This document shows positions 1-64,000 of a stretch of 64,000 nt of DNA, one piece after another. The stretch is from Candidatus Methanoperedens sp. GTDB taxonomy: Archaea > Halobacteriota > Methanosarcinia > Methanosarcinales > Methanoperedenaceae. Numbering within the stretch: position 1 is the first letter of the stretch; each line of letters begins with the position of its first letter. The translations under genes and the position numbers were made by a program. The notes under the pieces are model-generated. The model ran no database searches, had not been told where the DNA came from, and saw only the letters and a list, made by a program, of their open reading frames with translations. The DNA lies in NCBI GenBank assembly GCA_026552975.1, contig JAPMTR010000069.1, forward strand, positions 1-64,000, read 5' to 3'.

Positions 1-852
1 AGATTCCCAATTGGCAAGGATATTTGAGGTATTGTAATTACTGCTATTTACATCATTGACGCCCCCCTCTATTAACACGAATTCAGGTGATAGATCCACC
101 ACATCCGCATTGAACCTATTATTGATACTTGATGTACTTTGTCCGCCATAACCCATATTTTGATAACTTTTATTAACTTTTATTCCCCAGTGATTTTCAA
201 TTGTTGTTGGAATAGAAGTTAAATCCCCTTTTATAATTGAATCACCTATGAAAATCATGTACGGGTTAACCATATAAGGTTCAATTACAAAAATTTTATT
301 ATGATATGCCTGGGCTGACCAGTTAAAATTGATATAAGATGTTGCCCCGGATATTTCATATGTCAGATGATCTGGATCATTTTCATCGACTATATAAAGT
401 GGATTACCCGGATTACTGGCTTTGATACGATAACCATAAAAATCACCCTCCCTTATTCCTTCTAATGGTGGGGATAGGTTTATTTCATTTATACCATTTG
501 AGATATTATCGACTAAATTATCTGTCGTGGCTATTCTATCATAATTACTACCATTGAGTCTCCAGACTGTAAAATTAAATTGAGTTAGTGTTGAAACATT
601 CCTGACAGCAAACCGTATTTTATAGATCGTCCCATTCTGTCTTATCCTGTCAAAGTTTAATTGTCCCCCCACCTGTATGAATTCTTTATCTATACCCCCC
701 CAATTTGCATTTCCCTGTGCTGGAATAACTTCATAAGGTGCAGTTTTTGAAAGTTTTGTTATACTTTCAGTAATTCCCGCAGCGTTACCCGATAATTGTA
801 CTGCCGATAAAATTATCAAGCCTATGAGAAAATAAAATTTTCGGTATTTCAT
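1..852 (-). CDS. Secreted SGNH/GDSL-type hydrolase, C-terminus cut by window edge
   Basis: Reading the minus strand from an ATG at 852 gives 284 codons open to the window edge. Residues 1-24 form a signal peptide. A beta-rich domain of about 170 residues follows. Then come SGNH-family blocks: I (FIGDSII, nucleophile Ser, near residue 205), II (MGYGGQS) and III (GGVNDV). The block with the catalytic Asp/His would lie beyond the edge. Members of this fold deacetylate or de-esterify polysaccharides and lipids, so a role outside the cell on surface glycan is likely but inferred. The glycan operon nearby fits. The substrate cannot be told. Confidence 0.8.
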   Translation of the reverse strand, partial: MKYRKFYFLIGLIILSAVQLSGNAAGITESITKLSKTAPYEVIPAQGNANWGGIDKEFIQVGGQLNFDRIRQNGTIYKIRFAVRNVSTLTQFNFTVWRLNGSNYDRIATTDNLVDNISNGINEINLSPPLEGIREGDFYGYRIKASNPGNPLYIVDENDPDHLTYEISGATSYINFNWSAQAYHNKIFVIEPYMVNPYMIFIGDSIIKGDLTSIPTTIENHWGIKVNKSYQNMGYGGQSTSSINNRFNADVVDLSPEFVLIEGGVNDVNSSNYNTSNILANWES

Positions 853-1056
853 ATAATCATACATAATAGAGTCAAAGCCATATATAAACATTTCAGATTA
901 TTTATAATATATACATAATACTTATAATTACAATTATTATAATAATTAACTGAAATATGGAAAATAATACCTTTTAAGAGAAAGGACTTCGTTGACTGAT
1001 GAAAGATTAAAATAAAGGTATATTTAATAATAGAACAATTGAGGTTAAACTATTTA
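853..1056. promoter_or_regulatory. AT-rich divergent promoter region
   Basis: This spacer separates two divergent genes. It is strongly AT-rich, with several TATA-like runs (for example around 900-915 and 1018-1030). GAGGT at 1041-1045 is a ribosome-binding site candidate for the plus-strand gene. No open frame of note is present. Confidence 0.4.
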
Positions 1057-2730
1057 GTGAAAATTATGAATAGAAATACAACATGCTTGTCCGGGAAATG
1101 TTATGATGTATTAATCATAGGAGGAGGGATATACGGAGCCACTGTTGCATGGGATGCCGCTTCCAGGGGATTATCTGTCGCACTTGTAGATAAGGGAGAT
1201 TTTTGTAATGCAACCTCTTCAAATAGCCAGAAAATCGTTCATGGTGGCCTCAGATATATCCAGCATGGGGATTTTCAACGAATGCGTGAATCCGTACGTG
1301 AAAGGACAAACTTGATGCGGATCTCATCTCACCTGGTACATCCTATGCCCTGCATCATACCTACATACGGACGTTTAATGCAAAGTGTAATGCCTCTGGC
1401 ATTAAAGATATTTGATATTGTCAGCTCAGATCGTAACCAATTGAAAGATCCGCAAAAGAACATTCCAAATGGAAGAACGATTTCTAAAGATGAATGCTTG
1501 AATTTGATACCAGGTATCAAAGAAGAAGGTTTGACAGGAGGAGCTATCTGGTATGATGGCCAGGTATATAATACGGAGCGTATGGTTCTTTCTTTTATTA
1601 GATCAGCACAAGAAATTGGCGTTGATATTGCCAACTACGTTGAAGTCCTCGGTTCTCTTAAGAATGAAGAACAGTCTAAAAGCATAATAGCAAAGGATTT
1701 GCTTAATAATACCGAATTAATTATTCAAGCAAAAGTCATATTGAACAGCACCGGGCCCTGGATAGACCAGACAATAAACCGCTTGACTGATACCAATAAT
1801 AATAAGATTCTTTTATCCAAAATGGTACTTCTGGTCGTCAATCGTGTCTTTTCCGGGAATTATGCTTTTGGGATTCCATCCAGGAAAGAATTCAAGGATC
1901 AAGATGCAGTTATTGATAAAGGTTACCGCCATTTTTTCATAACCCCCTGGAGAGATCATTCCCTGGTAGGAACCGCACAAGAGCCTTTTCAAGGTAATCC
2001 AGAGGATTACAAAATCACCGAAAAAGACATCCAAAAATTCATTGAAGAAGTTAATATCGCCTATCCTCATGCTGCTCTCACTCGGAAAGATGTTTCATTT
2101 TTTTATGGTGGACTTATTCCCATCGATAAAGTTGATCGAAACGGTGATATAAAAGTTACAAAACATTTTAAAATAATTGACCATGAGAAGGAAGGTATTA
2201 ATGGAATCATTTCCCTCGTAGGAGTAAAGTATACCACAGCCAGGGATGTAGCTGAAAAAGTAGTTGACTTAATATTCAAGAAACTTGGAAAAAAATCCCC
2301 GAAATGTACTACTAATATAACGCCAATTTATGGCGGAGCTATTGATAATTTCAATATTTTTTTAGAAAATGCTATAAAAAAGAGACCTCAGGAATTAGAT
2401 CCGGAAGTAATCAAGCATCTGGTCTATAATTATGGTTCTGAATATAAAGAGATACTCAATTATCTGAATGAAAATACTGGAATGAGCACACGAATGGGTA
2501 AAACACCGATAATTAAGGCTGAAATAATTCATGGTATTCGTCAAGAAATGGCTCAAAAACTTCCAGATATTATTTTCAGGCGAACAGAGTTGGGAACAGC
2601 TGAATTTCCTGGAGAAGAAACCCTGAGGAAATGTGCCCATATCATGGCAGATGAATTAGGATGGGATAAAACACGAATTGAAAATGAAATTGGGGAAGTT
2701 GAGGCCATCTTTGTGGCAAAAGGAAAATAG
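1057..2730 (+). CDS. FAD-dependent glycerol-3-phosphate dehydrogenase-like oxidoreductase
   Basis: About 557 residues. The N-terminal dinucleotide fold has the FAD motif GGGIYGATVAWDAASRG, then the family pattern NSQKIVHGGLRY typical of GlpA/GlpD enzymes that oxidise sn-glycerol-3-phosphate to dihydroxyacetone phosphate. A C-terminal helical DAO_C-type domain spans about 430-555, so the length is normal. I favour GTG at 1057, which has GAGGT 11 bases upstream. ATG 1066 is possible, and the frame stays open back to TTG 1039. Archaeal membrane lipids use glycerol-1-phosphate, so this enzyme more likely serves glycerol catabolism or an unidentified hydroxy-acid/polyol substrate. It ends 35 bases before the convergent gene. 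Confidence 0.8.
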   Translation: MKIMNRNTTCLSGKCYDVLIIGGGIYGATVAWDAASRGLSVALVDKGDFCNATSSNSQKIVHGGLRYIQHGDFQRMRESVRERTNLMRISSHLVHPMPCIIPTYGRLMQSVMPLALKIFDIVSSDRNQLKDPQKNIPNGRTISKDECLNLIPGIKEEGLTGGAIWYDGQVYNTERMVLSFIRSAQEIGVDIANYVEVLGSLKNEEQSKSIIAKDLLNNTELIIQAKVILNSTGPWIDQTINRLTDTNNNKILLSKMVLLVVNRVFSGNYAFGIPSRKEFKDQDAVIDKGYRHFFITPWRDHSLVGTAQEPFQGNPEDYKITEKDIQKFIEEVNIAYPHAALTRKDVSFFYGGLIPIDKVDRNGDIKVTKHFKIIDHEKEGINGIISLVGVKYTTARDVAEKVVDLIFKKLGKKSPKCTTNITPIYGGAIDNFNIFLENAIKKRPQELDPEVIKHLVYNYGSEYKEILNYLNENTGMSTRMGKTPIIKAEIIHGIRQEMAQKLPDIIFRRTELGTAEFPGEETLRKCAHIMADELGWDKTRIENEIGEVEAIFVAKGK

Positions 2731-2765
2731 AAGAACTATTGTCATTAAGGGTGTTTAAAAATTAT

Positions 2766-5462
2766 TTAGCTGGTAACACCTCCGGTTATTGTTCCAGTAG
2801 GTTTCTTGATAATTTCGATATCATGAACTACATCAGAGTTTCCTGTCGTCGATATCATAGTAGAATAAGAATAATATGTCGGGTCAAGTGTCGCAGAAAT
2901 ATCATAATTACCTTCTCCGACTCCAAACGAATAGAATCCTTCTGTATCGGTCATGGTTGAAAGAGTAGTATTTATAGACACTTTCACTCCAGGCACACCC
3001 GTTTTATTGACACTGTCAATTACATTACCATAAATATGACCAGTATCTACTGTTTTTACCTTTATGCCTGTTTCGCCATCCCAATAATACATAAACCAGG
3101 TGTTTTTTTCTTGGTCTAAGAAAAAAGCATGATGTATAGAGCCGGTTCCATAATCAAATTGATAAGAATCATATGGTTCGATGATTTCTTCAGGTGTACT
3201 AATAGGTGTGATTCTGATCTGAATATTACCTGCTCTTCCCTTTTCAAAGAATGAAACTATTGTATCCCCAACAACTACTGCGCCAGTCCCACCAATAATA
3301 TCATTAATACTGTCGTCAGCCGCCGGGTAAACAATAAGTGATTTTGTATCTGTCAGTTTTTCTTTTGTAGTTCCAGATGCCAGACCAACATCCCACATGA
3401 TGCCATTTGAGTTTTTGGTTATATAATAAACATACCATTTATTATTAGTGTGTAATGTTCCTATGGGGAAGATTTCATCACCATAACCCCATACGTCCGG
3501 ATCTGAATGGGAAATAACAGTACCTGAAGGGATAAAATCAAATCCGTTCTTAGATATTGCCATATTTATATCACTAACTACCGATGTCGAGATCATAGAA
3601 CCTGCGTCCAATGCAGAATAATACATGATAATATCCCCATTATCATCAAGGGCCAGAGATGCTGAAAATATCCCTTCTTCTTCATTGCTATTTGGCAGAT
3701 ATGTTAAAATTGGATTATTTGCATATTTGGTAAAATTGATACCATCTTTGCTTGTGGCCACACCGATCGCGCGATGCCTGGGTCCTTTATCTGTGGATCT
3801 ATCTCCATCCGCACCGATATAATATAAGAAGTATGTCCCATTTTTCTTAATTATCGCGCTTGGACTGATTGCGCCTCCAATACGAACATCCCATGAACCC
3901 GCCACACCGCTTCTTAAAATCGTCCCCTTTTCTACCCAATCGTTTTGTCTTGGTACGATTCTCTTGAGTGGATATGATATATTTCCGTTGATTATCTTAA
4001 AGTAGTTTTCGCTTATATCTGTATATGATGGATTGCTTGCGCTTGTAATTTTGACCTTATAATCACTTCCTGGCATTTGAGTTTCTGGAACTTCCCAGAT
4101 ATATGAACCATCATTTGGAGTGGTTGGGTTAATCAAGCTATCCACTCCGGCTTTTAACAATTCTATCTTAACATCTGTTCCAGGACTTCCGGAAGATGTC
4201 CAGGTTATCGTATGGGCTCCTGTTGCCCAGATCTCTCCACCATTAGGGGAAATTACAGTAATTGATGTTGGTGCAGGTGAATTTTCTGTAATGATCTTTC
4301 GGATATATACCTGCCATGTTCCACTTCTATCATCCTGATATACTACATATAGTCCCCCACCAACTACCCCCACACCGCCAGGACCATGGCGGTCTACTCC
4401 ATCATGCTGATTTCCTGCATCTGCAAATAATATCGGTTCAATTACACTGCCATCAGTATCTATAGCCAGGACTCGGCCTTTGTTGTTTTCATCGGCAAAT
4501 ATAGCATAAGCTCTGCCATTAACTACCATGTCTCCTGCTGCAACTACGGATTTACCAATGGCTGGAGAGTCCCATACTATTTTTGAAGGGCCACCAATAC
4601 GGGTATTGAATACTTCTTTTGGTTCAAGTGATCCTGCATCTTTTGAAAAACCATAGAAACCTCCTCCAGCTCCTGTAGCTACAGAAATACCTTCCATGAA
4701 TTTCTCAATGTTTGGATCTGATGGTTTTGGGAGGGATGGAGCGACTGTAAATATACCAGATTCAGAAACTGTCCAGTGACTTATACTTAGTACCTGTCCA
4801 CTGAACACATGAGGTAAATTATTATTGTCTACAACAATATCCCCAAAACGATCATTTTCCCAACCAGATATGTCTTTTGTTAATTCAATGTTAGGGAAAC
4901 CATTGACTTTATTTATTCTATTATATTGTCCCCTTGGCAAAGTACCGCCTTTAATATTTTTCCAGAAGACGATATGAGCACGATTATTTGAATCTACATC
5001 AATACGAGGCATCATTGCCCGGTATGGAGAATTTGGATTAAGATTACCAGTAGATTTCCATACACCTGATACTCTTCGTGAATAACCTATATAGGAAGAA
5101 GCAGTTGTGTTCTTTTCCCATACAACATGCACTTCACCATCACCAGATACTGCTACTTGTGGCGCCCAAATCTCACCTGATGCCACTAATTCTTCAGATC
5201 CTAATGATCCGGTAGTGGGGTTGTAAGAGCGATACCGCAATCCATTATTTACATAAACAATATGCATGGTCCCATCAACAGGAGATGTCGCTATACTGGG
5301 ATGCTGTCCGTAGCTGATAACTATCTCAGGTCCCAAAGTAAACGACGCAGCGATTGCAGGACTGATCGCTATCAATGAAAGAGTTGATATTAATAACAGA
5401 ATCGATATAAAAATTTTTATAATTATTTTGTTATTTATGTAATTTTTCAGAATAGGTTTCAT
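2766..5462 (-). CDS. Large secreted multidomain beta-propeller protein
   Basis: 898 residues. Residues 1-39 are a signal peptide ending AIAA. Residues 40-390 look like a BNR/sialidase-type propeller with repeated 'hVVW', 'HIVF', 'YVVYQDDRSG' strands. Residues about 400-490 resemble the Kre9/KNH Ig-like domain (SPNGGEIWATG, TITWTSSG). Residues 500-800 resemble a five-bladed GH43/GH32-like propeller (YFLYYIGADG, GVATSKDGINF). Residues 810-890 form a carboxypeptidase-regulatory-like beta domain (GHIYGNV...DTEGFYSF). There is no sorting signal or transmembrane tail. It is probably a polysaccharide-binding or -degrading exoprotein; I could not identify catalytic acids with certainty. Confidence 0.75.
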   Translation of the reverse strand: MKPILKNYINNKIIIKIFISILLLISTLSLIAISPAIAASFTLGPEIVISYGQHPSIATSPVDGTMHIVYVNNGLRYRSYNPTTGSLGSEELVASGEIWAPQVAVSGDGEVHVVWEKNTTASSYIGYSRRVSGVWKSTGNLNPNSPYRAMMPRIDVDSNNRAHIVFWKNIKGGTLPRGQYNRINKVNGFPNIELTKDISGWENDRFGDIVVDNNNLPHVFSGQVLSISHWTVSESGIFTVAPSLPKPSDPNIEKFMEGISVATGAGGGFYGFSKDAGSLEPKEVFNTRIGGPSKIVWDSPAIGKSVVAAGDMVVNGRAYAIFADENNKGRVLAIDTDGSVIEPILFADAGNQHDGVDRHGPGGVGVVGGGLYVVYQDDRSGTWQVYIRKIITENSPAPTSITVISPNGGEIWATGAHTITWTSSGSPGTDVKIELLKAGVDSLINPTTPNDGSYIWEVPETQMPGSDYKVKITSASNPSYTDISENYFKIINGNISYPLKRIVPRQNDWVEKGTILRSGVAGSWDVRIGGAISPSAIIKKNGTYFLYYIGADGDRSTDKGPRHRAIGVATSKDGINFTKYANNPILTYLPNSNEEEGIFSASLALDDNGDIIMYYSALDAGSMISTSVVSDINMAISKNGFDFIPSGTVISHSDPDVWGYGDEIFPIGTLHTNNKWYVYYITKNSNGIMWDVGLASGTTKEKLTDTKSLIVYPAADDSINDIIGGTGAVVVGDTIVSFFEKGRAGNIQIRITPISTPEEIIEPYDSYQFDYGTGSIHHAFFLDQEKNTWFMYYWDGETGIKVKTVDTGHIYGNVIDSVNKTGVPGVKVSINTTLSTMTDTEGFYSFGVGEGNYDISATLDPTYYSYSTMISTTGNSDVVHDIEIIKKPTGTITGGVTS

Positions 5463-5684
5463 GTTGAAATAGTATACTATACCTTATCTAATATCCTTCT
5501 ATCTATTGTTTTTAAAGTAAATAGGGTTTTTTATTGTTTCTTATTGTTTATTTTTTAGTTTTATTATATAAGATATTATCTTTTTTAATTTTAGATGATA
5601 TAAACTGGATATACAGTATTATAGATAAGAAAAAGCGATTTTTTTTGCTTGAAAAACCAATTGCATTATTTTGATAAATATCTT
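5463..5684. other. AT-rich spacer
   Basis: Very AT-rich. It holds the promoter of the secreted propeller gene, and T/A runs downstream of the glycan operon that could end its transcript. No coding frame is visible. Confidence 0.3.
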
Positions 5685-6218
5685 TTAAATCCTTTTTTTT
5701 ATTACTTTTGCAGGGACACCAAATGCTATCGAATAGGGTGGAATATCTCTGGTGACCACAGCCCCAGCCCCGATAATCGCTCCTTTGCCTATCGTAACGC
5801 CATCAAGTATTGTTGAATGTGATCCTATCCAGACATCATCCTCGATCCATATTCCTTTACTTACCAGATCTTGTTCAATGATGAGCTTTTCTCTACTTGA
5901 ATAATTGTAGTTTGATCCATGTATTCCCACATGTGGACCTATCAGTACATTATCACCAATTTCTACATTTCCAATATCTGCGTCTATGAAGCAGAAACAA
6001 TTTACAGTGCAATTCTCACCAATTTTTAAAAAACCCCTATTAACTTTTATTTTGACAAAAGAACTTATTCTTGTTTTATTTCCTATTATCAGATTTTTGG
6101 TAAGTTCTATTTCTGATTTTAAAGAAATAAAACAGCGATATTTTATCATTAGATAAATATTCGAAATAAATGAAGGAATCAGTTTTCTCTTAACGAGAGA
6201 ATTTATGTTTACCATCAT
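5685..6218 (-). CDS. Hexapeptide-repeat O-acetyltransferase (LbH fold)
   Basis: 177 residues. The C-terminal two thirds consist of left-handed beta-helix hexapeptides (IGENCTVN, IGDNVLIGPHVGI, IEDDVWIGSHSTI, IGKGAIIGAGAVVT), ending in the usual IPPYSIAFGVPAKVIK. This is typical of the WbbJ/CysE-like transferases that acetylate sugars of surface polysaccharides. I choose the ATG at 6218 because AGAGGT lies 8 bases before it. The gene then overlaps the end of the asparagine synthetase by about 29 bases. It is the last gene of the glycan operon. The acceptor sugar is unknown. Confidence 0.8.
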   Translation of the reverse strand: MMVNINSLVKRKLIPSFISNIYLMIKYRCFISLKSEIELTKNLIIGNKTRISSFVKIKVNRGFLKIGENCTVNCFCFIDADIGNVEIGDNVLIGPHVGIHGSNYNYSSREKLIIEQDLVSKGIWIEDDVWIGSHSTILDGVTIGKGAIIGAGAVVTRDIPPYSIAFGVPAKVIKKRI

Positions 6219-8094
6219 TAATAAATACCTCTGGCTGGATAAATGTCCTGTGCCACATTTCAAGATTCATAAGGGCCCACAATCGATGACTATGGTTTTG
6301 AGTTCCCCTCAAGTGCTGTTCCACCAGTTTATTGAGGTTGGTGGGATCAAAGTTTTCTTTTATTATTTCAGAGTTAAAAAGCATGTCCTGCATATATTCT
6401 TTTAATTCGTATCTTAACCAATTCTTTATTGGAAAACTGAATCCCTGCTTTTTTCTGTTAACTATGTTTTTAGGAAGTAGTTTTAGCATGGATTTCTTTA
6501 AAATATATTTGGTAGTCAGTCCATTCAGCTTCAAGCTACCAGGAATTGTAGCACATAATTCTAAGAATTTATGATCCAGATATGGTACCCTTACCTCCAG
6601 AGCATTCGCCATACTCATACGATCAACTTTAACCAGTACATTATCCACCAGGAAAGATTTCATTTCCATATATTGTTCCCGGGCAACCCTGTCTTTCAGA
6701 TTGCAGGACATATAATAATCATTTAAATGTTCAAAAGGGTTGATATTATTCATCATTTGCCCTAATGCACCCTTATACAGTTCTTTCTCTTCGTTTTTGT
6801 TTGAAAAGTATTGCCACCTCATATGCCACCCATCTAAAGGAAGATCAGAGCCTTCTATAAACCTTTTTACAACATTGATAACCCCTTTTTTCTGTTGTTG
6901 CGGCGGCAGCATACCAACAATATGAGACACAAAATTCTTTCTTAAAAATTCAGGAATAATTCGGTAATAACTGTCCATTTTACTTGCCACGAACCTGTCA
7001 TAACCCAAAAATACCTCATCTCCGCCTTCACCGCTCAAACAAACGGTTACATCCTTCTTTGCCTCTTTACAAAAAAGATACGCAGGTATAAGAGATGGAT
7101 CTGTCATAGGTTCATCCAAGTACCATACAGATTTCTCAAAATGTTCAATTGAACCTGGATCAATAATTATCTCTGTATGATCTGTCCCAAAATAATCTGC
7201 TACCTGCCTTGCATATGGCAGCTCACTATATGACTCATCCTCATAACCTATTGTAAATGTTTTTACAGGTTCATCGGTCATCTGGCTCATTAATCCTACA
7301 ATTGCACTTGAATCAATTCCTCCTGATAAAAAAGCACCCAGAGGAACATCGCTAATGAGCCTTAACCTGACAGACTCCTGTAATAAATTATATATTTGGT
7401 CAGTTAGAACACTTTCATTACTATTTTCTTTTGAGAACTTCAAATCCCAATATTTTGATAATTTTATATCATTGTTCTTAAAAATTAATGTGTGTGCAGG
7501 GGGAAGCTTTTTGATAGATTTGAACAATGTAAATGGAGTGGGAACAAATTCATAACCCATAAAATAATATAAGGACTTATTGTCGACTTCCCTTTTAACC
7601 TCTGGATTTAATAAGATCGCTTTAATCTCAGAAGCAAACATAAACTTTCCAGAATCAAAATAATAATATAAGGGTTTTATGCCAACCCTATCACGGGCAA
7701 GGAAAAACTGCTTATTTTTTGAATCCCAAATTGCAAATGCGAACATCCCCCTGAGTCTTTTAACACAGTCTACCCCCCATTGCTCATAGGCATGAATTAT
7801 TACCTCTGTATCGGTATTTGAAAAGAAACTATGCCCTTGTTTTTCAAGCACATCTCGAAGCTCCTTAAAATTATAGATTTCCCCATTAAATACTATTTGA
7901 AGAGAACCATCCTCATTTTTCATTGGTTGTTTTCCTTTTTCACTAAGGTCTATGATGCTCAACCTGGAATGACCAATAGAAACACCTTCATCCACAAAAT
8001 CTCCTTTCTGGTCTGGCCCTCTATGATCCATTATATTGGCCATATCGCGAATGAGACTTTTATCATCCCAATTAAATCCGCAAATTCCGCACAT
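6190..8094 (-). CDS. asnB: Asparagine synthetase, glutamine-hydrolysing (AsnB family)
   Basis: 634 residues, normal for the family. The mature N-terminal Cys2 nucleophile is present (MCGICGF), with the glutaminase motifs DHRGPDQ and FNGEIYN. The C-terminal synthetase domain carries the PP-loop SGGIDSSA and GEGGDEVF. It transfers glutamine nitrogen to a carboxylate. The sequence alone cannot say whether this is aspartate or a sugar acid or amide in glycan modification. Placement inside a glycosyltransferase operon, 3 bases after the epimerase gene, favours a role in surface polymer synthesis, as with many exopolysaccharide-linked AsnB paralogues. Confidence 0.88.
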   Translation of the reverse strand: MCGICGFNWDDKSLIRDMANIMDHRGPDQKGDFVDEGVSIGHSRLSIIDLSEKGKQPMKNEDGSLQIVFNGEIYNFKELRDVLEKQGHSFFSNTDTEVIIHAYEQWGVDCVKRLRGMFAFAIWDSKNKQFFLARDRVGIKPLYYYFDSGKFMFASEIKAILLNPEVKREVDNKSLYYFMGYEFVPTPFTLFKSIKKLPPAHTLIFKNNDIKLSKYWDLKFSKENSNESVLTDQIYNLLQESVRLRLISDVPLGAFLSGGIDSSAIVGLMSQMTDEPVKTFTIGYEDESYSELPYARQVADYFGTDHTEIIIDPGSIEHFEKSVWYLDEPMTDPSLIPAYLFCKEAKKDVTVCLSGEGGDEVFLGYDRFVASKMDSYYRIIPEFLRKNFVSHIVGMLPPQQQKKGVINVVKRFIEGSDLPLDGWHMRWQYFSNKNEEKELYKGALGQMMNNINPFEHLNDYYMSCNLKDRVAREQYMEMKSFLVDNVLVKVDRMSMANALEVRVPYLDHKFLELCATIPGSLKLNGLTTKYILKKSMLKLLPKNIVNRKKQGFSFPIKNWLRYELKEYMQDMLFNSEIIKENFDPTNLNKLVEQHLRGTQNHSHRLWALMNLEMWHRTFIQPEVFINDGKHKFSR

Positions 8095-8097
8095 ATT

Positions 8098-9081
8098 TTA
8101 TAGATAACCTCTCTCTTTATACCATTTAGCTGTCAGCATAATCCCTGTTCTTACATCTATTTTGGGGTTATACCCAATCTCCTCTTTCGCTTTGGAGATG
8201 TCGAAATATCTTTCACTTACGAAGAAATCAACCCTGCGCCTGAATAAAGGCGGTTCGATCCCGAAAGGGCTGCAAACAATCTCACACAGATAACCTGCAA
8301 CCCAGAAAGGCCAGACTGGAAGATGCCACCTGGGAATAGGTTTTCCCGCAGTATCAGCAATTATGGCTGCTAAATCATTCAAAGTAAAGCATTCACCATC
8401 AGCAATAAGATAAGTTTGTCCCAAAGCCTCCTTTTTTTCAATACATAACAGATATGCATCAACCAGGTTATCAATATATATTAAATGATAATGGGACTTT
8501 CCATCGCCCAGCATGAAGAATTTTCCTGAATCGATCGACTGAAACATTCGAAGCATTCTGGTATCTCCAGGGCCATATATTCCAGCGGGTCTTATAACAA
8601 CAAAAGGTAAATCATATTTGGTACACAATTCTTTTGCCAATTTTTCGCCTTCATACTTGGTCACCTGATAATAATCTCTGGGATCAATTGGTGCATTTTC
8701 ATTTGCTGGCGGGTTGATGATGTGTCCATGCACACCACAGGTGCTGGTAAGTATATACCTTTTTATCCCATGTTTTTTTGCAGCTTCGATCAGTACACGA
8801 TTTGATTCGACATTTGCATCCCAATACACCTGTTTGGGAAGGCTGATCTCTCTAAAAGCTGCTGCTACATGATGAACATAATCTACCCCCTTCATTAATT
8901 TATCAACAAGTTCCTTATCATTAACGCTTCCAATAACAACCTCAACACCCAGTTTCTCAAGTTCTTCACCATAGCCTTTCTTAATATCCAATCCAACTAC
9001 TTCTTCACCATCTTGCGCTAATCTTTTAGCAAGATTAAAACCTGTAAAACCAGTGGTACCTGTTACAAAATGTTTTGACAT
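8098..9081 (-). CDS. NAD-dependent sugar epimerase/dehydratase (extended SDR)
   Basis: 327 residues. The N-terminal Rossmann motif is TGTTGFTG. The catalytic YxxxK is YQVTK near 138-142, preceded by a Ser/Thr stretch (LTSTCGVHG). It most resembles SDRs acting on nucleotide sugars or 3-beta-hydroxysteroid-type substrates (RPAGIYGPGD, RRVDFFVSERYFDISKA). It starts 1 base after the GT4 stop and ends 3 bases before asnB, so it is cotranscribed. It probably makes a nucleotide-sugar donor or modifies a lipid-linked sugar. The exact substrate is unresolved. Confidence 0.8.
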   Translation of the reverse strand: MSKHFVTGTTGFTGFNLAKRLAQDGEEVVGLDIKKGYGEELEKLGVEVVIGSVNDKELVDKLMKGVDYVHHVAAAFREISLPKQVYWDANVESNRVLIEAAKKHGIKRYILTSTCGVHGHIINPPANENAPIDPRDYYQVTKYEGEKLAKELCTKYDLPFVVIRPAGIYGPGDTRMLRMFQSIDSGKFFMLGDGKSHYHLIYIDNLVDAYLLCIEKKEALGQTYLIADGECFTLNDLAAIIADTAGKPIPRWHLPVWPFWVAGYLCEIVCSPFGIEPPLFRRRVDFFVSERYFDISKAKEEIGYNPKIDVRTGIMLTAKWYKERGYL

Positions 9082-9082
9082 G

Positions 9083-10267
9083 TTATTTTTTTCCTCCTGA
9101 ATTTTTATTACACATTCGATAAACTTCCATTATTTTCTCACCCGTTCTATTCCATGAATAATCTCGTACAGCCTTTTCACGGACCTTTATGCCAAGCCTT
9201 TTTGACAATTCTTCATCTCTGAGAAGCGTACAGATTTTCTCAGCCAGGGAATATTGATCCTTTGGGATCGCATATATGCCCAGATCTCCTAATATATCCC
9301 TATTTACCTTATTATCAAATACTACAGTAGGAAGTCCAGTTGCCATATAATTATAGATCTTACCATTGGACTCTGTTTCAGATATTTTCGCAGATACAGC
9401 AATATCCCCCAGAGCCAAATATTCATTTGCTTTTTTATAATCTATCCTTCCTGTGAAAGTGACATTGTCTTTTAATCCAAGTTCCAGGGCAATTTCCTGA
9501 TATTTGTCCACATTCGGATAACCCATAATTAGAAAATGGACATCTTTGAAATCCTTCAAGACCAGGGGAATTGCTTTTAATAAATAGTCAATGCCCTGAT
9601 ATTCATTTAGTAATCCTAGAAAAACTACGATTTTTTTTCCGTCAGGTATTCCGATTTTTTTTTTAAGGGAATTAACTTCAATATCGGGATGAAAAACCTC
9701 AGTATTTACGCCATCTTCTACGATAAAAATTTTCTCTTTTTCAGATTTATATTCTTTTTTGAGAATATCCCCCATCATGTTCGAGCTTACCAGGATGGCA
9801 TTTGGGAACCTATATAACAACATTTCAAACTGGCGTATAGATCTGTAAATAAAGCTTTCTTTTTTGAGAAATCCATGATCTGCCATTTCATTACTTAAAC
9901 TTCCTTGCATATCTGCAACTAAAGGAATGTTCAATAATGAACTGCATATTTTTCCAATAAAGGTACCTTCGTGAAGATGGGCGTGAATAATATCTGGCCT
10001 GCTCTTTCTAATACTATTCAATGATTCGAATAGTAATAGAAGATCAAGATATAGCATATGGTAAGATGGTCCTGCCTCAAGCTTATTATACCAGGGAATA
10101 TTTGGGATTCGTCGAATAGCAATACCTTGAACATCATTCCCATTATGATATGTAGTAGTGATAACTTCATTACCCAGGGATTGCAAGGCTCTTGTTTCTT
10201 CCAGGATCCGTACATGGCATCCCCTATCAGAAAAATATGGAGTCGGCGCGATCATAAGAATTTTCAT
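9083..10267 (-). CDS. Family 4 glycosyltransferase (GT-B fold)
   Basis: 394 residues. The N-terminal half has a GT4-like start (MKILMIAPTPYFSDRGCHVR), which positions an acceptor loop. The C-terminal half has the donor-binding GT4 pattern (VVFLGLLNEYQGIDYLLKA, EX7E-like region ISETESNGKIYNYMATGLP). It transfers a sugar from a nucleotide donor, probably to a lipid-linked glycan on the cytosolic face. It is the second gene of the operon, 26 bases after the GT2 gene and 1 base before the epimerase. Confidence 0.85.
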   Translation of the reverse strand: MKILMIAPTPYFSDRGCHVRILEETRALQSLGNEVITTTYHNGNDVQGIAIRRIPNIPWYNKLEAGPSYHMLYLDLLLLFESLNSIRKSRPDIIHAHLHEGTFIGKICSSLLNIPLVADMQGSLSNEMADHGFLKKESFIYRSIRQFEMLLYRFPNAILVSSNMMGDILKKEYKSEKEKIFIVEDGVNTEVFHPDIEVNSLKKKIGIPDGKKIVVFLGLLNEYQGIDYLLKAIPLVLKDFKDVHFLIMGYPNVDKYQEIALELGLKDNVTFTGRIDYKKANEYLALGDIAVSAKISETESNGKIYNYMATGLPTVVFDNKVNRDILGDLGIYAIPKDQYSLAEKICTLLRDEELSKRLGIKVREKAVRDYSWNRTGEKIMEVYRMCNKNSGGKK

Positions 10268-10293
10268 AATTATCTATCACGGATCAATAAACA

Positions 10294-11259
10294 CTATTTT
10301 ATTCCAATAATCTCTTTCACAGAATATATCGGTTTATTCAAAACCTCATAATATGTCCTGATTATGATCTCACCCAACAATCCCATACTGATAAACTGTA
10401 TCCCCAGGATCGTTAGCAACACAGACAGCATAAGCATGGGTCTTTCTCCGATCCCTACTCCTTGAAATAGCCTGATAAATGCTAAATACCCCCCGATCAA
10501 AATACCCAGAGACCCTGATATGATCCCCGGTATACCAAAAAGCTGCATAGGTCTTGTTGAATAGCTAAGCAGGAACTTCACGGTCATAAGATCAAGGAAA
10601 CCCCTGAACAACCTTGATGCAGAATATTTGGATACCCCGTGTATTCGAGGATTATGTTTCACAGGTATTTCTTTTATGGAAACACCCATCCAGCTTGCAA
10701 CTGCCGGAATATAGCGGTGCATCTCTCCATATAAACGGATACTCTTGATGACATCACGCCTGAAGGCTTTAAGAGTGCAGCCGCTGTCATGCAATTTCAC
10801 CCCAGTCAACTTGAATGCTAACCAGTTAGATATTTTAGAAGGGATCTTCTTTGAGAAGTACGGATCATTCCTATCAGCACGCCACCCGCATACAATATCA
10901 TATCCTTCATTTATATTTTCTATAAATTTTGGTATGTCCTGGGGATCATTCTGTAAATCGCCATCCATAGTTATAATTATATCATTTTTCGCATGATCAA
11001 AACCAGCTGAAAGCGCAGCTGTCTGGCCAAAGTTGCGCCTGAAGCGGATGATCTTTATCGAAGGATCTTTTTCATGAAGTTGTTTTAATACCTCAAAAGT
11101 CCTGTCCGTAGAACCGTCATCGATGAATATGATCTCACTGCTGCTGTATTGCAAAATACTCTTCTTTAATTTTTCATACAGCAAAGGTAAATTCAATTCC
11201 TCGTTAAGAAGTGGTATTACTATTGAGATCGAATTATTCGTTTGAATATGATTATCCAT
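10294..11259 (-). CDS. Membrane-bound family 2 glycosyltransferase (DPM/GtrB-like)
   Basis: 321 residues. GT-A domain: FIDDGSTDRTF near 45-55, the metal-binding DXD as MDGDLQNDP, and GCTLKAFRRDV. Two C-terminal transmembrane helices lie about 235-300. This matches polyprenyl-phosphate glycosyltransferases (dolichol-phosphate-mannose synthase/GtrB/ArnC type), which load a sugar onto dolichyl phosphate for use outside the cell. It is the first gene of the minus-strand glycan operon, with its promoter in the divergent spacer at 11260-11450. Confidence 0.87.
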   Translation of the reverse strand: MDNHIQTNNSISIVIPLLNEELNLPLLYEKLKKSILQYSSSEIIFIDDGSTDRTFEVLKQLHEKDPSIKIIRFRRNFGQTAALSAGFDHAKNDIIITMDGDLQNDPQDIPKFIENINEGYDIVCGWRADRNDPYFSKKIPSKISNWLAFKLTGVKLHDSGCTLKAFRRDVIKSIRLYGEMHRYIPAVASWMGVSIKEIPVKHNPRIHGVSKYSASRLFRGFLDLMTVKFLLSYSTRPMQLFGIPGIISGSLGILIGGYLAFIRLFQGVGIGERPMLMLSVLLTILGIQFISMGLLGEIIIRTYYEVLNKPIYSVKEIIGIK

Positions 11260-11451
11260 ATGAATATATCACAATAAATATCAAATTACTTATACATTTG
11301 CATCATTTTTATTTCAAGACATAGTAAAGTTTAAATATATTTCATTATCCTGCTCCAGAGTTATCTAAAGAAAATGTCCATAATTTTGCTATTGCAAGCA
11401 TATATATATTCATTCCAATATTTAGTTATATTTAAAAAGGCGAGCTTTCGA

Positions 11452-12315
11452 ATGCAAAAGTTAAAAAAAATACCCTTAGATCTTCTAATACTGCTTTTAT
11501 GGATGCTACTTGCATTGGTTGTGGCTTCCAATCCATTTTTCAGCAAAACTTTTATATCTAAACTAATTTTGGCGCCAGTATTACTTTTCATACCGGGTTA
11601 TGCGATGACAATTGCATTATACCCCAAACGGGATGACCTGGAAACCATAGAACGCATTGCTCTGAGCTTTGGCATCAGTATAGCAGCAGTTCCGCTATTT
11701 GGTCTGGTCTTAAGCTTTACCTCAGGAATAAAACTAACTTCAATAATGACCTCTCTTTTTCTATTTACATTGATCTTAGTATTAATTGCAACTTTCAGGC
11801 AGAGAAAACTTCATGAAGACCAGCGATTTTATGTCCGGTCCAACAAATTATTAGATTTGATCGATAATGAATTCAATTCCAATAAAACGGTAAAAGATCG
11901 ATTATCTACAGGAATACTTATTTTTACCCTTGTTCTTGCAATAAGCCTGGTCTATTTTGTGATCACCGTTCCCAAGATCGGGGAAAAATTCACTGAATTC
12001 TATATTCTCGGACAGGAAGGTAAAGCAGATAATTATAGCACAGAATTAAAATTCAATTCTCCGTCCCAGGTCTTAATTGGAGTAGCAAATCATGAATATG
12101 TTCCGGTCAATTATACAGTTCAGGTAGTCCTTGAAAAAGAAATTATGACAGATATCTGGTTCAGTCTGGACCACGATGAGACCTGGGAACAAAATGTTAC
12201 TTATGTACCGGAAAAAACAGGAAAAAACTTAAAGCTTGAGTTCTGGCTTTTCAAAGAAGATAATTTTACAGCTCCTTATCGAGAATTGAATATGTGGGTG
12301 AACATAGGAACATGA
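11452..12315 (+). CDS. DUF1616-type membrane protein
   Basis: 287 residues from ATG 11452. The frame is open back to 11374, adding an odd hydrophobic 26-residue leader, so the start is uncertain. Several N-terminal membrane helices carry the DUF1616 pattern (FIPGYAMTIALYP, DDLETIERIALSFGIS). A further helix near 155-175 leads to an extracellular beta domain (YTVQVVLEKE...DETWEQNVTYVPEKTGKNLKLEFWLF). DUF1616 proteins are often found with archaeal S-layer or sorting genes, but no activity is known to me. The stop overlaps the next start (ATGA), so the two genes are translationally coupled. Confidence 0.72.
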   Translation: MQKLKKIPLDLLILLLWMLLALVVASNPFFSKTFISKLILAPVLLFIPGYAMTIALYPKRDDLETIERIALSFGISIAAVPLFGLVLSFTSGIKLTSIMTSLFLFTLILVLIATFRQRKLHEDQRFYVRSNKLLDLIDNEFNSNKTVKDRLSTGILIFTLVLAISLVYFVITVPKIGEKFTEFYILGQEGKADNYSTELKFNSPSQVLIGVANHEYVPVNYTVQVVLEKEIMTDIWFSLDHDETWEQNVTYVPEKTGKNLKLEFWLFKEDNFTAPYRELNMWVNIGT

Positions 12316-13064
12316 AAAAAGGGATCTTTCTTGCTTCACTTGGAATAGTATTTGGTGAGATGAGCCTGTTCCTGGGTCATACCTATTCAGGGATAGCGAT
12401 CCATATTATAAACCTTCAAATATTAACACTTGCCATCATTTTCGGACGATTTTCGTCATATAGCAAAAATGTGTTTCAAAGCCTGATATTATTACTGTTA
12501 TTACGTATAGTCAATATTGCGATGCCCCAGTTCTTCACGACCACGTTGCTCTGGTATTCACTGATCTATGGTGTCATGTTCCTGCCGATCTATATTATAA
12601 TAAATAACCAGAATATGACCCTTGAAGACCTGGGGCTCAATTCCAGGCGCTTGCACTTGTACCTGCCTGCTGCTCTTTTGATCGGTACTGCAGCAGCTTT
12701 GGTGGAACGAAGGATCATTGATCCGATCCCTCTCATAGACTCTATGAACATTTCAGGTCTTTTAATGTTAACAATAGTTATGTTCATTTTTGTAGGTGCA
12801 GTTGAGGAACTCATATTCAGGTCAATACTTCAAACAAGACTTGAAAAAGTACTGGGTTTAAAACCCGCGATCCTTCTTAGTGGAATATTATTTGGGATAA
12901 TGCATTCAAATTATGGCATAGTGAACGAGATAATATTTGCAAGTGTTTTTGGGATAATCCTGGGTTATATTTTCCAGAAAACAAGAAGTTTTCCATTTAT
13001 TTTAATAATTCATGGTTATGCAAATATACTCTTATTTGGCCTGATACCTATACTATCAACATGA
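12312..13064 (+). CDS. CPBP (CAAX/Rce1-like) intramembrane metalloprotease
   Basis: 250 residues, about eight membrane helices. All three CPBP motifs are visible: EELIFR (EExxxR), FGIMH (FxxxH) and a late HGYAN. These are glutamyl/metal-type intramembrane proteases that cleave membrane-embedded substrates. The ATG at 12312 overlaps the DUF1616 stop, with GGTGA 9 bases upstream. Its place facing an archaeosortase operon suggests a part in maturing anchored surface proteins. That link is inference. The last 17 bases overlap the convergent small gene. Confidence 0.85.
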   Translation: MKKGIFLASLGIVFGEMSLFLGHTYSGIAIHIINLQILTLAIIFGRFSSYSKNVFQSLILLLLLRIVNIAMPQFFTTTLLWYSLIYGVMFLPIYIIINNQNMTLEDLGLNSRRLHLYLPAALLIGTAAALVERRIIDPIPLIDSMNISGLLMLTIVMFIFVGAVEELIFRSILQTRLEKVLGLKPAILLSGILFGIMHSNYGIVNEIIFASVFGIILGYIFQKTRSFPFILIIHGYANILLFGLIPILST

Positions 13065-13281
13065 TCTTATAAACTACAATTCCTGCAAAAGTGAGCAGGA
13101 GAGGATTGGAACACGCTTCAAGTGTAGATGAAGCATTGAGTGTAAGGTATTTAGAATCCGAGATCAAAAGTCCTATCCCAAGAGAAATTACAAGAGATAA
13201 CGTAACAAGTACTTCAGTTTGCGATACTACCTCGGATGGGAATGATGTTTGCACATTTGAAATTGCTGCTATCAGGCTCAT
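13048..13281 (-). CDS. Small two-helix membrane protein, last gene of sortase operon
   Basis: 77 residues with two predicted membrane helices (about 25-42 and 57-75). I do not recognise the family. It looks real because AGAGGA sits 9 bases before the ATG at 13281. It also follows the EpsI-like gene by only 24 bases on the same strand. It overlaps the end of the CPBP gene on the other strand. Possibly an accessory membrane subunit of the sorting machinery (inference only). Confidence 0.55.
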   Translation of the reverse strand: MSLIAAISNVQTSFPSEVVSQTEVLVTLSLVISLGIGLLISDSKYLTLNASSTLEACSNPLLLTFAGIVVYKIMLIV

Positions 13282-13305
13282 GTGAATTTTTCCTCTTGAT
13301 ATTAC

Positions 13306-14100
13306 TTATTTATTTCGTCTTATCCCTTTGAAAACTAGAGAGAGTGGAACTAACAGGATCATTGCTATGGCAAAAACCCCTTTATTTCCATATTCCTTGA
13401 TAATATATTCAGCAGAAGTAATATTGTCTGGTTTTCCACTTTCATACATAGCCTCGAATAACTCTTTTTCTACAAAACCCTTTATTGAATCAAAGGTGGC
13501 ATTATAGTTTTCTTTGACCGGGGACGAAAGACGGATCATGCTAACTGCGTCATTTTCACCAAATCTCTTGAACATGAACCAGTATACCATTACCTGTTCT
13601 TGACTATTGAAATTATTATTTATATCAAGCCTGTAGGCATAAAGTCTGGTGAAAGGATTCGGGGGGTCGGCGATCCTGAATTCAACGATGCTTTTATTAT
13701 TGATAGTCCATGAACCTTCAAGACAAATTTCCGGACTATGAAAGCTTTCGCCCACTTTGCTATTGATCAGGTCCATCCATATTATATCATTGCCTGAAGA
13801 ATAAGCCCGGCTTAAGAATATATCTGCTTTTAAACTTGCATATACCGAATCTGAATATTTAAAATCAGACCCATTCCAGTTTCCCAAATTCATGGGAAAA
13901 GATCTTATGTCTTCCTTATTGCTGTATTCATAAGCTGTCCTGATAAGCAGGCGATTCTTAGATTCGTATAAGTAACTTATATCTGCTACTGTATAATCAG
14001 CAACATCTTTTGGGGCAAGAAGGAATATCAAAATATATGAAAAAGAAATTAATCCTATAAGGATCAAAAGATTTTTTTGAATCGTAGCCGTCCAAAACAC
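13306..14100 (-). CDS. EpsI-like (DUF3485) exosortase-associated protein
   Basis: 264 residues from GTG 14100; the frame is open to TTG 14136. An N-terminal membrane helix is followed by an extracytoplasmic domain with the EpsI hallmark HSPEICLEGSWTI, and a late YWFMFKRFG segment. A C-terminal helix ends FKGIRRNK. EpsI domains accompany exosortases in bacterial exopolysaccharide/PEP-CTERM clusters. Here the gene directly follows, and overlaps by about 37 bases, an archaeosortase gene. GGGAGG lies immediately at the GTG, so the exact start is uncertain. Its biochemical role is not established. Confidence 0.78.
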   Translation of the reverse strand: MFWTATIQKNLLILIGLISFSYILIFLLAPKDVADYTVADISYLYESKNRLLIRTAYEYSNKEDIRSFPMNLGNWNGSDFKYSDSVYASLKADIFLSRAYSSGNDIIWMDLINSKVGESFHSPEICLEGSWTINNKSIVEFRIADPPNPFTRLYAYRLDINNNFNSQEQVMVYWFMFKRFGENDAVSMIRLSSPVKENYNATFDSIKGFVEKELFEAMYESGKPDNITSAEYIIKEYGNKGVFAIAMILLVPLSLVFKGIRRNK

Positions 14101-14879
14101 CTCCCTATAAGAAATAATCCTGAAAGGACAACACAAAACAGCAGAAGGCTTGAAAAGTCATGGAAATAATTCATGGCTGTTTCCTGGCCATATTTATTGG
14201 CAACAGCAAGCACAGAGGTGATCCTCATAATGTTTCCAGCTAGAGCTAATGGAATAGAGGATATTATTATGGTAAACTTCATTAACATCCCTCCTTCCAG
14301 GATAAATGCATATATCACTGCTATAGTGAAAAGTGAGATTATGGAATTTATTCCGCTGCATGCGTAGGCTACTTCAAATGAACCTGAAGGGATTTTGAGT
14401 ATAAGTCCTTCCCTCACAACAGGCAAACCAGCAAGATTTGCAAGGGAAGTGGTGCCAATCGCAGATAACATCTGTGTCGGAGATGCAATGATATCAACGA
14501 TAGGTAAAGGTATCATCAAAACCAGGAAAACAAGGGGAAAACTGATCTTTTTCAAAAATTCCCAGCCGAATAAATACAATATCATACCAGAGCCTGTTAC
14601 TAAAAGAGATATACCGGATATGAACCTTATACTCCAGAGTACTCCTATTCCTTGAAGCAGTATACCAAACGCAATAATTCCAAGACCGGTCTGGGATTGT
14701 CTCCTTTCTACAAGTGCAAGTTCCTTACGTAAGGTCCATATAATATACCCTGAGATGATCGGTACAAGGAAGCCATGGGAATAATATTCATTGTTTATCC
14801 ATGATCCGGCCAACCAGCTAAAAGTATCGAAATAAAAAATCCCAAATGCAGCGATAAACGCCAATAATATATAATTCAT
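14064..14879 (-). CDS. Archaeosortase/exosortase transpeptidase
   Basis: 271 residues, roughly eight membrane helices. The three catalytic residues known for exosortases are present: Cys in AYACSGINS (near 174), Arg in AGNIMRITS (near 219) and His in NYFHDFSS (near 240). The enzyme is expected to recognise C-terminal tripartite signals on exported proteins, cleave there and pass the protein to a lipid anchor. I choose ATG 14879; TTG 14885 would give a TTGA overlap with the upstream stop. The adjacent PEF-CTERM-like gene is the likely substrate. Several PGF-CTERM proteins elsewhere in the window may use a different enzyme. Confidence 0.9.
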   Translation of the reverse strand: MNYILLAFIAAFGIFYFDTFSWLAGSWINNEYYSHGFLVPIISGYIIWTLRKELALVERRQSQTGLGIIAFGILLQGIGVLWSIRFISGISLLVTGSGMILYLFGWEFLKKISFPLVFLVLMIPLPIVDIIASPTQMLSAIGTTSLANLAGLPVVREGLILKIPSGSFEVAYACSGINSIISLFTIAVIYAFILEGGMLMKFTIIISSIPLALAGNIMRITSVLAVANKYGQETAMNYFHDFSSLLLFCVVLSGLFLIGRCFGRLRFKKIF

Positions 14880-14881
14880 AT

Positions 14882-16012
14882 TCAAACTTTTATTCTGATC
14901 TTATCATTTGCCAGTGATATAACTTTGCCGGGTTCTATTTTTATTTCCTGTATATTTTTCATAATAATTGCATCTTCAGTGATTTGGGTTACCTGGAATT
15001 CCCCGTATTTATTTTCAATATTAATGACTTTATTACTTCCATATTGAATGATATCAAACACGATACTTTCTGGATATATTTCCCGTGGGATGATGCGGAT
15101 CATCTTTTCCTTTCTTAAGTCGTTTATTTCCCTCCAGTATTCAACCGGAGAATTATCCAGGCTGGCTATATCCCATAACTTTTTATTGTTCCTTGAAATC
15201 CTGAATTTTACTGCATTTTTATCCATTTGGATCAAAGTAACCATATAACCATTTTTCAATTCTAAATTTTCATTGATCTTTAATGTCTTGTTAAAATCCT
15301 CTACAATAACAGGAGTTAAAAATTTTGCAGAATTTGGAAGAGTTTTTTCATATGTTTCACCTAAAAATATAATATTTCTTCCTTTGCTGGCAGTTGTATA
15401 GATCGCATCTTCTTTACTGACAATTTCATTTGTTGGTCTTAGCTCAAGTTTTTCCCCTGTTTTAAAGGAATACATGATAATACCATTTAACAATTGAATG
15501 TTATAATTATCAGTAGGTTCTAAACCCATCGAATCTACAGTAATGGAGTTCTGTGGCGAAATTGGGGCGACCATTTCAATGGGTTTAAGGCCATAATTTG
15601 CAAGAGAAACCTGGAATACTCTTGTCCTGTAGAGCTCATTATTTCTATAAAGCAAGAACTCAAGCTTCTGGTAATCACTGGTTAGATTGGGAATAAATGC
15701 TATGGTCTGGTTAAGGCCTTTATTGCTGTCAAGACTAATTTGCTGATCATAAACTATTTCTCCTGCAGATCGAACTTTTAGATCATAATTCCAGTTAATA
15801 CCTTCCTGGTTCTCAATGATCGTTCTGTAAGATACAGGTTTTCCAATTGCCATTTCTTCATTTTCATCTATGACGAAGAACCTGGTAGTTAACTCAGGTT
15901 GAACATTAGGTTCATCTACCATCAACTCGGTAAACGCTAATGCTGCCACCAATCCTGCAGCACCATATATAATTATGAGGAGGATCGGTATTATTCTATT
16001 TGTATTACTCAT
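14882..16012 (-). CDS. Membrane-anchored protein with S-layer-duplication-like domain
   Basis: 376 residues. It has one N-terminal membrane helix (about 8-28), then a beta domain resembling the outer domain of the nearby DUF1616 protein (KPVSYRTIIEN...LEFLLYRNNELYRTR). The C-terminal half is close to the archaeal S-layer duplication domain (LKINENLELKNGYMVTLIQM, AVKFRISRNNKKLWD). It is probably a scaffold outside the cell, tied to the S-layer and the sorting enzyme. It lies 7 bases after the PEF-CTERM-like gene and touches the archaeosortase gene, so it is in the same operon. Function is inferred from domains and context only. Confidence 0.65.
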   Translation of the reverse strand: MSNTNRIIPILLIIIYGAAGLVAALAFTELMVDEPNVQPELTTRFFVIDENEEMAIGKPVSYRTIIENQEGINWNYDLKVRSAGEIVYDQQISLDSNKGLNQTIAFIPNLTSDYQKLEFLLYRNNELYRTRVFQVSLANYGLKPIEMVAPISPQNSITVDSMGLEPTDNYNIQLLNGIIMYSFKTGEKLELRPTNEIVSKEDAIYTTASKGRNIIFLGETYEKTLPNSAKFLTPVIVEDFNKTLKINENLELKNGYMVTLIQMDKNAVKFRISRNNKKLWDIASLDNSPVEYWREINDLRKEKMIRIIPREIYPESIVFDIIQYGSNKVINIENKYGEFQVTQITEDAIIMKNIQEIKIEPGKVISLANDKIRIKV

Positions 16013-16019
16013 ATAATGT

Positions 16020-16637
16020 CTAATTACTCCTATATTTCTTGAGTATTAAAGCAATTCCCATCAACCCTGCCGACATCATGATGATCGGACTTAGCTCTGG
16101 TACTGGCGGGATAGGTGTTATGGCTTTTCTCCAGCAGGAATCAGCAGATCCATCCGCATTGAGCCCACATTCCTTTCCATCAATAATATGGAACAATATG
16201 TCTTCACTGATTGGTATTTTATCAAATGATTTATAATCTGCCCTACCAACTTCTATACCTTTGGTACCATCAATAAGGATCTCTTTACCTCCATTCCCTC
16301 TTTCAAATCCGAAATAATCCTTTTTATTTGGATGCCATATAGCAGTGAGTTCCAGGGGGATCAAATCTTTGGTTTCTCCTGTAAAAACTGGTTCCGGATA
16401 TACACAATAACCAATAACCCTGGCATCACCCGGTGCTCCAGAAAAAGTATTCAATATATACGTCACAACATTTCTATTTGTACTCGTGGAAGAAGACAGG
16501 TATTCATAAGTTGGAACATTAATATTTCCCCTGCATCCCCCTCCCTTTCCGTTGTTTTCGATTTCCTTTGCATATACAGTTCCCATTGATAATAGGATTA
16601 TAAGAATGATTCCTATCCCTAATGTCTGTTTATACAT
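16020..16637 (-). CDS. Exported protein with PEF-CTERM-like sorting signal
   Basis: 205 residues. A signal peptide ends near TVYAKE. The mature part has a Gly/Asn-rich start and four Cys, which could form disulfides. The C-terminus has the tripartite layout of a sorting signal: a PIPPVPELSP motif, a helix of about 16 hydrophobic residues, then KKYRSN. It resembles PEF-CTERM rather than the PGF-CTERM seen elsewhere in the window. As first gene of the archaeosortase operon it is the natural dedicated substrate. The role of the mature domain is unknown. Confidence 0.75.
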   Translation of the reverse strand: MYKQTLGIGIILIILLSMGTVYAKEIENNGKGGGCRGNINVPTYEYLSSSTSTNRNVVTYILNTFSGAPGDARVIGYCVYPEPVFTGETKDLIPLELTAIWHPNKKDYFGFERGNGGKEILIDGTKGIEVGRADYKSFDKIPISEDILFHIIDGKECGLNADGSADSCWRKAITPIPPVPELSPIIMMSAGLMGIALILKKYRSN

Positions 16638-16815
16638 TGATTATTTTCCTCCTTTAAAATTTATTTTCCTATCTAATAGATTATTAATTCTGAACTATAT
16701 AAAAGTTATATCTCCCTATATTTTTTTAAAATGACCGTTATTATCATAATTATGAAATGGAATCTGATATAAAAAAAATGGATCAATAATTATGTCTTTT
16801 TGTCCAGGAAAAAAC
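16638..16815. promoter_or_regulatory. Promoter region of the sortase operon
   Basis: AT-rich spacer between the SppA stop and the PEF-CTERM-like gene. A minus-strand TATA-like stretch (TTTTATATAGTTC, around 16690-16702) lies at a plausible distance for the operon start. No gene seen. Confidence 0.35.
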
Positions 16816-17721
16816 TCATGATATCGACCACAACCGCCCGAATGGACTATTATAAAGATACCCTGTAAATTCTGAGACATCCCTGTTCTGGCTCCCAAAT
16901 AACAATCGGGAAAGTGATGGCTTGTTTGAATATCCGACTTTCGGCTTTCCACTTAAACCCCCAAGTTGCGCAGCGACCTTGATCGCATCATCAAAGCTTC
17001 CAAGCTCATCCACAAGTCCAAGTTCTTTTGCTTTAATTCCAGTATAAATTCTTCCATCAGCAAGATCCTTTACCTTGCTTAATGACAGATTCCTATCCTG
17101 TGCGACCTCCTGGACAAAACGGTTGTAAGCTTCTAGGATCACCTGGTCAGCATACTGTTTTTCAGTATCGGATAATCCTTTCCAGTCCCCTCCCATATCC
17201 TTGAGTTCCCCGGATTTCGCAATATAAAATGAAGTGCCATCTTTATCATAGAATTTTGACCTGTTCTGGAATTCCCAGATCACGCCTATGCTTCCTGTCA
17301 TAGTATCGGGATTGGCAATTATCCTATCCGCTGGCGCACTTATATAATATGCAGCGCTTGCGGCCACATCACCCATTGATATCACTATGGGTTTATCGAT
17401 CTTCTTCATTCTCGATACGATCTCCTGGGCCGATGCCGGAGACCCGCCGGGGCTGTTTACTCTTAAGACTATGGCTTTCACATTCTCATCTTCATCCGCT
17501 TCATCCAGGCTCTGGGTGATCTCCTCGGAAGTAGCTATCCCAAAACCCGTAGGGACACTTCCAGTAAGCATCAGACCCTGGACATAGATCACTTCCACCC
17601 TGCCTTTGGATATTCCAAGGTCCTTCCCGCCCAGGATCAAATAAAAAGAACCAGCTATAATAGACAGCAATAAAAATATTGAGAAAATATACAGTAATAT
17701 TTTCTTTGATGATCCAGTCAT
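16816..17721 (-). CDS. sppA: Signal peptide peptidase SppA (S49 serine protease)
   Basis: 301 residues. One N-terminal membrane helix (7-30) is followed by a ClpP-like protease core. By family comparison Ser122 in GDVAASAAYY is the nucleophile and Lys169 in IAKSGELKDMG the general base, as in short bacterial and archaeal SppA. PGGSPASAQE and GSIGVI are also diagnostic. It degrades signal-peptide remnants or damaged membrane proteins at the outer face of the membrane. It begins 22 bases after the AtwA stop, so the two genes are probably cotranscribed. The functional link to AtwA is not obvious. Confidence 0.9.
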   Translation of the reverse strand: MTGSSKKILLYIFSIFLLLSIIAGSFYLILGGKDLGISKGRVEVIYVQGLMLTGSVPTGFGIATSEEITQSLDEADEDENVKAIVLRVNSPGGSPASAQEIVSRMKKIDKPIVISMGDVAASAAYYISAPADRIIANPDTMTGSIGVIWEFQNRSKFYDKDGTSFYIAKSGELKDMGGDWKGLSDTEKQYADQVILEAYNRFVQEVAQDRNLSLSKVKDLADGRIYTGIKAKELGLVDELGSFDDAIKVAAQLGGLSGKPKVGYSNKPSLSRLLFGSQNRDVSEFTGYLYNSPFGRLWSIS

Positions 17722-17743
17722 TGACTAATTTATATGAACATAT

Positions 17744-19453
17744 TTACTCATCAATGCACCGGTCAAGATATTTTGCATGACTGGCTTTGATGAACTCATC
17801 ACAGACTTTTCCAGGTTCTCCGTCCATCACAATATGTCCCTTATCGATCAATATAGCTCTCTGGGCTACTTCACGTATGAAATCAACATGATGACTTATA
17901 AATATTATCGTAGTATTAAAAGTCTTATTGACGTTCTTAAGTGAATTTGCCACATCCCGCAGAGTAATTGGGTCAAGATCTCCAAATGGTTCATCAAGAA
18001 GTAATATGGATGGTTTTGAGCAAAGTGCAAGAGCAAGAGCTGACCTTACATTTTCCCCGCCGCTTATCTGGTATGGTTTAACATCAAGAACACCTATAGG
18101 CAGATCCATAGCATCAAATACTGGTTTTGCGAATTTGAGTACTTCCGTAAGAGGATAACTCGGGAACAGAACTCCAAGGATCGCTGGGGTATAGCCCATC
18201 TTTGCAAGCCTTTCCTTTCCATTTTCCTCCGGCATATCGGTCATCCTGTACATTTCATCCAGGTCTACATCAGAAATACCAAGTTCTTTTGCCTTTTTTC
18301 TCGCCTCTTCAATGACATTCTGTCCTTTTACACCTAACCTGAAGGCAAGCTGCTGCTTGATCGTTGAATGCGGTGAAAGGGCGAACTCCTGGTACATGAT
18401 ACTTGTAATTCTCCTGACTTCCATTCTTTTGGGGGAATATGTTGACATTTCAACCCAGTCATCATCTACACGGAATTCTATTTCGCCTTCATCAGGGAAA
18501 ATAAGCCCGTCCATGGCATGAAGCAATGTAGTCTTTCCGGCACCGCTTGGGCCTATGAGTGCTGTGATCTCACCCTGTTTGAATTCAAGATTGATATTCT
18601 CAAGATCAAGGACTTCTCCCTGCCTGACAAGCCAGTATCTCTTGGAAAGATTGTTCACCTTTATCACTGTTTTATCTGATGTCCTTTTGGGCATCGGGAT
18701 AGCAGGCTTCATATTACTGGTGAATTTCCTTAAGATCTCTTCGGGTGGTCCTTCTGCTATGATTTTCCCGTTTTCAAGCCACAATACACGGTCTGCAATA
18801 TATGCATGGATCTCAGGCAGGTGGGATACCACAATTGTTGTCAGGTTTAATTCTTTATTAATGTTCTTTATTGTGTCAAGAACTCCCTGTTTTGTTGCAG
18901 GGCATGTCATCGTGGCTGGTTCATCAAGAAGAAGAAGTTTGGGTTTTGATGCTAGCTGTCTTGCGATCAATAACCTTTGTTTTTCTCCCCCACTTAATAC
19001 CTGGGAGAAATGTTCTGCCTTTGAATCAAGATTTACAAGCTTTAAATACCTCAAGCTTTCTTCATAACATTCATCATAATAAGGAGAATCCCTATCAGGA
19101 AGAGATTCATATCCGAATTTTTCCGCATATACGCGGCGCAGTACGTTTTCATAAGTTGCTCCAGACCACAATCCAAAATTCCTCTGCAGGTGGATAGCAG
19201 CCATTTTCTGGAGTTTCTTTATGTCTTCTAATGAAGCATCAGGTTTAATTGTAAATCCGTCCAGCTCAAAACTGCCCCCTTTAAATGGTTCCGTTCCCCT
19301 GAGTACTTTTAATATCGTTGACTTCCCTCCCCCGCTTCTTCCGATTATTCCAAGTATTTCACCCTGTTTTACCTCGAAACTTACGCCATCCAGAACCCTA
19401 ATAGTATCGGAATCGATTATATAGTCTTTTACCAGATTATTAACTTTGAGCAT
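17744..19453 (-). CDS. atwA: Methyl-coenzyme M reductase system component A2 (tandem ABC ATPase)
   Basis: 569 residues, two ABC ATPase domains in one chain. The Walker A motifs are GRSGGGKST near 38-46 and GPSGAGKTT in the second half. Signatures are LSGGEKQR and ISGGENVR, with Walker B LLLLDEPA and LLLDEPFGDLD. No membrane segments. The family is the ATP-dependent activator of methyl-coenzyme M reductase, which brings the Ni of F430 to the active Ni(I) state. It is found in methanogens and in methane/alkane-oxidising archaea, so it is the strongest clue to lifestyle here. It is divergent from the TPR gene across an AT-rich promoter region. Confidence 0.9.
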   Translation of the reverse strand: MLKVNNLVKDYIIDSDTIRVLDGVSFEVKQGEILGIIGRSGGGKSTILKVLRGTEPFKGGSFELDGFTIKPDASLEDIKKLQKMAAIHLQRNFGLWSGATYENVLRRVYAEKFGYESLPDRDSPYYDECYEESLRYLKLVNLDSKAEHFSQVLSGGEKQRLLIARQLASKPKLLLLDEPATMTCPATKQGVLDTIKNINKELNLTTIVVSHLPEIHAYIADRVLWLENGKIIAEGPPEEILRKFTSNMKPAIPMPKRTSDKTVIKVNNLSKRYWLVRQGEVLDLENINLEFKQGEITALIGPSGAGKTTLLHAMDGLIFPDEGEIEFRVDDDWVEMSTYSPKRMEVRRITSIMYQEFALSPHSTIKQQLAFRLGVKGQNVIEEARKKAKELGISDVDLDEMYRMTDMPEENGKERLAKMGYTPAILGVLFPSYPLTEVLKFAKPVFDAMDLPIGVLDVKPYQISGGENVRSALALALCSKPSILLLDEPFGDLDPITLRDVANSLKNVNKTFNTTIIFISHHVDFIREVAQRAILIDKGHIVMDGEPGKVCDEFIKASHAKYLDRCIDE

Positions 19454-19616
19454 TTAAGATCCTCCAAAACATGCAGCAATTAATGAATATTAATAACGCC
19501 GATTTCGTAATGTTTGGACGTCTATATATCATTATTGGTTGCTGATGTTAGAAAGGTTTATACTGTAAAAAATACTATAAAAAATAAATAATATTGGTTT
19601 TTGTCGAGGGATTTTT
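19454..19616. promoter_or_regulatory. Divergent promoter region between atwA and TPR gene
   Basis: AT-rich, with TATA-like runs on the plus strand (around 19570-19592). GAGGG at 19607-19611 is a ribosome-binding site for the plus-strand gene. No coding frame. Confidence 0.4.
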
Positions 19617-20633
19617 ATGAAATTTGGCGGATTTTTCAAGAAAAAGGATTTGATGCATGAGGCTCAGGAATATAAGAGTTCAGGTAAATATGATCGGGCA
19701 CTTGAATCTTATGCCAACATCCTGAAGATAGAACCGAAGAATCTCAAAGCCTGGTATGATAAGGCCTCAATTCACCTGGCACTGGAACAATATCTTCCGG
19801 CATACGATGCATATAAAATCATCCTTGGACTTGAGCCTAATAACATGAAAGCGTGGCATGAAATGGGCTTTATTCTTGTAAATCTGGGTCGGCTGGAAGA
19901 GTCTCTTTCAATATATGATAAATTGCTCGGGTCTGATCCCGAAAATTTCAAATTGCTCAATGAAAAATGCATGATCTTAAAGGAATTAAAGAAGGATTCT
20001 GAAGTGTTAAAAATGTATGAAAAACTTCTTGAAAAAGATCCTGGTAATGTCAAAATGTGGTTTGAAAAGGGTTTATTGCTTTCAGATTCTGGGAGGGAGG
20101 CAGACGCTCTTGCATCTTATGAAAAAGTACTGGAGATCGAACCTGGCCATGCTGGAGCGCTTGCCTTAAAAGGGATGATCCTGGGAAATCGCAGACAATA
20201 CGCTGTGAGTTTTGATCTTATTGAAAAAGCATTAAAGATCGATCCTTTGAACTGGAAATCATGGCAGGGTAAAGGAAAAGTGTGGGGATTCAAAGGAAAT
20301 GATCTTTCATCTATAGACCGGGGATATGATGCCATGAAAGCATATGAGAATGCGCTGGATGCATATACTAAAGCCATCGAATTGAACCGTAAAGATCCAG
20401 ACTTATGGTTCGAAAATGGAGTTATCCTCAATAAACTGGATAAAGTGAATGATGCCCTTTCTGCTTTTGAGAAATCGATCGAATTAGATCCCAATAGAGC
20501 CAGCACCTGGTATGAGAAAGGATTGGCGCTAAAAGAACTTGGAGATGAAGCAAAAGCAAAAGACTGTTTCAGGAAAGTTCTTGAAATCGATCCCTCCCAT
20601 ACTATGGCGAAACACAAAATAAAACAGTCCTGA
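19617..20633 (+). CDS. Tetratricopeptide-repeat protein
   Basis: 338 residues made almost wholly of 34-residue TPR units (eight or nine), with the usual W/Y/A/P spacing, for example AWYDKASIHLALEQY and LWFENGVILNKLDKV. No signal peptide or membrane helix, so cytosolic. It probably serves as a scaffold for a protein complex; the partner is unknown. A slightly irregular segment near residues 230-245 (KGNDLSSIDRGYDAMKAYEN) interrupts the repeat register. The next gene starts about 90 bases downstream. Confidence 0.85.
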   Translation: MKFGGFFKKKDLMHEAQEYKSSGKYDRALESYANILKIEPKNLKAWYDKASIHLALEQYLPAYDAYKIILGLEPNNMKAWHEMGFILVNLGRLEESLSIYDKLLGSDPENFKLLNEKCMILKELKKDSEVLKMYEKLLEKDPGNVKMWFEKGLLLSDSGREADALASYEKVLEIEPGHAGALALKGMILGNRRQYAVSFDLIEKALKIDPLNWKSWQGKGKVWGFKGNDLSSIDRGYDAMKAYENALDAYTKAIELNRKDPDLWFENGVILNKLDKVNDALSAFEKSIELDPNRASTWYEKGLALKELGDEAKAKDCFRKVLEIDPSHTMAKHKIKQS

Positions 20634-20725
20634 TATTTTTGTGGATCAAGAAAGATCCTGACATAAGATTTAAAGCGACCATGATTATTAATATCAAATA
20701 AAGAACTATAAATTGGGAGACAATT

Positions 20726-22024
20726 ATGAAAAAAAGATTCACCTTAATATTATTATTGATACTGATCACCCCTGCTTTTGCCGGGGACTGGAATATGTTC
20801 AAAAATGATGCTACACGCTCTGGATATTCAGATGATGTGGTAAATGCGCCCTTAACTTTGAAATGGACAAAAGAGCTTGGGTTTGAAACAGATTCATCCC
20901 CTGTAATAGCAAATGACGTTCTTTATATCGGTTCAACATATGGTATATTTGCACTTGACGCAAAAACAGGGAATGAACTCTGGAGATATCATACTAACGG
21001 CTTTATAACCTCAGTTCCTGCGGTGTCTAATGGTGTTGTTTATATCGGAGCTGATGACAGGAAATTCTATGCGATTGATGCAAAAAATGGGACCCTTAAA
21101 TGGATGAATGACAACTCACTCGATGGGTATAGCGCTTCGGCAGTAGTTCTTAATAATGTTGTTTATGCGATTCCAAAGGATGGTACATTCTATGCTTTTG
21201 ACGGCAATAATGGTCAGATCGTCTGGTCAACTCTTATTGGAAAAAGATCAGAATCATCACCTGCTGTTGGGGATGGGATAATTGGATTTGGAACGGATCG
21301 CGGTGAAATAGTTGCACTTGATGCCGCCACAGGAAAACTAAAATGGAGCTATGATACTGGCGTTTCTGACATCAGGTCATCACCAGTAATTACAAATGGA
21401 ACAATTATCGTCGGCTCAAACGATGGATCGATATACGCCCTGACTACAGAGAAAGGGGCTCTTAAATGGAAATATTCCACACGAGACAATGTCGAATCAT
21501 CGCCTGCAGTAAAAAATGGCATTGTTTACGCAGGCTCGAGAGATTCCGGTTTCCTTGCAATAGATTCAGAAACTGGAAATACTAGATGGAAGTTCCCTGA
21601 CTCCGGTCAGGTCATCTCTTCTCCTGCAATTTCGAACAATGTTGTATATTTTGGCACAAAAAATAACTTTATATATGGTCTTGATGCTAATACCGGTCAA
21701 CGATTATGGAGAAATTCGACAGGTCCAAATGATAAAGATTACATCACATCTCCCGCCATTTCGGGTAATGTTCTTTATGCAGCAACACATAGCGGTATTA
21801 TCTACGCATTTTCTTCAGGAAAAGAATCCGCTCAAACGCCATCAATAGAAAAAACAACAGGTGCCCCGGTCATATCGCCCACTCCAACAATTTCTACGAC
21901 CCGGGTGGATCCAACAACTTCAAGTCCCCAGCCCGAGCAAACTGAGAAATCCCCGGGATTTGAATATTCAGTTTTAGTAATATTGGTAACTGGAGTAATT
22001 AGTATATATTTCAAGAAAAAATAA
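20726..22024 (+). CDS. Exported PQQ-like beta-propeller protein with PGF-CTERM anchor
   Basis: 432 residues. A short signal peptide (1-18, ends PAFAG) precedes about seven PQQ/BamB-type blades with GxLKW/GxxxW strand ends (GTLKW, GQIVW, GKLKWSY, GALKWKY, GNTRWKF, GQRLWRN). A Thr/Pro/Ser-rich linker follows. The C-terminus is SPGFE, a hydrophobic helix and FKKK, a PGF-CTERM sorting signal. The protein is expected to be lipid-anchored on the outside. Such propellers bind partners or redox cofactors; I see no catalytic residues to decide. GGGAGA gives a good ribosome-binding site. Confidence 0.88.
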   Translation: MKKRFTLILLLILITPAFAGDWNMFKNDATRSGYSDDVVNAPLTLKWTKELGFETDSSPVIANDVLYIGSTYGIFALDAKTGNELWRYHTNGFITSVPAVSNGVVYIGADDRKFYAIDAKNGTLKWMNDNSLDGYSASAVVLNNVVYAIPKDGTFYAFDGNNGQIVWSTLIGKRSESSPAVGDGIIGFGTDRGEIVALDAATGKLKWSYDTGVSDIRSSPVITNGTIIVGSNDGSIYALTTEKGALKWKYSTRDNVESSPAVKNGIVYAGSRDSGFLAIDSETGNTRWKFPDSGQVISSPAISNNVVYFGTKNNFIYGLDANTGQRLWRNSTGPNDKDYITSPAISGNVLYAATHSGIIYAFSSGKESAQTPSIEKTTGAPVISPTPTISTTRVDPTTSSPQPEQTEKSPGFEYSVLVILVTGVISIYFKKK

Positions 22025-22030
22025 AGACCC

Positions 22031-23074
22031 ATGGAGCAAACTCTCAAAGGAACAATAATTTATGGAGATGAATTTGAGCCCATCGATGGATACATTACTA
22101 TTGAGGATGGAAAAATAATAAATGTCGAAGAAAGTGCTATTGTCAGTGATGTAATAATTGCTCCATGCTTTGTAAATGCACACACCCACATAGGGGATTC
22201 GGTCATAAAAGACCCTCCATTTATGCCGCTTTCTGACCTTGTTGCGCCTCCCGATGGTTTAAAACACAGGATATTGAGGCAGACCCCTTATTCTGAACTT
22301 CTCATTTCGATAAGAGCAACTATCGGGGATATGATTAAAACAGGAACATGCGCTTTTTGTGATTTTCGCGAAGGAGGCCTGCATGGAGCCAGTGTACTTA
22401 AAGAAGCGCTTGGAACACATCCCGGGATAGCATCTGTGATTTTCGGGCGTCCTGAAGATTATGATATGAATTTTCTCGATATTTGCCAGGGGACAGGTTT
22501 GAGCAGTACGAATGATCTAAAGACGGAATATGTTCAGGATATTTTAAAAAATACACGGGAAAAAGGTAAAAAATTCGCCATACATGCAGGTGAAAAGGAC
22601 TCAACCGATATTTCCGGCGCTCTTTCTCTTTCTCCGGATTTTCTCGTGCATCTGACAAAAGCAAGTGATAAGGACATAAAAACAGTCGCAGATTCAAATA
22701 TTCCTGTAGTAGTTTGTCCGCGGTCGAATTATATGACTCGATCAGGAATTCCCCCTATACAAAAAATGATAGATGCAGACATTACTGTTGCAGTTGGCAC
22801 CGATAATGTCATGCTTAATTCTGCAAATATGTTTTCTGAGATGGAATTCCTTGTAAAAACAAATATATTTGACGACAGGCAAGTATTTAAACTGTGCACA
22901 CTAAATGGGGCAAAACTATTAGGCATAGATAAAGAATCAGGCTCCATAATAAAGGGGAAAAAAGCAAGATTGATGATCTTGACACAGAAATCTGATAATA
23001 TGCATGGAACAAAAAACCCTCTGGCAAGTTTAGTGAGGCGGGCAAGACCAGATGACATTATTAGAATAATTTAA
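22031..23074 (+). CDS. Metal-dependent amidohydrolase (deaminase-like)
   Basis: 347 residues, 6 bases after the propeller gene. Metal ligands of the amidohydrolase TIM barrel are present: NAHTHIGD near 50-57, HAGEKD near 186, and TDNVML near 258. VCPRSN is typical of the cytosine deaminase/chlorohydrolase branch. It probably deaminates a purine, pterin or similar ring compound; the substrate cannot be read from sequence. Length is shorter than the usual 400-450 because the N-terminal beta sandwich is compact. Confidence 0.85.
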   Translation: MEQTLKGTIIYGDEFEPIDGYITIEDGKIINVEESAIVSDVIIAPCFVNAHTHIGDSVIKDPPFMPLSDLVAPPDGLKHRILRQTPYSELLISIRATIGDMIKTGTCAFCDFREGGLHGASVLKEALGTHPGIASVIFGRPEDYDMNFLDICQGTGLSSTNDLKTEYVQDILKNTREKGKKFAIHAGEKDSTDISGALSLSPDFLVHLTKASDKDIKTVADSNIPVVVCPRSNYMTRSGIPPIQKMIDADITVAVGTDNVMLNSANMFSEMEFLVKTNIFDDRQVFKLCTLNGAKLLGIDKESGSIIKGKKARLMILTQKSDNMHGTKNPLASLVRRARPDDIIRII

Positions 23075-23094
23075 CAAGCCGAAGGAGAGAAAAT

Positions 23095-23544
23095 ATGTCA
23101 AGTAAAATATATAAGAAAATATTGATCGCGACAGATGGGTCAGAACACACCAGGAACGCAGTAGATCATGGTATTGATCTGGCAAAGAACACGGGCGCCA
23201 AAATTTATACTACATACGTTGTCGATACAGCAGCATTTGCTTCTATTCCGATGGATGCAGCCTGGGAAAGCATGTATGAGCTCCTCAAACAGGAAGGCGA
23301 CGTTGCTATGAAATACGTGGTAGATAAAGCCGGGGAAGAAGGTATCGAAGTTGAAGCAAATATTATTGAAGGACATCCCGCGGATGAGATCATAAAATAT
23401 TCGGAAAAGAATTCTATTTCTCTTATCGTTCTTGGGACACTGGGAAAAAGCGGCCTTGACAGGTTCTTGCTTGGAAGCGTTGCAGAAAAAGTGGTCCGGA
23501 ATTCAAAGATACCGGTTCTCGTAGTCCGGGGAACAAAAAAATAG
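23095..23544 (+). CDS. Universal stress protein (UspA family)
   Basis: 149 residues, standard length. N-terminal KILIATDGSEHTRNAVDHG and the ATP-binding GTLGKSGLDRFLLGSVAEKVVRNS identify an ATP-binding UspA. It is followed after 16 bases by the CBS-domain gene, and the pairing suggests joint sensing of adenine nucleotide state. GAAGGAG upstream is a strong ribosome-binding site. Confidence 0.93.
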   Translation: MSSKIYKKILIATDGSEHTRNAVDHGIDLAKNTGAKIYTTYVVDTAAFASIPMDAAWESMYELLKQEGDVAMKYVVDKAGEEGIEVEANIIEGHPADEIIKYSEKNSISLIVLGTLGKSGLDRFLLGSVAEKVVRNSKIPVLVVRGTKK

Positions 23545-23560
23545 GATCTGGAGATAAAAA

Positions 23561-24421
23561 ATGCCCAATTCACCTCAGAATATAAAAGTAGATGAAGTGA
23601 TGGTAAGAGATGTAGCCCGCGCTGAATTACCTGGATCAAGAGATGAGGTTCTTGAGATCTTAAAATCTAAACATATTTCAGGAGTCCCGATCGTAAAGTA
23701 TGGGGCGCTGGTAGGGATCGTGACGCGAACTGACATGTTAAAACATCCTGAAGAGGAACAGATAGCACTTTTGATGACAAGAAATCCAATTACGATCACG
23801 TCCGATAAATCGATCGTGGATGCAGCACGTTTAATTCTTGATAATAATGTTCGCCGCCTTCCTGTCGTAGATGACGGACATCTTATAGGATTGGTAACGA
23901 TCGCCGATATCGTAGGAGCAATGGGAAGACTCAATATCACCTCTCCTATCAGTAATTATATCGGAAATAATGTGGTCTCGGTCTGGAGCGAAACACCCCT
24001 TTCAGTTGTTGGGGAGATCATGGAACTTGCCGATGTTAAAGCCGTCCCGATCCTTGATTCTGCGCTAACTCTTGTTGGGGTTGCATCAGATAAGGATCTT
24101 ATCAGCGCAAGTGTCATCACGGATAAGACTGAAAAGTCCGATATGTCCGCAGGTTCTGATGATGATGCATGGACATGGGAATCCATGAGGGACACTATGA
24201 GTTTGTATTATAGCGTTTCAAAAATACAACTCCCGAATTCACCTGTAAAAGACCTTATCTTACTCACCGGGGATCCTGAAACGGCATTATTAAGCTCACA
24301 TGTTAGCGAATGTGCACGAAAAATGAGACGAAAGAGGATCGATCAGCTCCCCATCATCACAAGCTCAAAGAAACTTCTTGGTCTTGTCCGGGATAAAGAT
24401 CTGTTAAAAGCAATAATCTAG
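23561..24421 (+). CDS. Four-CBS-domain regulatory protein
   Basis: 286 residues comprising four CBS motifs (about 10-65, 70-125, 130-185 and 230-285), with the usual VPIVKYGALVGIVT and LPVVDDGHLIGLVT ends. CBS pairs bind adenosyl ligands such as AMP, ATP or SAM. No catalytic or DNA-binding domain is fused, so it must act through a partner. It is in an operon with the UspA gene. The stretch between the third and fourth CBS (about 185-225) is longer and acidic (SAGSDDDAWTWES). Confidence 0.9.
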   Translation: MPNSPQNIKVDEVMVRDVARAELPGSRDEVLEILKSKHISGVPIVKYGALVGIVTRTDMLKHPEEEQIALLMTRNPITITSDKSIVDAARLILDNNVRRLPVVDDGHLIGLVTIADIVGAMGRLNITSPISNYIGNNVVSVWSETPLSVVGEIMELADVKAVPILDSALTLVGVASDKDLISASVITDKTEKSDMSAGSDDDAWTWESMRDTMSLYYSVSKIQLPNSPVKDLILLTGDPETALLSSHVSECARKMRRKRIDQLPIITSSKKLLGLVRDKDLLKAII

Positions 24422-24526
24422 CCTGGATTTTTTGTTATTTTATTGATTGATGTGGTTCTTTCTTTCTTTTTGCAGTTCGCATCAGCAAGGTTTTTATCCA
24501 ATCAGGCTGTATGAGACTCACCCCAC

Positions 24527-24601
24527 GGGATAGTAGGGTAGCTTGGTCCATCCTCGAGCGTTTGGGACGCTTGGACCGCGGTTCAAATCCGCGCTATCCC
24601 A
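24527..24601 (+). tRNA. tRNA-Pro (anticodon TGG)
   Basis: The acceptor stem GGGATAG pairs with CTATCCC (24594-24600), with discriminator A at 24601. D arm: GGGT/ATCC. Anticodon stem GAGCG/CGCTT with loop TTTGGGA gives anticodon TGG. T arm: CGCGG-TTCAAAT-CCGCG. No CCA is encoded and no intron is seen. A TATA-like TTTTTATCC lies about 30 bases upstream (24490-24499). Confidence 0.93.
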
Positions 24602-24645
24602 TATTACAAAACCTTTTACGGTAAGAGATAATATCATATTATAGA

Positions 24646-25455
24646 ATGCAAAAGATCAACATTTCACAAAAAGTTACAATTGTTATACTTTTTATATGTT
24701 TATTGGGATCATCATTCTTTTTATTTTCCAGTATTGAAGAGATAAAACTCAAAGATTATTCCATTGCAACACTTACAGGGGAGTTAAATGTGCAAAAGCA
24801 GAAGATCTCACAGCTTGAATCAAATATCTCAACCTTGAGGGGGAACCTATCAAGAACAGAAGAACTCCTTAAAAAAGAAACTCAAACACGGCAGAAACTT
24901 GAGGAGGAGATCATCAATCTTACCACCGTTACCAGAAGCGACTACTGGGTCATAGGGGTCGATGAAAATGAAATCGGTCATGTGATCCCGCTAGAAATTA
25001 TAATAAAAGAAGGAAAAAGCAACCTCTTTTTAAATGTCGCCAATGTCCTTGTTGACGAATCGATGCAAACCTCTGCCCAGGACGCTATTCGGGTGGCGCG
25101 AGAAGTCACGCGAACAAGCCTAACTGATAAGGATGTGCTGATCAATATAAAATCGCCTGCGCAGGAAGGGCGGTTGACCATATCAGGAGGAAGCGCAGGT
25201 GGTGCAATTACGATCGCAGCAATTGCAGCGATGAAAGGGAAACCACCTCTTGAAGATGTTCTAATGACTGGAACAATAAGAGTAAACCACGCTGTTGGAC
25301 AGATCGGTGCACCAAGAGCAAAAGGTATAGCTGCGCGAGAGAACGGCGCCAAGCTCTTCCTTGTACCTCCAGGTCAGAAAGTTGAGGTGGGAGATATAGG
25401 GATAGAAGTCAGAGAAGTAAGGACGATCGAGGAGGCGGTGAAGTATGCGATCTAA
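24646..25455 (+). CDS. Membrane-anchored Lon-type (S16) protease domain without ATPase
   Basis: 269 residues. One N-terminal membrane helix (about 10-29), a coiled coil (about 35-93), then an S16 Lon protease domain. The catalytic dyad is Ser183 in SGGSAGGAIT and Lys226 in GAPRAKGIAA. There is no AAA+ module, so either it works on unfolded substrates by itself or a partner supplies the ATPase. With the topology N-in, the protease would face outside. The gene starts 44 bases after the tRNA and is convergent with the FAD oxidoreductase gene. Confidence 0.88.
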   Translation: MQKINISQKVTIVILFICLLGSSFFLFSSIEEIKLKDYSIATLTGELNVQKQKISQLESNISTLRGNLSRTEELLKKETQTRQKLEEEIINLTTVTRSDYWVIGVDENEIGHVIPLEIIIKEGKSNLFLNVANVLVDESMQTSAQDAIRVAREVTRTSLTDKDVLINIKSPAQEGRLTISGGSAGGAITIAAIAAMKGKPPLEDVLMTGTIRVNHAVGQIGAPRAKGIAARENGAKLFLVPPGQKVEVGDIGIEVREVRTIEEAVKYAI

Positions 25456-25472
25456 AGACAAATTAACATTTT

Positions 25473-26711
25473 CTAACAGATCCCTGTGCTCATCTCTTTT
25501 ATCAAATTCCCCACACCAATAGCCACACCCTCGACCTCGATGCCCCCATGTCCTTTTGCGCCATCACCCACGACATACAGGTTCTTTATCGGGGTTATAT
25601 TCCCGGTATCGCTGCCTGAGGATGCCCTGTTCACAGGCCATCCATCGGAATAAGACTGGATCAAGAGTACTTCATATTTTTTATCAGGAAAAAGCCTGGA
25701 AATATCACGAAGTCCAAGATCGATCTCCGCTCTCGTATCATCTGATATCATAGCCTGATGAGACATTATAAGATGTTTTCCGGGAGGTGCAAGTGATGGG
25801 TCAGCATTGGTTACTTCATTAATTCCATTGACCCTTGATGTAAATGGTGTAAAGAACACTCCGCTGTGGCCGATGAGAGGTTCGTTGGAAGAAAGACATA
25901 TCTTAATTCCTTTTGAAGGTTTGAGATCATTTATTTTATTCAGGTATTCCTTATCATTGCAATCGTACAGGCTACATGTTCCGGGATGTCCAATATCACT
26001 TATTACAATATCAGCATCGATATGGTTTCCCTTCACCATCACTCCTTTTGCAATTCCATCAATGACGATGATCCGATCAACACAGCAACTCGTGTGGATC
26101 TTTCCTCCCCCTGACTTGATGATCTCACAAAGTGCATCTGTGACCGCACTGCATCCGCCAGCAGGGACACCTGAACCTTTATAGAGATACATATTATTGA
26201 TTATTTCAAGCATCTCACAGGCAGGGACATCCTTTGCTGTGAGGCTCAATGACCATCCACAAAATGAATCAGCAAGCTTTAGCAAGAAATCATCATCGAA
26301 ATATTTTAGTATCCAATCCCTGAAAGAGATATCACCATTCGGTCTGAATTTTAGCGAATATGTCAGAATGGTTCCCAGTTTCACCTGTTTTGTGAGTGAA
26401 AGTTCATTTCGAAAATCATGAAAAGAGATGATCTCTCCGTTGTCCTTCTTTATGACAGCCATGGGGTCTGAATCGATGATATGGACATTGGCTCCAACCT
26501 CCCGCAGCATCTGTGCAAGTGGTCCGCGTGAGCCGTGCGGTATCATGTGAAGTGCGCCTGTGCTGAGTTTGAAACCTTTATAAGGAAGATTTGTAAACCT
26601 GCCTCCGGTAAATGGAAGTCTTTCGAATATCTCAATAGAATAACCTTCCCTGGAGAGTTTTGCACCGGCAAGTAATCCACCCAGACCTGAGCCTATAATT
26701 ACTACTTTCAT
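25473..26711 (-). CDS. FAD-dependent oxidoreductase, phytoene-desaturase-like
   Basis: 412 residues from ATG 26711. GGAGGA lies 9 bases upstream, and the ATG overlaps the stop of the ferredoxin gene. N-terminal FAD motif IGSGLGGLLAGAKLS, then ERLPFTGGRF as in phytoene desaturase/NAD(P)-binding amine-oxidase-like enzymes. C-terminal NLYVVGDGAKGHGGIEVEGVA closes the FAD site. The coupled ferredoxin suggests electrons pass between [4Fe-4S] clusters and FAD. The substrate may be an isoprenoid, but that is only family inference. Confidence 0.85.
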   Translation of the reverse strand: MKVVIIGSGLGGLLAGAKLSREGYSIEIFERLPFTGGRFTNLPYKGFKLSTGALHMIPHGSRGPLAQMLREVGANVHIIDSDPMAVIKKDNGEIISFHDFRNELSLTKQVKLGTILTYSLKFRPNGDISFRDWILKYFDDDFLLKLADSFCGWSLSLTAKDVPACEMLEIINNMYLYKGSGVPAGGCSAVTDALCEIIKSGGGKIHTSCCVDRIIVIDGIAKGVMVKGNHIDADIVISDIGHPGTCSLYDCNDKEYLNKINDLKPSKGIKICLSSNEPLIGHSGVFFTPFTSRVNGINEVTNADPSLAPPGKHLIMSHQAMISDDTRAEIDLGLRDISRLFPDKKYEVLLIQSYSDGWPVNRASSGSDTGNITPIKNLYVVGDGAKGHGGIEVEGVAIGVGNLIKEMSTGIC

Positions 26712-26878
26712 CCCTGACATTCCTCCTGCGAAATAGCGCACAACGGGCAATAATCGATGCAAGTGCCGCATTGCGTACATTTTTCATTCATGGAGGCCAT
26801 TGCAAACACTACTATTGCATCAAAAGGACAATATGCGGCGCACTGCCCGCAGCCAACGCATTCCTCGTTTATCTTCAT
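26708..26878 (-). CDS. Small 2x[4Fe-4S] ferredoxin
   Basis: A 56-residue frame on the minus strand from ATG 26878. It has two clostridial-type cluster motifs: CVGCGQCAAYCP and CTQCGTCIDYCP. Four further residues of interest are an extra Cys at CPLC and one in EECQG near the end. It overlaps both neighbours by ATGA (the DHH gene stop upstream, the FAD gene start downstream), so the three are translationally coupled. It probably supplies or accepts electrons for the FAD enzyme. It is easily missed because of its size. Confidence 0.9.
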   Translation of the reverse strand: MKINEECVGCGQCAAYCPFDAIVVFAMASMNEKCTQCGTCIDYCPLCAISQEECQG

Positions 26879-28989
26879 CCGACCCCGGCCGCTCCTATTT
26901 TTTCTGCAAGTTTTTCTAACACTTCTTTTCTCATCCCTTCCACGAACTTAATACTCCCGACCACAAGATGTCCTCCCCCGCTAACTCCCGCGCCTTTGAT
27001 CTCGCTGTGCAGTTCCCTGACCATCTGAGGTATGTTCATCTTTACCCCTTTTGACCTTAACACTGCAAAATCAGGTCCGTATCCTATAGTAACAAGCGGC
27101 TGCCCGATATTCTGGTTACACAACCTGTCATGTATCTCCCCGCTTGTCTTTCCGGGTGGCGGGAACGTAAATTTGTGTGCAAAATTCTCTACGTCGATCA
27201 CATTCATTATTGTCCCGTTTGGCAATTTTTGTGTCTTTACATTGGGCATTGACGCTTCAAGCTGCTCTGCTATTGCAGCATTTGCCTGTTCGTTCAGTAA
27301 TTTTACGATCTGCTTGTGCCTCCCGTTTGAGCCAATATTAAGTATATCATTCATCATGCCCCTACCATCGTTGAACCTCTGCCAGAATGCTTCATAATCG
27401 ATAGCAAGCGCCATCTGTTTTAATTCATCGATCTTGTATTTATCTGCAACAAGAGCTTTATATGAATCCGCTTCAGGCGCAGAAGACCGATCGCCCATGG
27501 CTGAAACTGCAGGAAGATGTTTTATTTCTTCAGTAACATCAGGATTTATCATTCGCGCGATCTCAGTACCGATCATCCCCGTAGTTATTCCGTAATCCCC
27601 ACCCGCATATGCTGGATTTACATGTTCAAGAACCATAGAATCGATAGTCCCGTCAGGATGGTGATGGTCAATGACCATAATATCCAGCCCATAGATCGCA
27701 GCCTGTTTCATTGCAGGCATATCCTCTTCAGTAGCCCCGTTGTCCATTAATACCACAAGCGGCAGCTTCTGTGAGAACCTTTCCTGGTCTTCAAGCGCAA
27801 ATGTAATATCTTTTGTTACATCTTCTATTTCATAAAAGGGCGCTTTAGAGGGAGATCGCCTGAAAAAGTGCCGGTCAGCTTCTGATCCGCCTAATTCCCG
27901 GATAATAGGTAAAAGAGCACGCTCAATTGCGATAGCTGAAGTGATTCCATCTGCATCCGCATGATGCCTGATGATTATTGGCCTTGATTTGTATGCTGCT
28001 TTCAGGATGATCTTTGCCGCATTTTTCATCTTTGGCCGCATTTTCTCAAGTACGTCGCTTTTTACCAGGAACTGGATATCATGAGGCTGCGCACGCATGT
28101 CAATGGCGGATTCGATAATTTCTTTTATATGAGCGGCATCAGCCCCGGTCAGCTGCTTCAGGGAACGTATCTCAACCTGCAAGGCACCGTTTCTCATCGA
28201 AGGCTCGCCAATTACCTTGACTATGGTTTCAGCTTTTATCTCTGGATATGCTCTTTCTCCTGCTTTTTCAAATGCAGCGCACTGGACTGCCCCGTCTTCA
28301 TCAGAAATTGAAAATATCGTAGGACCGCCAGTTTGCTTTATCTGGATGACCTCGCCTGAAAGATGGATCAGTTTCCCCAGGTATTTTGACAGTTCTATGG
28401 TCTTCCTTCTGGGAAGCTGTTTTTCTACCTGAATGACCTGGTAATCTTTTGGAGTACGGATCAGAAGTTCTATATTGCCGTTGGGGGCAATGTTCTTTAC
28501 TTCCACGAAGATCTTATCCCCTATTTCGGGAGTAAAGCTCAGGTTACTTGAATGGATAAGTCCACGCATCTGCGGATTAAGGTCAACGAATACGCCAAAA
28601 TTTGCATGACCCTGCACTTTTCCTTCATAGGTCTTTCCTACTTCAAGCTCACGAGTGTCGCATTCGGAACTGAGAACATGAACAAATTGTTTTTTGGCGC
28701 AAATTTCGCATAGATCCCCTTTTCCTGTTACCTCTATCCCGCACATAGCACAGGTTACGATCTTTCCGCGTCCTTCGCATGTTTTGCAGGGTTCGGTAAC
28801 TCTTGCTTTGCCTGTACCTTTACAGGTCGGGCATTTCATTTCTCCACCCAATAACTTTCCCAGGTCTTTTTCTGTGATCCGGTCAAGGCTTATGGATCTT
28901 GGCTTGCCGGCGCCTTTGCAGTCAGGGCACTCCTTTTCACTAAGGATAATGGAGCCTGTGCCTTTACAGTCTTTACATTCAGTTGTCAT
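26875..28989 (-). CDS. DHH-family phosphoesterase with DnaJ-type zinc finger and S1/OB domains
   Basis: 704 residues. Residues 1-85 carry DnaJ-like CxxCxGxG repeats (CKDCKGTG, CPDCKGAG, CPTCKGTG, CKTCEGRG), then a CAMC...CEIC knuckle. An S1 RNA-binding domain (GKTYEGKVQGHANFGVFVDL) lies about 117-185, and an OB-type nucleic-acid domain about 200-290. A DHH core follows (RHHADADGITSA, VIDHHHPDG), and a DHHA1-type end (GAGVSGGGHLVVGS). This is the archaeal RecJ-like architecture, expected to cleave single-stranded DNA or RNA using Mn/Mg. Coupling with redox genes is unexpected. Confidence 0.88.
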   Translation of the reverse strand: MTTECKDCKGTGSIILSEKECPDCKGAGKPRSISLDRITEKDLGKLLGGEMKCPTCKGTGKARVTEPCKTCEGRGKIVTCAMCGIEVTGKGDLCEICAKKQFVHVLSSECDTRELEVGKTYEGKVQGHANFGVFVDLNPQMRGLIHSSNLSFTPEIGDKIFVEVKNIAPNGNIELLIRTPKDYQVIQVEKQLPRRKTIELSKYLGKLIHLSGEVIQIKQTGGPTIFSISDEDGAVQCAAFEKAGERAYPEIKAETIVKVIGEPSMRNGALQVEIRSLKQLTGADAAHIKEIIESAIDMRAQPHDIQFLVKSDVLEKMRPKMKNAAKIILKAAYKSRPIIIRHHADADGITSAIAIERALLPIIRELGGSEADRHFFRRSPSKAPFYEIEDVTKDITFALEDQERFSQKLPLVVLMDNGATEEDMPAMKQAAIYGLDIMVIDHHHPDGTIDSMVLEHVNPAYAGGDYGITTGMIGTEIARMINPDVTEEIKHLPAVSAMGDRSSAPEADSYKALVADKYKIDELKQMALAIDYEAFWQRFNDGRGMMNDILNIGSNGRHKQIVKLLNEQANAAIAEQLEASMPNVKTQKLPNGTIMNVIDVENFAHKFTFPPPGKTSGEIHDRLCNQNIGQPLVTIGYGPDFAVLRSKGVKMNIPQMVRELHSEIKGAGVSGGGHLVVGSIKFVEGMRKEVLEKLAEKIGAAGVG

Positions 28990-29256
28990 AGATTTGAACG
29001 ATAGATGTTTTTAAGAGTGAAATAGATTCTTATTGACTTTTTTTGATTTTGAACATATCGCCTTATGCCATGGCGCCAGACAATTGAATGGTATTCGAGT
29101 GAATTTTGATACAAATGCTTCGCAGTACAAGGAAATACCAGCGCGAGATCAGCAAGATCGGTATTTTCCTGATATCTTTCATGCGAAAGAAATGGTGATG
29201 ATGTGGCAAGTATTAATAATGAGATAGCTTAATAATAAAAGATCATGGTGAAATAA
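28990..29256. other. Spacer without supported gene
   Basis: 267 bases. A short plus-strand frame exists here but lacks a ribosome-binding site or any recognisable motif. The end (about 29215-29250) is AT-rich, with a GGTGA ribosome-binding site for the antitoxin gene. Confidence 0.3.
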
Positions 29257-29430
29257 ATGAAAACTAAACTGGCTTATAAAAAAATTTCAGGGATTGAACA
29301 GGAAATAAGAAGCCTGAAAAAACTCTTTCTTTCCCGGAAGAAAGTTGTTTCGCTAAGAGGGATGTTGAAAGGAATATCAATAACAGAGGATGAAATTGAA
29401 GACGCAAAACGGTCATTATTCCGAGCCTGA
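29257..29430 (+). CDS. VapB-like antitoxin
   Basis: 57 residues. The second half (KVVSLRGMLKGISITEDEIE, then DAKRSLF) matches the tail of archaeal VapB antitoxins that bind a PIN toxin. The N-terminal part is a charged helix. A GGTGA ribosome-binding site lies 6 bases before the ATG. The start of its cognate VapC follows in an overlapping frame, but that gene is destroyed after about 18 codons, so this antitoxin appears orphaned. Confidence 0.75.
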   Translation: MKTKLAYKKISGIEQEIRSLKKLFLSRKKVVSLRGMLKGISITEDEIEDAKRSLFRA

Positions 29431-30007
29431 GATATTTGTTACAGATACTCATGCTTTATTGTGGTACCTTACCGGGATTGAAAGCTGGGATTATGTTGGA
29501 AAAAACGGAAAGGTGTGGGTGAAAGTGCAGAACATTCCTTTTGGCTCGACAACCATTATTCGAATATATTATGGAAATCAAATTGCGAGCACCGCAAGTA
29601 ATGGAGATAAAACATTTGAGTTTTTTGACGATTTTGAAAATAATAATTTTAAAAAATGGGATTTATCAACTGGGTGGGCCATATCCCCACTTTCTTATCA
29701 GGCTGATTATAGTGCCTATGCCGCTGGTATATACCATGAATTAGAAAAGTCGATAAATATGAACAAGGGGATTTTTGAGGGAAGCTTCAAATTTACTGAA
29801 ATAAATCAGTATCATTACCCTTATATTTCTCCTTTTGATTCAAGTTGTGGAAATGGTGAACCCCCATATTTGCTATCTACAAAACCAGATGGACATTTTG
29901 GATATTGGCCAGTTCCAGGAATCCACGATCAAAATCCTGATAGAGAACTCCGGCACCTCAGAAGTCAAAGCCATCGAAATAATGGACTCCATCCATCTCA
30001 GCTTTGA
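29390..30007 (+). pseudogene. VapC toxin start fused in frame to a DUF2341 fragment
   Basis: The frame opens inside the antitoxin gene. Its residues 14-29 (PEIFVTDTHALLWYLTG) are the N-terminus of a PIN-domain VapC, including the first catalytic Asp. At about 29477-29480 it switches to a DUF2341 segment (IESWDYVGKNGKVWVKVQNI, then RIYYGNQ and FEFFDDFE). DUF2341 is an extracellular beta domain, normally found far into long exported proteins. After about 29920 the frame reads nonsense through the 5' end of another gene remnant. No signal peptide or anchor is present, so a working product is unlikely. Confidence 0.72.
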
Positions 30008-30722
30008 TCTCATGGGCGGAGACTTCCCCAACCCGAAGAAATTCGACAGCATCCGCGCTGGTGAGTCAAGAGAAGTCCAATACACCATCAAATCAAAAGA
30101 GAGCGGCGCCTTCACGATTGACCCTGCAACTGTCACTTATGCTGACAGCGATGGCAATATCCAGGAAGTGAAATCAGAGGCTGTTTCTATCAAAGTCGTT
30201 CCATCAACGGATGGGGGCAGCTCAGGTTCAAATACAGGGCAGAATTCAAAATCAGCAAGTGTCAGCCTTCACGGCGAAAAAACAGATGTCGTCATGGGCG
30301 AGGACATCCTGCTCCGGCTCTCAGCCGTGAATCTTATCACAAAGCCAAAGATGCATGTGCAGGTTATCATCATCCCCCCTTCGGGAATGAGTGTGACATC
30401 ATCCGAGTTCAGCAAGTCCGCTGCAGGTCAGTTCACAGCAAATTACCAGCTTGAACCGGGCGATGGGAAAGATATTGAAGTGAGGATCAGATCGAACCAG
30501 GTCGGGGATTTCAATGTGAATGGCAGGATCATTTACTATTTCGGGGATGACAAAGAGAAGGCTGAAGATCAGACCCTTAATCTGCCGATTAAGGTGAGGA
30601 AAGAGCCGGCACCAACTGCTGCGCCTGCAGGATCGGCTGAAGTGCCTGATAAATCACCGGGATTTGAGATTATCGCTGGAATAATAGGGATTGCTGGAGC
30701 ATTGGTTTTAAGGAAGAAATGA
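29922..30722 (+). pseudogene. Headless 3' part of a PGF-CTERM surface protein
   Basis: From about 29922 a new frame aligns with the middle and end of the intact paralogue next door (IENSGTSEVKAIEIMDSI vs ITNSGTSDLSNITITDII; LHGEKTDVVMGEDI vs LHGEKTEVVIGEDI). It ends SPGFE, a helix and LRKK, a PGF-CTERM signal. It lacks any signal peptide; upstream the frame reads only antisense-like sequence from a TTG at 29835. Base composition also changes at the junction, from very AT-rich to more GC. It is most likely a decapitated copy left by recombination. Confidence 0.7.
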
Positions 30723-30760
30723 AAGGTGATATATATTAAAGAAATTGTTATTTTGGCAAA

Positions 30761-32071
30761 ATGGAGAATATGACAAAAACCATAATTTATCTACTACTTG
30801 CATTGCTATTCTTGATCTCGTCATCTTCAGCAACCACAACGGCATTGGACACACTCACGGTCACAGCCTTCGGACCCACTTCCATGGGCTCATCCGTGGA
30901 ATCATCCATCGCCCTTGAAAATGGCGCTGATTATAGTATCATCGTAACAGGCACCTTCCAGTTCAAAACAGGTGTGGATTGGGGATATGCAGATGCACAG
31001 TACCGCATGGGGGCAGGCAAGATTTACAGCCAGGCTTTCAATTCTATTGAATTCGATGGTGAAAGGGTAAGCGCAGACAAGAGCGATGTTGAAAACCACA
31101 TCTACACTTTCTTCAGGAAAGGAAGCGGCAAGAAGATAAAGTTTAGCATATTCGACGCCACGATCACAGGGGAAAGAGGAGACTACGACAACAATGCCGG
31201 AAGTCTGAAAGTTGAGATATTCAGGCTGGATACGATCTCCCTCTCAAGATCAGTCTCACCTGAAACAACAGAGCTTGGAAACACAACAGGCATCACACTA
31301 ACTATAACAAATTCTGGAACATCAGACCTGTCGAATATCACTATAACTGATATTATTCCCGCGGGTTTTTCCCTTGCGTCAGGGAGTCCGGATAAAAATT
31401 ACGATCTCTTGAAACAAAAGGAGTCAAGGAGCTTTCAATATTTCGTCAAACCTTCGGAAACAGGCACATTCAGTCTTGAGCCAGCATCTGTTTCTTTTTA
31501 TGATAAAGATGGCTCTCTTCACACAGGAAGATCAGGTGCAACAAAGGTTATCGTAATCCCTTCAACGCGCCCTGAAGATGGTCCAGCTTCAAACGCCAGC
31601 GTGCAATTACATGGTGAAAAAACGGAGGTCGTCATAGGGGAAGATATTCAATTGCGTCTTTCAGCAGTGAATCTCATCACAAAACCTGTTATGCACATCC
31701 AGGTCATCATCCTTCCGCCATCGGGGATGAGCGTTACATCATCTGATTTCGTTGAATCTGGCGCCGGACAGTTCACGACCACATACGAAATACCACCTGG
31801 AAAAGGACGGGATATAGAAGTCAGGATACAGTCCAACCAGGTTGGAGAATTCGAAGTGCAGGGAAGGATTATTTATTATTTCGGACAGGATAGCGGCCAA
31901 TCAGAGGACCATACACTTCGTCTTCCCATCAGCGTAAAGGCAGCAGGGGAGAAAACCACACCCACAATACCTATTAATAATGGGAAATGGCTACCTGGTT
32001 TTGAAGGGCTGATAGCTTTTGCAGGAATATTGGTACTATATATATTCCTGAAAAAAAGGAACTTAAAGTGA
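30761..32071 (+). CDS. PGF-CTERM surface protein with CARDB/DUF11-like domain
   Basis: 436 residues. Signal peptide 1-25 (ends SSSATT). Residues 28-155 form a beta domain of unknown type (SVESSIALENGADYSIIVTG). A DUF11/CARDB-like domain spans 160-265 (ITLTITNSGTSDLSNITITD), and another beta domain 275-395 (LHGEKTEVVIGEDIQLRLSA). The C-terminus LPGFEGL, hydrophobic helix, KKRNLK is a PGF-CTERM-type signal. It is likely anchored outside the cell as an adhesion or structural protein. It ends overlapping by 9 bases the convergent, truncated VIT-vWA gene. Confidence 0.82.
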   Translation: MENMTKTIIYLLLALLFLISSSSATTTALDTLTVTAFGPTSMGSSVESSIALENGADYSIIVTGTFQFKTGVDWGYADAQYRMGAGKIYSQAFNSIEFDGERVSADKSDVENHIYTFFRKGSGKKIKFSIFDATITGERGDYDNNAGSLKVEIFRLDTISLSRSVSPETTELGNTTGITLTITNSGTSDLSNITITDIIPAGFSLASGSPDKNYDLLKQKESRSFQYFVKPSETGTFSLEPASVSFYDKDGSLHTGRSGATKVIVIPSTRPEDGPASNASVQLHGEKTEVVIGEDIQLRLSAVNLITKPVMHIQVIILPPSGMSVTSSDFVESGAGQFTTTYEIPPGKGRDIEVRIQSNQVGEFEVQGRIIYYFGQDSGQSEDHTLRLPISVKAAGEKTTPTIPINNGKWLPGFEGLIAFAGILVLYIFLKKRNLK

Positions 32072-33712
32072 AGTATAGGGTGTTACGAACTTGAATTCCA
32101 GGGAAATATTTGTTATTGATGAAACCAGTGGATCGGTCTCCCCCTCCACGTCGATCCTATCCATCATATTCTTTATCCTGGTGTAAGCCCAGAGTCTTGG
32201 AATAAATGAGTTTTCAGGTTTTGAAACAACATTGAATGATTGTTTGAAATTTTTACTTCCTGCGCGAGTGGTCGCTGCAATATCAGAATTGATGGTACTT
32301 CCACTGTATTTACCCAGTACGATGGCATCTGAGCCTGCAAAGAGATTGAACTGGCCTGTATTAACTACGTCATAGACGGAGTTGTATGTGAAGCTCATGT
32401 CAGTAATAAGTGGCGTGGAAATGGTACTGTAAAAATCAGTTATCTCCTCTTCAACTTTACCTTCCAGGAAGAATCGCTGCGCTTTACCATAATTCTCAAG
32501 GCTTAATGCTTTTAAGAAATCAAAGTTCGCTTCGTTCATGATACCGAATGCGATGGTGAATATCGATGTCTGTGCACTATTTGCCCCTTTTATGTTATTC
32601 CGTATAACATATGGAGAAGTAATACCTTCTGTGGGTTCACCGTCTGTAAGGAAGATTATAATTGGAACTCGTTTGCTGTTATTGTCGAACATACCCAATG
32701 AATCAAGCAGCGCCTGGTTGATATTCGTCCCACCTTCGGCAAAAAGACCGTTTACAAAGTTTACTGCATCTGCTTTGTTCTTTGTGTTCGCTTCCATGAG
32801 TTTGCTTGAAAACGAACGTGTCGTAGTATCGAAAAATATCACATTGAAATAATCATCAGGAGGAAGGTCAGAAATTATCTTTGTAAAAACAGTCTTGACC
32901 TGTGCGATCTTCTCCCCGGCCATAGAGCCTGATTTATCAACAACAAAAATGATATCCTTGCTAAGGGCTGTGGTCCCAAGTTCAGTCTCGTTGGGTGAGA
33001 ACACATGCATCATATAACCCTGGTCGCCTTTATTATAGAACAGCATGTCCCCATTAATAGGGGGATTGTTAGTAGTGTAAACGACATTAATGTCTTTATC
33101 GGGTAGCATTGTGGCACTGTAGGTCACACGTCCTGACTTTGTTGAAATGAATTTTACATTCGCATCTGGAAATCCAGGTGTTTCAAGGGTTGTAATGTCG
33201 TTGATGGATGAAATGTTCAGGATTACGGAAAGGTCATGTACGTTTACTTCATTGTTAATATTACGAAGGGACAGGACAAATTCAAAATCCCCCAAACTTT
33301 TTTTCACAGTTTGTTCGTACTTCAATCTTACGATAATGCTCTGATTTTGCTCAAAACTCAGGGAATAAGAGAACATATTCTTGTTTTTAGATTCAAGAAG
33401 ACCTGCTGATCTGCCCTGGGATGATGCTTCCTCGAATTTTTTTTGTGCCTCTTGTTTGGGTAGCACATCCGCAATATATTCCTTACCATCTATGATGATC
33501 GAAAGACCTGATATGAAAGCTTCCTCAGGTATCAGGAATTTGAATTGGTCATCGACAGGTCCGTCAAGTTGATTTGTCAGCTTTTCTTCCACGGTAGTAA
33601 CAGCATAACCATTGTTCACATCAGAATTGATATGCATATAATCCACGATAGGTTGAGCTGTTCCTCCCTGGACAAATAAAAGCAATGCCAGGAAAATAAC
33701 TAATATTTTCAT
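32063..33712 (-). CDS. Exported VIT-vWA protein, anchor lost (truncated duplicate)
   Basis: 549 residues. Signal peptide 1-19, VIT domain about 22-150, vWA domain from about 250 with a MIDAS metal site DKSGS (259-263) and FLTDGEPT. It is closely similar along its full length to the neighbouring 650-residue protein but stops at FVTPYTSL. There the neighbour continues with a linker and PGF-CTERM signal. The product should therefore be released rather than anchored, or the gene may be decaying. AAGGAG stands before the ATG at 33712, and the upstream sequence is also shared with the paralogue, showing tandem duplication. Confidence 0.82.
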   Translation of the reverse strand: MKILVIFLALLLFVQGGTAQPIVDYMHINSDVNNGYAVTTVEEKLTNQLDGPVDDQFKFLIPEEAFISGLSIIIDGKEYIADVLPKQEAQKKFEEASSQGRSAGLLESKNKNMFSYSLSFEQNQSIIVRLKYEQTVKKSLGDFEFVLSLRNINNEVNVHDLSVILNISSINDITTLETPGFPDANVKFISTKSGRVTYSATMLPDKDINVVYTTNNPPINGDMLFYNKGDQGYMMHVFSPNETELGTTALSKDIIFVVDKSGSMAGEKIAQVKTVFTKIISDLPPDDYFNVIFFDTTTRSFSSKLMEANTKNKADAVNFVNGLFAEGGTNINQALLDSLGMFDNNSKRVPIIIFLTDGEPTEGITSPYVIRNNIKGANSAQTSIFTIAFGIMNEANFDFLKALSLENYGKAQRFFLEGKVEEEITDFYSTISTPLITDMSFTYNSVYDVVNTGQFNLFAGSDAIVLGKYSGSTINSDIAATTRAGSKNFKQSFNVVSKPENSFIPRLWAYTRIKNMMDRIDVEGETDPLVSSITNISLEFKFVTPYTSL

Positions 33713-33840
33713 GTGTACCTTCTCTCCTTTAGATAATTTTTTAAGAGAAAGGTTTTTTTACCGGATTAATTTTGCGGTATAGTCCATTTCACCCTTGTCC
33801 GAAAGCTCGAAAAAAAAAAGTTTTGAAACAATAAGAATCG

Positions 33841-35793
33841 TTATCTTCCCTTTCGCACTATTAAATATTTAATTATAAACAGTCCGATTATGGCAAAAAT
33901 GATCTCAAAACCAGGCCCGCCATGGCCCCCTGAAGGGGCATAGTTCTTATTTCTTCCAGAATCAACAGCAGGGGTGGAATAGGAAGATACAGTCTCAGCT
34001 GGTTTAGCATATGTGGCCGCGACCGTTGCATAAGTTGCGTATGGAGTCCCTGTTGTCGCTGGTGCGACGGCTTCAGTGACTGCTTGTGTTTTTGCATCAA
34101 TGGCAGTTGATGTTGTCTTAGTATTCCCGGGCACCTCAACGAAAAGCGAAGTGTAGGGTGTTACGAATTTAAATTCCAGGGAAATACTGGTTATTGATGA
34201 GACAAGCGCATCAGTCTCTCCTTCCACATCGATCCTGTCCATCATGTTTTTTATCCTGGTATATGCCCACAGTCTTGGAATAAATGAGTTCTCAGGTTTT
34301 GAAATAACATTGAATGATTTCTTAAAATTTCTGCTTCCGCTTCGGGTAGTTGCTGCAATATCCGATGTCACGGCACTGCCGCTGTATTTGCCCAATACAA
34401 TGGCATCAGAGCCTGCAAAAAGATTGAACTGACCAGTGTTCACTACATCAGAGACCGAATTGTAATTAAAGTTCATGTCAGTGATAAGCGGTGTCGAGAT
34501 GGTCCTGTAGAAATCAGTCATCTCCTCTTCCACTTTTCCTTCCAGGAAAAACCTCTGGGCTTTACCATAGTTCTCAAAGCTTAATGCTTTCAGGAAATCA
34601 TAGTTCGCTTCGTCCGCGATACCGAATGCGATGGTGAAAATCGATACTTGCGCTTTATTTGCCTCTTTTATGTTCTTTCTTATTACATATGGAGAAGTGA
34701 TCCCTTCAGTGGGTGCCCCATCTGTTAAGAATACTATTATTGGAACGCGCTTGCTGCTAACATCGAACATGCCAAGAGAATCCAGCAAAGCCTGGTTGAT
34801 GTTGGTTCCTCCATTTGAGTCCAGGCCGTTCACAAAGTTAGCTGAATCTGCTTTGTTCTTGGTGTCGGCTTCCATAAGCGTGTTTGAAAAAGTTCTTATC
34901 GTCGTGTCGAAAAATATAATATTGAAATAGTCATCAGGAGGAAGGTCAGAAATTATTTTCGTAAAAACTGTCTTAACCTGCGCGATCTTATCTCCTGTCA
35001 TGGAACCGGATTTATCAACAACAAAAATGATATCCTTGCTAAGGGCTGTGGTCCCAAGTTCAGTCTCGTTGGGTGAGAACACATGCATCATATAACCCTG
35101 GCCTTTCAAATTGTAGAAAAGCATATCCCCATCAATGAGTGGATTATTGGTCGTGTAAACTACAGTAAGGTCTTTATCAGGCAAAGCATTAGCATTATAG
35201 GTCACTCGCCCGGAGGTTGTTGAGCTATATTTAACATTAGCACCTGAAAAACCTGGTGTTTCCAGTGTTGTAATGTCGTTTATGGATGTAATATTCAGGA
35301 CCACAGATAGGTCATTTACGTTAATTTTATTATCAGTATTACGAAGGAACAGAACATATTCAAATTTACCCAGGCTTTTTTTTACGGCTTGCTCATATTT
35401 CAATTTAACAATAATGCTCTGTCCTGGCTCAAAGCTCAGGGAGTAAGAGAACATGTTCTTATTTTTCGACTCCAGAAGCCCTGCAGATCTGCCCTGGGAT
35501 GAGGCTTGCTCGAATTTTTCCTGCGCTTCTTTTTTGGGAAGCACATTCGCAACATACTCCTTACCATTGATGATAAGAGAAAAACCTGATATGAAAGCTT
35601 CTTCCGGGATAAGGAATTTGAAATCGTCATTAACAGGCGCATCCAGTTGATTGGTCAGCTTTTCTTCCACTGTAGTAATGGAATAACCATTACTTACCTC
35701 TGCATTGATATGCATATAGTCTACTGAGGGTTGTGCTGCTGCTGCATGGACAAATATCAACATTGTCATTAAAATAAATACGATCTTTTTCAA
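33841..35793 (-). CDS. VIT-vWA surface protein with PGF-CTERM anchor
   Basis: About 650 residues from TTG 35793. AAGGAG lies 9 bases before this TTG, in the position that precedes ATG in the paralogue; the ATG at 35826 has no such site. Signal peptide ends near AAAAQ. VIT domain (VSNGYSITTVEEKLTNQLD), vWA domain with MIDAS DKSGS and FLTDGAPT. An Ala/Thr/Tyr-rich linker follows (about 565-620), then GGPGFE, a helix and VRKGR. VIT-vWA proteins bind matrix or other proteins through divalent metal. It is probably an adhesin or surface assembly factor. Confidence 0.86.
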   Translation of the reverse strand: MKKIVFILMTMLIFVHAAAAQPSVDYMHINAEVSNGYSITTVEEKLTNQLDAPVNDDFKFLIPEEAFISGFSLIINGKEYVANVLPKKEAQEKFEQASSQGRSAGLLESKNKNMFSYSLSFEPGQSIIVKLKYEQAVKKSLGKFEYVLFLRNTDNKINVNDLSVVLNITSINDITTLETPGFSGANVKYSSTTSGRVTYNANALPDKDLTVVYTTNNPLIDGDMLFYNLKGQGYMMHVFSPNETELGTTALSKDIIFVVDKSGSMTGDKIAQVKTVFTKIISDLPPDDYFNIIFFDTTIRTFSNTLMEADTKNKADSANFVNGLDSNGGTNINQALLDSLGMFDVSSKRVPIIVFLTDGAPTEGITSPYVIRKNIKEANKAQVSIFTIAFGIADEANYDFLKALSFENYGKAQRFFLEGKVEEEMTDFYRTISTPLITDMNFNYNSVSDVVNTGQFNLFAGSDAIVLGKYSGSAVTSDIAATTRSGSRNFKKSFNVISKPENSFIPRLWAYTRIKNMMDRIDVEGETDALVSSITSISLEFKFVTPYTSLFVEVPGNTKTTSTAIDAKTQAVTEAVAPATTGTPYATYATVAATYAKPAETVSSYSTPAVDSGRNKNYAPSGGHGGPGFEIIFAIIGLFIIKYLIVRKGR

Positions 35794-36063
35794 TATACCT
35801 CTCTCCTTTTGATTGTTACTTAACAAAAGGTTTATGAGCGGATTAATTTTGCGGTCGTTTGACTGTGATTATTTTTTATTTCATATCACAAAAAGTTTAT
35901 GAGTGACTTTTTAACTGATATTGTGTTTTTAATATCTTTTTATTAAATTCTACAAGATATTAAACTATTAAAAACTAAAATATCCTGAAATAAACATTAA
36001 AAATCAAGATAAATCGAAATAATTATCGTATTATTTATATTGTAGTATGGCTAATAAGTAATT

Positions 36064-36125
36064 GAGGAAGCCTTTTAATCACTCCTTTCCTAACCACAAA
36101 AAGATCTAACTTTTTTGGCTTCCTC
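36064..36125. repeat. 9-bp inverted repeat with 44-base loop
   Basis: GAGGAAGCC at 36064-36072 is perfectly matched by GGCTTCCTC at 36117-36125. The loop contains a T6 run next to the right arm. It could be the stem of a small structured RNA or the remains of a mobile element end. No coding frame. Confidence 0.5.
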
Positions 36126-36162
36126 TACCACCATATATTTATCTCCGTGGGGTCAACTAATC

Positions 36163-36180
36163 ATGAACCAATTGGTTCAT
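36163..36180. promoter_or_regulatory. 18-bp perfect palindrome (operator candidate)
   Basis: ATGAACCAATTGGTTCAT reads the same on both strands with no spacer. This suits a dimeric helix-turn-helix or ribbon-helix-helix protein rather than an RNA hairpin, which would lack a loop. It lies 19 bases beyond the end of the geranylgeranyl reductase-family gene and about 370 bases upstream of the VIT-vWA start. Confidence 0.5.
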
Positions 36181-36199
36181 AGATACAGTATGAAAAATT

Positions 36200-37228
36200 T
36201 CACTTTTCCCAGTACTTCTTGAAAGTCACCCACAATTCAGGCAATTGCTCATGCAATAAATCATTATTTGAACAGGAATCCATCTTCTTTCTCTTCTCCA
36301 GTGACCTTCCAAGCGGTCTTCCCAGTAACCTGCGAATCTTTGTTTCATAACGTGAGAGCTGTTCAATGTCATCCCCTTCCAGCACGTCTATTATCGTTTT
36401 GCCTGCGATTTTACCGGCAAGGATAGCATTATGTATTCCAGCGCCGGTTATTGGGTCAGCCATCCCGGCGCTGTCACCCACGAGTAGAATGTTGCCGAAA
36501 AACAGCTTTTCACGAAGACCACCTATAGGCAGGGCGCCCGTTATAAATTCTGTTTTTGTCCCAAAAAGCCTACCAGAAACATCGCTGCATCTGATGAAGT
36601 TATCAAGATACATTCGAGGATTGGGACAAGTTACCCCCACCCCAACTTTTGCCGAATCTTTTCCTGTGGGATATATCCATACATATCCCCCAGGAGCATA
36701 TTCAGAATTGAAAAAGATCTCGCATATATGCGATAAAGGCTGGATGCCCTTCAAATGATACTGGGCACATGCTGCAAATCTTTGCTTTTCTAGCCCCATA
36801 ATAGATGCAGTTCTTGAAAAAACGCCATCTGCGCCTACAATTATTTTTCCACAGGCCAACTCATTACAAAATTTTACTTTCCCGGAAATAATTCCAGAAA
36901 CAGGAGAACTCCACCTTATCTCAGTTCCCGACGATTGAGAATTTCTGATAAGCTCCATATCGAACAGATACCTGTCAACCACGAAACCATTAAGAGAAAA
37001 ATCATGAAAACTTAAATCAGGAAAATAGACGCGCATCTTTCTTATTCCAGACTGGATAATAGCATCATCCAATGGTTCAAGCTCTGTAGTATTCCCGATA
37101 TATCCGGCACATGGTGACCGACAGGCTTCATTCTTTTCAAGCAAAAGGGTGCGAAAACCCGCAGAAGAGACAATCTTCGATGTTACAGCTCCAGCGGGTC
37201 CTGCGCCAATCACGATCACATCATACAT
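36200..37228 (-). CDS. Geranylgeranyl reductase family flavoprotein
   Basis: 342 residues from ATG 37228. FAD motif VIGAGPAGAV at the N-terminus, the PCAGYI motif near 40, and the family pattern YVWIYPTG followed by GVGV. FAD closure GDSAGMADPITGAGI. Enzymes of this family saturate double bonds in archaeal isoprenoid chains (lipids, quinones). Genomes usually carry several paralogues, so the exact substrate is open. It follows the lplA gene by 18 bases and is the last gene of that operon. Confidence 0.85.
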   Translation of the reverse strand: MYDVIVIGAGPAGAVTSKIVSSAGFRTLLLEKNEACRSPCAGYIGNTTELEPLDDAIIQSGIRKMRVYFPDLSFHDFSLNGFVVDRYLFDMELIRNSQSSGTEIRWSSPVSGIISGKVKFCNELACGKIIVGADGVFSRTASIMGLEKQRFAACAQYHLKGIQPLSHICEIFFNSEYAPGGYVWIYPTGKDSAKVGVGVTCPNPRMYLDNFIRCSDVSGRLFGTKTEFITGALPIGGLREKLFFGNILLVGDSAGMADPITGAGIHNAILAGKIAGKTIIDVLEGDDIEQLSRYETKIRRLLGRPLGRSLEKRKKMDSCSNNDLLHEQLPELWVTFKKYWEK

Positions 37229-37246
37229 CAGTGCTATTTCCAAATA

Positions 37247-37990
37247 TCAGCGATACACCCATTCATCTGAGTGGTATTTTGGCAAAAGGCTCTTTGTAAG
37301 CTCTTTTTCTTTCGCGCTGAGTGTTCCTGTTTTTAACCTTACATTAAAACGTTCTTCGAATTTTCGCTTCATTAAATTCTGTATTTCCTCCATATTCCGT
37401 TGTTCCCCAAGTTCCCTGTCAACCCATGTCAACCCTTCCCTGATAGATGAGATCTTCTTATCCATGAATTTCTCTTTCGGAATATTGGATATCCGAAGCA
37501 TTTCCTCGATATCAAAATCAAGAAGTAGCGTCCCATTCTGAAGCAGTTTTCCCTCCCAGCGAGTCTGGGCGTTCCCGGATATTTTCTTACTATCTACTGT
37601 AACATCATTAATCGGTCTAAAAGCTGCATTGAGCCCATACTCAATGAGCGTATCTATGAGCACACCACATACCTGTTTATATGATCCGATTATGTCAAGC
37701 GGGAACCGATCATTGTCTATTGTACCAACTACACCATAATTTATCTGTCTGCACCGGTCGTCTGAGAATGCAATACCTCCCCCGCTAATTCTTCTTGTTA
37801 TGGTATAATCTTTGCACTGATTAAGGTCCAATTCAACATCTGCTTTCTGGAAATACCCCAGGATTATCGATTTCCTGGGAGTCCAGAAGAAAAAAGTATT
37901 TCCTTCATCCCCTTTCAGGATTGCTTCATCCATCGCCATCATGTCCCGAATATCTACAAGGCCAAAGTCAATGAAGCGCCATTCTTCCAT
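37247..37990 (-). CDS. lplA: Lipoate-protein ligase A, catalytic subunit
   Basis: 247 residues from ATG 37990, with GAGGT 6 bases upstream overlapping the end of the preceding gene. The LplA/BPL fold motif RRISGGGIAFSDD near 65-77 and DSKKISGNAQTR with the catalytic Lys are present. It activates lipoate with ATP and attaches it to Lys of carrier proteins (GcvH or 2-oxoacid dehydrogenase E2). The C-terminal accessory domain is missing here and is encoded by the gene just upstream. The pair is thus a two-part ligase as described for Thermoplasma. Confidence 0.87.
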   Translation of the reverse strand: MEEWRFIDFGLVDIRDMMAMDEAILKGDEGNTFFFWTPRKSIILGYFQKADVELDLNQCKDYTITRRISGGGIAFSDDRCRQINYGVVGTIDNDRFPLDIIGSYKQVCGVLIDTLIEYGLNAAFRPINDVTVDSKKISGNAQTRWEGKLLQNGTLLLDFDIEEMLRISNIPKEKFMDKKISSIREGLTWVDRELGEQRNMEEIQNLMKRKFEERFNVRLKTGTLSAKEKELTKSLLPKYHSDEWVYR

Positions 37991-37991
37991 G

Positions 37992-38285
37992 TTATACCTC
38001 AAGAGCTTTCATTATGGATTCGGCGAAATCTGCAGGAAATGTTCCAGGCGATTGGATTTTTTCTTTAATGTATATTTCCTGGATCTTTCGTTCAATATCT
38101 TCCCTTATAGCATGAATTCCCTGTAACTCCTGGACCATCCTGAAGAAGGCATCTTCAGGGAACATAAAAAAATCTCCTGATATGCTTATATCTTTGATAA
38201 TGCCATTTTCGGTCTTAACAAACGACCTGATAAGCCCACCTTTTGATTTATGCAGACCTTGCTTTGGTTTTATTGCCTCATCCAT
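37992..38285 (-). CDS. lplB: Lipoate-protein ligase accessory subunit (LplB/CTD)
   Basis: 97 residues. Matches the separate C-terminal domain of archaeal lipoate ligase: KGGLIRSFV near the start, ISISGDFFMFPED in the middle. This subunit is required for formation of lipoyl-AMP in two-part ligases. Its stop ends one base before the lplA start. It provides independent support for the lplA assignment. Confidence 0.82.
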   Translation of the reverse strand: MDEAIKPKQGLHKSKGGLIRSFVKTENGIIKDISISGDFFMFPEDAFFRMVQELQGIHAIREDIERKIQEIYIKEKIQSPGTFPADFAESIMKALEV

Positions 38286-38321
38286 TTGAAATTGCTCCGC
38301 AATTTTAAAAACAGCGTGATC

Positions 38322-38573
38322 CTATAAAAATATATGTTGCTTGGAAAAAGAACATATCTCATGTGTTATCTTTATAAGACGCAACCAACCGTTCAGGGCA
38401 GCTCTCATCGAAATAATGTCATTTGCCTCAACTTTTAAGCTTAATATCTCGTCCTTGATCTTCAGTGTTGTCGTTGTACGCTGGTAATCCTCTTCCAGTT
38501 CAGGGAGTAATGATTCATAGATTATCCCGGAATCTTTCCCGGCATCGAATTCAAAATCTGCAAGCAAGAGCAT
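38322..38573 (-). CDS. pcc1: KEOPS complex subunit Pcc1
   Basis: 83 residues from ATG 38573; the frame extends to TTG 38585. It shows the Pcc1 pattern LKIKDEILSLKVEANDIISM followed by RAALNGWLRLIKIT. Pcc1 is the dimerising subunit of KEOPS, which makes N6-threonylcarbamoyl-adenosine at position 37 of tRNAs. It stands just before the lipoate genes (36 bases from lplB), probably in the same transcript, and is divergent from tgtA. Confidence 0.85.
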   Translation of the reverse strand: MLLLADFEFDAGKDSGIIYESLLPELEEDYQRTTTTLKIKDEILSLKVEANDIISMRAALNGWLRLIKITHEICSFSKQHIFL

Positions 38574-38673
38574 GGAATGAAACAAGCTTTATGTGTTTAT
38601 TAATATTTGCCTGGCCGCCTTTTCCACTGCAAACCTTACACTAATATACATCTCATTCCAATCTTAGCCAATA

Positions 38674-40110
38674 ATGCCCCCAATATTTGAAATCCTTCAT
38701 AAGGACTGCGCCGGTCGCATCGGACGGCTTGAAACCAAACATGGTGTTATCGAGACGCCAACCATAATGCCCGTAGTTAATCCCAATATCCAGACAATTA
38801 AACCATCTGAACTTCGAAAATTCGGCGCACAGGCAATAATTACAAATTCATACATAATTTACCGCAAACCTCAACTAAGGGAACGCGCCCTGAAGGAAGG
38901 GCTGCATTCACTCATTGGTTTTGATGGACCAATAATGACCGATTCAGGTTCATACCAATTATCGATCTATGGGGAACTGGAAGTTAATAATAAACAGATC
39001 GTTGAATTCCAGAGGAATATAGGCTCAGACATCGGTGTCCCCCTCGATATACCAACGCCTCCTGATGTTTCATGGACGCGCGCAGAGTCTGAACTTGAAC
39101 AGACCCTGGCACGGGAAAAGGAAGCAATAGGATTGAAAAAAGATATGCTGCTTGCAGCGCCTATACAGGGTTCCACATTTCCAGAATTGAGGGAGCGATC
39201 TGCGCGAGAATTGAGCGCACTTGATTTTGATGTTTATCCACTGGGCGCAGTTGTTCCTCTTATGGAATCATACAGGTATTGCGACCTTGTGGATGTTATC
39301 GTAGCATCAAAAAAAGGACTTTCTCCTGCTGCGCCAGTACATCTTTTCGGGGCAGGCCACCCCATGATGTTCTCACTTGCCGTGGCTCTGGGCTGTGATC
39401 TTTTTGATTCCGCATCTTATGCTCTATATGCCAAAGACGGACGATACATGACAGCACGGGGTACCTACCATCTGGAACAACTCCAGTACCTTCCATGTTC
39501 ATGTCCTGTTTGCAGTTCGTATAGTGTTCGTGAATTGATGCAAAGCGAAAAAAAGGAAGAGTTATTGGCAGGCCATAATCTGTATGTGACTTTTGAGGAG
39601 ATCCGGGAGGTCAAACAGGCGATCCATGAAGGAAACCTATGGGAACTTGTAGAATACAGATGCAGGGGGCATCCAAAACTATTATCGGGGCTGAATCACA
39701 CTCTTTCAAAGCATTCGGGTTGGATAGAGGAAATCCAGCCATTATCGAAGGCAACATTCTTTTACAGCGGACCTGAATCTGCATTAAGGCCTGAGGTTCT
39801 CAGGCACGGGAAGAGATTGAAGAACTTAAAACTTGGAGGAAAAGTGCTAGTCAAGAATCATAGAATTGATAACGAAGAAGATTTTGATTGGGTGCTTGAT
39901 TTTAAACCGCCATTTGGCCCATACCCGGTTGAACTGAAGGAAACATATCCTTTAAATGCAGAGGTTTGTGACATTCCTGACCATGAATCGTTAACTGTAG
40001 CGCTTCAAAATCTGATCGAATTGATAGAATTAAATCCCGGCTGTGAATATACTATAGCTCTGGATGGTTTTTCACAACATCCACTTATGGCAGATATAAT
40101 GAAAAAGTGA
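38674..40110 (+). CDS. tgtA: Archaeosine tRNA-guanine(15) transglycosylase, PUA-less
   Basis: 478 residues. TIM-barrel catalytic part with MTDSGSYQLSIYG (nucleophile Asp region), PLGAVVPLMESYRY, and the zinc site CSCPVCSSYSV...H near 280-310. It exchanges G15 of archaeal tRNA for preQ0. The chain ends after the C1/C2 region; the PUA domain found in full-length enzymes is absent. It presumably resides in a separate protein elsewhere, as in some other euryarchaea. It is followed by the dUTPase gene. Confidence 0.9.
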   Translation: MPPIFEILHKDCAGRIGRLETKHGVIETPTIMPVVNPNIQTIKPSELRKFGAQAIITNSYIIYRKPQLRERALKEGLHSLIGFDGPIMTDSGSYQLSIYGELEVNNKQIVEFQRNIGSDIGVPLDIPTPPDVSWTRAESELEQTLAREKEAIGLKKDMLLAAPIQGSTFPELRERSARELSALDFDVYPLGAVVPLMESYRYCDLVDVIVASKKGLSPAAPVHLFGAGHPMMFSLAVALGCDLFDSASYALYAKDGRYMTARGTYHLEQLQYLPCSCPVCSSYSVRELMQSEKKEELLAGHNLYVTFEEIREVKQAIHEGNLWELVEYRCRGHPKLLSGLNHTLSKHSGWIEEIQPLSKATFFYSGPESALRPEVLRHGKRLKNLKLGGKVLVKNHRIDNEEDFDWVLDFKPPFGPYPVELKETYPLNAEVCDIPDHESLTVALQNLIELIELNPGCEYTIALDGFSQHPLMADIMKK

Positions 40111-40179
40111 TTATAAATATATAAAATGCAATTATTATCTTCACAAATGTTTATACATTTTCCCTCTAATTCTGGACTC

Positions 40180-40698
40180 ATGTTATCCCATAACGAATTG
40201 ATCGCCCTTATCAACGCAAAACCACCTCTTGTCGAACAAATGATAGGTCAAGATATCCAGGTACAGCCAAACGGGGTCGAATTGACCCTGCAGCGCGTGG
40301 AATCACATGATGGTTCAGGAGCGATCGCTTTTGACAATTCAGAACGTAAACTTCCGGGGACTAAAAACCTTGATTTTGATGATGAAGGGTGGCTGCATCT
40401 GCCAGAAGGCAGTTATAAAATAGTGTTCAATGAAATAGTCAATATCCCAAAAAATATAGCAGCTATCGCAAAACCGCGCTCAAGCCTGCTTCGATGCGGT
40501 GTGACCGTGGAAACAGCTGTGTGGGATGCAGGATATTGCGGGAGATCCGAGAGCCTTCTTGTCGTATACAATAAAGAAGGTTTCAGGATAAAAAAAGATG
40601 CCAGGATCCTCCAGCTCTTGTTTTTCAGGCTCGGGGAAGAGGTCATGAAAGGGTATTCAGGGGTATACCAGAATGAGAATATACAACCAGGAAAATAA
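40180..40698 (+). CDS. dut: dUTPase of the dCTP-deaminase-like family
   Basis: 172 residues from ATG 40180. A TATA-like TTTATACAT about 28 bases upstream suggests a leaderless message; the frame is open to 40126. Motifs: QPNGVELTL, KPRSSLLRCGV, ETAVWDAGYCGRSE and GYSGVYQNEN. This closely recalls the archaeal proteins annotated as deoxyuridine triphosphatase in Methanosarcina. It removes dUTP and gives dUMP for thymidylate synthesis. dCTP deaminase activity cannot be excluded from sequence. Confidence 0.85.
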   Translation: MLSHNELIALINAKPPLVEQMIGQDIQVQPNGVELTLQRVESHDGSGAIAFDNSERKLPGTKNLDFDDEGWLHLPEGSYKIVFNEIVNIPKNIAAIAKPRSSLLRCGVTVETAVWDAGYCGRSESLLVVYNKEGFRIKKDARILQLLFFRLGEEVMKGYSGVYQNENIQPGK

Positions 40699-40722
40699 TC
40701 CCTATCGCTCAAAATCCAAAAA

Positions 40723-41883
40723 TCACAGAAGCACGATATTACTCTTCCTCACAACCTCATCATAATTCTTGTATCCAAGAATCATCTCTATCATATCAGA
40801 ATGCTTGCCTTTGATCTTGTTCAACTCAGAAGATGTATAATCTGTGATCCCTTTTGCAAAAACATTTCCTTCAGTCTCGATCTCAATAATATCCCCCCTA
40901 TCGAACGTCCCCATGACCTCCACGACCCCTGAAGGAAGAAGCCCCATACCCTTGTTGACAGCAACTTTAGCCCCATTATCAACGATGATCTTCCCTGACG
41001 ACTTTGAAAGGATGATCCAGCGCGTCCTGTTCTTGAACTTGCCGTTTCGTGCAAGGAAAAGCGTCCCGACATTCTCACCCTCTGATACCCTGATGACCAC
41101 GTCCTCGATGGCGCTATTGGCGATCACCATATGACAACCTGCCATTGAGGTTATCTTTGCTGCCTCGATCTTTGTTCTCATCCCGCCTACACCTTTTGTG
41201 CTGGTAGGACTTCCGCCATAACTTTCAATTTCAGGCGTGATTTTTTCAACTGTGCTTATAAGCTTTGCATCCTCGTTCCTTTTTGGATTCTTATTATAAA
41301 GACCATCTATATCCGAAAGCAGTATCAGGAGTTGGGCTTCCACCTTGCTTGCTACCATCGCAGAGAGTTTGTCATTATCCCCGAAAGTCGCCTCGATCTC
41401 ATGCACGCAGATCGGATCATTTTCGTTTATTATCGGGACAACTCCGGCTTCAAGCAGCGCCCAGACGCTGTTTCGAAGGTTAAGATAAGTCATCCTGTTC
41501 GAGAAAGCCTCGTATGTCAGAAGTATCTGTGCGACTTTGAGGTCATGCTTTTTAAAAGCCATCATCCATTCCTGCATCAGGATATTCTGCCCAACAGCAG
41601 CCGCAGCCTGGCGAAGCGGGATCTCACGAGGGCGCACGGGCATATTTAGCTCAATGACACCTATTCCAATGGCTCCAGAGCTTACTATGATTACGGTCTT
41701 TCCAAGTTTTCGAAGATGTGACACCTGTCTTGCGATGTTTTGGGTCAACCTTCTGTTAAAGCTTCCATCTTCATTGGATAATGAGGAGGTACCTATTTTA
41801 AGGACGATCTTCTTCAGGTCAAAAAAAAGCTCTTTTCTATCAATACTATCAATTTTTTCAATTGAATCCATCAATATCCTCAT
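40723..41883 (-). CDS. proB: Glutamate 5-kinase
   Basis: 386 residues. Amino-acid kinase domain (LKIGTSSLSNEDG, IIVSSGAIGIGV, INENDPICVHEIEATFGDND) and a C-terminal PUA domain (about 290-375, SGKIIVDNGAKVAVNKGMGLLPSG). First step of proline synthesis from glutamate. The ATG overlaps the proA stop (ATGA), so the two are coupled. Gene order is proA-proB, the reverse of the usual bacterial order. Confidence 0.93.
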   Translation of the reverse strand: MRILMDSIEKIDSIDRKELFFDLKKIVLKIGTSSLSNEDGSFNRRLTQNIARQVSHLRKLGKTVIIVSSGAIGIGVIELNMPVRPREIPLRQAAAAVGQNILMQEWMMAFKKHDLKVAQILLTYEAFSNRMTYLNLRNSVWALLEAGVVPIINENDPICVHEIEATFGDNDKLSAMVASKVEAQLLILLSDIDGLYNKNPKRNEDAKLISTVEKITPEIESYGGSPTSTKGVGGMRTKIEAAKITSMAGCHMVIANSAIEDVVIRVSEGENVGTLFLARNGKFKNRTRWIILSKSSGKIIVDNGAKVAVNKGMGLLPSGVVEVMGTFDRGDIIEIETEGNVFAKGITDYTSSELNKIKGKHSDMIEMILGYKNYDEVVRKSNIVLL

Positions 41884-43229
41884 CCCATTTTTTCCAGAAG
41901 ACTTGATTTTAATTTCTTGTGGGTATATTTCCTGGCTGTTTTTCCCGCATAATCTGCGACCTTATGGCCATTTCCAAGAAGTGCATACTTGTAAATGAGA
42001 AGACCTTCCATTCCCACAGGCCCGCGGGCATGTATCTTATTCGTACTTATACCCACTTCAGCGCCTTTTCCGTAGCGGAACCCATCGGCAAAACGGGTGG
42101 ATGCATTCCACATGACGCTTGACGAATCTACATGATCTATGAACCTGCCGGCAGTTGTTTTATTTTCCGTGATTATAGCATCGGTATGATGTGAACCGTA
42201 TTTATTGATATGTTCGATCGCATCTTCTATGGAATCAACGATCTTTATTGAAAGAATAAGGTCGTTGTATTCTGTTTTCCAGTCCTCTTCAGTTGCGTGG
42301 ATCAAGGCTTTTAAGAATCCCATGCCTTTGAGGATATTGAAAGAGCGCTCATCGCAGCGAAGCTCAACGCCAGAAGCATTGTATTTCTTTCCTATTGTTG
42401 GTAGGAATTCTGATGCTATTCCTGCATGAACAAGCAATGTTTCCATGGCATTACAGACAGCAGGATACTGGACTTTGGAATCATAACTGACATCAAGCGC
42501 CTTTTCCATATCGGCAACGCTATCCACATACACATGGCAGATGCCCGAAGAGTGTCCAAGAACCGGGATCCTCGTATTATCCTGGATGTATTTTACGAAC
42601 TCATTTGAGCCCCTGGGAATGATGAGGTTGATGTAATCATCAAGTTTTAACATCTCGTTTACTTCTTCTCTTGTTTCCATGAGGGCAAATGCCCCCTGTG
42701 GCATGCCATCTGTATTTTCAATGGCATCTACGAGTATATGAAAAATAGCTCTGTTAGAATGGGCTGCTTCACTTCCCCCCTTAAATATTGTGGCATTTCC
42801 GCTTTTCAGGCACAGCGACATGATCTGGGGAACTACGTCAGGACGGGATTCAAAGATGACCCCGATCACACCGATAGGACAGCTTACCTGGTAGAGTTCA
42901 AGACCATTGTCAAGCTCAAGAGCAGAAAGGGTTTTACCTACCGGGTCTTCGAATTTTATTACATCCCTGATACTTGCTATCATTTCATCGATCTTAATAT
43001 CATCAACTTTCAGCCTTTTTGCAAGCGATTTTGATAATTTTCCTGCTGCGACGAGTTTTTCAGCTGCTTCAAGATCTTTCCTGTTGGCTGAAATTATTTT
43101 CTCCCTGCTTGAATCCAGGGCTTTTGCCATCGCATCAAGCGCATTGTCTTTGGTGATGCCGGAGATGCTTGCAAGCGGGATCGATGCGCTTTTTGCGAGT
43201 TTGATTTTGGTTATGATATCTATTGACAT
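41880..43229 (-). CDS. proA: Gamma-glutamyl phosphate reductase
   Basis: 449 residues of the aldehyde-dehydrogenase fold. Catalytic Cys in YPAVCNAMETLLVH near 258; the family motif IFESRPDV is also present. It reduces glutamyl-5-phosphate with NADPH to the semialdehyde that cyclises towards proline. Upstream partner of proB in a two-gene operon. Length is slightly above the usual 415-420. Confidence 0.93.
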   Translation of the reverse strand: MSIDIITKIKLAKSASIPLASISGITKDNALDAMAKALDSSREKIISANRKDLEAAEKLVAAGKLSKSLAKRLKVDDIKIDEMIASIRDVIKFEDPVGKTLSALELDNGLELYQVSCPIGVIGVIFESRPDVVPQIMSLCLKSGNATIFKGGSEAAHSNRAIFHILVDAIENTDGMPQGAFALMETREEVNEMLKLDDYINLIIPRGSNEFVKYIQDNTRIPVLGHSSGICHVYVDSVADMEKALDVSYDSKVQYPAVCNAMETLLVHAGIASEFLPTIGKKYNASGVELRCDERSFNILKGMGFLKALIHATEEDWKTEYNDLILSIKIVDSIEDAIEHINKYGSHHTDAIITENKTTAGRFIDHVDSSSVMWNASTRFADGFRYGKGAEVGISTNKIHARGPVGMEGLLIYKYALLGNGHKVADYAGKTARKYTHKKLKSSLLEKMG

Positions 43230-43282
43230 GGCCTGGGACCTTAATAGTAATAATGAATGGTTCTTTTACATCATTTTATTTC

Positions 43283-44584
43283 TTATAGATTTGTATTTGT
43301 CTCAAGTGCACTTGGTTCGTCTCCCCCATGCCAGCTTTTCCTGGGACGCATCCTCACAACATGAGCGGATTCTGAATTATCATCAACGATAAATGCAACC
43401 CCCTTTTCCATCCCCATTTTTTTGAGTGAATCCCCGATCCTTTCACGCATATATGTGGGATGAACTGCTTCAAGCGCGTTGATATCATCCTGCGCAGTAA
43501 GACGGTGGCAGATAATAATATCGCTCTGTGACATCACATCAGGATGAAGGGCTGCAGGTCTTTGGGTTGCAAAAACAACAGACAGGCCTGGCTGGCGTCC
43601 CTGCCTTAACCATTCATTCACAAGCACATCTGTCGCAGGTGTTTCCCCGGTTGCTGGCAGGAATAGATGGGCCTCGTCAATGAACATCCAGACCATAGGA
43701 ATACCCTGCTCGATCAGTTTTTCTCCCATTTTGCGTTGTTCGTACAGCCGTCTTGATCTTATTCTTTCATCATATATCTTAGAACCCAGGATTTTCAGTG
43801 ATATCGCTTTGATATTCTGGTTCCCAATAGAGCTAAGGTCAAGGATGACAACTTTGCCCTTCTTAATAATTTCATTAATATCGATCCCATCTTTATTGAA
43901 TATCCCCCATGAAATGGCTGTCCTGAAATAGTTCTTGGCGGCATCCCGCAGAGTCGGATCCGTCTGAAGATCGTTATTTATAAGATCAATTAATTCCATT
44001 ATGGAAAATTCGCGAGTCTTTTCTTTAATATCCTCAATTATTTTGAGAACATAGACACCCAGAGAGCTGATGGGAGAAAGGCCGAATAATGAACACCAGT
44101 CATAACCTGATAATTCTTCTGTAGATATCGAAAATGCTTTTACTTCAATATGCATTTTTTCATACTGATCCAGGCTTCCTGAAGGCACGAACAGTTCTAT
44201 ATTAAGACCCTTCGGGAATAGACCCCAATTTGATAGAATATCTCTTTCTTTTGTATTCGCATATCCCATTGTCCAGAATATCCCCATTGTATCGATAACA
44301 AGAGTGGAAATATTAATATTTGAAGGAAGTGAGGCAATTTCTTCGATCAGGGTTCCCATGGTATAGGATTTTCCATATCCCCGTTTGCCGCATATGAGAA
44401 TAGCATGCGGTCGTAGTGCATCCATTTGAACCTGAGATCCCATTGACCTGTCAAGCGCCAGGTATCTACCTACATTCAGTGTTCCCAGATCGGTATCCGT
44501 ATCCCTTCTTCCAATCACGTATTTCTTGAGGGTTACCCCTGACTTTCCCAGTTCACACGATGTTGGTTTTCTCTTGGAATTCAT
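43283..44584 (-). CDS. HerA/FtsK-like ATPase (DUF87)
   Basis: 433 residues. Walker A GKRGYGKSYT near 66-75, Walker B WMFIDEAHLFLP near 290, and FATQRPAALHPDVMSQSD as arginine-finger/sensor region typical of HerA-type hexameric ATPases. There is no obvious HAS barrel beyond a short N-terminal part. HerA partners NurA in DNA-end resection, but no nurA is adjacent. Related ATPases also serve in DNA or protein translocation. It is divergent from the secretion ATPase gene, which may hint at shared control. Confidence 0.82.
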   Translation of the reverse strand: MNSKRKPTSCELGKSGVTLKKYVIGRRDTDTDLGTLNVGRYLALDRSMGSQVQMDALRPHAILICGKRGYGKSYTMGTLIEEIASLPSNINISTLVIDTMGIFWTMGYANTKERDILSNWGLFPKGLNIELFVPSGSLDQYEKMHIEVKAFSISTEELSGYDWCSLFGLSPISSLGVYVLKIIEDIKEKTREFSIMELIDLINNDLQTDPTLRDAAKNYFRTAISWGIFNKDGIDINEIIKKGKVVILDLSSIGNQNIKAISLKILGSKIYDERIRSRRLYEQRKMGEKLIEQGIPMVWMFIDEAHLFLPATGETPATDVLVNEWLRQGRQPGLSVVFATQRPAALHPDVMSQSDIIICHRLTAQDDINALEAVHPTYMRERIGDSLKKMGMEKGVAFIVDDNSESAHVVRMRPRKSWHGGDEPSALETNTNL

Positions 44585-44811
44585 TTATTGTATCCGTTTT
44601 CAGCAAGAGTATTTATGGGAGGATAGTATTTAATTTTTATGTTATTATTATAACGTATAGATACTTGTTATAATCATAATACTCGTAATCTATATTATTA
44701 CAATGCTAATTATTATTATATGAATCCTGGGATAAATTTATATAATCATGTGATTTACTGCGATATAATCTCAAATTTCAGGGATTATAATTCGGTGTCT
44801 AAATATTTAAA
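44585..44811. promoter_or_regulatory. Divergent promoter region, herA-like / secretion module
   Basis: About 225 bases, very AT-rich, with several TATA-like stretches (for example ATTTATATAAT near 44736-44746). No coding frame. Both flanking genes must start transcription here. Confidence 0.4.
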
Positions 44812-47121
44812 ATGGGTACAATAAAAACGAATACGGAATCAACATTCAGTTCTGCTTCAATAGTGAATACGATAAGAAGCTTTACTCGAAAAAAGGAACT
44901 CCAGGAAAAGTCATGTTCATATAACATCAGGAAATACAAAAACCAAAATATTATCGTCCTTGATTGTAAGAATTGCAGGAATGGTTCATCTTCCATATCT
45001 GACTCCACATGCAGGAAATATATATTCCATATCCTGGATTCTGAACCTGCGGCAAACCGCCTTGTGCTGGCCCATCTTTTTGAACGGGATTATGAAAATG
45101 AAAATCTTGATTTTTTATATCTCCTTGCCCGGTTCATCAGCAACATAGACAATTACAAGAATTCCATGGTCGGAAATGATCTTGAATTATATACTTCCCA
45201 ATGGAATGAGTGGCTGCTATCGGTCATAAACACAAGTAAAACTGATCCTATCGGAGCTTATAATGAAATAAAGACAAAGATCAAAAGCCTGCAGGCGATC
45301 GATGATTATTCAGATCTAAAATACAAATTAAGCAAAGCAAATTTCATCTCAATGCTTGAAAAAATGAATACCTCAGTACCATTACTTGCAGACAGGGTCA
45401 AGGAAGAAGTTCCTGGAAATGATATTTACCTCAATGTCATTAAGTCGCTTGTAAGGCCTGGTTTTTCTACATCAAGGATATACACCGCACCGCCTTCAAA
45501 CACAGAATTCCTTGAAATATACGAAGTACAAAGATCAAATGGAAGAGTTATGCCGATCACACTTTATGGCCTGACAGATCGACCTGAAAGCCTGTACTTT
45601 GCGATCCCTGTTGAATATAACAATATGCGACCGATCGAGCTGGAGGTAATTGAATCGGTCAGGAAGAAATTGATGAAACATCGACCAAAGGATATCAATT
45701 TTGCAGAATCCTCCAGTTCCAGGGAATATTTCACCCGACTGGGAAAACAAATGATATCGCATGAGAGCATATCGAGAAACCTGAACCTTAACCCTGATGA
45801 AATACATGTGTTATCTGACATACTTGCAAAATACACAACAGGGTTCGGGATCCTTGAAGATGTCCTTTCTGATGAGCGTGTCAGCGATGTATATGTGAAT
45901 TCACCTGCTGACATAAACCCGATACATGTTGTCGTGGAAGGCGAAGAATGTTCATCCAACATATACCTGTCCCAGGATGACATTGATTCTATGATAACAA
46001 GGCTTCGGGCGATAAGCGGAAGACCATTCGGGGAAGCAAATCCTGTCCTTGATATGGACCTGCCTGAGTTCAAAACAAGAGTATCAGTGATAGGAGACCC
46101 GCTATCTTCGGGAGGACTTGCTTATGCTTTTCGAAAACACGCCCGGAATCCCTGGACGCTTCCAAAGCTTATCAATACGGGCTCGATAACTCCATTAGCG
46201 GCAGGCCTGTTGAGTTTTCTCATGGATGGCCAGTCATCCATCCTTGTTGCAGGGGGTGTTGGCTCTGGAAAGACATCTCTATTATCAGCACTGCTTCTTG
46301 AAATACCCCAGAAATACAGGATATTGACCATCGAGGACACACCTGAACTACCTATCGAGCAATTGCAAAGACTTGGCTGTAAGATCCAGGCAATGAACAC
46401 AAAATCAGCCATAGGCGGGACCGGCATTGAGGTCAATCCTGAGACTGCTCTTCGGGCAGCGCTTCGGATGGGGAATGCGACGCTAGTTCTTGGTGAAGTG
46501 CGAGGACCTGAAGTAAAGGTACTGTATGAAGCAATGCAGGTCGGCGCATCCGGCAATTCGGTTATAGGAACAATTCATGGAGCATCCACAAGAGCAGTTT
46601 ATGAACGAATAGTCAATAGCCTTGGAGTGCCAGCTGCATCGTTTCGGGCTACGGATGCTGTGGTCGTAGCTCAGAACGTCAGGATAAGCGGGACCATGAA
46701 AAAGAAAAAGCGAGTTGTAGAGATAGCAGAAGTAACAGGCGGGGAATGGGAAGATCATCCTGATGCAGATGATATATTCAATGACATAATGGTTTTTGAT
46801 GCGATGCAGGATAAGCTTATGGCTACCGATCTATTGGACAGGGGCGGCTCAGAACTTGTGAGCAAGATCGCCCATAAATGGGGAATGAGCATTGACGAAG
46901 CTTCTCTTAACATAAGAATGCGGGCAAAGATCAAAGAAACAGTGGCCAATGTTGGCCTGCAGCACCCCAAATTCCTGGAATCTGATCTGGTAGTAAAGGC
47001 AAATAACACATTTTGCCTGTATCTTGACAGGGTCCAGGATGAAAAAGGAAAAGTGGACTTCCATGAAGTCTATGACAGATGGATCGAGTGGTACAGGGAT
47101 TTTGTAGAGAAAAATAGGTGA
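44812..47121 (+). CDS. Type II/IV secretion system ATPase (GspE/ArlI/TadA family)
   Basis: 769 residues. The N-terminal 330 residues are family-specific, starting with four Cys in a possible zinc knuckle (CKNCRNGSSSISDSTC). The ATPase core follows: VSDVYVNSPAD, Walker A GGVGSGKTSL near 482, RILTIEDTPELP, Walker B VLGEVRGPE, and GTIHGAST. It powers assembly of archaeal type IV pilus-like filaments or secretion. It precedes its membrane platform by 7 bases. No archaellin or ArlH genes are nearby, so a pilus or pseudopilus system is more likely than an archaellum. Confidence 0.9.
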   Translation: MGTIKTNTESTFSSASIVNTIRSFTRKKELQEKSCSYNIRKYKNQNIIVLDCKNCRNGSSSISDSTCRKYIFHILDSEPAANRLVLAHLFERDYENENLDFLYLLARFISNIDNYKNSMVGNDLELYTSQWNEWLLSVINTSKTDPIGAYNEIKTKIKSLQAIDDYSDLKYKLSKANFISMLEKMNTSVPLLADRVKEEVPGNDIYLNVIKSLVRPGFSTSRIYTAPPSNTEFLEIYEVQRSNGRVMPITLYGLTDRPESLYFAIPVEYNNMRPIELEVIESVRKKLMKHRPKDINFAESSSSREYFTRLGKQMISHESISRNLNLNPDEIHVLSDILAKYTTGFGILEDVLSDERVSDVYVNSPADINPIHVVVEGEECSSNIYLSQDDIDSMITRLRAISGRPFGEANPVLDMDLPEFKTRVSVIGDPLSSGGLAYAFRKHARNPWTLPKLINTGSITPLAAGLLSFLMDGQSSILVAGGVGSGKTSLLSALLLEIPQKYRILTIEDTPELPIEQLQRLGCKIQAMNTKSAIGGTGIEVNPETALRAALRMGNATLVLGEVRGPEVKVLYEAMQVGASGNSVIGTIHGASTRAVYERIVNSLGVPAASFRATDAVVVAQNVRISGTMKKKKRVVEIAEVTGGEWEDHPDADDIFNDIMVFDAMQDKLMATDLLDRGGSELVSKIAHKWGMSIDEASLNIRMRAKIKETVANVGLQHPKFLESDLVVKANNTFCLYLDRVQDEKGKVDFHEVYDRWIEWYRDFVEKNR

Positions 47122-47128
47122 CTTTTGT

Positions 47129-49090
47129 ATGAATGATGTAAATAATATAAATTATGATACGGGTCTCTATTGCAATGCCTGCAAAACATCGGTGAAACAT
47201 TTTAGCTGGCTCGTGGGGGATCTATCTGATTTTAAGAAAAAAAGTGAAAAAACCGTAAGCAAGGAGTTCCTGGATGCAATTAATTTTTCAGGATTCGAGC
47301 TTGAACCCTGGGAAACACACATCCTTTCCTATGCTGGCGGCCTGTTATTGTTCCTGGGAATGGTAATTCTGGACCTGATCCTTTTTAGTATTTATTCATA
47401 TGAACGAAACACCATACTTTTTGCAGTTACATTCACAGCTTTTGTTCCGATGGCTGTTATGTTGTATCTGAGCGAATATCCAAAGATCCATGCAAAGTTC
47501 ATGAAAATACACACTCTTGGAGATATTCCTGAGATCCAGAGCTATATTGTGATGTCTATGAAGCTTGTTCCCAACATGGAAAGAGCAATACTTTTTGCTG
47601 CCGAGAATTCATACCGTCCACTGGCGCGCGACCTGAAAAAATTGATCTGGGATATCCATATTCGAGTTTATATCAATGTCGATGAAGCGCTTATCGTATT
47701 TGCCAGCCAGTGGGGAAAAAACAGTGAATATTTCAAACGCTCGTTGCATCTTGTGAAAAGTTCCACGAGTGAACCGGATGAAGCGCAAAGGATCATGACC
47801 CTTAATAAATCGCTAGATATCGTTCTTGAAGGGACAAAAACCATGATGGGTGCGTTTGCAGCCAAACTCAAGACGCCAACGTATGTTCTTTATTCCATCT
47901 TTGTCCTGATCCCGCTTGCTCTTGTTGCATTAATACCGGCGGTGAGCATAGTTGGAGTCAGGATCGATACGCTTACCCTTATCTTAATTTACAACATAGG
48001 TCTTCCTCTTTTCACGTACTTCTATTCGGAGTATATTTTGCTCCAGAGGCCGGCTACTTTTTCACCACCCAACATCTCAGACAAACATCCGCAGCTGTCC
48101 AACATCGGGACGATCCGAAAAAATGTTATCATTGCAGCATGCATTTTCGGTGTAATTATTTGTTTTTCAGGATATATTCTTCTTTATTATGGGAATCCTT
48201 TCAATATCATCTCAAAAGAAGCAATGTCAGGATTGATATTGCCAACATTCCCGGTCGTATGGGCCTTAACTGCAATTATTACGATCTATTCACTGGGGGT
48301 ATATACCCCATACAAAAAAATACGCGACGGGATAAAACAGGTTGAAAATGAGTTTGCAGATGCCATGTTCATCCTTGGAAGAAGGATATCAGAAGGAAGG
48401 TCTGCAGAAGAAGCATTTTCACATACATCACATAATATGAAAGGATCAAAGATCGGGGAAGCGTTCACAGATATTGCTAAAAACCTTACATGTATGCGAA
48501 CCACCTTGTATGGGGCCATTTTTAATGAAGAATACGGGGCATTGAAGGATATCTATTCAGACAGGGTTCATACAATGATGAGGCTCCTCATCGAAAGTGT
48601 TCAAAAAAGCCATGAAGCGGCTGGTATGGCGATCATAAAACTTGCCGACCACCTTAAGGAATTGCAGGAGGTTGAAGCCAATATCAGGCGATCGCTGTAT
48701 GACGTAACATCGACAATGAGGTCAACAGCTATTATTTTTGCGCCGCTTATTGCAGGTGTGACACTTGCGCTCTCTGAAGTGATCCAGAAGATATTGCTCA
48801 ATATATCAAGCCAGACCAGTTACCTGCCTGATGAATATGACATAGGGGGCTTAATGAGTCAGGCTGGCACGGGAATGGCCCAGAGTGTTCCTCCTGATAT
48901 TTTCCTGCTTGTGGTGGGAATTTATATGGTTCTTCTTGTTATCATCCTGACAAGATTCGCAGGCGGGATCGAGTATGGTGATGACAGACCGCAGTTCATG
49001 TACGACCTTGGGCAGACCTTGCCGATGTCGATCATGGTTTTTACGATTACGACCGTTGTTTCAAGAATTATATTCAGTTCAATGGTCTAA
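47129..49090 (+). CDS. Type IV pilus-like platform membrane protein (TadC/ArlJ family)
   Basis: 653 residues. Two T2SSF-like cytoplasmic helical modules (about 130-225 and 410-530) are set between groups of membrane helices (about 65-115, 245-305, 330-410, 535-650). The motif GDIPEIQSYIVMSMKLVPNM starts the first module and FADAMFILGRRISEGRSAEEA the second. It forms the inner-membrane platform driven by the ATPase encoded before it. The double-module size is usual for archaeal members. Confidence 0.87.
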   Translation: MNDVNNINYDTGLYCNACKTSVKHFSWLVGDLSDFKKKSEKTVSKEFLDAINFSGFELEPWETHILSYAGGLLLFLGMVILDLILFSIYSYERNTILFAVTFTAFVPMAVMLYLSEYPKIHAKFMKIHTLGDIPEIQSYIVMSMKLVPNMERAILFAAENSYRPLARDLKKLIWDIHIRVYINVDEALIVFASQWGKNSEYFKRSLHLVKSSTSEPDEAQRIMTLNKSLDIVLEGTKTMMGAFAAKLKTPTYVLYSIFVLIPLALVALIPAVSIVGVRIDTLTLILIYNIGLPLFTYFYSEYILLQRPATFSPPNISDKHPQLSNIGTIRKNVIIAACIFGVIICFSGYILLYYGNPFNIISKEAMSGLILPTFPVVWALTAIITIYSLGVYTPYKKIRDGIKQVENEFADAMFILGRRISEGRSAEEAFSHTSHNMKGSKIGEAFTDIAKNLTCMRTTLYGAIFNEEYGALKDIYSDRVHTMMRLLIESVQKSHEAAGMAIIKLADHLKELQEVEANIRRSLYDVTSTMRSTAIIFAPLIAGVTLALSEVIQKILLNISSQTSYLPDEYDIGGLMSQAGTGMAQSVPPDIFLLVVGIYMVLLVIILTRFAGGIEYGDDRPQFMYDLGQTLPMSIMVFTITTVVSRIIFSSMV

Positions 49091-49103
49091 AAAAGAGGAT
49101 TTT

Positions 49104-49637
49104 ATGAGACAAAAAACAATAAAAGAAAAAAAACATTTTGCAGGCACAGGAAAAAAGATAAGTTATTTTAAAATATTTAAAAACGATGAAAAGGCAATCG
49201 AGCTGCCTATTAATATTGTGGTGATGCTCGTTGTAGGCATGGTTGCGCTTGCAGCTCTTTTATCGATCATACCAAAATCAAAGGAAAATTTGAGCGTGGA
49301 CATTATCGATATAAAAATAGATAATGGGACCTTGCAGGAAGGAAGCGTTGCTACCGTGAGTGGCGCAGGTGAATATAAAGTCAGGGTTTTTGCCAGAGTA
49401 TATGATAAGAACAATAATCCTGTCGAAAAGGCAAGCGTCACAATTAACGGAGGAGGCGGGTTCGGGGTTGACCAGACAAATGGGGTTGGTGAAGCCATAG
49501 TGTATCTTGGGGAGACCATAAGCACAAAAGTCACATTGAGACCGAACCAGAAGAGTGTTGCATTAAAACTTGTCGCTAAGGCAAACGGGTACTATGACTA
49601 TGAAGATGAAAATGCAGTTACCTTATACCAAAAATAG
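49104..49637 (+). CDS. Pilin-like protein, long form
   Basis: 177 residues from ATG 49104, with GAGGAT 4 bases upstream. A basic N-terminus and KAIELPINIVVMLVVGMVAL resemble a class III (prepilin) signal: a Lys-Ala site followed by a long hydrophobic helix. A beta-sandwich domain follows with an Ig-like/CARDB-type pattern (KVRVFARVYDKNNNPVEKAS, VTINGGGGFG). Probably a pseudopilin or minor pilin of the module upstream. The prepilin-peptidase site is inferred. Confidence 0.65.
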   Translation: MRQKTIKEKKHFAGTGKKISYFKIFKNDEKAIELPINIVVMLVVGMVALAALLSIIPKSKENLSVDIIDIKIDNGTLQEGSVATVSGAGEYKVRVFARVYDKNNNPVEKASVTINGGGGFGVDQTNGVGEAIVYLGETISTKVTLRPNQKSVALKLVAKANGYYDYEDENAVTLYQK

Positions 49638-49652
49638 GATCAATGGTCTAAA

Positions 49653-50069
49653 ATGGCAATAGGGATTCCAATAAAAATGGTCGTTCTCACGATCGTGGGT
49701 ATGGCAGGGCTAGCAGCAATGCTTGGAATAATAGACAACGGCCAAAGCGCCATCCCGAAATCGATGCATGCGGATGTCGATAGCGGTAATTTGATATTAT
49801 TATCAGCTATTAATGATTCTGACAGTATTGATGTTATAGTCGAAGTTATTAATTCAATAGATGGCACACCCATAAGAAAAGCGAGCGCTGTCCTTTCAGG
49901 CGAAGGGACATCCGCTGTTAATGTTACTGATGAGAATGGTATTACGAAATTGAGATTCAAGAAGAGCGATTTCGAAATGGAATCGGGAGAGGGTTATCTG
50001 GATCTTGATGTTAAGGCGAATGGTTTCCGGGATTATACGAATGAGTATGCTGTCAAGCTGGTAAGATGA
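49653..50069 (+). CDS. Pilin-like protein, short form
   Basis: 138 residues. It starts directly with MAIGIPIKMVVLTIVGMAGL, parallel to the prepilin helix of the previous protein but with almost no leader. The beta domain is of the same type (VIVEVINSIDGTPIRKASAVLSG). The two are diverged paralogues. Possibly a minor pilin that needs little or no processing. Last gene of the secretion module. Confidence 0.62.
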   Translation: MAIGIPIKMVVLTIVGMAGLAAMLGIIDNGQSAIPKSMHADVDSGNLILLSAINDSDSIDVIVEVINSIDGTPIRKASAVLSGEGTSAVNVTDENGITKLRFKKSDFEMESGEGYLDLDVKANGFRDYTNEYAVKLVR

Positions 50070-50074
50070 TGGGC

Positions 50075-50662
50075 TTATTTCCTGTTCGTCATTATGAACT
50101 TAACAAGGACGACCGCACTAAATAATAATCCAATACCTATCGGATAGTAAGATGACCTTATGACGCTCCATTGATCGCTGTAAATAAGATACCCGGTAAC
50201 GAACATCACGATGGCAGCTGCAAGTCCTGAGAATTCCACCGGGACTTTTATTTTGCCTATAGAAATTTTATTTACATTCTCAAGTTTTAATATTCTGTCC
50301 TCAATAGACAATAGATGTGATTTGAGAGAACCAAGATCGTTCTTGTGGGTTTCCTGCGTTGTTTTTTCAAGAGCTACTAATTTGTTGTCGATCTCCTGGA
50401 TCTTATCCTGCATCTCATTTAGCAGTCCTTCATCAACACTGGCTATAATCTTCTCATTTAATACGGGATCTTCATCGGGAAGTTCAAAAGACTTGATAGA
50501 AAGGCGTTTTTCTACAGCCCCAAGGCGCTTATCCACACTTCTTAAGCTCTGGTCTATGTACTCTATCCTGCCGAAAATATCCTGATTCGTTTCGCTGCTG
50601 TTTCTTTCCTGGCTGTTTTTTTTCACAGTTGATGTCACCGTTAAGTCCACGAAACGGCCCAA
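50075..50662 (-). CDS. Coiled-coil membrane protein of unknown function
   Basis: 195 residues. A long coiled coil (about 25-125) precedes two membrane helices near 143-160 and 170-187, with a KFIMTNRK tail. I do not recognise the family. It begins 5 bases after the MFS gene stop on the same strand. A TTTAAATATTTT box at the junction could also give it its own promoter. The start (TTG 50662, or GTG 50650/50638) is uncertain. It may act as a membrane spacer or organiser. Confidence 0.6.
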   Translation of the reverse strand: MGRFVDLTVTSTVKKNSQERNSSETNQDIFGRIEYIDQSLRSVDKRLGAVEKRLSIKSFELPDEDPVLNEKIIASVDEGLLNEMQDKIQEIDNKLVALEKTTQETHKNDLGSLKSHLLSIEDRILKLENVNKISIGKIKVPVEFSGLAAAIVMFVTGYLIYSDQWSVIRSSYYPIGIGLLFSAVVLVKFIMTNRK

Positions 50663-50667
50663 AATAT

Positions 50668-51894
50668 TTAAACTTTTCTTACAGGTACAGGCAACAGAAT
50701 AATCATCAACACTGCAGCCACAAGCGCTGCAATGCTTCCGAACATGAATGGGGCGCCCGGGCCGATCTTATCCCAGAGAAGCCCTGCAATAACACTTGAG
50801 GCAAGAGCAAGAAGACCTGTAGCAGTATAATAAATACCTATGGCTGTCCCGTGTTTATCTTTGGGAACCATGTCGACAACATAGGCTTTACTCACACCTT
50901 CAGTCATAGCCATGTAAAACCCATAGATCGCAAACAGTATCCATACAAGATATCCTTCATTTGCCAGGGCAAAACCAAGATACACGAGGGAGAATAGCAG
51001 GAATCCCCCCACCATTACGTTCCTTCTTCCGATCTTGTCCGAAAGGATCCCGGCAGGCATTGACGCAAAGGAATAGGTAATATTGTATACAACGTATGTT
51101 AAAATGACGATCACTGTAACAGTCATTGTGCCAAATACTGAAGTGATAATTGGGGGTATGCCACCTGAAATTTCAAAGATGTTCCTTGCGCGAAGGATCA
51201 GGAAGGCATTGCTTGAATTTCCGATTGCAAAAAGAATTGTTATTAAAATAAATATCTTAAAATCCCTGCTAAAATCCGAGAATTTTAATGTGAGGCTCTC
51301 TTTTTTTTCGCCTTTCTTCTCGGAAACGAACAGGAAGAGAAGTATGACACTGATGAGAGCGGGAACAAAAGCGATTAGGAATAAAGGTGTGTAGTCCCCA
51401 TTAAGAAGATATAAGGCCAGAATTGCAATAAGCGGTCCTATGATCGCCCCCATAGCATCCAATCCCTTATGAAAGCCAAATGCTCTTCCACGATATTTCT
51501 CTTCGGTTGAATCCGCTATCAATGCATCCCTGGCAGATGTACGAAGACCTTTGCCGAACCTATCAAGGAAGCGTGCAGCCAGAACGAAATGCCATGTGGT
51601 TGCAAATGCAAGCAGGGGCTTTGAAATAGTTGATAGGCTGTAACCGTAAATCACGTAGGGTTTTCTTTTCCCGGATCTATCTGAAAGCCAGCCGGATATG
51701 ATTTTCAATATACTTGCTGTGCTTTCAGCTATTCCCTCTATTATTCCCACAATTGTCATTGGGGCCCCAAGGACTGCGGTGAGGAATATGGGAATTACAG
51801 GATAGAGCATTTCACTGCTGATATCCGTGAAAAAACTGACAAGGCCGAGGATGAATACGTTTTTCTTTATGCCTTTGATGATGTCTTTTTCCAT
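50668..51894 (-). CDS. MFS-family transporter
   Basis: 408 residues, twelve membrane helices in two halves. MFS signatures: GWLSDRSGKRKPY between helices 2 and 3, DRFGKGLRTSARDALI in the first half, GILSDKIGRRNVM in the second. A central cytoplasmic loop (KKGEKKESLTLKF) joins the halves. The motif DRxGKGxRxxPRDAxI marks a widespread branch of unknown substrate. Drug, metabolite or ion efflux cannot be told apart. Confidence 0.88.
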   Translation of the reverse strand: MEKDIIKGIKKNVFILGLVSFFTDISSEMLYPVIPIFLTAVLGAPMTIVGIIEGIAESTASILKIISGWLSDRSGKRKPYVIYGYSLSTISKPLLAFATTWHFVLAARFLDRFGKGLRTSARDALIADSTEEKYRGRAFGFHKGLDAMGAIIGPLIAILALYLLNGDYTPLFLIAFVPALISVILLFLFVSEKKGEKKESLTLKFSDFSRDFKIFILITILFAIGNSSNAFLILRARNIFEISGGIPPIITSVFGTMTVTVIVILTYVVYNITYSFASMPAGILSDKIGRRNVMVGGFLLFSLVYLGFALANEGYLVWILFAIYGFYMAMTEGVSKAYVVDMVPKDKHGTAIGIYYTATGLLALASSVIAGLLWDKIGPGAPFMFGSIAALVAAVLMIILLPVPVRKV

Positions 51895-51934
51895 CTTACC
51901 AGGTTAAGCAATACAATTTATAAATTTATGCCTA

Positions 51935-52054
51935 TTAATTAAAGACTTTATTCCTCCTGTAATTCTCAATGGAATCAGCTATGAGTTTTCTGATAATAGT
52001 CGTCCTATCCACATGCTCTTCATCTGCTATCTGGATGACCGTTCTTCTTTCCAT
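51935..52054 (-). pseudogene. Truncated antitoxin (UPF0175-like)
   Basis: 39 residues from ATG 52054. IADEEHVDRTTIIRKLIADS, followed by IENYR, matches the N-terminal DNA-binding half of small archaeal antitoxins of the UPF0175/ribbon-helix-helix type. The remaining half of such proteins (KALELYREGKVSLGKAAE-type) is missing; a stop follows KVFN. Probably a relic. Confidence 0.55.
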
Positions 52055-52178
52055 TAATTACAGTCTCTTCATATACTTTTGACGGAATGAGAACATTACC
52101 GAAATGCCTGCATGAATCAGCAAGTATTTGCATCTTAGCCAGATGAATCAATATCATTGAATCTTTTATTATAAGCAT
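52020..52178 (-). pseudogene. Truncated PIN-domain toxin
   Basis: 52 residues from ATG 52178. Residues 1-48 (MLIIKDSMILIHLAK, then FGNVLIPSKVYEETVINGK) match the start of a PIN-domain ribonuclease, including the first catalytic Asp. The remaining two thirds, with the other acidic residues, are absent. It overlaps the antitoxin fragment out of frame. It was probably a toxin-antitoxin pair collapsed by deletion. Confidence 0.6.
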
Positions 52179-52340
52179 ACTATGTGCACAATGTAATACG
52201 TTATTATAAATAAAGTTTACTTATGAAAATCCTAGCAACATAGCTCACAAATTCATTTCCTTTCAATGAAAAAATTCAAAGTCTTTTTGATGTTTTTCAA
52301 AATCGTAACATTCATGGCCAGATAAAGCCTACAGGTAATC

Positions 52341-53495
52341 ATGATAGAGACGAAGGAAGTAAATGAAATAGTATCCAAATATGACCTTAAAAAAGCTACC
52401 ATAGGCGTCCTGGCATCGCACTCAGCCCTTGATGTATGCGACGGGGCGGCAGAAGAAGGATTCAGGACTTATGCAGTTTGTGAGAAGGGACGGGAAAAGA
52501 CATACACACAATACTTCAAAGCACAGAGAAAAAATGGTTCACTCGTCCGGGGAATAGTTGATGATGCTGATGTTTATTCCAAATTCAATGAAATAATGAA
52601 ACCTCAGAACCAGGAGAAGCTGAGGAAAAATAATACGATCTTTATCCCCAACCGTTCTTTCACATCCTATTGTGGGATCGATGAAATTGAAGATAATTTC
52701 AGGGTCCCCATGTTCGGAAGCCGAAACCTCCTTCGCAGTGAAGAGCGCGGAGGGGAGCGTGATTATTACTGGCTTCTTGAAAAAGCAGGACTGCCGTATC
52801 CTGAAAGGATCGCAAAACCCGAAGATATCGACAGTCTTGTCATGGTGAAATTGCCTCATGCAGTAAAGAAACTTGAACGAGGCTTCTTCACAGCAGCATC
52901 TTTTGACGAATTCAAAAAAAAATCCGATGCTTTCCTGAAACAGGGAGTTATCACAAAAGAAGCGCTTGCTGAGGCGAGAATTGAAAGATATATTATTGGA
53001 CCTGTTTTTAACCTTGATCTTTTCTATTCACCCCTGGAAGAAACGATGAGCAAAATTGAACTCCTTGGCATCGACTGGAGATTTGAAACAAGTCTTGACG
53101 GACACACAAGATTACCCGCGCCTCAGCAAATATCACTAAATGAGCGCCAGATCATGCCCGAATATACTGTTTGCGGCCACAACTCTGCAACCCTTCGCGA
53201 ATCATTACTGGAAGACGCATTTGAACTTGCCCAAAAGTATGTCAAAGCGTCCCAGAAATATTACAAACCCGGTATAATCGGACCTTTCTGCCTCCAGACC
53301 TGTGTTGATAAAGATCTAAATTTCTATGTTTACGATGTTGCGCCGCGCGTTGGCGGTGGGACAAATGTGCATGTTTCAGTAGGGCATCCCTACGGAAACA
53401 CTTTATGGCGCAAACCCATGAGCACGGGAAGAAGGATGGCAATGGAGATAAGAAGGGCGATCGAACAGGAGAGGGTGGAAGAAATAGTGACGTAA
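52341..53495 (+). CDS. purP: Formate-dependent AICAR formyltransferase (FAICAR synthetase) PurP
   Basis: 384 residues, ATP-grasp fold. Characteristic stretches: GVLASHSALDVCDGAAEEGF at the N-terminus, PMFGSRNLLRSEERG, IGPVFNLDLFYSP, and the late PRVGGGTNVHVSVGHPYGN. It uses ATP and formate to make FAICAR in purine synthesis, replacing the folate-dependent PurH route in archaea. AGGT lies a few bases before the ATG. Normal length. Confidence 0.92.
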   Translation: MIETKEVNEIVSKYDLKKATIGVLASHSALDVCDGAAEEGFRTYAVCEKGREKTYTQYFKAQRKNGSLVRGIVDDADVYSKFNEIMKPQNQEKLRKNNTIFIPNRSFTSYCGIDEIEDNFRVPMFGSRNLLRSEERGGERDYYWLLEKAGLPYPERIAKPEDIDSLVMVKLPHAVKKLERGFFTAASFDEFKKKSDAFLKQGVITKEALAEARIERYIIGPVFNLDLFYSPLEETMSKIELLGIDWRFETSLDGHTRLPAPQQISLNERQIMPEYTVCGHNSATLRESLLEDAFELAQKYVKASQKYYKPGIIGPFCLQTCVDKDLNFYVYDVAPRVGGGTNVHVSVGHPYGNTLWRKPMSTGRRMAMEIRRAIEQERVEEIVT

Positions 53496-53559
53496 GATGG
53501 GAGATTTGCGAGTAATTTCCATGGAAAGATATAATTAATAAAAGAACAAAATTGAACCA

Positions 53560-54252
53560 ATGGATATTAAAAAGAAAATAATTATCTCAGGACAAAAAGT
53601 TCATGATGTTGGTTATCGACCATATCTTCTTGGAATAGCGGAGTCCATAGGGGTGGAAATGTTCTTTGTAGATAATATTTTTTCTGATGAAAAACAGGTT
53701 GTTTACGTTCTTATTAATTCCTCCAGGGAAAATGTAGATTCTTTCATAGAGATCGCGTCCTCAAAATTCCCTGAGAAAAGCATTGTTGAGAAAGTAGAGG
53801 TAGAAGAATACAAGGGAAATGTAATGAAGATTGAAAGTTTTTATCGCTATTTGACAGCAATGCAGCTTTCCAAGATAGCAAATTATGGGGGAAAATTACT
53901 GGATAAGCAGGATAAAATGCTTGATAAACAGGATTTCCATATTGAAGTAACCAGAAATGGTTTTAACGATCTAAAAGATGAAATGACTGAAATAAAGGAT
54001 GAAATAAAAGGAACGAGGGATGAAATAAAAGGAACGAGGGATGAAATAAAAGGAACGAGGGATGAAATAAAATATGAATTACAAGGGATGCGCTCTGACA
54101 TGAATGCAGGTTTTGCAGGCATAAAAAAAGAAATTCACATGCAACGGGATGATTTTAAAGAGGTTTTCATGAAAGAGGTTGAGGGCCTTCACAATGAGAT
54201 CAACGAAATCAGAGCCACTCTTGCCAGGATTCAGCACGGACAGGAAGCATAA
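53560..54252 (+). CDS. Acylphosphatase-like domain fused to a long coiled coil
   Basis: 230 residues. Residues 5-90 resemble acylphosphatase (ISGQKVHDVGYRPYLLGIAE; the catalytic Arg and a later Asn in VDNI are present). Then comes a coiled coil to the C-terminus, with a three-fold repeat of DEIKGTR (about 146-166). No membrane segment. Similar fusions occur in Methanosarcinales; the role is unknown. The repeats come from a 21-base tandem duplication. Confidence 0.7.
   Translation: MDIKKKIIISGQKVHDVGYRPYLLGIAESIGVEMFFVDNIFSDEKQVVYVLINSSRENVDSFIEIASSKFPEKSIVEKVEVEEYKGNVMKIESFYRYLTAMQLSKIANYGGKLLDKQDKMLDKQDFHIEVTRNGFNDLKDEMTEIKDEIKGTRDEIKGTRDEIKGTRDEIKYELQGMRSDMNAGFAGIKKEIHMQRDDFKEVFMKEVEGLHNEINEIRATLARIQHGQEA
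53998..54060 (+). repeat. Three exact 21-base tandem repeats inside the coiled coil
   Basis: The unit GATGAAATAAAAGGAACGAGG occurs three times in a row, preceded and followed by partial copies (GATGAAATAAAATATG). In frame, each adds one heptad DEIKGTR, so copy-number changes keep the coiled-coil register. Confidence 0.85.
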
Positions 54253-54317
54253 TATATTTTTTTATGTTGGAGCAGCATATCCGGTGCATGTCCCTTAATT
54301 TTCCACACCAAAACAAT

Positions 54318-54353
54318 GCAGCAAATCTGCGTTAATCCGCGTTTATCTGCGGT
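54318..54353. repeat. Fragment of a dispersed repeat sequence
   Basis: The stretch around AATCTGCGTTAATCCGCG and TTATCTGCGGTTCC is a widely seen low-complexity repeat family in many microbial genomes, recognised from memory. It lies just upstream of the ManC-type gene and has no gene of its own. Confidence 0.35.
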
Positions 54354-54389
54354 TCCTTATTCAAATAGAAAAAGAAGGAGGTAATTAAC

Positions 54390-55760
54390 ATTAAATCAAT
54401 AATTCTTGCCGGTGGCTCTGGTACTCGCCTCTGGCCTTTGAGCCGTGAACAATACCCCAAACAATTCTTAAAATTAGGAAAAACATCGCTTTTCCAGGAT
54501 ACGGTGCTGCGATGCCTGAAATTGTCCGATATTTCAGAGATATTCGTGGTCACCAATGAAGCCCAGAAGTTTTTTGTTTCAGGGCAGATAGAAGAACTGG
54601 GACTTGTTGTGCAAGTTGAAAATATATTAAATGAGCCCCAGGGAAAAAATACTCTTCCAGCAATATGTTTTGGGATGCATGAGATACAGAAGAGATTTGG
54701 CAAATGTTTGGCAGCTGTGTTTCCATCAGACCATATACTTGATTTTAAAGCCATGGAAAAAATAAAAAGTGCACAATCATTATGCTCCAAATATCTCGTA
54801 ACCTTCGGGATCACTCCAACATCCGCACATACCGGTTATGGTTATATAAAATCCGGAAAAGATCTTGAGATCGGTTCAAAAGTTCTTGAATTCAGGGAAA
54901 AACCCGCGGTTGAATATGCAAAAAAGTACATCCTGGAAAAATGTCTCTGGAACAGCGGCATGTTCATGTTCGACACAGATGTCTTTTTTAAGGAACTTAA
55001 AAAACACGCGCCCGATATCATGGCAGCCTTCAATCAAAAAGATAAGAAGATCGAAGAAATATATAATGATCTTCCTTCTATTTCGATAGACTACGGGATT
55101 CTGGAAAAATCGGATAAAGTAGCTGTGGTTCCACTTGAAAATAAATGGAGCGACCTTGGCGACTTTGATTCCATGTTCCATGAGACGAAAAAGAATGAAC
55201 ATGGGAACGCTTCATATAATTGCGATGATATGTCATTAAATTCAAACGGCAATCTTATTTATTCTAAAAAGGACAAGATCGTTTCCCTCATAGACGTGAA
55301 GGATATGGTTGTTGTAGATACACCTGATGCTCTCCTTGTTTGCCCGAGGAAAAGCTGCCAGAGGGTCAAAGAGACCGTAACCTCCCTGAAAAGTCAGAAA
55401 AATGAAAAAGCATTTTTCCACAGGACTGTTTACAGGCCATGGGGATCATACACGACATTGGAGGAGTCTGAAAGGAGCAAGATTAAGAATATTACAGTTT
55501 CTCCAGGTAAGAAACTGAGCCTTCAGATCCATAATCACAGGAGCGAGCACTGGGTGGTAGTTAGAGGAATGGCCTGGATACATGTAGATGATAAGGAATT
55601 CTACCTTCGCCAGGGGGAAAGCACATTCATAAAAGCCGGGATAAAACACAGGTTATCAAACCCCGGGACGATACCGCTTGAAATTATTGAAGTGCAGCTT
55701 GGCGATTATGTCGGGGAAGATGACATCGCACGATTTGAGGACGATTTTGGACGGGCGTGA
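54390..55760 (+). CDS. manC: Mannose-1-phosphate guanylyltransferase / mannose-6-phosphate isomerase, ATT start
   Basis: 456 residues read from ATT 54390. The essential nucleotide-binding motif AGGSGTRLWPLSREQYPKQF starts seven residues in. No ATG, GTG or TTG exists between an in-frame stop at 54366 and that motif. GGAGGT at 54377-54382 stands 7 bases before the ATT, the ideal distance, so ATT is the probable start. The C-terminal cupin (YRPWGSYTTLE, LSLQIHNHRSEHW) is a type II phosphomannose isomerase. It supplies GDP-mannose for surface glycans and lipids. Confidence 0.88.
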   Translation: MKSIILAGGSGTRLWPLSREQYPKQFLKLGKTSLFQDTVLRCLKLSDISEIFVVTNEAQKFFVSGQIEELGLVVQVENILNEPQGKNTLPAICFGMHEIQKRFGKCLAAVFPSDHILDFKAMEKIKSAQSLCSKYLVTFGITPTSAHTGYGYIKSGKDLEIGSKVLEFREKPAVEYAKKYILEKCLWNSGMFMFDTDVFFKELKKHAPDIMAAFNQKDKKIEEIYNDLPSISIDYGILEKSDKVAVVPLENKWSDLGDFDSMFHETKKNEHGNASYNCDDMSLNSNGNLIYSKKDKIVSLIDVKDMVVVDTPDALLVCPRKSCQRVKETVTSLKSQKNEKAFFHRTVYRPWGSYTTLEESERSKIKNITVSPGKKLSLQIHNHRSEHWVVVRGMAWIHVDDKEFYLRQGESTFIKAGIKHRLSNPGTIPLEIIEVQLGDYVGEDDIARFEDDFGRA

Positions 55761-55817
55761 GACCCTATCATTAATGGTTAAAAAGTAACCTTTTGAATTG
55801 AATTTCGCACATGCCCC

Positions 55818-55844
55818 ATATTTTTTGCCCGCGGCAAAAAATAT
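55818..55844. terminator. 12-bp perfect hairpin between manC and mtd
   Basis: ATATTTTTTGCC (55818-55829), loop CGC, GGCAAAAAATAT (55833-55844). On the plus strand the stem is followed by A-rich sequence; the 5' arm carries T6. It may terminate the manC transcript or control mtd, whose TATA-like TTATAAATA lies at 55872. Confidence 0.5.
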
Positions 55845-55867
55845 AAAAAATATCAGGACAATTTCAA

Positions 55868-55912
55868 AAACCTTATAAATAACCCTGACGATTTTCACTA
55901 TTGTGATCAAAT
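55868..55912 (+). promoter_or_regulatory. mtd promoter and ribosome-binding site
   Basis: TTATAAATA around 55872-55880 is a good archaeal TATA box. GTGATC at about 55902-55907 lies 5 bases before the ATG and fits the 16S rRNA 3' end. Confidence 0.5.
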
Positions 55913-56740
55913 ATGGTCGTAAAAGTAGGCTTTATAAAACTTGGAAATTTAGGGACCTCACAGGTAATAGATTTATTACTGGATGAGATAGCAGCGAGAG
56001 AGGGAATTGCAGTTCGTGTTTTCGGAACAGGGGCAAAGATGGGTAAGGATGAAGCAGCTGAAACAGGGTGCGTCAAGAACTGGGCTCCTGACTTCATGGT
56101 TATGATCAGTCCCAACTCAAGCGCTCCGGGCCCAACAGCAGGAAGGGAACTCTGGAAAGGCACCCCGACGATCGTAGTCTCAGATGGACCAACGAAGAAA
56201 GATGACAGGGATAAACTTGAACAGGCGGGTTTTGGATATATAATCCTCCCGGTTGATCCATTGATCGGAGCAAAAAGGGAGTTCCTTGACTGCGTTGAGA
56301 TGTCAAACTTCAATACGGATGCGTTAAAGGTATTGGCAATTGGTGGCGCAATAAGGCTGGTCCAGACTGAAATCGATAAGGTGATCGATCAGGTAGCTGC
56401 AGGTACAAAACCACTTGTGCTTCCAAAAATACTTGCAAAACCTGAGAAATGTGTTGAAAGCGCAGGATTTTCTAATCCTTACGCAAAAGCAAAAGCTCTT
56501 GCAGCCCTTCACATAGCCACAAAGGTCGCCGAACTTGACTTCCCGGCATGCTTTGTATTAAAAGAGGTAGACCAGGTAGCCACAGCCGCAGCTGCAGGTC
56601 ATGAAGCCATGCGCGCAGCAGCCGGGCTCGCTGATGAAGCACGCGAGATGGAAAAAGCAAATGACTCAGTCCTCAGGAAGCCACACGCAAAGGATGGCAG
56701 ACTGTTGACCAAGACAAAGCTTCTCGAAAAACCACAATAA
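55913..56740 (+). CDS. mtd: F420-dependent methylenetetrahydromethanopterin dehydrogenase
   Basis: 275 residues, family length. VKVGFIKLGNLGTSQVIDLL at the start, FMVMISPNSSAPGPTAGRE, IVVSDGPTKKDDR and YIILPVDPLIGAKREFLD are all characteristic. It interconverts methylene- and methenyl-H4MPT with coenzyme F420 in the C1 branch of methanogenesis, or in reverse in methane oxidation. Together with AtwA it places the organism in the methane cycle. It has its own promoter and a downstream terminator hairpin. Confidence 0.95.
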   Translation: MVVKVGFIKLGNLGTSQVIDLLLDEIAAREGIAVRVFGTGAKMGKDEAAETGCVKNWAPDFMVMISPNSSAPGPTAGRELWKGTPTIVVSDGPTKKDDRDKLEQAGFGYIILPVDPLIGAKREFLDCVEMSNFNTDALKVLAIGGAIRLVQTEIDKVIDQVAAGTKPLVLPKILAKPEKCVESAGFSNPYAKAKALAALHIATKVAELDFPACFVLKEVDQVATAAAAGHEAMRAAAGLADEAREMEKANDSVLRKPHAKDGRLLTKTKLLEKPQ

Positions 56741-56749
56741 ATTAAATAT

Positions 56750-56783
56750 CAGGAAGATTATCACTTCCTGTTCTCTTTTTTTT
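56750..56783 (+). terminator. Intrinsic-type terminator after mtd
   Basis: CAGGAAG (56750-56756), loop ATTATCA, CTTCCTG (56764-56770), then TTCTCTTTTTTTT to 56783. Hairpin plus T-tract just after the mtd stop. Confidence 0.65.
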
Positions 56784-56789
56784 CAGCAA

Positions 56790-57083
56790 TTAATGCTGAT
56801 TAGCAGTCTGTAAATAGAAATATACTGCTTTTGAAATCGCCTCTTTTATATGCGGTTCTCCGGTTTTTTCCTTCAGGGCAATAATATCTTCCTGTGGAAA
56901 AATTGATTGAACATGAACCAGATTTTTGTGATCAAATGATCCATGGAGCATGGCAAGGTTTGGATTTTGCATATTAACAAGCTCGTTCCCAAATTGTAAT
57001 CTCCGCCGTTGCATCTCCTTTTCAGCTTTTCGTTTTCTTTTTTCGCGTTCTTCGATGATCCGTATGGCGCTTATTAGTTTCAT
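56790..57083 (-). CDS. Small conserved archaeal protein, paralogue A (DUF5371-like)
   Basis: 97 residues from ATG 57083, with GAGGG 8 bases upstream. A strongly basic helix (EEREKRKRKAEKEMQRRR) is followed by a C-terminal module (IFPQEDIIALKEKTGEPHIK, then EAISKAVYFYLQ). A second protein at 59027-59245 carries the same module. I recall it as similar to a small Methanosarcinales family (DUF5371), not verified. The module looks like a short ribbon-helix-helix or helical dimer; function unknown. Confidence 0.6.
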   Translation of the reverse strand: MKLISAIRIIEEREKRKRKAEKEMQRRRLQFGNELVNMQNPNLAMLHGSFDHKNLVHVQSIFPQEDIIALKEKTGEPHIKEAISKAVYFYLQTANQH

Positions 57084-57229
57084 TTTTGATCCCTCGACTA
57101 TCATTACTATGATTATCATTAGCATATTAAAGGATAAATAGATTTCGCTTCAAAAAACAACGTGTCTTTTATCAAAAAACAAAGTTACATTTTCAGATCA
57201 TTCTGATACCCACTACCCCCAAAATAATT

Positions 57230-57538
57230 TTATACCTTTATCTGTTCAGGTAAAAATCCCTTCTTAATGAGAACTTCTTTCATCCTGCTCTTGTGATTCC
57301 CCTGAAGTTCTATAACATTATCTTTAATCGTTCCACCGCATGCGAATTTTGACTTCAAATATGAGGTCAATTCCTGTAGATTGATCTCAGTCGGATTAAG
57401 ACCTTCGATCACTGTCACTTCTTTTTTATATTTCCGTGTATCTATCTTTACAACTATTCTCTGTTGTTCTTTTGCCACTTCTTCACATATGCAAAGTTCT
57501 GTTGGCAAACCGCATACAGCACACATTTCTGAACTCAT
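57230..57538 (-). CDS. Translation initiation factor SUI1 (aIF1)
   Basis: 102 residues. An N-terminal [13 protein letters not shown] zinc knuckle precedes the SUI1 domain ([39 protein letters not shown]). It acts in start-codon selection on the small ribosomal subunit. Normal archaeal length. The divergent DUF192 gene starts 57 bases away. Confidence 0.9.
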
Positions 57539-57594
57539 TTATTGGATTAATACCTCCATTCTTATATTACATAGGATTGTTATATAGCTACTTG

Positions 57595-57951
57595 ATGCTT
57601 CCCGTATTAAAATATAATGGTATAGATATAGCAAGGAACATTGAATTTTCACGAACGATATTAAAACAAACATTGGGTTTGATGTTTCGAAAAGGTATTC
57701 CTATTGATCATTCTATGATATTCGTATTAAAGAAACCATCACAGGTAAGCATTCACATGCTCTTTGTATTCTTCCCTATAGATGTTATATTCCTGAATGA
57801 AAAAAAGGAAATTACGGGTTTATCCCGATTAAGACCCTGGGTGGGATATAAAGCGATGGAAAGTATCAAGTATATTATTGAAATGAAGGCAGGAACAATT
57901 GAAATGTTCCATCTGTGCAAAGGCGGACAGATGGAATTTGAAGATAATTGA
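57595..57951 (+). CDS. DUF192 protein (UPF0127 family)
   Basis: 118 residues from ATG 57595. A TATA-like GTTATATAG about 25 bases upstream suggests a leaderless message. Family patterns: LGLMFRKGIP, HMLFVFFPIDVIFLN, GLSRLRPWVGYKAME, MKAGTIEMFHLCKGG. Function is not established. The stop overlaps the region just before endA, suggesting cotranscription. Confidence 0.85.
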   Translation: MLPVLKYNGIDIARNIEFSRTILKQTLGLMFRKGIPIDHSMIFVLKKPSQVSIHMLFVFFPIDVIFLNEKKEITGLSRLRPWVGYKAMESIKYIIEMKAGTIEMFHLCKGGQMEFEDN

Positions 57952-57965
57952 ATGAATGGAACCTT

Positions 57966-59021
57966 ATGACATTAAAAGGAAAATTAATAAAAGATGCTGT
58001 AATATTTGAAAAAAATGCGATCGAAGAATTGCATAACAGGAGTTTTTATGGGAGACCAAAAGGCGATACACTTGAAGTTTCCCTGGTAGAAAACGCCTAT
58101 CTTATTTACATGGGAAAAATAAGAGTGGAGTTTGAAGGAGAGGGGCTGGACTTCAAAAATTTCTTCTTGAAAGCCTCTTCAATATTTAAAAATTTTGAAT
58201 TGTATTACATTGTATATAAGGACCTGAGAGAACGCGGTTATTATGTACAGCCTGCAGTTACCGGCTTTCGTGTATATCCGAGGGGAGGTCATCCAGGAAA
58301 AACGCCGGCTGAATTTTTTATATATGTTACATCAGAAAGGATACCTTTATTACTTTCGTCCATAATAACTCATCTCGGGACAGTTGAAAATCTAAAAAAG
58401 CGTTTAGTGCTGGCGATAGTAGATGAAGATAGCGACTTAACCTATTATGAGGTAAAGAAAACCATTCCAAATGGAACATTCAAATTGTGTACTGAAGATA
58501 AACCATCAACTGCGAGCCTTCTTGAAGACAGGGTTATGATCTGGGATCCGAAGGTTTCTTTATCTTTGCAAAAGCAGGGATTTTTTGGCAAACCTATGGA
58601 TGAAGGACACCTGCAATTATCGCTTGTAGAATCATGTTATCTATTGAAAAATGGAATACTTGAAATTGAGGACAGAGAAAAGAGGAAACTTGATTTTTCA
58701 GGTTTTTCGACTTTAGCCTCTAAGATAGAATCAAATTTCTCAATAAAATATGCGATTTATGAACACCTGAGAAATACTGGACTCGTTCCAAAAACAGGAT
58801 TCAAATTCGGGACACATTTCAGGGTATATAAAAAAATTGAAGATATGGCAAAGCTGCCACACTCTGATTATCTCATTCATGCCATAGAACATGAACATAC
58901 CTTTTCGCTGCAGCAACTTTCACGCGCGGTCCGCCTTGCCAACAGTGTTCGAAAAGATATGATATATGGTGCAGTCGATTCAAAGGTCCAATTTTTTACG
59001 GTTGGTCGAATGCGACTGTAA
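57966..59021 (+). CDS. endA: tRNA-splicing endonuclease, two-repeat type
   Basis: 351 residues from ATG 57966. Two homologous halves (about 1-170 and 180-350), as in homodimeric enzymes of the Archaeoglobus type. The C-terminal half has the catalytic triad: Tyr in FRVYKK, His in LPHSDYLIHA and Lys in SVRKDMIYG. The first half has lost it and is structural. It cuts bulge-helix-bulge introns from tRNA and rRNA precursors. Confidence 0.9.
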   Translation: MTLKGKLIKDAVIFEKNAIEELHNRSFYGRPKGDTLEVSLVENAYLIYMGKIRVEFEGEGLDFKNFFLKASSIFKNFELYYIVYKDLRERGYYVQPAVTGFRVYPRGGHPGKTPAEFFIYVTSERIPLLLSSIITHLGTVENLKKRLVLAIVDEDSDLTYYEVKKTIPNGTFKLCTEDKPSTASLLEDRVMIWDPKVSLSLQKQGFFGKPMDEGHLQLSLVESCYLLKNGILEIEDREKRKLDFSGFSTLASKIESNFSIKYAIYEHLRNTGLVPKTGFKFGTHFRVYKKIEDMAKLPHSDYLIHAIEHEHTFSLQQLSRAVRLANSVRKDMIYGAVDSKVQFFTVGRMRL

Positions 59022-59026
59022 AAAAT

Positions 59027-59245
59027 TTACTCCTCTTCCTCTTCCTCTTCTGCTTTCTGCTTTCGCTTAATTACTCTCTCAAGTTTCTTGGCGAACATAT
59101 CTTCAACTTTTGTGTATTCGCACTCCAGATAATGAGATACGGCTTTAGCGATCGCATCCTTTGTGCTACTTTCTCCTGTTTTTGTTTTGAGGGCTTCAAT
59201 ATCATCTTCTGTAAGAACTGTTTGTGCATGCATTATTTTTACCAT
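59027..59245 (-). CDS. Small conserved archaeal protein, paralogue B, acidic tail
   Basis: 72 residues, with GGAGATC just before the ATG. The module HAQTVLTEDDIEALKTKTGE, then STKDAIAKAVSHYLE, matches paralogue A 2 kb away. Here it stands at the N-terminus, followed by a basic stretch and a run of seven Glu interrupted by nothing at the end. Function unknown. Confidence 0.65.
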   Translation of the reverse strand: MVKIMHAQTVLTEDDIEALKTKTGESSTKDAIAKAVSHYLECEYTKVEDMFAKKLERVIKRKQKAEEEEEEE

Positions 59246-59354
59246 GTTGATCTCCTTGAAAAAAAAAGCAATGCTGTATATTTACTGCATACTTTTAATT
59301 AATACCTCATTATCATAGGAAAGTATTTAAACATTCCTGAGAATTTCAAAAAAA

Positions 59355-60365
59355 CTATTGCCTCTTATTCCTTAAAACAATATAAGAGATCAATAAGATC
59401 ATCGCTAAGTATTCAACCCCGATTCCTGGAGATTTTTCTGCAGTAACGATAACCGTTACTGCAGGACTGGCCCGGGCTTCTCCCGATGATGAAAAACTTT
59501 TCTCTGCCAGGTCCAGTTCGTTTTGCGCAAACCCAATAAATTCAAGAGCAGATGGATCATCTTTAGTCCAGAAAGACGATAACGCAGAATTTGCATTATT
59601 CGTATTGAAATCCTCGGCGTTCTTCAGGTGTGTTTCTGCTTCACTGACATCCTGGCCATTCTTTTTCGCTTCTTTTATGCGTTTTGACAGGCTCTTTGAT
59701 CCTTCATCCACATCTGCTATTTTTTTCAAGATTTCAGAAAATGAGCTTTTAAGATCAATAGTGTCTGTGAAGTGAATGTTCAACGGAGTCCATGTAGGTA
59801 CCATATGACTGTTCTGAAAAAGGATCCTGAAAGGTTTTGGTGTCGCAGATATCACTTCGATCCCTTTTGGAAGGAAAATTTGACCCCTTAGATCAACATC
59901 TGGAGGTATCTTCATATCTGTGTTTTTCCCTGATTCCAGAGATTGAGGGACATTTAATGGCAGTTTAATAATATAATCATTCTCGGATCTCTTAGCGAAA
60001 TTCTCTGCCTTAAAACCGATACGACCATTCCAGGTCTCACCAATGTTCAATGGAGAATCGAATTTTACCGTTAATTTTATTCCATTCTCTACATTTAACT
60101 GTTCTACGACCTGGCCTTTTGAACTATAAGTATGGTCGAAATCATAAATTACAGTCACCCTTGAGGCTGGAACAACAAATGAAAAACCATCAATTGGCAA
60201 TTGTCCGGCATTTTGTATTTCAACCTGTATAAGCTCATCCACCACCCCATCTTCGTTCACTGAAACGTTCAGTACCCACCTGTTAAGAATGATATCCCCG
60301 GCAGAAACGGGAAAAGCTGTCATCATAATAATTAAGAAATAAACAAGAATCCTTTTCATATCCAT
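59355..60365 (-). CDS. Exported protein with helical region and PGF-CTERM-like tail
   Basis: 336 residues from ATG 60365. Signal peptide ends FPVSAG. Residues 25-190 form a ribophorin-like/NEW-type beta domain (VNEDGVVDELIQVEIQNAGQ). A helical part follows (210-290, KSLSKRIKEAKKNGQDVSEA). The C-terminus SPGIGVEY, helix, LRNKRQ is a variant of the PGF-CTERM layout (PGI instead of PGF). Probably anchored outside. Role unknown. Confidence 0.7.
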   Translation of the reverse strand: MDMKRILVYFLIIMMTAFPVSAGDIILNRWVLNVSVNEDGVVDELIQVEIQNAGQLPIDGFSFVVPASRVTVIYDFDHTYSSKGQVVEQLNVENGIKLTVKFDSPLNIGETWNGRIGFKAENFAKRSENDYIIKLPLNVPQSLESGKNTDMKIPPDVDLRGQIFLPKGIEVISATPKPFRILFQNSHMVPTWTPLNIHFTDTIDLKSSFSEILKKIADVDEGSKSLSKRIKEAKKNGQDVSEAETHLKNAEDFNTNNANSALSSFWTKDDPSALEFIGFAQNELDLAEKSFSSSGEARASPAVTVIVTAEKSPGIGVEYLAMILLISYIVLRNKRQ

Positions 60366-60506
60366 AAATATCGCCAACCTTATTGGACTTTTGAAACTAA
60401 TAATGTTTGCGCTTTAAGCAAAAAATCTTCAACTTAAAATTTTCCTGCCTTAAATATATCGCAAAAGTGTTATCGTTATTTAAATTCATTGGTTACCCTG
60501 GTTATT

Positions 60507-61058
60507 ATGAATTCCTGGAGTTTCAAAATTGAAAATGTTGTTTCTACAGTCAAACTTTCACCTACTTTTGATCTGGAGGATCTGAAATCAAAACTTGAAA
60601 ATGCTGAATATGATAAATCGAAGTTTCCAGGTCTTGTATACAGGATCAAAGATCCAAAGGCTGTTTTTCTTTTATTTAATTCCGGAAAAGTTGTGTGTAC
60701 TGGCAGCAAATCAGTAGAGGACGCTCAGACCGCAAGTAAAAAGCTCACCCATGAGCTCATCAGAAACGGATTAGAAATAGATGCATCCAATGAAATAAAA
60801 GTCCAGAATATTGTGGCATCTGCAGCCCTGGGGAGTGTTCTGAACCTTAATTCCGTTGCTTTAGGATTTGGAATGGAGAATATTGAATATGAACCTGAGC
60901 AGTTCCCCGGTCTTGTTTATCGGATGAGTCAACCAAAAGTCGTTATATTATTATTCGGCTCAGGAAAAATGGTCATTACAGGCGGTAAATCTCCCACGGA
61001 TTGTGAAAATGCCTACAGGTCTATTAAAGAAAAACTGACCAATCTAAATATTATATAA
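60507..61058 (+). CDS. tbp: TATA-box-binding protein
   Basis: 183 residues from ATG 60507. A TATA-like ATTTAAATT about 27 bases upstream suggests a leaderless message. Two direct repeats of the saddle: FPGLVYRIKDPKAVFLLF with SGKVVCTG, and FPGLVYRMSQPKVVILLF with SGKMVITG. Basal transcription factor. Methanosarcinales often have several TBPs, so it may be a paralogue. Confidence 0.93.
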   Translation: MNSWSFKIENVVSTVKLSPTFDLEDLKSKLENAEYDKSKFPGLVYRIKDPKAVFLLFNSGKVVCTGSKSVEDAQTASKKLTHELIRNGLEIDASNEIKVQNIVASAALGSVLNLNSVALGFGMENIEYEPEQFPGLVYRMSQPKVVILLFGSGKMVITGGKSPTDCENAYRSIKEKLTNLNII

Positions 61059-61065
61059 ATACCAG

Positions 61066-61353
61066 TTAAGATTCGTAATCCACTGCGATCGAAGCTTCCT
61101 TTACAGAATTTATATATTTCGCCACTTCAAGATGGATCGGATGTACCTGGTAAGCCTTAAGGTCCTCCATGGAATCAAACCGCGTTATAAGAGCAATATC
61201 ATAGGAACGCTCTGAGTGAAAAACGTCCGTCCCCACTTCCAGATGGCGCAACAGGTGGATCTTTCCTCTCATCCCCATCAGAACATCCCTTGCGTTCTCA
61301 ACACTTTTTTGACCCGCATCTTTTAATTTAAAAAGAACGACATGTGTGATCAT
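61066..61353 (-). CDS. Dabb-domain (stress-responsive A/B barrel) protein
   Basis: 95 residues from ATG 61353, with GAGGTG 7 bases upstream. ITHVVLFKLKDAG at the start, YDIALITRFDSMEDLKAYQV and HPIHLEVAKYI are typical of the dimeric Dabb barrel. Enzymic role unknown. It lies just after tyrS on the same strand. Confidence 0.85.
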   Translation of the reverse strand: MITHVVLFKLKDAGQKSVENARDVLMGMRGKIHLLRHLEVGTDVFHSERSYDIALITRFDSMEDLKAYQVHPIHLEVAKYINSVKEASIAVDYES

Positions 61354-61363
61354 TCCTGACACC

Positions 61364-62314
61364 TCACATTAACTTCCTGACAGGTTCAAGGATCTCGTTC
61401 ATATATTCGGATGCAGCCGTTTTTAAGTCCATCGGATGCAGGGCCTTAGCAGCAAAATCAGCCTCAAGCGCCTCATAGCTTCCATAATTCAGATTTCCAC
61501 CATATTTCTCAGGGCGTTTTATCACGATCCGGGGATAACGCGGAGTTATGTGGTATTTAAAAAGCGCAAGGACAGGATTATCTTTGACCTCGCCCTCCAC
61601 ACAGAACGCTCCTTTTATTTTCTTTTTTAATTCCTCAGGGGTATCATCTACTGAAATGTAGTTACCTTTGCTTGATGACATCTTTTTTCCATCCAGACCA
61701 AGAAGTATGGGCGTATGGATGCAGACAGGGGCCTTATAGCCAAGCTCTGCGAGTCCCTCCCGCGCCAGCATGTGGATCTTTCGCTGGTCGATGCCGCCAA
61801 CTGCCACATCAACGCCCAGGTGAGCGATGTCAAGCGCCTGCATAAGTGGATATATCATCTGTGAAACCTTGGGATCTTCAGAATTCCTGCTTACCTCGTC
61901 CATACTGCGCCGCGCCCTGTTAAGCGTGGTGCTTCTGGCAAGTTTAAGGACATCGAGCATATATTTTGGATCAAGCTGGTAAGATGATCCAAGGACAAAT
62001 ATCGTATCTTTTTCATCAAGTCCAAGAGCAATGAAACATCTTTTATTATAATCAGCGATCTTTTGGACTTCTTCCATTGTTCCTTTTTCATTCAGGTATG
62101 CGTGTACATCTGCAAGAAGTACGGTTATCTTAAAACCGCAATGCTGGAGGTCAAGGAGTTTGTTAACTGTCAGCACGTGCCCCATGTGGATCTTCCCGCT
62201 TGGCTCATATCCTACATAAGCGCCGGGCTGTTTGTCCGAACTTATCAGGGCTTCAAGTTCTTCTTTTGTTACGATCTCTTCTGTATTTCGTGTAATGACT
62301 GCTAATTTATCCAT
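61364..62314 (-). CDS. tyrS: Tyrosyl-tRNA synthetase
   Basis: 316 residues from ATG 62314, with GGAG 9 bases upstream; the frame extends to 62329. Class I motifs: YEPSGKIHMGH (HIGH type) near 36-46 and KMSSSKGNY (KMSKS type) near 205. Length fits the archaeal/eukaryotic TyrRS without an S4 domain. Charges tRNA-Tyr. Confidence 0.93.
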   Translation of the reverse strand: MDKLAVITRNTEEIVTKEELEALISSDKQPGAYVGYEPSGKIHMGHVLTVNKLLDLQHCGFKITVLLADVHAYLNEKGTMEEVQKIADYNKRCFIALGLDEKDTIFVLGSSYQLDPKYMLDVLKLARSTTLNRARRSMDEVSRNSEDPKVSQMIYPLMQALDIAHLGVDVAVGGIDQRKIHMLAREGLAELGYKAPVCIHTPILLGLDGKKMSSSKGNYISVDDTPEELKKKIKGAFCVEGEVKDNPVLALFKYHITPRYPRIVIKRPEKYGGNLNYGSYEALEADFAAKALHPMDLKTAASEYMNEILEPVRKLM

Positions 62315-62440
62315 GAAAGGAAACTCCATTTGAAAACTGATTTTCTCTAAGTCTCATCAAGAACATAAACTCTGCGATGAGTTCATGAATACGGAAATGG
62401 GCTGGAAAAATATTTAACATCTGGATTATATCTATCGGAT

Positions 62441-63502
62441 ATGAATAACGCCCCCAGAGCAATTGTATTATCATTTATAATAATTATCTCATTCATTAAT
62501 CCTGTTTCTGCAACTGTTGAAATGACCGATCTGTTTTCAGATTTCACAACGAGTGATGTAACCGTACATTCGGATAATGATCTCCGGGGAAAAGCTGTTT
62601 TTGAGCTTCTCTATTCTGGAGACCTTGTCGAATCACATGAAATCGACGTGAATGTAAAAGCCGGAGAAAAACTGGAAAAAGTCATTATCTGGCGGGAAAA
62701 ACCCAGGCATGATTATTACACTGTCAGGGTGAGCCTTTATGAGGGGAATACGATGGTTACAAACATATCAAACTATATCGCCTATGGAACCGTCACATTA
62801 CCTAAATTCCAGGTCGTGGATTTCTCACCATCAAATAGTGGCGTCCTATTACTTCTTCGCTCTTTTAATCCTACTGTTACCGATATTAAAATAGAATTGC
62901 TGGATAACAACGATATAGTTTATTCAAAGACAAGTGAAGACATGTCAATTACAGCAAGCTCTGAACTCAAACTGGGTTGGCCGTTCTTGCTATCTGATAA
63001 GAAAAATTATGTCGTTCGCGCCAAGATATACAGTCACCGGCTGAATGCGCCTGCTCTTATTAATACTTATATTGCCGGGTTCTCTGCAACTGAAGAAGTC
63101 GAAATACTTCCTGCTGATGTTACTGTTGATGAATATGGCGCAAGCGTTACGATCCGGGGAAAATCCCAGGTTCCATTCGATGGTTCAATACATGTGACGG
63201 CCAGGAACAGGGAAACAAACAGCAAGGAATCATACACCCAGCAGCTTGAGGACATCCTCACTTCTGGAAAAGAATCCACGGCTGGTATTGTGTGGAAAGG
63301 GATGCCTGCAGGGAATTATGATATTCTTATTGAGGCAGTGAACCGGGAAAACAATACTCTGGATAAGTATGAGACCGTACTTCGCATTCCCGAATACCAG
63401 GTAACTAATACAACTTTGCCTGGAAAGAGCGCTCCCGGATTTGAAGGGATTTTTATAATGGCAATTGTGATCCTGGTATCCAGGAGGATAAAAGGTGCTT
63501 AA
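62441..63502 (+). CDS. PGF-CTERM surface protein coupled to an ABC permease
   Basis: 353 residues. Signal peptide 1-25 (ends PVSAT). Three Ig-like beta domains of about 100 residues (SDVTVHSDNDLRGKAVFELL, PKFQVVDFSPSNSGVLLLLR, ADVTVDEYGASVTIRGKSQV). C-terminus SAPGFEGIF, helix, SRRIKGA is a PGF-CTERM signal. The stop overlaps the ABC permease start (TAATG), so the pair is coupled. It may be the outside partner of that transporter. Confidence 0.83.
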   Translation: MNNAPRAIVLSFIIIISFINPVSATVEMTDLFSDFTTSDVTVHSDNDLRGKAVFELLYSGDLVESHEIDVNVKAGEKLEKVIIWREKPRHDYYTVRVSLYEGNTMVTNISNYIAYGTVTLPKFQVVDFSPSNSGVLLLLRSFNPTVTDIKIELLDNNDIVYSKTSEDMSITASSELKLGWPFLLSDKKNYVVRAKIYSHRLNAPALINTYIAGFSATEEVEILPADVTVDEYGASVTIRGKSQVPFDGSIHVTARNRETNSKESYTQQLEDILTSGKESTAGIVWKGMPAGNYDILIEAVNRENNTLDKYETVLRIPEYQVTNTTLPGKSAPGFEGIFIMAIVILVSRRIKGA

Positions 63503-64000
63503 TGTTCGATATAATCCTTAAGAACATTACCCAGAGAAAACTCAGGACAGGACTTACCATATTTGGTATTGCACTCGGGATTTTTGCAGTTATCGTTATG
63601 GGCGGGATGTCCGAGCATTTCAACCAGACTTTTGACAGGTCTATCAGTCTGACCGCCGATAAGATCAGGGTGTTCCCTGAGATCGGATTTGGCGGAGGGA
63701 ATCTAAACGAGTCTAAAGCAAGAGAAATTAAGAGAGTGCCAGGTGTGGCTGATGCCTATGGGCTTTTGCAGGCTGCGCTTGACCCTGAGAGCCTGGGTTT
63801 TATGGGCGGGGACGTGGTCATAGGAGCGGATCCTGAAAAATTCCCATCCTTATTGAAAGACACAAAACTTACAGAAGGGAGGTTCCTGACAGTGGGAGAT
63901 AGTTACAGGGCGGTTCTTGGAAGCAGCGTGGCGCGGGAGTTTAATCTGAAAGCCGGGGATGAGATACAGATAAAAAGCAAAAGAGTTCAGCGCGCTTCGT
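63502..64000 (+). CDS. ABC transporter permease (MacB/FtsX family), cut by window edge
   Basis: Frame from ATG 63502 open to the window end (166 codons). N-terminal membrane helix after KNITQRKLRTGLTIFGIALG, then the MacB periplasmic-type core (FAVIVMGGMSEHF, VPGVADAYG, GRFLTVGDSYRAVLGSSVA). The family exports peptides or transmits force across the membrane with a separate ATPase, probably encoded next. Confidence 0.88.
   Translation, partial: MFDIILKNITQRKLRTGLTIFGIALGIFAVIVMGGMSEHFNQTFDRSISLTADKIRVFPEIGFGGGNLNESKAREIKRVPGVADAYGLLQAALDPESLGFMGGDVVIGADPEKFPSLLKDTKLTEGRFLTVGDSYRAVLGSSVAREFNLKAGDEIQIKSKRVQRAS

What the first reader, a model, noticed from the sequence alone, without database searches (positions are those of the whole stretch)
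11374..16637. Compact archaeosortase locus with one dedicated PEF-CTERM-like substrate
Substrate, S-layer-domain protein, archaeosortase, EpsI-like protein and a 77-residue membrane protein form one operon. It faces a coupled DUF1616/CPBP protease pair. EpsI with an archaeal sortase recalls bacterial exopolysaccharide exosortase loci. The whole looks like a self-contained export, cleavage and anchoring unit with its own intramembrane protease.
Basis: partly seen in the sequence, partly recalled or inferred. Interest (0 to 1): 0.62.

Follow-up and report, generated by a model that had tools for sequence, protein, structure and literature searches.

The report
Bacterial-type exosortase system in methane-eating archaeon
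This stretch of a methane-oxidising archaeon encodes a protein-anchoring enzyme of the bacterial 'exosortase' kind with its helper protein and a surface protein that carries its sorting tag; the tag is absent from the curated libraries searched, and enzyme and tag occur together in several archaeal groups, including one reported to lack such enzymes.

Summary
The genes are real and ordered as described. The window lies in a Candidatus Methanoperedens (ANME-2d) MAG. The 'archaeosortase' is an EpsH-type exosortase: TIGR02602 154.9 bits (cut-off 105.55), ArtC 33.9 (cut-off 100), no ArtA match. ArtA (three matches), ArtC and their PGF/PEF-tagged proteins lie elsewhere in the genome. The substrate tail, PVPEL-(hydrophobic)-basic, is matched by no NCBIfam or Pfam model. 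The same tail ends at least ten unrelated ectodomain groups and tracks the sortase across genomes: 60 relatives, Fisher p=3e-9; tails remote from the sortase, p=2e-7; 12 phylogenetically independent pairs, none contrary; a phylum sample, 24 of 32 sortase genomes against 3 of 262 others. Exosortase and EpsI form the constant core, with a 37-nt overlap in 12 loci. DUF1616-CPBP-TM77 is a separable module: near the exosortase in 21 of 33 archaeal loci (1 of 47 bacterial), but also in genomes lacking it. 'One dedicated substrate' is wrong: a second tagged protein lies on another contig, and relatives carry up to 11. Best reading: an archaeal EpsH/EpsI sorting system for PEL-CTERM proteins, with a CPBP module probably acting downstream. 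New variant of a known kind. Chemistry is inferred, not shown.

The parts
16020..16637 (-). PEL-CTERM substrate, 205 aa: N-terminal hydrophobic signal, unknown ectodomain, tail PVPELSPIIMMSAGLMGIALILKKYR
   Evidence: tail model E=2.2e-14; no NCBIfam match; two hydrophobic stretches, 5-23 and 181-199
16029..16106 (-). PEL-CTERM sorting signal
14882..16012 (-). S-layer-related protein, 376 aa: N-terminal TM, DUF1616-like ectodomain, partial S-layer domain; not constant in relatives
   Evidence: PF07752 35.8 bits, PF07760 33.3; one TM at 7-25; homologues in 5 other Methanoperedens-family loci
14064..14879 (-). Exosortase (EpsH type), 271 aa from ATG; C176, R221 and H242 (numbered on the 273-aa ORF) are the candidate catalytic residues
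   Evidence: TIGR02602 154.9 bits; PF09721 192.6; conservation; tree
13306..14100 (-). EpsI-like protein (DUF3485), about 265 aa: TM - alpha/beta ectodomain - TM; overlaps the exosortase gene by 37 nt
   Evidence: PF11984 42.5 bits; invariant W, R, Y, H, C, R; model pLDDT 82.5; overlap
13048..13281 (-). 77-aa protein with two hydrophobic stretches; travels with CPBP/DUF1616
   Evidence: at CPBP in loci with and without the sortase
12312..13064 (+). CPBP (Rce1-like) glutamic intramembrane protease, 250 aa, motifs EELIFR and HGYAN
   Evidence: PF02517 69.1 bits; motifs kept in all listed homologues
11455..12315 (+). DUF1616 protein, 286 aa: five TM helices and a CARDB/Ig-like ectodomain (ORF listed from 11374)
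   Evidence: (PF07760 254 bits)
5685..11259 (-). Neighbouring polysaccharide-type gene block (acetyltransferase, amidotransferase, epimerase, GT4, GT2); context, not shown to belong
   Evidence: amidotransferase: TIGR03108 623.9 bits, under its cut-off 816.9, but above AsnB 537.1; same block beside a PEL-CTERM gene and DUF1616 in L176

Best explanation
An archaeal branch of the exosortase (EpsH/EpsI) sorting systems. Tagged proteins are exported by their N-terminal signal and stop in the membrane at the C-terminal tail: PVPEL motif, hydrophobic helix, basic end. The exosortase cuts at or near the PEL motif with its Cys-Arg-His site and most likely moves the new C-terminus onto another molecule (a lipid or glycan), leaving the protein on the cell surface. 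EpsI, always encoded with it, assists at the outer face of the membrane. The DUF1616-CPBP-TM77 module, often encoded nearby, probably acts after cleavage; destruction of the leftover tail helix by CPBP is my guess. Shown by sequence: family membership, the shared tail on unrelated proteins, co-occurrence of tail and enzyme, constancy of EpsI, the recurring but non-exclusive CPBP neighbourhood. Inferred: cleavage, the attached group, EpsI's task, CPBP's task.
For: Exosortase over the curated cut-off of TIGR02602 and of PF09721; ArtC 33.9 against 100, ArtA not matched. C176, R221 invariant and H242 near-invariant in 16 homologues. The tree puts archaeosortases far away on long branches; archaeal and Chloroflexota forms lie outside a clade (SH-aLRT 98) of 34 sequences, nearly all from bacteria, many with classic PEP-CTERM tails nearby. 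One tail on at least ten unrelated ectodomain groups. Tail and enzyme co-occur: 17/3/3/37 in 60 relatives; remote tails only 15/5/3/37; 12 independent pairs on an rpoB tree, 8.5 concordant and 0 contrary on average, p about 0.008; phylum sample 24/8/3/259, p=3e-25, genomes the tail model was not built on. PEL/PEA tails next to the exosortase in Altiarchaeota, Methanophagales and Argoarchaeum, PEA/PEW in Chloroflexota. CPBP near 21 of 33 archaeal but 1 of 47 bacterial exosortases.
Against: No biochemical data. The TIGR02914 (EpsI) cut-off is not reached (19.9 against 42.8). Some genomes have tails but no exosortase found (G010, G013, G052) and the reverse (G036, G050, G055); incomplete MAGs and divergent tails may explain it, but this was not tested. 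One homologue (L030) has Glu in place of the catalytic His. The phylum association is dominated by one family (f10), so its p-value overstates the independent evidence. The tail model was built from tails found beside the sortase; the remote-tail and phylum tests answer this only in part.
Confidence: 0.8

Rival explanations
1. It is an archaeosortase (ArtC-like) locus, the tail being a divergent PEF-CTERM signal handled by the common archaeal machinery.
For: TIGR03762 (ArtC) matches weakly; PEL and PEF tails look alike (P-E-hydrophobic).
Against: The genome has a separate clear ArtC (270 bits) with a PEF-CTERM gene close by and three PEF tails in all; TIGR03024 does not find this tail; the tree separates the groups by very long branches; PEL tails follow this exosortase across genomes.
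Confidence: 0.07
2. CPBP is itself the sorting enzyme for these tails, in the manner of myxosortase, and the exosortase acts on something else.
For: CPBP proteases act as sortases for MYXO-CTERM proteins (PMC11980579); CPBP matches Mrt models weakly; it lies beside the exosortase in most archaeal loci.
Against: MYXO-CTERM needs an invariant Cys, and the PEL tail has none; Mrt_core 20.6 bits against a cut-off of 100; CPBP occurs at similar identity in genomes without PEL tails (G004, G006-G008, G017, G021), and Argoarchaeum has many PEL tails without CPBP next to its exosortase.
Confidence: 0.07
3. The DUF1616-CPBP-TM77 module is unrelated to sorting and merely shares a cell-surface island with the exosortase (a rival to the CPBP step only, not to the exosortase reading).
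For: It stands alone beside a GT2 gene in sortase-less Methanoperedens and near PGF-CTERM proteins in other Methanosarcinales; it is degraded or deleted beside the exosortase in L034 and L035.
Against: Proximity recurs in Methanoperedens, ANME-2, Methanophagales, Altiarchaeota, Archaeoglobus and one Chloroflexota locus, but almost never in bacteria.
Confidence: 0.3

Closest known systems
PEP-CTERM/EpsH (exosortase A) systems of bacteria
   Same: EpsH-type exosortase above TIGR02602, EpsI next to it, tripartite C-terminal tail, polysaccharide-type genes nearby
   Different: Archaeal host without outer membrane; tail PEL/PEA not recognised by PEP-CTERM models; enzyme under the XrtA cut-off (179.6 against 208); CPBP/DUF1616 module nearby; few substrates in Methanoperedens
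ArtC/PEF-CTERM and ArtA/PGF-CTERM archaeosortases
   Same: Archaeal surface sorting with tripartite tail; distant common family (PF09721/TIGR04178); both occur elsewhere in this genome
   Different: Different enzyme branch, no EpsI match at the ArtC locus examined, different tail
XrtE exosortase/protease fusion (TIGR04162)
   Same: Links an exosortase with a protease (by its curated name; the CAAX/CPBP nature of the XrtE protease domain is from memory)
   Different: Here two separate genes; the exosortase scores only 18.3 bits against TIGR04162
Myxosortases (CPBP sorting enzymes, PMC11980579)
   Same: CPBP protease of the same Pfam family with both motifs
   Different: No Cys in the tail, far under Mrt cut-offs

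Membership tests
Exosortase (TIGR02602/PF09721) | Curated model score | tested here: met
   154.9 over 105.55 and 192.6 over 25.7 bits
Exosortase (TIGR02602/PF09721) | Conserved Cys, Arg, His | tested here: met
   C176 and R221 invariant, H242 in 15 of 16
Exosortase (TIGR02602/PF09721) | Cleaves tagged proteins | not testable with these tools
   Needs biochemistry
Exosortase A equivalog (TIGR03109) | Curated model score | tested here: not met
   179.6 under 208 bits
PEP-CTERM signal | Match to NCBIfam/Pfam signal models | tested here: not met
   No match for the window substrate at E<=0.1 in NCBIfam or at E<=1 in Pfam; only sub-threshold PEP-CTERM family hits for it and some homologues
Archaeosortase C/PEF-CTERM | Enzyme and tail models | tested here: not met
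   Enzyme 33.9 under 100 bits; tail not found by TIGR03024
Archaeosortase A/PGF-CTERM | Enzyme model TIGR04125 | tested here: not met
   No match at E<=1; ArtA matches lie on other contigs
EpsI | TIGR02914 cut-off | tested here: not met
   19.9 under 42.8 bits
EpsI | DUF3485 (PF11984) and place next to the exosortase | tested here: met
   42.5 over 26.1 bits; next to it in nearly all relatives whose locus reaches that far
Myxosortase | Mrt_core score and invariant Cys in the tail | tested here: not met
   20.6 under 100 bits; no Cys in the tail
CPBP intramembrane protease | PF02517 and EExxxR, HxxxN motifs | tested here: met
   69.1 over 22.4 bits; EELIFR, HGYAN

The most novel reading that the evidence does not exclude
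A distinct class of exosortase systems for cells without an outer membrane (archaea and Chloroflexota), with its own PEL/PEA tail and, in archaea, a dedicated second step in which a CPBP protease with DUF1616 and TM77 finishes or clears the reaction; it would be a major surface-anchoring route in ANME archaea, including ANME-1, for proteins at the partner or electrode interface.
Probability: 0.25. Interest if true: 0.72.

Novelty: new variant of a known kind. Interest (0 to 1): 0.52.

Why it matters
The founding survey of the PEP-CTERM/EpsH system reported none in Archaea and noted that the lineages without examples lack an outer membrane (PMC1569441). A later ANME survey only counted EpsH domains (one in one ANME-1 and one in one ANME-2d dataset) and concluded that ANME-1 lacks ArtA and ArtC and has no sorting signals in its multihaem genes (PMC5244752). 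Here an EpsH/EpsI enzyme and a predicted tag occur together in ANME-2d, ANME-2, Argoarchaeum, Methanophagales (ANME-1), Altiarchaeota and Archaeoglobales. The tag gives a searchable list of surface proteins of uncultured methane and alkane oxidisers, cells whose surface contacts with partners are an open question, and it lets a third enzyme-tag pair be tested in a genome that already holds ArtA/PGF and ArtC/PEF.

Tried and rejected
ArtA/ArtC assignment: rejected. SppA (16816-17721) as part of the unit: no homologue appears near the sortase in the relatives' loci. TM77 as part of the sortase module: rejected, it stays with CPBP where the sortase is missing. EpsI fold search: best hits weak (E about 1e-3, TM-score 0.2-0.4) but repeatedly of the PsbP/Mog1/LpqN/Eag-chaperone kind; SciW/EagT6 bind TM helices, so a tail-binding role is a lead only. 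Viral fold library: nothing useful. Rfam: no match. DUF1616 ectodomain: CARDB/Ig-like, typical of surface proteins, not diagnostic. An AsnB-like amidotransferase as a true XrtA-system protein: under the curated cut-off.
Full report
What is there. Minus strand: substrate 16020-16637, S-layer/DUF1616-like protein 14882-16012, sortase 14064-14879, EpsI-like 13306-14100, 77-aa membrane protein 13048-13281. Plus strand: DUF1616 11455-12315 and CPBP 12312-13064, joined by an ATGA overlap and convergent with the 77-aa gene. Corrected starts rest on homologues and on the sequence. The host is a Candidatus Methanoperedens genome: closest named hits are Methanoperedens and Methanoperedenaceae; G000 itself is 2.57 Mb in 121 contigs, 93.6% complete.

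The sortase is an exosortase. NCBIfam gives TIGR02602 exosortase 154.9 bits (cut-off 105.55), XrtA 179.6 (208), ArtC 33.9 (100), no ArtA. The genome holds its own ArtC (270 bits) with three PEF-CTERM genes, and three ArtA matches, one with a TGA in frame, with ten PGF-like tails at E<=0.01, three over the cut-off. So three enzyme-tag pairs appear to coexist. In the tree the archaeosortases lie on very long branches; window relatives from Methanosarcinales, Methanophagales, Altiarchaeota and Archaeoglobales, with Chloroflexota, fall outside a group (SH-aLRT 98) of 34 sequences, nearly all from bacteria (Omnitrophota, Nitrospirota, Acidobacteriota and others), many with classic PEP-CTERM genes nearby. 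The quick method and long branches make the inner order unsure. In the sortase tree the window groups with L085 and L086 (SH-aLRT 91), whereas the rpoB tree places G000 with G018 and far from G015 and G027, and needs 14 changes of sortase presence: a patchy gene, probably transferred and lost often.

The tag. Tails beside the sortase share PVPEL-S/T-hydrophobic-basic. A 26-column model finds two proteins in the own genome: the window substrate (E=2e-14) and a 215-aa protein on contig C62 (E=0.001, ending PVPELSGLVLTLAGISGLMILSKIRKE), the latter homologous in its ectodomain to tagged proteins of relatives. In 60 relatives tail (E<1e-6) and sortase agree in 54 genomes (17 both, 37 neither, 3 and 3 otherwise; p=2.7e-9; within the genus 10/0/2/19). 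Counting only tails on other contigs or more than 20 kb away: 15/5/3/37, p=1.7e-7. On an rpoB tree, 12 independent contrasts give on average 8.5 concordant, none contrary, p about 0.008. The tail sits on at least ten unrelated ectodomain groups, the mark of a sorting signal. NCBIfam has no match at E<=0.1 for the window substrate, the C62 protein, L113 or L115.

EpsI. It follows the sortase in nearly every relative whose locus reaches that far, with an identical 37-nt overlap in 12 loci, so the conserved sortase C-terminus GRCFGRLRFKKIF is partly dual-coding. Invariant residues include W76, R99, Y101, H122, C127, Y174 and R191. The model (pLDDT 82.5) is TM - mixed alpha/beta domain - TM. Fold hits are weak but consistently PsbP/Mog1/LpqN/Eag-like. 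An invariant His, Cys and Arg leave open that EpsI is itself an enzyme.

The CPBP module. CPBP keeps EExxxR and HxxxN in all listed homologues. It lies 0.4-6.8 kb from the exosortase in 21 of 33 archaeal loci but in 1 of 47 bacterial loci (several missing cases are short contigs). Yet DUF1616-CPBP-TM77 also occurs in Methanoperedens genomes without the exosortase, usually beside a 232-280 aa GT2 gene, and in other Methanosarcinales near PGF-CTERM proteins. Beside the exosortase DUF1616 is truncated in L034, and CPBP and DUF1616 are gone in L035 while TM77 remains. It is therefore a separable partner. DUF1616 has five TM helices and a CARDB/Ig-like outer domain; the window's S-layer-related protein reuses that outer domain.

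Mechanism. By analogy with exosortases and ArtA (established for the families, not shown here): Sec export, arrest at the tail, cleavage by the Cys-Arg-His site near PEL, transfer to an acceptor. EpsI as helper rests on its constancy; CPBP as tail remover or second-step protease rests on recurring proximity, its membrane-embedded active site and the lack of a myxosortase-type Cys. The S-layer-related protein, in about half of the Methanoperedens-family loci, may link the anchored substrate to the S-layer (guess).

Known versus new. Haft 2006 (PMC1569441) reported no PEP-CTERM in Archaea. Timmers 2017 (PMC5244752) counted single EpsH domains in one ANME-1 and one ANME-2d dataset without context. 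Searches of the open literature for exosortase with Altiarchaea or Methanophagales gave nothing; subscription papers, including Haft 2012, could not be read, so earlier mention is possible. I rate it a new variant of a known kind.

Noticed in passing
L174:3880-7816 (G019 contig C30): GT2, PEL-CTERM protein, EpsI, TM77, CPBP and DUF1616 in a row but without an exosortase gene; that genome's exosortase, with its own EpsI, is on another contig. A second, sortase-less set acting in trans?
   Followed up: partly
L030:9539-10354 (also L086): Exosortase homologue with Glu in place of the otherwise conserved catalytic His (NYFEGFSN instead of NYFHDFSS), though the genome has three PEL-CTERM proteins.
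   Followed up: no
G013, G010, G052: PEL-CTERM proteins but no exosortase found; G013 is given as 97% complete.
   Followed up: no
window 20726-22024, 29835-30722, 30761-32071, 33841-35826, 59355-60377, 62441-63502: Six further proteins end in PGF/PGI-like tails (candidate ArtA substrates); 33841-35826 matches TIGR03788 'sortase target protein' at 227 bits, under its cut-off.
   Followed up: partly
window 5685-11259 and L176:416-7126: The same polysaccharide gene block (acetyltransferase, amidotransferase scoring higher to the XrtA-system amidotransferase TIGR03108 than to AsnB, epimerase, GT4, GT2) stands in another species beside a PEL-CTERM gene and DUF1616.
   Followed up: partly
G000 contig C104:15197-15976: A third ArtA-like gene with an in-frame TGA.
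   Followed up: no
window 17744-19453: Two-ATPase protein resembling methyl-CoM reductase component A2 (TIGR03269 323 bits, under its cut-off).
   Followed up: no
60-relative and 295-genome samples: In the samples the exosortase was found mainly in families that by named hits hold methane or alkane oxidisers, and in none of the listed family-f5 genomes, which are mostly closed and probably Methanosarcinaceae. Family identities are inferred.
   Followed up: partly
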